A stretch of 25,104 bases of DNA, from assembly GCA_018398765.1 (NCBI GenBank), contig JAHBMJ010001307.1:7501-32604 (forward strand), given 5' to 3'. The notes below the pieces were generated by a model. That model was not told where the DNA came from and did no database searches. It saw only the letters and a program-made list of their open reading frames with translations. This document shows, piece by piece, positions 1 to 25,104 of the stretch. The translations under genes were made by a program, and so were the position numbers. The DNA is from Chromera velia. Its lineage: Eukaryota; Sar; Chromeraceae. Position 1 is the stretch's first letter; the number at the start of each line of letters is the position of its first letter.

Positions 1-559
1 GCAGCAGACGGGACAGATCTCGGGGGCTGTCCCCTCGATCAGACGGGGGATGTGTGTGAGGCAGAGATCTTTCCTGCGAAGCTGTACGGCCAAAACCCTT
101 TCATCGAGAGGTTCGACGTCGCCCTGGAGAACCTGAGGGCAGAGAAGCTGGTGCTCGATGAGGCAGACAGCATCAACTACGTACACGTGGCACGAGGGAC
201 TGCGGAGGTGCTCGGTAGGTCGGGATATTGCATGGGGTGTGCATGGGTCGGTTGACAGGGCATGCACCCATCGGGCGCATGTGTGAAAGCAGAAACGTCA
301 ATTGGGCTTTCTTTGAGTGACCATTCACAGAGTCAAACAAACACATGCGCGGGGGGAAATCCTCGAAGAAGGAGTCCACAGGGGGACAGGGGGGGGAAGC
401 ATCGACTTGCCGCCCCCTGTCTTCATACGCGCGGGCTGCAAGGTTCCCTGCAGGCAGACAGCAGCAACAACCATGAATGCATGAAACGGAGGTATTCTCT
501 GTTTATGTGTATGTGTGGGTCTGTGTGTGTGTGCGCGTGAGAGAGAGACGGGCACAGGC

Positions 560-602
<43 letters not shown>

Positions 603-1931
603 GAGACAGAGAAAGGATGAATGCGGATTCATCAACCTGTCCTTCTGTCTGTCTGTTTGTCTGTTTGTCCTCTTCCTACCAGGGAGGTCTGAGGGCGTTC
701 CCCTGGGAACAGTGCTGACGGGACGCGCCGAGAATCCGGAGGGACGTTCGTTTGTGGTGGACATGGGCTTCCTCAAGGATTCTCCGGTTGGGGACATGCA
801 GGTGAGTGTGTGGGTTGGTCTCTCTCGATTTCTTTCTTCCTTTCTTTCTTTCTTTGTTTGTTTGTTTGTTTGTTTGTTTTTGTTTGTTTGTTTGTTTGTT
901 TGTTTTTGTTTGTTTGTTTGCTTGTCTGTTTGTTTGTTGTTTCATTGCTAAGGTTGGTTGGTTGTTCCGTTGGTGCATCTTCCTTTGATGTCTTCGGTTC
1001 AGAGACGCACAGAGAGAGAGCCCACAGAGGTAGGAGAAGGAACGAACGTGCGAGGGGGTACTGGCAGGTGCAGCATCAAGGGAAGGTGCTCCCTCACATT
1101 GAGGCTTGCTTGTCTTTTTCTCGTCACACGATGCTGCAGGTTGCGTTTTCCCCCTCCCATAGTGGACGCACAGAGGGAGTACGGAATGAATGCCTGCTGC
1201 AGGGGAAGGCAACCGAATACTCAGAGTGATGTTGAACTAGCTTCCTGCTATTTGAGTCGTATCTCTGGAGAAATCCCGCGTTGCGGCTCCATGTATGGTT
1301 CACATGTACGGCGTAGATTTGTTGTAAGCCAGCAAGTAAACAGAAAGCCGACAGTAGGTCCATGTCCTCTACACAAAGCTTTCTGTTCTGCTCCATCCTC
1401 GTTGATGCGTGCAGGATGCGGCCCTGGACGTGAGAAGAGAGGCGATCATGGACAAGAGAGGGCCCCATGCCGTGAAGGCCCACATTGTCATGGACGTCGG
1501 GCTGGACGGGAGGGCAGCATCCATTGGTAGGTGCGTGCGTGCGTCAGTCAGTGACTACTCAATTGCAGGGGGGGGAGGCTCTGGGTGTGTGAAACTCGCT
1601 TCATTTCTGGACTTCGTTTTCCCTTTTTCATCTCCATGTCTGGCGGCGTTTCCTGTGGGAACAGCCAGCACGTGCTTAGACACTCACTCACCCGCGGCCG
1701 CTGACTTACTTACTCAATCACTCACTGACGTACGGAACCACACCTTTTCTTCTCTTTCTATGAATTGTTCCTTGATCCTCAGGCCAAAGAGACGCGATGC
1801 TGGCCATCCGGAGAACTCTGGATGAACAGACGGGACCGGAATTTGAGGCCGTCGCAGTGGCTCTACCCTTCCGATATTTCGAGCAGTACGCAGTCATTCT
1901 GGAGGTCGGCCAGTAGCCATATAGCATATGA

Positions 1932-1962
<31 letters not shown>

Positions 1963-1988
1963 TCGCTCGCTCTCTGTCTGTCGGTCTA

Positions 1989-2019
<31 letters not shown>

Positions 2020-3396
2020 GCAACTCGCAACCACGGAGAGACCGACAGCGACTTTTGATTTTTTTATCTCTTGTCACAAAACAGAAAAGAAATGATCAGA
2101 AAAAGAGGCGTGCAGCCACAAAGGGAAGCAGAACTGCATTTCAACACTCTTGATTTTCCCTACCGATGTTTCAGCGTACACTCTGTCAATTTTCTCGTCT
2201 TTTCCGCTTGCTCTTTGTTCGACACTTCTTTTTTGCCCCACTCCCTCCCCTTCTCTCCCTTTTTCTGGCTGAACGTATGTATCTCTCGCTCTCTCTCTGT
2301 ACCTCTCTCTGTCTATGTGTATTTATGTGTGTGTGCGGGTTGCAATGTGTGTGCACATCCGCAAGGAAACAGAGTTCTATCAATCAATCATTGTCGCTCC
2401 TTCTGTTTGCTTGCAGGAAACTCTTCGGAATCTGGCGTTTGCTCTCCTTGGAGTCATCGTTGCCTCTCTTCTCTTGACTTCCTCCTTTCCCCTGGCCGTC
2501 ACGACGTGTCTGTCCGTCCTTTCCATCGACGTTCTGATCCTGGGGATGATGAGTCTCTGGGACATCGCCCTGGACTCCATTAGCGCGGTGAACCTGGTGA
2601 TGGCCATCGGTCTGGCTGCCGACTACGTGCTGCATGTGGCCCTGGACGTCTTCCAACCTCCGATCGATCCGGCAGAACTCCGAAAGATGACGGGGGCAGA
2701 GAGGGTCGGTGGATGCGCAGGGGGGGGGCGGACGGACAATGAGACGTGCTTTTCTTCTTCATTTGCGTGTTTGTTCGTTTGTTTCTCTGTTTGTGGCGTT
2801 TACAAAGTCCAGCACAAACGATGTAAGACTGTGATTTGGAGGCGGAAAGAGAGTCCCAAGTGCTTTCCCTCACTGTAAGTGTTTTCTTGTTTTGCCTGAA
2901 TTCATTCACAAAAGATCGATCCGTTGATCAATTTGCATTTCTGTCTCGAAAGGAAGGATGGAACGAGAAAAAGAAAGTAGGAAGAGAAAGAGAGACGCCC
3001 CACAACATCAAGAAAGAGGGCGCGGGTCAGACTTTCTTTCAGATGCATTTCCCCTTTTTTGTGAGTCCGTCCTGCAGGTACGCCACGCTCTGGAGCACAC
3101 CGGAGTCTCTGTCCTCTCAGGGGGTGTCACGACCTTTCTCGGTGTCCTTCCGACAGCATGGGCAAGGTCGCACGTCTTCAACATCTTCTTCAAAATGTGC
3201 GTGCGTGCGTGCGTGCGTTCCTCGATAAGGTTCCTCTTCTCTCCATGCTGCTTCTCCTCTGCTTTCTACAAGTGTGCACAGAGTGATTGGATGTCCATGC
3301 ATGTGCAAGCTAAGTGTGTGATCGTCATTGGATTGTTGCATCCATCCATCGAAGTCTGCAGTCAGCACAACGCACTGCAAGAAGACATACACAAGC

Positions 3397-3432
<36 letters not shown>

Positions 3433-5700
3433 ACCTTTTCCATGCCTGTTTGCAGGTTCGTGGGCATCTGCGGCTTTGCGTTGCTGCACGGTCTGATGAT
3501 CACCCCGGTCATTCTTTCCTTCTTCGTCGGTGCCAAAAAGGCAAACAACCGGAAGAAGTCTGTAGATGACGACGGAGCCGCAGGAGCAATGGGCGCAGGA
3601 GACGAACAGGACAACGCTGCAGGTCTCCCTCTGGCCTCCAAAACGCGACAGCCCACATTCACTACCATGCCCTCCCACACCATCATTCTCCCTTCTGCCT
3701 CAGGCTTCGACCTTCCCCCCTCACGATCGGACGTCCCCCCTGCTCAAGCGATCGAGCAGGCGTCCCACGCCATATCCCGCTTGGCGTCCTCAGTGTCCAC
3801 TAGGGGCGGTCCCCTCTCTTCTGCGGTCCCCTTCGACGTTCCCTCCATCAACGCAATCGCTGACGTCCTCGCGGCAGTAGCGGCACAGGGGGGGACACAG
3901 GACCACCAGGACCTGTCTCTAGTTCTTCAGGCCCCCCCTTTGAATCTGGACGCAGACGGACTCCACCATTCTCTGAAACAATTGAAGAAGGCGATGACCC
4001 AGACTTGCATTGTCGGGATGTCTGCCAGATTCGCGAAGTCTGCAGACAAAGAGGGCTACTGGGAGACCCTCTGCAAAGGCGTCACGACTGTTTCCGAGTA
4101 TCCCCCCGACAGAATTGCAGAGCGATACAGATTCGACCAGCACTACTCAAAGGGAGCCAAGGAAAGACCGATGAGGGCCTACGTGAACAAAGGAGCATTC
4201 TGTTCGGAGACGGACCTATTCGACAACAACTTCTTTGCAGTCACCGACCAGGAGGCAAGGTCGATGGACCCGCAACACCGTCTCCTGCTGGAGGGGTCAT
4301 TCAACTCAATTCAGGATGCAGGAGTGCCTCTGAGAACTTTGCAGGAGCACCAGAAGTGCGGGGTGTTCATAGGGATCATGAACATCGACGCCTGGTCTGC
4401 AATCCTTAGGGACAACGTCCGGTACTTTGCCGACCAGTTCTACGTGACTGCAGGGACCAAATCAATTGGAAGTCAGTCAGTCAGCCAGTCAATCAGTCAA
4501 GATGAACGAATGCATGCACGCTCTTTTCTGCGGGTGTTTTTGTTCGTCTAATGTGCCGATCTCGCGTCTCCCCCGAGTTTCCCCCCATGCTGTCGTGAGT
4601 TTGTAGAAAGATAGATCATCTGCCTTCTCTCTAGTGTGCCGGGGTGCAGGAGGAGCTGTGAGTGGAAGGTGATTCCATGTTCGCGAGCTGTGTGCATGTT
4701 TACGCTTCTTTCATCATAAATAAATCTGCAGGCGGGCGTATCTCCTTCGCCCTCGACCTGACGGGGCCCTCGATGACGTTCGACACCGCCTGTTCGTCCT
4801 CTCTCGTTGCCGCCTCAGTTGCGTGCAACTACCTGGAGGACGGGAAAATCGATCATGCCGTTGTGGGAGGGGTCAGTCAGGGGGTGGCCTGCCTATCCAC
4901 TTTGGGGGTCATTTTGATGGTCGTCCATCTGAACTTCGGCATTTTCATGCAGACATGCAAAAAGAAAACTGCGTAGACAAAGCAGTGGTCAACTGCTCTG
5001 CCGAAGGGAGGCTGTCCTTTCACACTTCGTTTTTGTCTTGAGCACAAATCATTCTCGCAATTCTCTTCGGTGCACCCGACACACAGAGACTCATATAGGT
5101 AGACACGCTCACACGGACATACGCACGCATGCCTACACACAAATGCATACACATAAATGCATAGATGCACGTTCCCCTCCACCTGTGTTTCTCGTGTGTG
5201 TGCCCGTACATGTCCTCCCCGTGCAGGTGAACGTGCTTCTTGACTGGAAGTTCTGGTACATCGCCTCCAAGGCCGGGATGATGGCCCCGGACGGCAGGTG
5301 CAAGACCTTCGACGCCTCCGCTGACGGGTACGGCAGAGGAGAGGGGTGCGGTGTCCTGCTGGTGAAGCGCACCCGGGACGCCGTGTCTGCAGGTGACCGA
5401 ATCTATGCAGTCATCGGCGGCCACGCGACAAACAACGACGGCCGAAATGCCGTGCCAATCACGAACCCTTCGACCGAAATGCAGGAGCTTCTCTGCAGAG
5501 AGGCGCAGAGACAAGGCGGGTTCTCTGCAGACGACATTCGGTCAGTCAGTCCTTCATTTCAGTACATGCATTGGTCAATCAGCTAGTCAGACAGGCGAGC
5601 AGGCAGACAGCCAGCCAGCGAACGCGTGTCCGCAATTATGCATTTTTTTTCTCATGTTTCTGTGTATGTGTGTTTGTATGTGTGTGTTTGTGTCTGTCTG

Positions 5701-5752
<52 letters not shown>

Positions 5753-6867
5753 TGTGTATGTGTATGTGTATGTGTGTATGTGTGTGTATGTGTGGGAGTT
5801 CAGGTATATCGAGTGCCACGGCACGGGAACCCCCGTTGGCGACCTGGCAGAGGTCACGGCTCTCTCTGCAGCCTTCGGGGAGGGGCGGACGAGAGGCCCC
5901 ATTCCCATCGGGGGGGCTAAGGCGGTGTTCAACCACACAGAGTCTGCCGCAGGGGTCGCATCCATCATCAAGGTCGCGTTGATGATTGAGAGAGCGGCGC
6001 TCCCTCCGATCAAATCTGTCCAGGTGCCCAACCCGAAGCTCGCTTTTGCCAAGGACGTTTTGGTGGTCCAGGACGCTCTGGAAGAGAACCTCCAGATCCA
6101 ACCCTCGGACGCTTTCTGCATCAACAACTTCGGCTACGGAGGGTCCTCTGTTCACATGGCTCTCATGCCCCCACCCCCGACTCAGAGAGTACCGGGGCCA
6201 TTTGCAGATAAATCCCTCACTGCACAGACCCAGCCTCGCCTTCCCTTTGTTCTTTCTGCGCACTCCAAGCAGGCCCTCCTCAGTCTCTGCAGGGCATACC
6301 TTCCCTGGGTTGAGGAGGTCGTCGGGGACGAGACAACCAAAGAGCTGGAGTCTGCAGCTAAGCAAGGAAAGGCGACAAAGCAGCCCGAGGATTTGGTGCG
6401 TCGTCAACTGTTGAGTCTCTCCTCCACCCTCTGTACCCGCGCCTCTCATTTCAATTGGCGTCTCGCTATCGCAGCTGCAACCGGAGACGAGTTGATCAAG
6501 ACCCTCGAGGCCCTCTCGAAGGCCTCGAAGCTGGACGAAATCCCAAAGGGGCTGGGGGACAGCGCTGTGCTCTCCCGTGCAGCGGCCGCAGGGGCAGTGA
6601 TCAAGCCTGTGTTCGTTTTCGGCGGCCAGGGATCCCAGTGGTTCGGTATGGGTGCGAGTCTGTTTGTGAGGGAGCCTGTTGCAAGGGCAACATTCGAGGA
6701 GGTCGACAGAATTCTCCGAGAAGAGCTCCGCGTTCCCGAGTCGGTGTTCTCTCTCAAAGCGGCACTCAACCACCACCTCTCGGGGGCATCTTCTTCGCAA
6801 AAGGGAAAAGACGATTCGCCCTTCTTCACAACCAGGGGAGCGCAGGTGAGGTGACAGAGAAAGAAAA

Positions 6868-6901
<34 letters not shown>

Positions 6902-9900
6902 CCTAGAATCAAGTAGACGGACTGACGTGAAGTGTTCGGCCTTCCTCGATTCTTCGCTCCTTCGCTTCTCTCCTTCCTTTCTTTGCATTGCTCCATTCAT
7001 TCATTCATTCATTCATTTTCTAAAGCCGTATTTTTCTTTGTCTCTACTTCGTTCTTTGCTTTTACATTCTTCCTCCTGCCCTTCCTTTCTACCCCCCACC
7101 CATTCTGACCTGTAAGTCGCTGTTCACTCGATCACTCGGTCCCTCCATCTTATTTTGAAGAGGAATGTCCCGCGGGATCTGAACGATTAATTCCCGATGG
7201 GGGTCTATCCAAAGACATTTCTTGTCCTCACTCTGTGCGCTCCCTCCTTGTGCATTGTTCCTCCTGCCTGCCTGCCTGCCTGCAGGTCGGGATGTACTCC
7301 GTCCAGGTCGCCACCTTCAGGTGCCTCGCCCAGTGGGGTATCACCCCCGCCGCCGTGATCGGCCACTCTCTGGGAGAAGTGGCGGCTGCCCACTGCTGCG
7401 GGGCCCTGAGCCTTGCAGACGGCCTCAGGGTGATCTGGCACAGAGCCGACCTCCAGGCGTCCCACTGCTCCCACGGGAGGGGGGCCATGGCTGCTGCGGA
7501 CCTCTCGGAGACACAGGCGATGGAGTTGATCAAACAGATGGGACTGGAATCCAAGATGGCGATTGGGGCGGTGAATGACCTGACGAGTGTGACCCTGAGC
7601 GGGGACAAGGACGCAATGCAGCACATGGAAGCCAAACTGAAGGAGGACCAGCCGGATCTCTTCTTCAAGGGACTCCCTGTCAACTGTGCCTTCCACTCAC
7701 ACCAAATGGATGTCATTAAGGACATGTCAGTCAGTCAGTCAATCGATTAGTCAGTGAGTCAGGCAGCATGACAGTGCACATCAGACGGACCCTATTTCTC
7801 GACATATATGTACAGAAGCAAGAAAAGAACAGAAACAGCTCCGTCAGCGCTGATGCACATCTGTATTTGCCCATCCATGATTTCCAAAATTTTTTGCGCG
7901 TTTGAGACTGCTCGTTCTTTAGAAGGAGATCGCGCTCTTGTTCTGTATGCCTGTTCTGATTTCTATGTAGGTACGTAGATTCTTCGAATGCAAATGCCTG
8001 ATTGCACAAGTTCCTGAGTGAATGAATATTCTGGATCCCGCATGCAGGTATCTCCAAAACGCGAAAGGCCTCCAACCCCACCCCCCCTCTGTTCCCTTCT
8101 TCTCGACTGTGGACCCCCGACTGGACCCCATGAGTGCGATCCTCGACTGCAACTACTGGTGGTCCAACATCAGGGGCGCAGTGCTCTTCGCCGGATCCTT
8201 CTCACGAATCCTCGCAGAGGGCTACACCCACTTCGTCGAGATCGCGGCTCAGCCGACCCTCGGCCGCTACATCAGCAACATCGCTCGCGGTGTGGGTATG
8301 CAGGAGGAGAACATCAAGCAGGTGTCGTGCCTGCCTCGGCAGAGAGGAAAGGGGGGAGTGTGGCTGTCGCCCTCTGCAGATGAGAGCCACTCAGTTCGCC
8401 TTGCAGGTGTGACAACTTGGTCTTGGGGTCTCCAGTGGGACCTGCGTCAGATGCTTCTGCCGACTCCCAAGGGAACGATCTCCCAGTCTGATCTCCCAAT
8501 TGACTTCCTCGAACTCCCCCAGTGGCCCTGGCAAAGGGCGTCATTCTGGACCCACTCCAATTTGGAGGAAGCAAACAAAAAGAACGCAAAGGGAGATACG
8601 AAGGCAGCAGCAAAAGCAATCGACCAGAACAGAATCCTCAAAGAAGCCCACTGCATATCTACCGTCTCCGACATCAAGAAGGCAGCCGCTTTTCACCCCC
8701 TTCTGGGCCACCCCGCGGCCACTCCCTTCGGCAGCGGCCAGGTGGTGTTCGAGCAGTTCATCGAGCCCGCACGCACGATCGCGTGGTTGGAAGATCACAA
8801 GCTCTCTGCAGCAGGGGGGGAGCCTGTGTTCCCTGCCACTGCCTATGTCGAGTGCGCTCTTGCTGCTGCCTACCACTGCGGATTCAAGACGGCCAGTCTG
8901 GAGAGGGTCAACTTCCGTCAATTCCTGCCGATACCGAAAACCGAACTTCCACGATTGAGAGTCGCGTTGATGTTCGGCCTCCCGCAGTTGAACGCGCAGG
9001 GGGATGCCGCACAGAGGGTCGGGGCCGAGGGGGATCCTCACGCGATTGGGTTTGAGATCTGCAGCAGTCAGAACGCAGGCATGGAACTCGTCCTGCATGC
9101 ACAGGGCACACTGAGGCTGGACATGGGAGGCGCTCCTCCTTCTCGTTTGGGCTTTGGGTTCGATGCCCGGTCGCTTTTGGGAGTCGATGGAGCGACACGG
9201 CTCCCTGCTGTCCGCAGGGGGAGCAGGAAGGCGAGTGGGGGCGGTGAGACTTCCTCTGTCCCTCTTACCCGTGCGCGTTCGATTTCTTTCACTGCGGAGG
9301 ATGACGAAAACCCCAATCTGATTCAGCAACTCAGACAGGGGGGGTACCCTGAGGGTGTCTGCTCGGTTGTGAGCATCAACGAGATGGACATCATCCTCAG
9401 ACACCACACACTGAGACTCCCTGGCCTGGATTCATCGGAAGACGCTCACGTACCTCCGGCAGTCAACGCTGTCCGAGGACTGGCAGGGGTGAAGACAGTG
9501 GAGCGGAAAGAATTCTTTGGTCTCCTCGAGGCGGCAGGATTCGATTACGGTCCCGCGTTCAGACTGGTGGACAAGGCGTGGGTGGGGAAGGTAGACGACG
9601 GGAGAATGAAGGGTTCGGCTGCAGCCCTGCAGATCCGAATGCCTAGGAGGAAGAGGGAGATAGGGGAGTTCATGTCCGGGAACAGAGAGGCCAAAGCGGC
9701 AATCGACCAGCTGGAGGACCCCAGATACCTCCTCCCGCCTTCACTGATGGACGCCTGCCTTCAGGTGGGTGGGTTGGTAGGCCTCTCTCTCCTCTCGGTT
9801 TACTGAATACATCTTTGTTGTATTGCTGTTCTGCTCTTTGTTTTCGTATGTGTCCTCTCATGTAGTGCCTGTCTCTTCTCTCATTGACGAATGCCTCTCA

Positions 9901-12201
9901 TCATGTGAGCAGAAAAAGTGGTTTCTGGACGTGCAAGAAAGTATAAAGTAGACGTTTCTTTGTTGGCGACTTGACCCCCCGCTCCTCTCCTTTCCGCCCC
10001 TCTCCATTCATGGATTGATTGTGCCTGCCTCTCTGCCTGCCTGCAGGGAGTTGTGTTGGTGATGACGAACGACGAAAGCGGAGATGGCGAAGGAAAGGTT
10101 CCTTACGCTGTGCGGAAGGTATCGGTGTTCCGCAGAGTCCGCACTGTCGACGCCTGGTGCGTGATTGAACCCTCCAACCCGCTCTCGAAAGGAGCCGACC
10201 TAGACGACACAGAGTTTGACATTCGCCTGTTCGACGGAGAGGGGAACATTGTGGCGATGTGGGAGGGATTCGCTCTCGCTGCTGCAGGAGCAGAAGCAGC
10301 AAGAGCCGGAGACGAAACCGAAATTCTCCCGTCCCCTCAGTCCGTCTCGTCGCTCTGCTACAGAATCTCCTACAAACCCCAGCCTTTCGACACAGCAGCC
10401 CATCTGCCCGTGTTCGGGGCCCCCCGCATTCTTGTGGTGCGCGCTCTGGATACTCCCGAGTCGAAAAAGATCCAGGCTTCCATTGCAGAGGCCTACAACG
10501 CCGATCCCGAAATGAGGAGAAGAGACGTCAGGGTCGAACAGGCTTCTCTGTTCCCCAACGGACATCAGCCCCTCGCTGCGGTGACAGCTCAGTCGGACCT
10601 TCTGGCAGCCTGGGAAGAGCTCTTGAACAGCCGGGACTTCCTCCCTTCCTACGCGGTGGGTCAGAAAACGGTGCGCACTATTGTCTTCACCGGGCCTTTC
10701 GAAGTCCGTGCCGCGCTGGGGTCGGGTCTGAGCGAGGAGAACGCTGAAGTGGCCTTCAGAGTGTGCTACGACGGCGCCGTGTCTCTCCTGAAGGCATCCG
10801 TGCGTAAGCAGAAAGAGACGGAGAGTGAGTTGAAGGAGATGAAGAAGAAAGAGACGCAGGCCGAGAAGGAAGGGCAAAAGGTCACAAAGACAGACTGGGA
10901 GATGGAGGAGCGTCAGAGATTCAACGCGCTCCACGTGGTCCTTCTCACCAACGCCTGTCAGGCCGTCAGCCTCATCCCTGCAGGAGAGAAGAAGGAGCAG
11001 CCTGAACAACAGCAGAAGGCCTTTGAGCACAACGACACCGATCCATGGGGAGCGATGACCTGGGGGGTCCACAGGGTCTTCCTGCAGGAACACGCGATGG
11101 ACCTCAAGGTACAAACAAACAAACGCACGCATCCATGCATGCATACATATCTGCAGGCACATGCATACGTGTATACTTGCAAAAAGATGTACACAAATAG
11201 AAGGATTCAAAAGCGCCTCCTGCTTTTTTCGCGTTTGTATTGTATGTGCATGTCCAGTTGTGTGGGAGCGTCCGTGTGTGTATGTGCCTGTCTATCTGTC
11301 TGTCGATGATGTGTGCAGACCTCCATGGTGGACCTCCACACGAATCCCGCCGTGCCCCTCCAGGCCCAATACGGTCCCGTCGTTGCGCAGTCTCTGTTTG
11401 ACGGCTCAGAGAGTCAGCAGCTCTTCCTTCCAGATGGAAAGAGACTCGTGCCCAGACTGATGAGGCACCTCACAAGCGAGAAGGAAGACGGACCTCCAGA
11501 CTTTGAGAAGATCCCTCCCCAGATCCTCAGTGCGATCTCCTCAGGAGGAAGCAGGGCGCAAGAACAGGAGGGCGTCAACTTCACTCTCTCAGTACCCAGA
11601 GCCGCCCCCCGTTCAGGAGCAGGGGCCCTGTCCCTCCTCCCATCTGACCGCGCGGCCTATCTGCTACCCTCACAGGTGGAGGTCCGAGTCATCGCAGTCG
11701 GACTTCCGAGACGCCTGGTGGGACTGTCCCTTCTGCCACCTCTTCAGCATGTCAAGGGACCAGGGGCCCCGGCAACCCCCTCTGCCACAGGATTCGTTGG
11801 CTTCATCAGCCGTCTTGGAGACGCCAGTGTGTCCGGATTTGCTGAGGGCCAGCCGGTGATGGGGGTGAGTCTCCGAACGAAAGTTGGGAGGTACTGGGTG
11901 GTGGACAAGTCCGAAGTTCTTGCCCTTGACCTTCTGGGGGGGCTGAACCTGGGGGCCCTCCAACCGACCGAGAAGGCAGATCAGAGGGCTGTGGCAGTGG
12001 CGGCGGGGTGGGCTCTTCCTTTGGGCGTGGCGTCTCACGTGGGTGTGAAGTTCCTCTCCCCACTGCTGGACCATCAGAGACCTGATCTGACGGTAATCGT
12101 CATGGGACAATGTCAGTCAGTCAGTGAGTGAGTACACAGACAGGGGCGGAGGAAAGGTCTCGTGATTTCATCATGTCCGTGCAGCACTGAATCTCTTTTT
12201 C

Positions 12202-12238
<37 letters not shown>

Positions 12239-12642
12239 TCCCGCCCTTTCCTTGGGTAGCCATTGTCCACTGCATACGTATCTGTATGCGTGGATAGACA
12301 TGTCTACACCCACGTAGTCCGATGCACACTTGCATCCATACATACATGCACTCACACATGGATACATACACACTCTCGTACATATGTTCACGTTGTTTTT
12401 GTTTTTTTGTTGTCTGTCACGCAGTGGGAGACACTGAAGCTGCTCTGTGTGCCGTCTGTAAGGCTATGGGTTTCCGGGTGATCCTCGTGAGGGCCCGGGT
12501 GAAGGGGGCACAGCAGTTCTCCTCCAACCCGTCTCTTGAGGCGGCGTCCTCTTCGTTCACAGACTGCATCGTGGAGGATGAAGATGTAAGCCTGGTGGCT
12601 GCGTGCGTGCGTGCACTGATTCACTGATTCATTGATTCATTT

Positions 12643-12681
<39 letters not shown>

Positions 12682-15600
12682 CGGGATGCCCTTCTCAAAA
12701 ATTTGATCGATACTCACACAAACATAAACAGACAGACAGCACGGTAATGGATCTCGACTTGCAAGAGTGGGCATTTTTGTGTGTCCTTGTGTATTGTAGG
12801 GCGTTGCCTGCTTCATCTTGTTCTTTTAGACGTGCGAAGTAGGAAAGGTTGGCGTGTGCTTGCAGAGGAAGCGCACACACACTTTTGGGGGGTTCAGAAG
12901 GGGAAAAATGGAAGGGAGGACGAACGTCTCGATCCTGCCTGCTGACCTTAATTGCCGCCCTTCCCTTGTTGCTTGCTGACTACATGCAGACGCTCCGTTT
13001 GGAGGCGGAGGTGATGGCAACAACGAGAGGCCTTGGAGCCTCTGCTCTTGTGGTGGCGTCCGATGTCAAGCTGCCTCGTCCTGTCCTCACAAAGGCGCAG
13101 AGCCTCGTCACCCCTGACGGCGTGACAGTAGAGGTTGTGGGGACTGCGATCGGATACTCAGTGGATGAGATCACAAGACACGCGGGTCTCGGCATCACTC
13201 CCTCCCGCCTTGGATCCCGTTTTGCCGCTGGGTCTGTGCTCTCTCTGCTCTCCCCTCACCATGCGGGTGCAGCCTTCTTCAGACTTGACGTCCCTCTTGA
13301 AACCGCCAAACAGTCCGGGATCTGGATCGGGTCCATTCGCGAGGCTGCGAAGAGAGGCCTCATGTCGAAGATCACCACAGTTGCTTCCCAAATGTTCCAG
13401 GCAGACTGCTACAGGCCCACAGACGTGTCCAAGGAAATCCTCCAGACTCTGGTGGAGAGCCCCGAGAGCGGACCGGTGACGTTGGCACTGCAGAGTCCTG
13501 CACCGACAACCAGCCGCATTCCCCCCAAGGCCCCGGCCGTGGCTCTTCAAGGTGTGGCGGGCCCCGAGGGGTTCTCTCCCGTCCTGGACCCATCCCTCCG
13601 TTGCCTCCGAGAGGACAGAACGTACATCGTCGTGGGGGGAGCGAGAGGTTTCGGTCTCTACGTCGCCAAATGGCTCGCGTGCCGGGGTGCTCGGTATGTG
13701 ATGGTCTCAACAAGATCTCAGTTGGTGCCTGCAGAGCTTGCAGAGCTGGCACGAATGGAGCAGTCTGCCCCCGGTGTGACACGCTTCGTCTTCCAGGCAG
13801 CAGACGCCTCAGACAAGAAGAGCATGCAGAGAATGATGGCCAGGTGCTGCAGACTCAAGAAAGAGTACCTGGCAGGGGGAGACAAAGTCCCCGAACCAGA
13901 CATGCCCCCAGTTGCAGGAGTGATCATGAGCGCGATGGTCCTGCAGGATCAGGACTTTTTGGAATTGGAGATGGCAAAAGCTCGGAAGGTCTTGGCTCCC
14001 AAGCTCCAAGCGACTCTTCTCCTGAAGGAAATTCTGGAGAACTCCGAGTCTGCCGCTTTGGACTTTTGCGTTTTCTTCTCAAGTGTCACCGCAGTTCTGG
14101 GCAACCAGAGGCAGGCTGCGTACGGAGCGGCAAACTCCTGGATGGACACGCTGGCACACTCCGCCAACAAATTGTTCCTGCAATACTACGGCCTCGACAC
14201 TGCCGCAGGAGGGGCAGGTCAGGTGGTCAGAGAACGTCCAGTGCTCGGAAGACTCTTGTCGTTCAACTGGGGTCCGATCTCGGGTGCCGGGGTGCTGACG
14301 CGCAACAGCAAGAACGTGGCGTATCTGAAATCAATCGGGTTCGGTCTGGTGCCCGCAATTGAGTGCGTCCACTCTATGGAGGCCCTCCTTCCCTGCTCCG
14401 CTGTGGCACAAACAATGGTTGGTCAGTTGGTCTGTCTGTCCGTCTGTCGGATGGATTGTTTCCTCTTCGCTTCTCTTTCCCATCGTGTGTCTCCCTTTAC
14501 CTTCATGTTTTTTCTTTTTTACTTTCTTTTTTTTTCTTCCTTCCATCCTTCCTTTCCTCGTGTGTTGATTTCTTCTTTTTTCGTTGTCGTTCTATTTTTC
14601 TCTGTTTCTCTGGGCTTACTTGTTTTATTCTGATTTCGGAAGAGTATCGGTTCGGCAGGCGATGTGTGAACCTCCATCTCGATTCCGTTTCAGTACAGAA
14701 TTCCCTCATTTCTTCGCATAATGCACGCATGAGCAAGCACGCAGGTGGGTCACTTCGATTGGGAGCGAGTGCAGAAGAGTTTCCCCCAGATGAAGGGACT
14801 CATCGCAGAACTTTTGGCAGAAATTCAGAAGGACGACCCGGAGGCAAAGGCGGGAGGAGGGGGGAGCAACATGACTCCCAAGCAGCGACTGGATGCCGCC
14901 AAGACAACTGCGGATCGATTGGCCGTTGTGTGTGAGTATCTGGGCGTTCTCCTGAACCTTGAGGGCAAAGAGCTCGACGTGCAGCGGTCCCTCGGGGAGC
15001 TGGGAGTGGATTCTCTCACCAAGGCGATGCTCCCTGCACGCATTGAGAGGGATCTGGGGGCTGAGGTCTCTCCCTCTCTCTTCACTCGTACAGATGCCAC
15101 CATCGTACTCTGCGCAGAGGCCATCCTCAGGTCAGTCAGTCAACCAGGCAGGCAGTTAGGCGAACGTACAAGGAAAGGAAGACAAAAGAAGGCGAAAAAA
15201 AAAAGAATCAATACCCGTGCAGACCTCGAATGGAAAAGACTCTCTTGTTTCTTTCTCACTCACCGTGTTTCCGTGACTGTGCGTCTGTCTTCTCTATCTC
15301 CGCTTCGGGATTCTCTTTCTCTCTCTTTGACCTACCTCAAATTCTCTCTAGACGTTCCTGTCAAACAGACGGAGAAGAGGACCGGATCGTCCACCTCTCT
15401 ATCGGACATGCTTCATCGATCAGGAAGTGCACTGCATGTGTGTCCACGAATATCATCTGCACGTAAGCATAGACATGGATGCATGAACGTAAACAGGAAC
15501 AAATCTCTCTATCTATACGCACGTCGACCTGCATGTCTGCATGACTGTCTGCAGGAACCTGGAGTCTCAGGGGTCCAAGGGAGGGGCAGGGGGACGCCAG

Positions 15601-18600
15601 TTGCCGGATGGGATCTTCCTCATGAGGGAAGCTCCGTGCGAACGGGCCGCACTTTTCTGCTTGTCCCCAGCCCATCGCCCCGTGTTCGCCCTCGAAAACC
15701 TTGCGGCGGCCTTCGCCAAGCAGGACTCGATTTCGTTCTTCGGTGTGGGCACGGGCAATCCGTTCGAGGTCTGTCTCCGCCTCTCTCTCTCGCTCACACA
15801 CACTCTTTCTCACGCACACTCGCTCTCAATCCTGTGCTCTGGTTTCATTCGTTAATTTTTTCGTGTGCTTCGATTCCTGATTCCCTGTCTGTCTGTCTGT
15901 CCGTCTGTCTGTCTGTCTGTCTGTCTGCCTCCCTGTTTGGCTTGCCTGTCTGTCTGTGTGCCAACCTGCGAGAGAAATTCATAAGAAGACAGACTGTGCG
16001 TTGGCAGTGGTGTTTCTGTATTTCTCTGTTTCCTCTCGATGTCGAATACGCAAGGGGTCAGGGGTGTGCGTCCATGTATGTGTATGCATAGTCGTCGCTC
16101 ACTAATTCAACAAATCTCTCTGGTCCGTTTGTGTGAACAAGTGTTGCCTTGGACGGTGCACCTTCACACAGGGCCACGAAGCCATGAGATTCATGTTCAC
16201 AAGCATTTGTGCAATTTGTGTGTCTCTTCTCTCTCTCGATTGTCCTTCCTGCAGGTCGTGGTGCCTTGGGGGTCCGTGGAAGCCCTCGCGGAGGAGTACG
16301 CAGCGAAGATCCACGCAGTGCAGAGCTCTGGGCCTCTGTTCTTGGCTGGATACTCTTACGGAGGCACAGTCGCGTTCCACGTCGCGTGCGTTTTGGAGAA
16401 GACGTACAAGAGAGGGAACGACGTGAAGATGCTCGCCCAGATGGATACCTTCCCCAACGTTGGCATCGCCTATGAGCACGCTCGTGAACTCTGCAGGTGG
16501 GGGGGTGGGGTTGTCTCTTTGTCTGCCGGTCTGTCTATCTGTCTGTCTATCTGTCTTGTCTGTATGGATGGATGGATGGTTCGATGGATGGATGTATGTA
16601 TGTGTATATGTGCGTCCTAGCTTCACGTCTGCACATGGGCCAAGAATCATTTCTTTCCTGTTGTTCTGCGTTGTTTCGAGACTGCAGGCAATTGATGATG
16701 CCTCTGGCAGACCGACAGGTGAACATGCTCTCATACCAGATGGTCAGGGGACTGGCGGTCGACAAACTCAGGATGGACGTGACAGAATACGACCAGACAC
16801 TCGAGAAGCACCCGGTGAGTCACTCAGATACATCGATAGTCAGGCAGACAGGCAGGCAGGTTGCAGCGTGGACGTTCAGACTGAGCGTTGAGGAGGGAAT
16901 CGCTGCCAAGCACAAGAAACCATTTGTTTGTTTGCACACTTTCTTTTTCGTGTTTTTGGAGCGGTTTACTTGTTTGCCTGCCTTCTGTACTGCCTTGATT
17001 CGCTCGCCTTCGCTTCGTGAATTCTTGTCCTCCCGTGTTCGAATGGTTTTCTTCCATCTGCAGAATGGCGAGCTTGCCCTCAAACGTCTGCGGGGTGCGC
17101 TCGCGTCGGAGGCGGTGCGGCAGGGTCGGACGGCCCTCCTCCCAGACGTGGAGGGATTCCTGCGGTCCGTCCGGTCAGACACCATGTGCGCGTTCAAGAC
17201 CCACCTCGACTACAGACCGGGGGGGCACAGGCTGAAGTGCCCTGTGACGTACATCAAGGTGAGTGAGGTATTGAATTGTGTGCACTTTTTTTCTTTCATG
17301 ATCTCTGAGCGCATGCTGTGGAGGAGTCGAATCAGACGCACGGAGAATAATCGGGGGGTCTCTTTTTTTGAATGAGACGGAAAGAGCGAGAGGCAGGAAG
17401 GAAGGAAGGAGGAATCCGTTTTTGATGTTTTGGTCTTTTTGCGGTGCCCATTTTCCGACACCACCGTGTCTCCTTTTTGAATTTGTTTTTTCTGCAAAAT
17501 CTGTCTTCTCCGCATGTGCATGGATTGTGTTGTTCCTTCCGGCGTCATGCTGCCTATCCATCCATTCACCTATGTGCCGCCACTTCACTGTTGAACTGAA
17601 CGATGATTCTCTCTTGCTTTGCTTCCTCCCTGCTGTTGCAGGCTGCAGACCCGTCCTACTCGTTCTCCCTCGCCCTGCTTGACTCCCCCCAGTGGACTTG
17701 GGGTTCACTCTCCGGCAATAAAATGCCTCTCGACCTCTACTTCACACCCGGACACCACTACAACATCCTCGACGCGGAGAGGGCCAAGTACTGTGGGGAG
17801 ATTCTCCTCTCGGGGATTGCTCTCAGAATGCCCCTCCCTGCACCCAGAAGCGCATCCAGTCTCCTGCCTCGTTCCGCCACCTTCGTGGCACTCACAGAGA
17901 AGGCAAAGGAGACGGCTCCCGATTTCGACTTCGATCTCTGGATCCAGAGAATGGCCACAGCAGCGCAGACGGCGACAGGGGAAGAAGAGGTCAGGAGCGA
18001 GAACACAGCGGGCGGGCAGGCAGCAGACCCGTCACTAGGCACAAGTGGCGTTTCCGAATCAGACAAGGGCACGGAGAAGCTCACGGGACTGTTCCCGTCT
18101 CCCGAGTTGAGGAAGCCGCTGGCAGTGTCGATCTTCCGACGAGGATTGGCGGTTGCGCTCGTCTCCTCCAAGCCTGGCCTCAAGCGGCCCCGCACAGGCA
18201 TTCTCCGCGTCGTTCCGACGGGGGCACTGAAGAAAGCGTCGGGAGCGCAGACGAAGTTTGAGTGGGGTGTGTGCGGTTTCTTCTTTGTAGAGGAAAGGGA
18301 AGCGCAGGCAAAGGAGGCAGTTGAGAAGGGAACAGCACCCTCAAAGAGCTCGGGCGGGACGAGGGGGAAGCCAAAGTGGATTCCTCGAAACGCGTGTCAG
18401 ACGATCATCAGTGGTGAGATTGCCGTCGGTTCTCTTCCCTCGAGTACGCTGTCCACTCAGGTGAAGGGCCTCGGGGGAGAGGACAGGGTTTGCACTCTGG
18501 TGCTCGCACGGAGGGAGTATCACTTTGCGCCCCTGCAGAGGGACATACGAGGAGTCGACCTTGCCAGTGCCCTCAACGCTCTGGTGCAGTGCACTTCCGA

Positions 18601-18631
18601 CCAACTCTGGCATGTGCAGCAGTCGGGCTGA
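1..18631 (+). CDS. RND/Patched-like transporter fused to a reducing type I PKS/FAS (5'-partial, 22 exons)
   Basis: Exons, joined by me: 1-214, 683-801, 1415-1526, 1783-1904, 2417-2704, 3078-3196, 3456-4471, 4732-4871, 5227-5540, 5804-6845, 7286-7725, 8048-9764, 10047-11108, 11319-12111, 12425-12585, 12990-14417, 14745-15130, 15555-15768, 16255-16496, 16688-16814, 17064-17258, 17642-18631 (TGA). All introns are GT-AG and every phase matches; total 11,241 nt, 3,746 residues. Order: C-terminal half of an RND permease (about 1-350), linker (351-503), KS (504-935), AT (1083-1470), DH (1525-1957), KR structural half (1975-2235), ER (2236-2708), KR (2763-3030), ACP (3060-3150), TE (3175-3475), extension (3476-3746). 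Residue numbers count from the window edge. The start codon is upstream of the window. Expected role: membrane-anchored iterative synthesis of a reduced acyl or polyketide chain released by the TE. Least certain boundaries are the donors at 1905 and 2705 (GTCGG), chosen because they restore phase and family similarity. Fusion and domain order are seen in the sequence; product and transport role are inferred. Confidence 0.87.
538..672. repeat. Intron 1 microsatellites (GA)n, (GACA)n, (CTGT/TTGT)n
   Basis: The 468-base intron 215-682 has no protein-like ORF. Its right half is a compound repeat of GA, then GACA, then CTGT/TTGT units reaching close to the acceptor, which ends CTACCAG. The CTGT part may double as the polypyrimidine tract. 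Confidence 0.9.
829..945. repeat. Intron 2 (TTTC)n/(TTTG)n tract
   Basis: A TTTC run passes into a long TTTG run with occasional slippage (TTTTTG). It lies in the 613-base intron 802-1414, the longest in the gene. The rest of that intron holds no exon needed for phase: exons 683-801 and 1415-1526 join directly. Confidence 0.9.
1928..2022. repeat. Intron 4 compound (TC)n-(GC)n-(CTGT)n
   Basis: Within intron 1905-2416. A TC run, a short alternating GC block (potential Z-DNA former), GCTC units, then at least six CTGT units. The remainder of the intron is pyrimidine-rich up to the TTGCAG acceptor. Confidence 0.9.
3399..3429. repeat. Intron 6 (GT)n microsatellite
   Basis: About 15 GT dinucleotides, starting roughly 200 bases into intron 3197-3455, just ahead of the pyrimidine tract and TTTGCAG acceptor of the exon that carries the transporter-synthase junction. 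Confidence 0.95.
3535..3992 (+). other. Cytosolic linker between transporter and synthase
   Basis: This part of exon 7 encodes about 150 residues (351-503) joining TM12 to the ketosynthase. It begins with a basic juxtamembrane patch (KKANNRKK), passes through acidic, Gly/Ala-rich and Pro/Ser-rich low-complexity sequence, and ends in two short amphipathic-looking helices just before the KS start (MTQTCIVGM). There is no in-frame stop anywhere in the exon, and no ACP-type GxDS motif in the linker. It is probably a flexible tether. An unseen small intron inside it cannot be excluded but would not undo the fusion, because both domains share one reading frame. Confidence 0.8.
3993..6168 (+). other. 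Beta-ketoacyl synthase (KS) domain
   Basis: Spread over exons 7-10. The decarboxylating Claisen condensation of malonyl-ACP with the growing acyl chain is expected here. The active-site Cys684 lies in DTACSSSLVA (TGT at 4791); His820 lies in ECHGTGTPVGD (CAC at 5817) and His859 in VFNHTESAAG (CAC at 5934). The spacings of 136 and 39 residues match the KS family. Other landmarks are PQHRLLLEG, DLTGPS, FDASADGYGRGEGCG and the closing GGSSVHMAL. The usual NIGH motif before the second His reads VFNH, while the upstream Lys (GGAK) is kept. The KS-AT linker follows at about residues 936-1082 and includes a charged, Lys/Glu-rich insertion near residue 1010. Confidence 0.95.
5657..5795. repeat. Intron 9 (TA)10 and (TG)n compound microsatellite
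   Basis: Ten TA units at 5701-5720 followed by fifteen TG units and then TATG-interrupted TG sequence almost up to the acceptor at 5802-5803. Little conventional polypyrimidine tract remains: the acceptor is preceded by a GT-rich stretch ending GGGAGTTCAG. Confidence 0.95.
6608..8560 (+). other. Acyltransferase (AT) domain, malonyl-type signature
   Basis: Exons 10-12. The domain opens with VFVFGGQGSQWFGMG (Gly1088 region, codon at 6621). The nucleophile Ser1190 sits in GHSLGEVAAAH (codon at 7367), and the catalytic His1299 in CAFHSHQMD (codon at 7694), 109 residues downstream, close to normal AT spacing. The HAFH-like CAFH context, as opposed to YASH, is the classical sign of malonyl-CoA over methylmalonyl-CoA selection. 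The domain ends in the typical post-AT linker LPQWPWQRASFW at about residue 1468, which leads into DH. Substrate prediction rests on this motif only. Confidence 0.93.
6866..7018. repeat. Intron 10 (AG)n and (CATT)n repeats
   Basis: Intron 6846-7285 carries an AG run at about 6875-6901 and ATTC/CATT units at about 6992-7018; the rest is pyrimidine-rich and ends in repeated CTGC units running into the acceptor (CCTGCCTGCCTGCCTGCAG). Confidence 0.9.
8694..10278 (+). other. Dehydratase (DH) domain with a long internal insertion
   Basis: Exons 12-13. The double-hotdog dehydratase converts beta-hydroxyacyl-ACP to the enoyl product. It starts at HPLLGHP (about residue 1525). Catalytic His1559 is in WLEDHKL (CAC at 8796), followed by PATAYVE; the second catalytic residue, Asp1877, is in SLMDACLQ (GAC at 9750), and GFDYGPAF provides the YGP motif. 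His and Asp are 318 residues apart, about twice the usual distance. The excess lies between about positions 9130 and 9480 and is a Ser/Arg/Gly-rich low-complexity segment followed by sequence I do not recognise. An unspliced intron there is possible but no in-phase GT-AG pair was needed to keep the frame. Confidence 0.9.
10330..11108 (+). other. KR structural (non-catalytic) half with a charged insertion
   Basis: Exon 13 encodes the truncated Rossmann subdomain that precedes ER in reducing PKS and animal FAS. It begins at about LCYRISYKPQPF and closes with the pattern DPWGAMTWGVHRVF, equivalent to the G.....G..R.. helix that stabilises the catalytic KR half. There is no intact GxGxxG cofactor loop, as expected. 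An insertion rich in Lys and Glu (about 10800-10915, encoding ESELKEMKKKETQAEKEG and flanks) probably forms a solvent-exposed coiled helix. No methyltransferase motif was seen, so this is not a CMeT domain. Confidence 0.75.
12204..12235. repeat. Intron 14 (TC)n microsatellite
   Basis: About 15 TC units in intron 12112-12424, followed by a CA/TG-rich stretch with repeated ATAC/ATAC-like words and a T-rich tract before the CACGCAG acceptor. Confidence 0.9.
12600..12679. repeat. Intron 15 (GCGT)n, (GATTCATT)n and (GA)n
   Basis: In intron 12586-12989. The donor is followed within 20 bases by GCGT units, then GATTCACT/GATTCATT copies, then about 17 GA units (12646-12679). Confidence 0.9.
13605..14417 (+). 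other. Ketoreductase (KR) catalytic domain
   Basis: Exon 16. An SDR-type NADPH-dependent reductase acting on the beta-keto intermediate. The cofactor loop is VVGGARGFGLYVAKWLA (first Gly of the motif near residue 2769, codon at 13635), followed by the ARYVMVSTRS strand. Catalytic residues are Lys2891 (APKLQA, 14001), Ser2918 (FFSSVTAV) and Tyr2931 in AAYGAANSWMD (TAC at 14121). The Ser-Tyr spacing of 13 is canonical. The LDD motif used to predict hydroxyl stereochemistry is not present as such, so I make no stereochemical call. Confidence 0.93.
14745..15130 (+). other. Acyl carrier protein (ACP) domain
   Basis: Exon 17. The 4'-phosphopantetheine attachment Ser3119 is in ELGVDSLTKAML (TCT at 15012), preceded by DVQRSLG and followed by IERDLGAEVSPSLF, the usual helix II pattern. 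The exon also carries the end of KR (VGHFDWERV) and a short Gly-rich spacer. There is one ACP copy only, unlike the tandem ACPs of PUFA synthases. The ACP would need a phosphopantetheinyl transferase encoded elsewhere. Confidence 0.94.
15885..15955. repeat. Intron 18 (CTGT)n tract
   Basis: More than ten CTGT/CTGC units with one CCGT interruption in intron 15769-16254. The intron also opens with CT-rich and CACA-rich simple sequence; no gene-like ORF inside. Confidence 0.9.
16507..16600. repeat. Intron 19 (GTCT)n and (GGAT)n repeats
   Basis: Intron 16497-16687 opens GTGGGGGGGTGGGG, then GTCT/ATCT units and GGAT/TGTATGTATG units. Confidence 0.85.
17836..18631 (+). other. C-terminal extension after TE, PH-like pattern possible
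   Basis: The last exon runs about 265 residues past the TE. The first third is low complexity (Ser/Thr/Glu/Gln). The remainder has alternating hydrophobic strands (AVSIFRRGLAVALVSS, TGILRVVP, FEWGVCGFFFVEE, TIISGEIAVGSL), a Lys/Gly-rich loop, and ends REYHFAPLQ followed by an amphipathic helix DLASALNALVQ. The strand-rich body with a final helix and a V-L-x-R-x-Y-x-F-A stretch resembles the end of pleckstrin-homology folds, but no invariant residue settles it. If correct it would bind phosphoinositides or protein partners at the membrane. Otherwise it is an unknown domain. The TGA stop is at 18629-18631. Confidence 0.4.
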
Positions 18632-20480
18632 GCTCTCTCTCTCTCTCTAGCTGTATGTCTGACGTATTCGTGGGTGGTGAAATCGTGGAAACGAAGCTTG
18701 CTTGCTTGTTTGTTTGAGGGAAGACGGTCAACGGAGCTTGGGTCTACTGACTGACGGACTAGCCGTCAGCAGATGCTGAACCAAAGTCCGGGAAGACAAT
18801 GAAATGAATAATTGAACGAAAACGGAATGCAAAGAGAAAGAAGAAAAAACAGGGCCGGCCGGGGCCTTGTTCCTCCCTGCATTCAAGATGAAGGAAGGAA
18901 GAACGAGAGACAGACAGTCGGGAAATCAAGCAGAGGATTTCTTATCGCACTTTCTGGGGGGAGGGGAGGGGGGGAGAGATTCAAAAAGAATAAATTACAG
19001 AAGCAAGGCACGCACTGCCTGACTCTATTGACAGAATTTGAAGAGAATGGGGGGGGGGCGGTTCGATCCGGGCCTTTCTTTCTTTCTTTGAGCATTGATC
19101 GATTCATCCGTCTGAAGTTTGGAGGAGACGATCGAAGAATGGAACTTTATTTATTGTCTGTAATTAAGGGCGGGGGGGTACAAAAGAATTAAGGGCAGGA
19201 GGGAAATTCAGGTGTATGAACAAGGGATCGACTCAGTAAAAGAAAAAATCTCCTTCAGATTTGATCCATCCATCCATCCATCCATCCATTCAGAAAAGGT
19301 GGGAGGAATTAAAGATCGAAAAAGAAAGATTGCCAGGGGCCGGCCGAGGGGGGAAAGAAATGCATGCAGGAAGGGAAGGAGGGTTGCATGTGGGGAGGGA
19401 CGGCCAGATCGATACTCCAAGCAGCTGCGGGAGTCTACTTCCATTTCTTTTCTCTCTTGCGTCCATTCATTCATTCATTCATTCATTGTCAGTCATTCGG
19501 TGCTGAAGGAAGAATGGAGGTGAGAAGAAACACTTGATTGATCATCGTTCCAGCTTATTGATCGAGCCAGTTACTCGATCACTCTTCCTGTCTTTACTTG
19601 TAGTCGTTTTATTCTTCTCTTCCCTCCCCTATTCGATCGTCTGTCCTCTCCTCTTCTCTCCTTCTCTCCTCTCCTCGTCTCTATTCGCAGTTTTTTTGTC
19701 TGTTTGTTTGTCTGTCTCTGCTTCCTTTGTCTTCTCACCTGTCCTTTCGCTCTCCCTCTTGAATCTTGTCTTCATGCTCAGAAGAACAGAGCCTGTCCGC
19801 CTCCCGCACCCTTCATTCATCAACTGCCATGGACTGAAATGAGAAAGAAACAAACAAACAAAGAAAGAAAGAAGAAAACTTCACTCCTTGTTCTTCTGGA
19901 ATAGACCAACATACACCTAACAGACATGGGTGGATTGCTGTATGGGATTGTCTCTTTGTTTGTCGCGTTCTCTCCTGATCTGCTGTCTTGCTGGTCTCTG
20001 GATGAAGAAGTGACTGCTGCATCACAAATTCAATCAATCACTGTGTCGAAAACATAATTCTGCAACAACGATCCTAGCACGAATGCACGAAAAATGCACA
20101 CTCTTGCACATGTGTGCGTGCGCACCTCCGTGTCTGTCTGCGTGTATGTATGAAGCAAGTGTATTCAATGTCGACAGAGGAAAAAGAAAGAAACAAACAA
20201 ACAAAAACATGCAGAAGAGAAAAGAAGTAGCTAGAGAGGGAGACCCAAGACACATCGACTGTGTTTCTGTCGTTCTCTGTCATCTGACTTTCGTTAATTT
20301 GTTCCGCTTGCTGGACTGATCGACTGCAAATGACCGAGTGCCAGTGAGTGTGCATTGGTGTGCAGTTTTCAAGCATTGTTTGAATTTGAATGATACCTCT
20401 GGTCTTTTTGGAGACTTGTTCTTATTCGCAAACACGATTAGTCGTCGATCTCTGCACGTATGCACCATGCATGGATGTGC
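18632..20480. other. 3' flank of the fusion gene, no credible gene
   Basis: The stop is followed by CTCTCTCTCTCTCTAG and GC-neutral sequence. An AATAAA occurs at 18989-18994, but its use as a poly(A) signal in this lineage is uncertain. The stretch contains simple repeats (ATCC at about 19263-19290, ATTC at about 19460-19488, TTTG/GTCT near 19700), two GGCCGGCC-containing words near 18852 and 19338, and only short compositionally driven ORFs. I see no RNA gene. Confidence 0.7.
19263..19290. repeat. (ATCC)n microsatellite in the 3' flank
   Basis: Six consecutive ATCC units; a matching ATTC run of about six units occurs 190 bases further on at about 19462-19487. Confidence 0.9.
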
Positions 20481-20599
20481 TAGTCAAAACATCTGTAATT
20501 ATAAGGTATGATCCCTTTACTAGGGGCCTTTAGATCGCTGGCCCGTTCACATACATTTACCCTTAGATTTAGATCTAGTACCCCTAGCTAATACTCTGT

Positions 20600-20619
20600 A
20601 CTTAAGTCTAGACTTAAGT
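20600..20619. repeat. Perfect 20-bp palindrome
   Basis: ACTTAAGTCTAGACTTAAGT is its own reverse complement over all 20 bases. It lies just inside the AT-rich block near several CTAG/TTAAG words. No element ends or target duplications are obvious around it. Confidence 0.95.
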
Positions 20620-21021
20620 TCTCAACTAGGTTTTAAACCCTGGTTTTTAAACGTCTTAAAAAATGTTTATGTCTGCATGCACCGAATTATCTAGAATCTA
20701 TTCATCTTATGAAATATATATTATGTGTTTCAATAGAGATGAACAATCAAAAGTCCAGGTCCACGCTTTCCTGGACTAGCTTTTACACACACACAATCCA
20801 CATTACGCGACTTATTTCATATGTATTATGTATAAGAAAGTCTGTCAATTGCTAAAGTATTGCTACTGCTATCAGCAAGACCCTTCTTCAATGAATAGAA
20901 CTCTTTACTTGACTCAACTGATTTGCATACATAGACCAACATGCATGTAGCATGCATTCATGCATTCACTTTCACACGACTTGTGCGCTCATGAGATTGA
21001 TAGAAAAGAATATGCACGGCG

Positions 21022-21159
21022 ATGCTGCGTGCAGCTGGACCACTGATCAGAAGCCATAAGGAGTGGTACTTCGAGCAAAAGCTAGAGCAGAAGGGCCTGA
21101 AAAGGCAGCTAGATTGGAGAAGGTCAGAAATTTGGTTCACAATCATCAATTTTTTTTAA
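21022..21159 (+). CDS. Short orphan ORF, 45 codons, possibly a mobile-element relic
   Basis: An ATG-started reading frame ending in TAA encodes a 45-residue, highly charged and aromatic peptide with the core SHKEWYFEQKLEQKGLKRQL, then DWRRSEIWF. This composition is protein-like and unlike the simple-sequence peptides elsewhere in the flank. I recognise no family. It could be an exon or remnant of a transposon protein, or chance. There is no splice evidence and no neighbour in frame. Confidence 0.25.
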   Translation: MLRAAGPLIRSHKEWYFEQKLEQKGLKRQLDWRRSEIWFTIINFF

Positions 21160-21241
21160 AAATGTGTGACAAAACAATGTGTAACAAAAGATTTTGAAAA
21201 AAATGATTGTGTAACCCTACAGGATTGGTATAATCACGTTA

Positions 21242-21335
21242 GAAAACACTACTAAGGCTAAGCGCTAGACAAAGAAAACGTTTATTTTTGTTCTTTTTTT
21301 AGATTGTTTTCCTTAGTGTCTAGCCTCGTGTTTTC
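21242..21335. repeat. Imperfect fold-back (MITE-like) element
   Basis: Left arm 21242-21279 pairs with right arm 21306-21335 in three blocks: GAAAACAC (21242) with GTGTTTTC (21328), GCTAGAC (21264) with GTCTAGC (21318), and AAGAAAAC (21272) with GTTTTCCTT (21306, one bulge). The loop is T-rich. No clear target-site duplication was seen. Confidence 0.7.
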
Positions 21336-21504
21336 CTTTCACCGCCTTTCACTTCTCCCAGAATTTGCCGCCACAAAGCACTGATATTAACTGATATTTA
21401 GAGTGAGATTTTTATATTTACTGACTCTTTCTCAGCTGTACTAAACATCTGTACTGCTGACCCCCTTCCTTGAAGTCAAATGACATCTATTCACTGTGCG
21501 ACAG

Positions 21505-21687
21505 CTAAACCGTACCATCTCCCTGGAAGAGCTTCACAGAGCCTTTGTTCATCGCACGACTGCGAATTTGGTAAAGGCCTTTCTTATTTCCGCAGTACTC
21601 GTCCAGTTTGATGTCTCCCGCCTTGCGTTTCGTTGACAACGTATCGGAGATCACATCACTCAGGACAGTCCTAAAAGCAGTCCTCAA
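21505..21687 (-). other. Uncertain minus-strand reading frame, 60 codons
   Basis: The minus frame encodes a Lys/Arg-rich peptide containing STKRKAGDIKLDEYCGNKKG. Its composition is more protein-like than the surroundings, but no family is recognised, no splice sites are convincing, and the overlapping plus strand is also open. It could be element debris. Confidence 0.15.
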
Positions 21688-22029
21688 TTCACTCCGCCCT
21701 TCAATAGGCCCTCAAGGTCCCAGGCCTGCACATCAGCGAGAAGTACATCATTCAGTACATGAGGAATGGACAAACGGCGTGAGCATGGGTGCCCACAAAA
21801 AAGGGAATAGGGATGGAGACACAAGAATACCAAGAAACCGATACAGAGATCAACGGAAGAAGCAAGCACAGAAAGGAAAAAATGGAAAGAACATTTTGGA
21901 CCGCTTCTATACATGTGTACATGTTTGCACATGTACTTTTTTGTTTAGATACGTGGACAGCCTCTGCAGTGTTCAGTGCCGATTTGAAATGCACAACAAA
22001 AAGAAGAGTGCAGAATTGTGAGGTTTGCA

Positions 22030-22350
22030 GATGCCAGTTTTGCTGAAGGGGAGAAGAGTTCAAACTGAAGAACGGGGAAAAGGAATGGGGCACAAAAGCA
22101 GAAGGGGGTACTAAGGGGGGGGGAAGAGGAGGAGAAAATTGGGAAAAGGGAGGTTGGTGAGGAAGAAAGAATATAGGAAGTAAGAACAGGGTCCAGGCAG
22201 AGCAGAGGGGGAGAAACACAGTGTAAGGGATGTGAGGGAAGGCAAAGAGGAATGAGAAAGGGAACGGAAGGGAAGGGGAGACGAGAGGAGAAGGAGAAAC
22301 AATAAAAGAAAAGAGAAAAGCAGAGTGAAGGGGAGCAGCGGGTAAGGGAA
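22030..22350 (+). repeat. Polypurine tract (G/A-rich plus strand)
   Basis: For roughly 300 bases the plus strand is overwhelmingly G and A, without a single repeat unit, including G runs at about 22115-22123. Long pyrimidine-only ORFs on the minus strand here are a by-product of this asymmetry. Confidence 0.85.
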
Positions 22351-22659
22351 AAGAAATACACACCTCGATCAGCACAACGAACTCCTCGAAGCGATCAGAC
22401 ACCGACATTGAAATAAACTTTCGAGGGAAAAGAAAGACGTGGTTCTCTACTGATTAGTACGGACTTCAAGATGTGGCTGCGTGCAAGCAATAAAAGTTAA
22501 TCCGCAACTTTGCACTCGCACAGCAGAAGATGGACTGTTTACATGTTCAATCGATGAAACGAGAGCACGCGAACCCACTGAGGCCAGTTCAGGCTCCTCT
22601 GCTACTACGTAAGGATGTGGGCCCTCAGCTAGTCGTAGCTGGGATCAGCTCCTACATAC

Positions 22660-22681
22660 TTTTTTTTGGGGGGGGGGGGGG
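22660..22681. repeat. T8-G14 homopolymer pair
   Basis: Eight T (22660-22667) followed by fourteen G (22668-22681). On the minus strand this reads C14-A8 and lies about 160 bases downstream of the retroelement-like frame, so it may mark a reverse-transcribed 3' end. Confidence 0.8.
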
Positions 22682-22839
22682 CATTGACTTAAAGTTTATT
22701 CCTAGCATCTGGCCTATGCGTCTTTCGTCTCTTCTTTCTGTCCTGGTTACTGCTCTCGCTGCTAGCTCTCTCTCTCATGCTACCTTATACTTGATGCTCT
22801 TCCATCCGAATGCTTTCTTCGGCATTTGCTAAGTACTTC

Positions 22840-23226
<387 letters not shown>

Positions 23227-24028
23227 TTATGTATGGGTAGTTCTACTATCTCTGTTCTGTAAGACAAACAACGGATGTCTTCATTGAGACTGCATGCTGC
23301 ACAATTGATTCCCAGCCATGCAGCATGCATGCATGCGCCCTACACACGTTATGCGCACATGCTTCATTTCGATTATCCTGACATAACTGCTTATCAGACC
23401 TTCACAACGCTACGCTTCCAGTGCTCTCTCCTTCCCAAAATGGGAGACTCTAAACGACGGCCAATCAGAAGCTTAACTTCTTCTCCGCCGTCTCGTTTTG
23501 CATGATGGAGAGAAACTGAAAAAGAACAGCAACTCCGCGTTCTCTTAAGCCCTACATACCAACGTACTCCGATCGAGTGCAAAAAAGTTTAGGAAAAAGT
23601 TCACACAGCAGCTCGACAACTTTCCGGTGATACGTGAAGTCATTCTGAACCTTTTCTGTTAGTCAGTATTAAATTGCAGACAAATAAGACGGCCATTGGC
23701 ATCAGGTGATAGTTCATGGCCGAGTATTTAAGACGATCCAACTCAGTAGTATACTTCCATTTTTTTTTATGACCCCAATAAAAATCCATTTTTCAACCAA
23801 ATATTAGATTATATTTCACTCTTAATATAGATGTAAGCGAGTTCCACTATAGACGAAACGAGATCATAGTTTAGATCTCATTATCAATTATAATTTAATT
23901 AAAAAAACATGAAAACTGTATGATGTAAAATAATAAATTGAACGTCAATATGTCAATTATCTACGGAAATTGCAGCAAAATTTATTACGCTGAGCACTTG
24001 TGCTCTTGGGGGTAAGTACCAGCCCCTA

Positions 24029-24092
24029 TAGACCAGCCCTTCTCAGAAGGCCTTCTATTAAGTTCTATAGAAGGCCTTTGATCAATGGTCTA
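24029..24092. repeat. Hairpin with a 12-bp perfect inner stem
   Basis: AAGGCCTTCTAT (24047-24058) pairs perfectly with ATAGAAGGCCTT (24067-24078) around an 8-base loop; outside an internal bulge TAGACCA (24029-24035) pairs with TGGTCTA (24086-24092). It may be the core of a small non-autonomous element; no terminal repeats or duplications are clear. Confidence 0.75.
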
Positions 24093-24490
24093 GCCGGCGT
24101 TTGGTTACTAATGGTTACCATCAAATTGGCTAGGAAATTGGTAAAAGAAATTTGGTACTGGAGGGGTATTAAAGTGATATACTAAAAGTTCAAATCATAT
24201 AACACATGATTGATGATGAGGTGACTTAACCCGCCAGCCATCGTGTCCCAATGGCAAAGGGCAGTTAATTATATAGTTTAGTACATATAAATTTAAACTA
24301 GAATTTAAAAGATATGCTAAGTAAAAAAACTGTGTCATGAACTGTTGCTTCAATATCAACAAGCTATCATGATATGTATGTTCAAGTCAATTGTTTAGAT
24401 GATGTAAGGTTGTAAGCTAGGCTGTAAGTGTGTAGGCTACAGTGTACTAGCAGTGTGATTCGCGGCCTCAACCTGGGAGTCAACCAAACT

Positions 24491-24538
24491 GGGGGGTTGG
24501 GGGGTTCAGCCTAGGGTTCAGCTGGCCTAGGGTTTAGC
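24491..24538 (+). repeat. G-rich patch with GGTTYAGC/CCTAGGG units
   Basis: Two G6 runs separated by TT (24491-24504) are followed by two near-identical 13-mers, CCTAGGGTTCAGC (24510-24522) and CCTAGGGTTTAGC (24526-24538). The second contains GGGTTTA, a single permuted unit of the plant/chromerid-type telomere repeat. Four G runs make a G-quadruplex possible. Confidence 0.6.
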
Positions 24539-24560
24539 AGTGTGTGTTGTTTGTTTCAGC

Positions 24561-24790
24561 ATTTTACCCAATAGCCTGAGATTCTGACCTGATTCGCCCC
24601 CCCCAACCGTTCCTTTTCTCTCCCTCTCTCGGGCTGCTAGTCAGGCTGTGTGTTAGAGTGAATGTGTGTGCGCGTGAGTGTGTGCTCGCATCTGTCTGAC
24701 TTTCTCTGCACGTTCCTCGCTTTTCAAATTCACGTTTCCATGCAGGATTTTGTTGCGACAATAAGAGAAGCTAGTCAAAACGCCAGTCGA
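24561..24790. other. Spacer before the right-edge gene
   Basis: A C7 run, TC-rich and GT-rich simple sequence; consistent with 3' untranslated sequence of a minus-strand gene. A plus-strand CCATGCAG at about 24738-24745 resembles the acceptors of the fusion gene and precedes about 100 bases of non-repetitive open frame, but no donor or continuation was found. Confidence 0.35.
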
Positions 24791-25104
24791 TTAGTCACTG
24801 TCGTCTCCGAAAAACACGTGTCCGCCAAGTCCCTTTTTCACTTCCGGTTTGGTTGCCTTCTCCTTTTCTTTCCTGTCCTCCTGAAACTCCCCCCTTTCCT
24901 TCCCCCCATTTTCTCCTTTTCCCCCCCGCCCTCGAGGGACATTTCCTCCCAGCCTTCCTCTTCCACCGTCGCCCCTCTTGGCGTCCTCTTTCCTCACAGA
25001 TCGATGATCGAAGGACTCTGAACCTCCACCCAGCGCCGAGGCTCCTCTGCCTCTTCCTCTACCACGAGACAACCCCCCCACCTGCCCTCCTCTTCCCCCC
25101 CCCC
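24791..25104 (-). CDS. Possible RGG-rich protein, C-terminal end (partial at window edge)
   Basis: The minus frame is open from the right edge to a stop at 24793-24791, giving about 103 residues. It begins with Gly/Arg repeats (GGRGGQ, SRGRGRGRG), continues as an alternating basic/acidic, Gly-rich segment and ends with KKGLGGHVFFGDDSD. RGG-type tails are common in RNA-binding and nucleolar proteins; the short hydrophobic-acidic end looks like a real C-terminus. Composition turns GC-rich here compared with the AT-rich block. Against it, the segment is low complexity, and the opposite strand has an alternative open frame. The 5' end lies outside the window. Confidence 0.4.
   Translation of the reverse strand, partial: GGGRGGQVGGLSRGRGRGRGASALGGGSESFDHRSVRKEDAKRGDGGRGRLGGNVPRGRGGKGENGGKERGEFQEDRKEKEKATKPEVKKGLGGHVFFGDDSD

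Follow-up and report, generated by a model that had tools for sequence, protein, structure and literature searches.

Our analysis of a 25,104-nucleotide stretch of the Chromera velia genome (hereafter the window) indicates that a Patched/NPC1-class RND permease and a type I polyketide synthase (PKS)-like module are joined in one chain. Judged from the window gene, a second C. velia locus (paralogue C) and P0002, a protein read from a transcript of another species, the fusion is real, conserved and encoded by a single gene. A fusion in C. velia is already known; its class, spread and mechanism are not worked out in the accessible part of the study that lists it (PMC7464705). We propose, with about as much reason to believe it as to doubt it, that this conserved fusion is a one-module PKS-like lipid synthase handing its product to its own fused transporter.

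The 5000 bases directly upstream of the window read N, which may reflect an assembly gap, and hold the 5' part of the window gene, so that the visible permease comprises lumenal loop 2 and TM8-12 only, TM1-7 falling in the N stretch. Within the junction exon, a single frame runs without interruption from TM12 (LLHGLMITPVILSFF, from 3481) into the start of the ketosynthase (CIVGMSARF, from 4006), and the flanking splice phases match (2 in, 1 out). This agrees with a preliminary description of the same DNA, and the spliced model and motifs confirm it. The exon 7 donor at 4471 given there was also borne out: a GA-AG intron with its donor at 4468 was ruled out, as both the paralogue and the KS motif SIGSGRIS place a GT donor at 4471. 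The fusion lies inside the extent first assigned to it, 1 to 6168, but the gene continues well beyond (Table 1). The Pfam scan was run on a model one residue shorter, and its positions after about residue 664 are low by one.

Table 1. Features of the window gene, in window coordinates
Feature	Position	Strand	Evidence	Residues
Window gene, 22 exons, 3746 residues plus stop	1-18631	+	Spliced in-frame model; all 21 introns GT-AG	Stop codon 18629-18631
Exons 1-8	1-214, 683-801, 1415-1526, 1783-1904, 2417-2704, 3078-3196, 3456-4471, 4732-4871	+		
Exons 9-15	5227-5540, 5804-6845, 7286-7725, 8048-9764, 10047-11108, 11319-12111, 12425-12585	+		
Exons 16-22	12990-14417, 14745-15130, 15555-15768, 16255-16496, 16688-16814, 17064-17258, 17642-18631	+		
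C-terminal half of the RND permease (lumenal loop 2, TM8-TM12); ends within exon 7	1-3525	+	Identity to P0123 and paralogue C, hydropathy, motif	TM10 GLAADY, Asp 2621-2623
Junction exon (exon 7): TM12, linker, KS start in a single frame	3456-4471	+	Spliced model, motifs	
Linker (157 residues; A-, S-, L-, D-, P- and G-rich)	3526-3996	+	Limits and composition	
Ketosynthase (KS)	3994-6164	+	Pfam PF00109 2.3e-66, PF02801 1.1e-30; motifs	Cys 4791-4793, His 5817-5819, His 5934-5936
Acyltransferase (AT)	6606-8333	+	Pfam PF00698 1.5e-51; motifs	Ser 7367-7369; AFHS motif with His 7694-7696
Dehydratase (DH)	8691-10298	+	Pfam PF21089 1.1e-12, PF14765 1.3e-15; motifs	His 8796-8798, Asp 9750-9752
Region at enoyl-reductase position, no recognisable enoyl reductase	11601-13610	+	PDB and Pfam searches	
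Ketoreductase (KR)	13617-14168	+	Pfam PF08659 1.9e-34; motifs	Ser 14082-14084, Tyr 14121-14123
Acyl carrier protein (ACP)	14922-15095	+	Pfam PF00550 6e-06; motif	Phosphopantetheine Ser 15012-15014
Thioesterase (TE)	15649-17755	+	Pfam PF00975 1.7e-11; motifs	Ser 16354-16356; His 17753-17755 (likely)
C-terminal extension, no known domain	17756-18628	+	23% identity, paralogue C versus Selenidium	

The enzyme half is, as read from its domains, one KS-AT-DH-KR-ACP-TE module of the type I PKS/fatty acid synthase (FAS) kind. KS, AT and ACP stand in one chain together with KR and DH, with Pfam matches above the cut-off and the catalytic residues present, and the AFHS motif of the AT is one that we take to be of the malonyl type. 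Pfam matched no loading domain ahead of the KS in the window gene and gave no convincing match in the last 103 residues of its protein. The module does not appear to encode the complete reducing cycle of a type I FAS, having no recognisable enoyl reductase: the paralogue stretch at that position matched no PDB chain at E<=1, and for the window and Selenidium stretches Pfam gave no match at E values of 10 or below. A divergent enoyl-reductase fold may occupy this position.

The visible permease of the window gene shares 77% identity over 350 residues with a stand-alone RND protein, P0123, and 83% over 339 residues with paralogue C, whose 5' part is readable. Paralogue C carries, over TM2-6, a sterol-sensing domain (SSD; PF12349, 9.9e-35) and a Patched match (PF02460, 6.7e-32) where the window equivalent reads N, and it has two matching stretches with solved NPC1 chains and two with solved Patched chains, one of the NPC1 stretches being the homologue of the window permease. 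By homology it has 12 TM, TM1 and TM7 each being followed by a large lumenal loop; the hydropathy of paralogue C and P0123 agrees with 12 TM, individual helices not all being resolved. Acidic residues in TM4 and TM10 form the proton relay of RND proteins. The TM10 motif reads GLAADY in the window gene, paralogue C and P0123 and GLSADY in P0002, and the TM4 motif reads GIGVDDMF in paralogue C and P0123, TM4 lying outside the visible window gene and P0002. In residues 1-1038 of paralogue C, Pfam matched solely PF12349, PF02460 and, at 18.8 bits and below its 20.5 cut-off, the MmpL family PF03176; the NPC1 N-terminal domain (PF16414, NPC1_N) found no match there. The NPC1 middle lumenal domain (PF22314) is above cut-off in P0123 (3.3e-8) and was not matched in paralogue C. 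We therefore assign the membrane part to the Patched/NPC1 class of RND proteins with an SSD, the SSD being seen in the paralogue. Both halves are much as the preliminary description had read them: Pfam matches and motifs confirm a type I PKS/FAS module behind the permease, and the SSD, Patched and solved-chain matches, all in paralogue C, confirm a Patched/NPC1-type RND.

Paralogue C, complete on contig C3434, has 24 exons and carries the same junction exon (18217-17139, minus strand). Of the 21 window-gene introns, 18 agree with it in place and phase, and the two genes differ mostly by synonymous change (dN/dS about 0.11 over 3706 codons), dS exceeding 1 and so being near saturation. A 36-base micro-exon (C3434:22000-21965) was dropped from the paralogue model, which without it equals P0001 letter for letter; P0123 lacks it too. 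Residue numbers given here for paralogue C run 12 above those of P0001 after about residue 418. We also discounted a fusion arising by chance from gene density: among at least 21 Patched and at least 53 KS matches, three contigs carry both, and only on C3434 are they close and on the same strand, the matches being 36 kb apart on C608 and on opposite strands on C1549. Contig C1305 is absent among the Patched matches; its SSD would fall in the N stretch.

The preliminary description held that no protein combining these parts had been described, a statement superseded by PMC7464705, whose accessible text called two C. velia type I FAS/PKS genes, Cvel_8275.t1 (4523 aa) and Cvel_22311.t1 (4384 aa), "ACR-B coupled" in 2020. 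P0001 has the same 4523 aa and is therefore equated with Cvel_8275.t1. The window gene is equated with Cvel_22311.t1 by elimination, because the TE module occurs at the two fusion loci only in a genome copy holding 177.8 Mb of the published 193.7 Mb (PMC4501334, accessible part). The published pair is almost certainly the window gene and paralogue C. As far as its accessible text goes, that study terms the N-terminus AcrB-like or sterol-sensing and infers an ER association; the words "patched", "RND" and "transporter" are absent from its main text, and its accessible part mentions neither a transport mechanism nor a relative in Selenidium or a paralogue standing alone. Our literature search found both C. 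velia genes named in PMC7464705 only, and did not find in print the Selenidium fusion, the stand-alone paralogue ending in the homologous exon or the P0132 fusion described below.

P0002, attributed to the gregarine Selenidium pygospionis (PMC10304595, accessible part), shows the same fusion, running from TM7-12 through a linker and the PKS to the TE, with 52% identity to the Chromera fusion in the permease and 62% in the KS. P0123, close to the fused permease, is the transporter alone in the C. velia genome: the exon homologous to the junction exon stops after TM12. The whole protein lies on a 3855-base contig although its gene spans 6.7 kb, so that the contig is presumably cDNA, which suggests a permease working as a protein in its own right. 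In a tree of RND sequences, the AU test only weakly rejected (p 0.045) a group of the window gene, paralogue C and P0002 without P0123, and unstarred forks (85/95 and 88/93) set P0123 beside the window gene and paralogue C; loss of the PKS in P0123 is therefore possible.

Both ends of an RND protein face the cytosol, which would hang the PKS beneath the permease. In the mechanism that we propose, the AT would load malonyl units, the KR would reduce and the DH dehydrate them, and with no acting enoyl reductase the chain would stay partly unsaturated. The TE would then free the acyl product beside the membrane, and the cation-driven permease would take it up from the cytosol or inner leaflet and pass it towards the lumen of the ER or a later compartment. 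The conserved junction, the catalytic motifs, the SSD and Patched matches of paralogue C and the existence of a further fusion of these two kinds, P0132 (below), favour this reading. Against this, the stand-alone P0123 implies that the permease can dispense with the PKS, a soluble acid released by the TE need not be a permease substrate, and a search of two length ranges with the RND half showed no C. velia transcript crossing the junction. Sterols are the best-known substrates of Patched/NPC1 proteins. Compared with NPC1, NPC1L1 and Patched, paralogue C shares the sterol-sensing and Patched domains and the solved-chain matches, but lacks a matched NPC1 N-terminal domain and bears a C-terminal PKS. 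Biochemical precedent for synthase-RND coupling comes from mycobacterial MmpL7-PpsE, likewise an RND permease and a type I PKS engaged in lipid export (PMC1238737, accessible part). There, two separate proteins with a transporter of the MmpL family are involved, whereas one fused chain would do the job of both partners in Chromera. Should the coupling prove real, it would carry the mycobacterial synthase-transporter partnership to an extreme and would allow a direct test of whether a Patched/NPC1-class protein carries a polyketide or acyl chain instead of a sterol. It would also place a membrane-fixed lipid-making activity in an alga near apicomplexan parasites and in a gregarine, where FAS-I/PKS genes are many.

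The main rival, rather unlikely in our estimate, is that the RND part transports nothing and is a sterol- or lipid-sensing anchor whose SSD, on binding a membrane lipid, controls PKS activity or turnover. HMG-CoA reductase, an enzyme fused behind an SSD that controls it, offers a precedent, as do other fusions of a sterol-sensing part ahead of a lipid-making enzyme, and the strength of the SSD match in paralogue C and the published ER association fit as well. However, the Chromera fusion comprises a whole RND protein, with a PKS in place of the reductase, and keeps both lumenal loops and, in the paralogue, the TM4 and TM10 acids; a stand-alone transporter paralogue is also retained. We consider it improbable that the permease works inward, supplying the PKS with a lumenal or external starter, acyl or sterol-like, for elongation, even though NPC1 transfers lumenal-side sterol into the membrane and a parasite is the attributed source of one fused relative. 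The FAS-I of Cryptosporidium reportedly lengthens fatty acids that it scavenges. Elongation rather than de novo synthesis has been proposed for chromerid and coccidian FAS-I; against this, a plastid FAS-II provides Chromera with de novo fatty acids (both from the accessible part of PMC7464705), and the absence of a matched loading domain ahead of the KS is a further objection.

Very unlikely, in our view, is proteolytic cleavage of the chain in its weakly conserved linker, after which the halves would work apart, with the fusion merely equalising dose. The linker is Ala/Ser/Pro/Gly-rich and the fastest diverging part, with 21.4% identity between P0002 and paralogue C, but between the two C. 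velia paralogues (55.8% identity) non-synonymous change in it is the slower kind (dN/dS about 0.34 over 112 codons), with shared blocks that include LPSASG.DLPP and QASHAISR.ASSVSTRGG. Linker conservation, which the preliminary description had wished to see checked, is thus present between the paralogues and hardly extends to the Selenidium protein. An artefact, two genes being run together by misassembly or by faulty splicing in the model, is the least credible reading: the N stretch and the lack of a C. velia transcript across the junction in an RND-half search of two length ranges would allow it, but we reject misassembly because the same junction occurs on a second contig and in the transcript-derived protein of another species, so that homologues are not always split as the preliminary description had envisaged, and the accessible text of PMC7464705 lists two fused genes.

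A further protein, P0132, from a 2.0-Mb ENA contig, has in a single frame an SSD/Patched RND, then a KS and the beginning of an AT, the same order as in Chromera. In the RND tree (15 rows, from 12 of 20 search hits, eight of similar length and score being omitted by eye; the window gene and P0002 fill less than half of the columns), its RND part groups with the stand-alone P0135 and P0136, away from the Chromera RNDs (100/99), and a single clade of the four fusions is rejected (AU p 1.6e-36). In the KS tree, the window gene, paralogue C, P0002 and P0132, the last on a long branch, share one side of a branch (100/99), which speaks for a single origin. Its 58 other rows comprise 18 Chromera KS and one KS each from 40 of 120 listed proteins, with none picked as animal, fungal or amoeban; the Chromera rows came from 30 loci, the best 30 of at least 53 matches, and 12 of these loci failed the E and length filter. 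We did not adopt a single origin for all four fusions, which the RND tree opposes though the KS tree favours it, and P0132 is probably a fusion of separate origin. Only tentatively, and with more doubt than confidence, do we suggest that a Patched-class pump and a PKS were joined at least twice in eukaryotes, before the Chromera-gregarine split and in the P0132 lineage, and that the result is a class of lipid synthases that export their own product, synthesis and membrane transfer being combined in one polypeptide. In a KS search among giant proteins, all 1500 scored candidates matched, summed scores favouring multi-KS proteins that are mostly bacterial among those named; none of the 120 matches listed under this ranking, which says nothing on near relatives, had an SSD or Patched domain. 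The last letters of P0132 may represent intron read-through.

Splicing of the window gene gave a model in which all 21 introns are GT-AG with consistent phases. Within exon 3456-4471, TM12 of the RND permease is followed by a 157-residue linker and then by the start of the KS in a single frame, so that the matching phases of the 22-exon model bear out the preliminary description, which had placed transporter and synthase in one frame at this exon. The window holds only TM8-12 of the permease, and the 5000 bases directly upstream of it are N.

Coordinates of the C. velia genes considered in this analysis
Gene	Location	Strand	Description
Window gene	window (C1305:7501-32604) base 1 to stop 18629-18631	+	22 exons, 3746 residues, spliced model
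Paralogue C	C3434:24019 to 3088	minus	complete, Met to stop; junction exon as in window gene
P0123 gene	C3721:52973-59640 (L051-L052)		stand-alone RND paralogue

With a spurious micro-exon removed from its model, paralogue C (P0001), from the same genome, was identical to UniRef A0A0G4HSE2 (C. velia CCMP2878). Of the 21 window-gene introns, C has 18 at matching positions and in matching phase and lacks three. The two genes are 76.7% identical over 3706 aligned codons (dN 0.16, dS 1.49), with dN 0.12 and dS 1.11 in the RND half, dN 0.40 and dS 1.18 in the linker, and dN 0.075 and dS 1.29 in the KS; the dN/dS ratios are rough because dS exceeds 1, near saturation.

When the RND C-half was searched against giant proteins, selected by length, two of the 1507 candidates scored fell under the threshold of E 0.001. 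One is paralogue C; the other, P0002, has 3951 residues and derives from transcriptome record GHVN01066595.1. GHVN records are attributed to the archigregarine Selenidium pygospionis in a table of PMC10304595. P0002 begins near TM7 and continues past TM12 and a linker into KS, AT, DH, KR and TE; it has an ACP motif as well. It supplies the RND-linker-KS junction that was initially proposed as a search target in other proteomes. Compared with C, P0002 is most alike in KS (62% identical) and TM7-12 (52%), then in AT (46%), TE (44%), the surroundings of the ACP (42%), KR (41%) and DH (38%); the two stretches separating DH from KR (24-25%), the C-terminus (23%) and the linker (21%) are more diverged. 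By these levels, P0002 is judged to be no Chromera contaminant, and a chimera sharing the same joint by accident is not likely. An artefactual fusion, including the misassembled contig with homologues always encoded as two genes contemplated at the outset, is ruled out by the junction that C and P0002 share. Searches with the RND half, which covered two ranges of length, found no junction-spanning C. velia transcript.

The permease of paralogue C matched PF12349 (9.9e-35) and PF02460 (6.7e-32), that is, a sterol-sensing/Patched protein; in Pfam it scored below the cut-off for the MmpL family and gave no match to the NPC1 N-terminal domain. By sequence it matched solved NPC1L1, NPC1, NPC1-related and Patched chains, in two stretches each (best E 3.6e-41), confirming the Patched/NPC1 class originally assigned. 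Acidic residues are kept in TM4 (GIGVDD) and TM10 (GLAADY); in RND proteins, such residues relay protons.

The type I PKS/FAS module proposed to follow the permease was likewise recovered, in the Pfam order KS, AT, DH, KR, ACP, TE. Catalytic motifs are present in the window gene, C and P0002 (KS Cys/His/His, AT Ser, DH His/Asp, KR Ser/Tyr, ACP Ser, TE Ser/His), and the AT motif is AFHS, which we take to be malonyl-type. At the enoyl-reductase position, no PDB chain matched paralogue C at E <=1 and no Pfam family matched the window gene or P0002 up to E 10; with this reductase unrecognised, the product would be expected to be partly unsaturated if the enzyme is active. Within the 177.8-Mb C. 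velia assembly, the TE module was found only at the window-gene and C loci.

Most likely, the synthase would be tethered to the permease on the cytosolic side of the membrane, and the permease would move the product of its attached synthase. The direct link, conservation across two genera and motifs retained on both sides support this coupling, as does the precedent of MmpL7-PpsE (PMC1238737). The stand-alone relative P0123 shows that the pump does not need a synthase, which counts against coupling, as do the negative transcript search over the junction and the restriction of the window itself to TM8-12. The chief rival, an RND part acting as a sensor or anchor as in HMG-CoA reductase, is less likely because the whole RND fold and the relay residues are kept. 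Cleavage in the linker, separating permease from synthase, is possible given how fast the linker diverges between genera.

P0123 (A0A0G4I6E2, 1170 aa) is 77% identical to the window gene product over 350 residues and 78% (C-half) and 69% (N-half) identical to C, and matches the NPC1 middle lumenal domain. Its last exon starts at the junction-exon position and has 44 codons before its stop. Within C3721:45001-70855, tblastn with the PKS parts of both fusions gave no match at E 0.01. The whole of P0123 also lies on a 3855-base contig, presumably cDNA, since the gene spans 6.7 kb. In the RND tree, the window gene, C, P0123 and P0002 fell on the same side of a branch (100/100), P0123 adjoining the window gene and C with lower support. 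The expected second lumenal loop of P0123 holds an insertion rich in Ser, Thr and Gln as well as a WTGPPPPGWRG-like stretch.

A second RND search, over protein lengths of about 540 to 1710, scored 7995 candidates, of which 20 passed. Among these, P0132, a frame of 1548 residues from a 2,004,761-base ENA contig, has an SSD/Patched RND followed by a KS and by the beginning of an AT; the listed Pfam sets of the other 19 held no KS. Judged from its protein letters only, P0132 ends inside the AT in what could be a read-through splice donor. Its RND grouped with the stand-alone proteins P0135 and P0136 (100/99), and a single clade uniting the four fusions was rejected by the RND data (AU p 1.6e-36). 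Its KS grouped with those of the three alveolate fusions (100/99), which speaks for one origin, in a tree whose KS sequences included none picked to represent animals, fungi or amoebae. Overall, we lean towards the fusion having arisen twice, P0132 apart from the alveolate fusions.

The initial statement that no described protein was known to combine the two halves has been overtaken by a table in PMC7464705 (Biomolecules 2020), which lists two C. velia genes as 'ACR-B coupled', of 4523 and 4384 aa. P0001, at 4523 aa, matches the longer entry (Cvel_8275.t1), and by elimination the window gene is Cvel_22311.t1. In literature covering few subscription journals and no bioRxiv preprints, we found neither gene named beyond that paper, which was also the sole match for a sterol-sensing domain fused to a polyketide synthase, and no publication on a Selenidium polyketide synthase or a patched-domain/polyketide-synthase fusion, dinoflagellates included.

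Many window-gene introns contain long simple repeats. Six of the 21 start with GTCAGTCA (donors 4472, 4872, 5541, 7726, 12112 and 15131), and some of this type continue as TCAG repeats. Beyond the stop, G+C drops from about 56% to 40-50% and 18632-25104 holds no evident gene, the longest listed stop-to-stop frame being 233 aa (22453-21752, minus). Upstream of the N stretch, L003:1949-396 (minus) carries two frames of 236 and 278 aa, by eye with a signal-peptide-like leader on the first and hydrophobic stretches in both, perhaps a targeted membrane protein.
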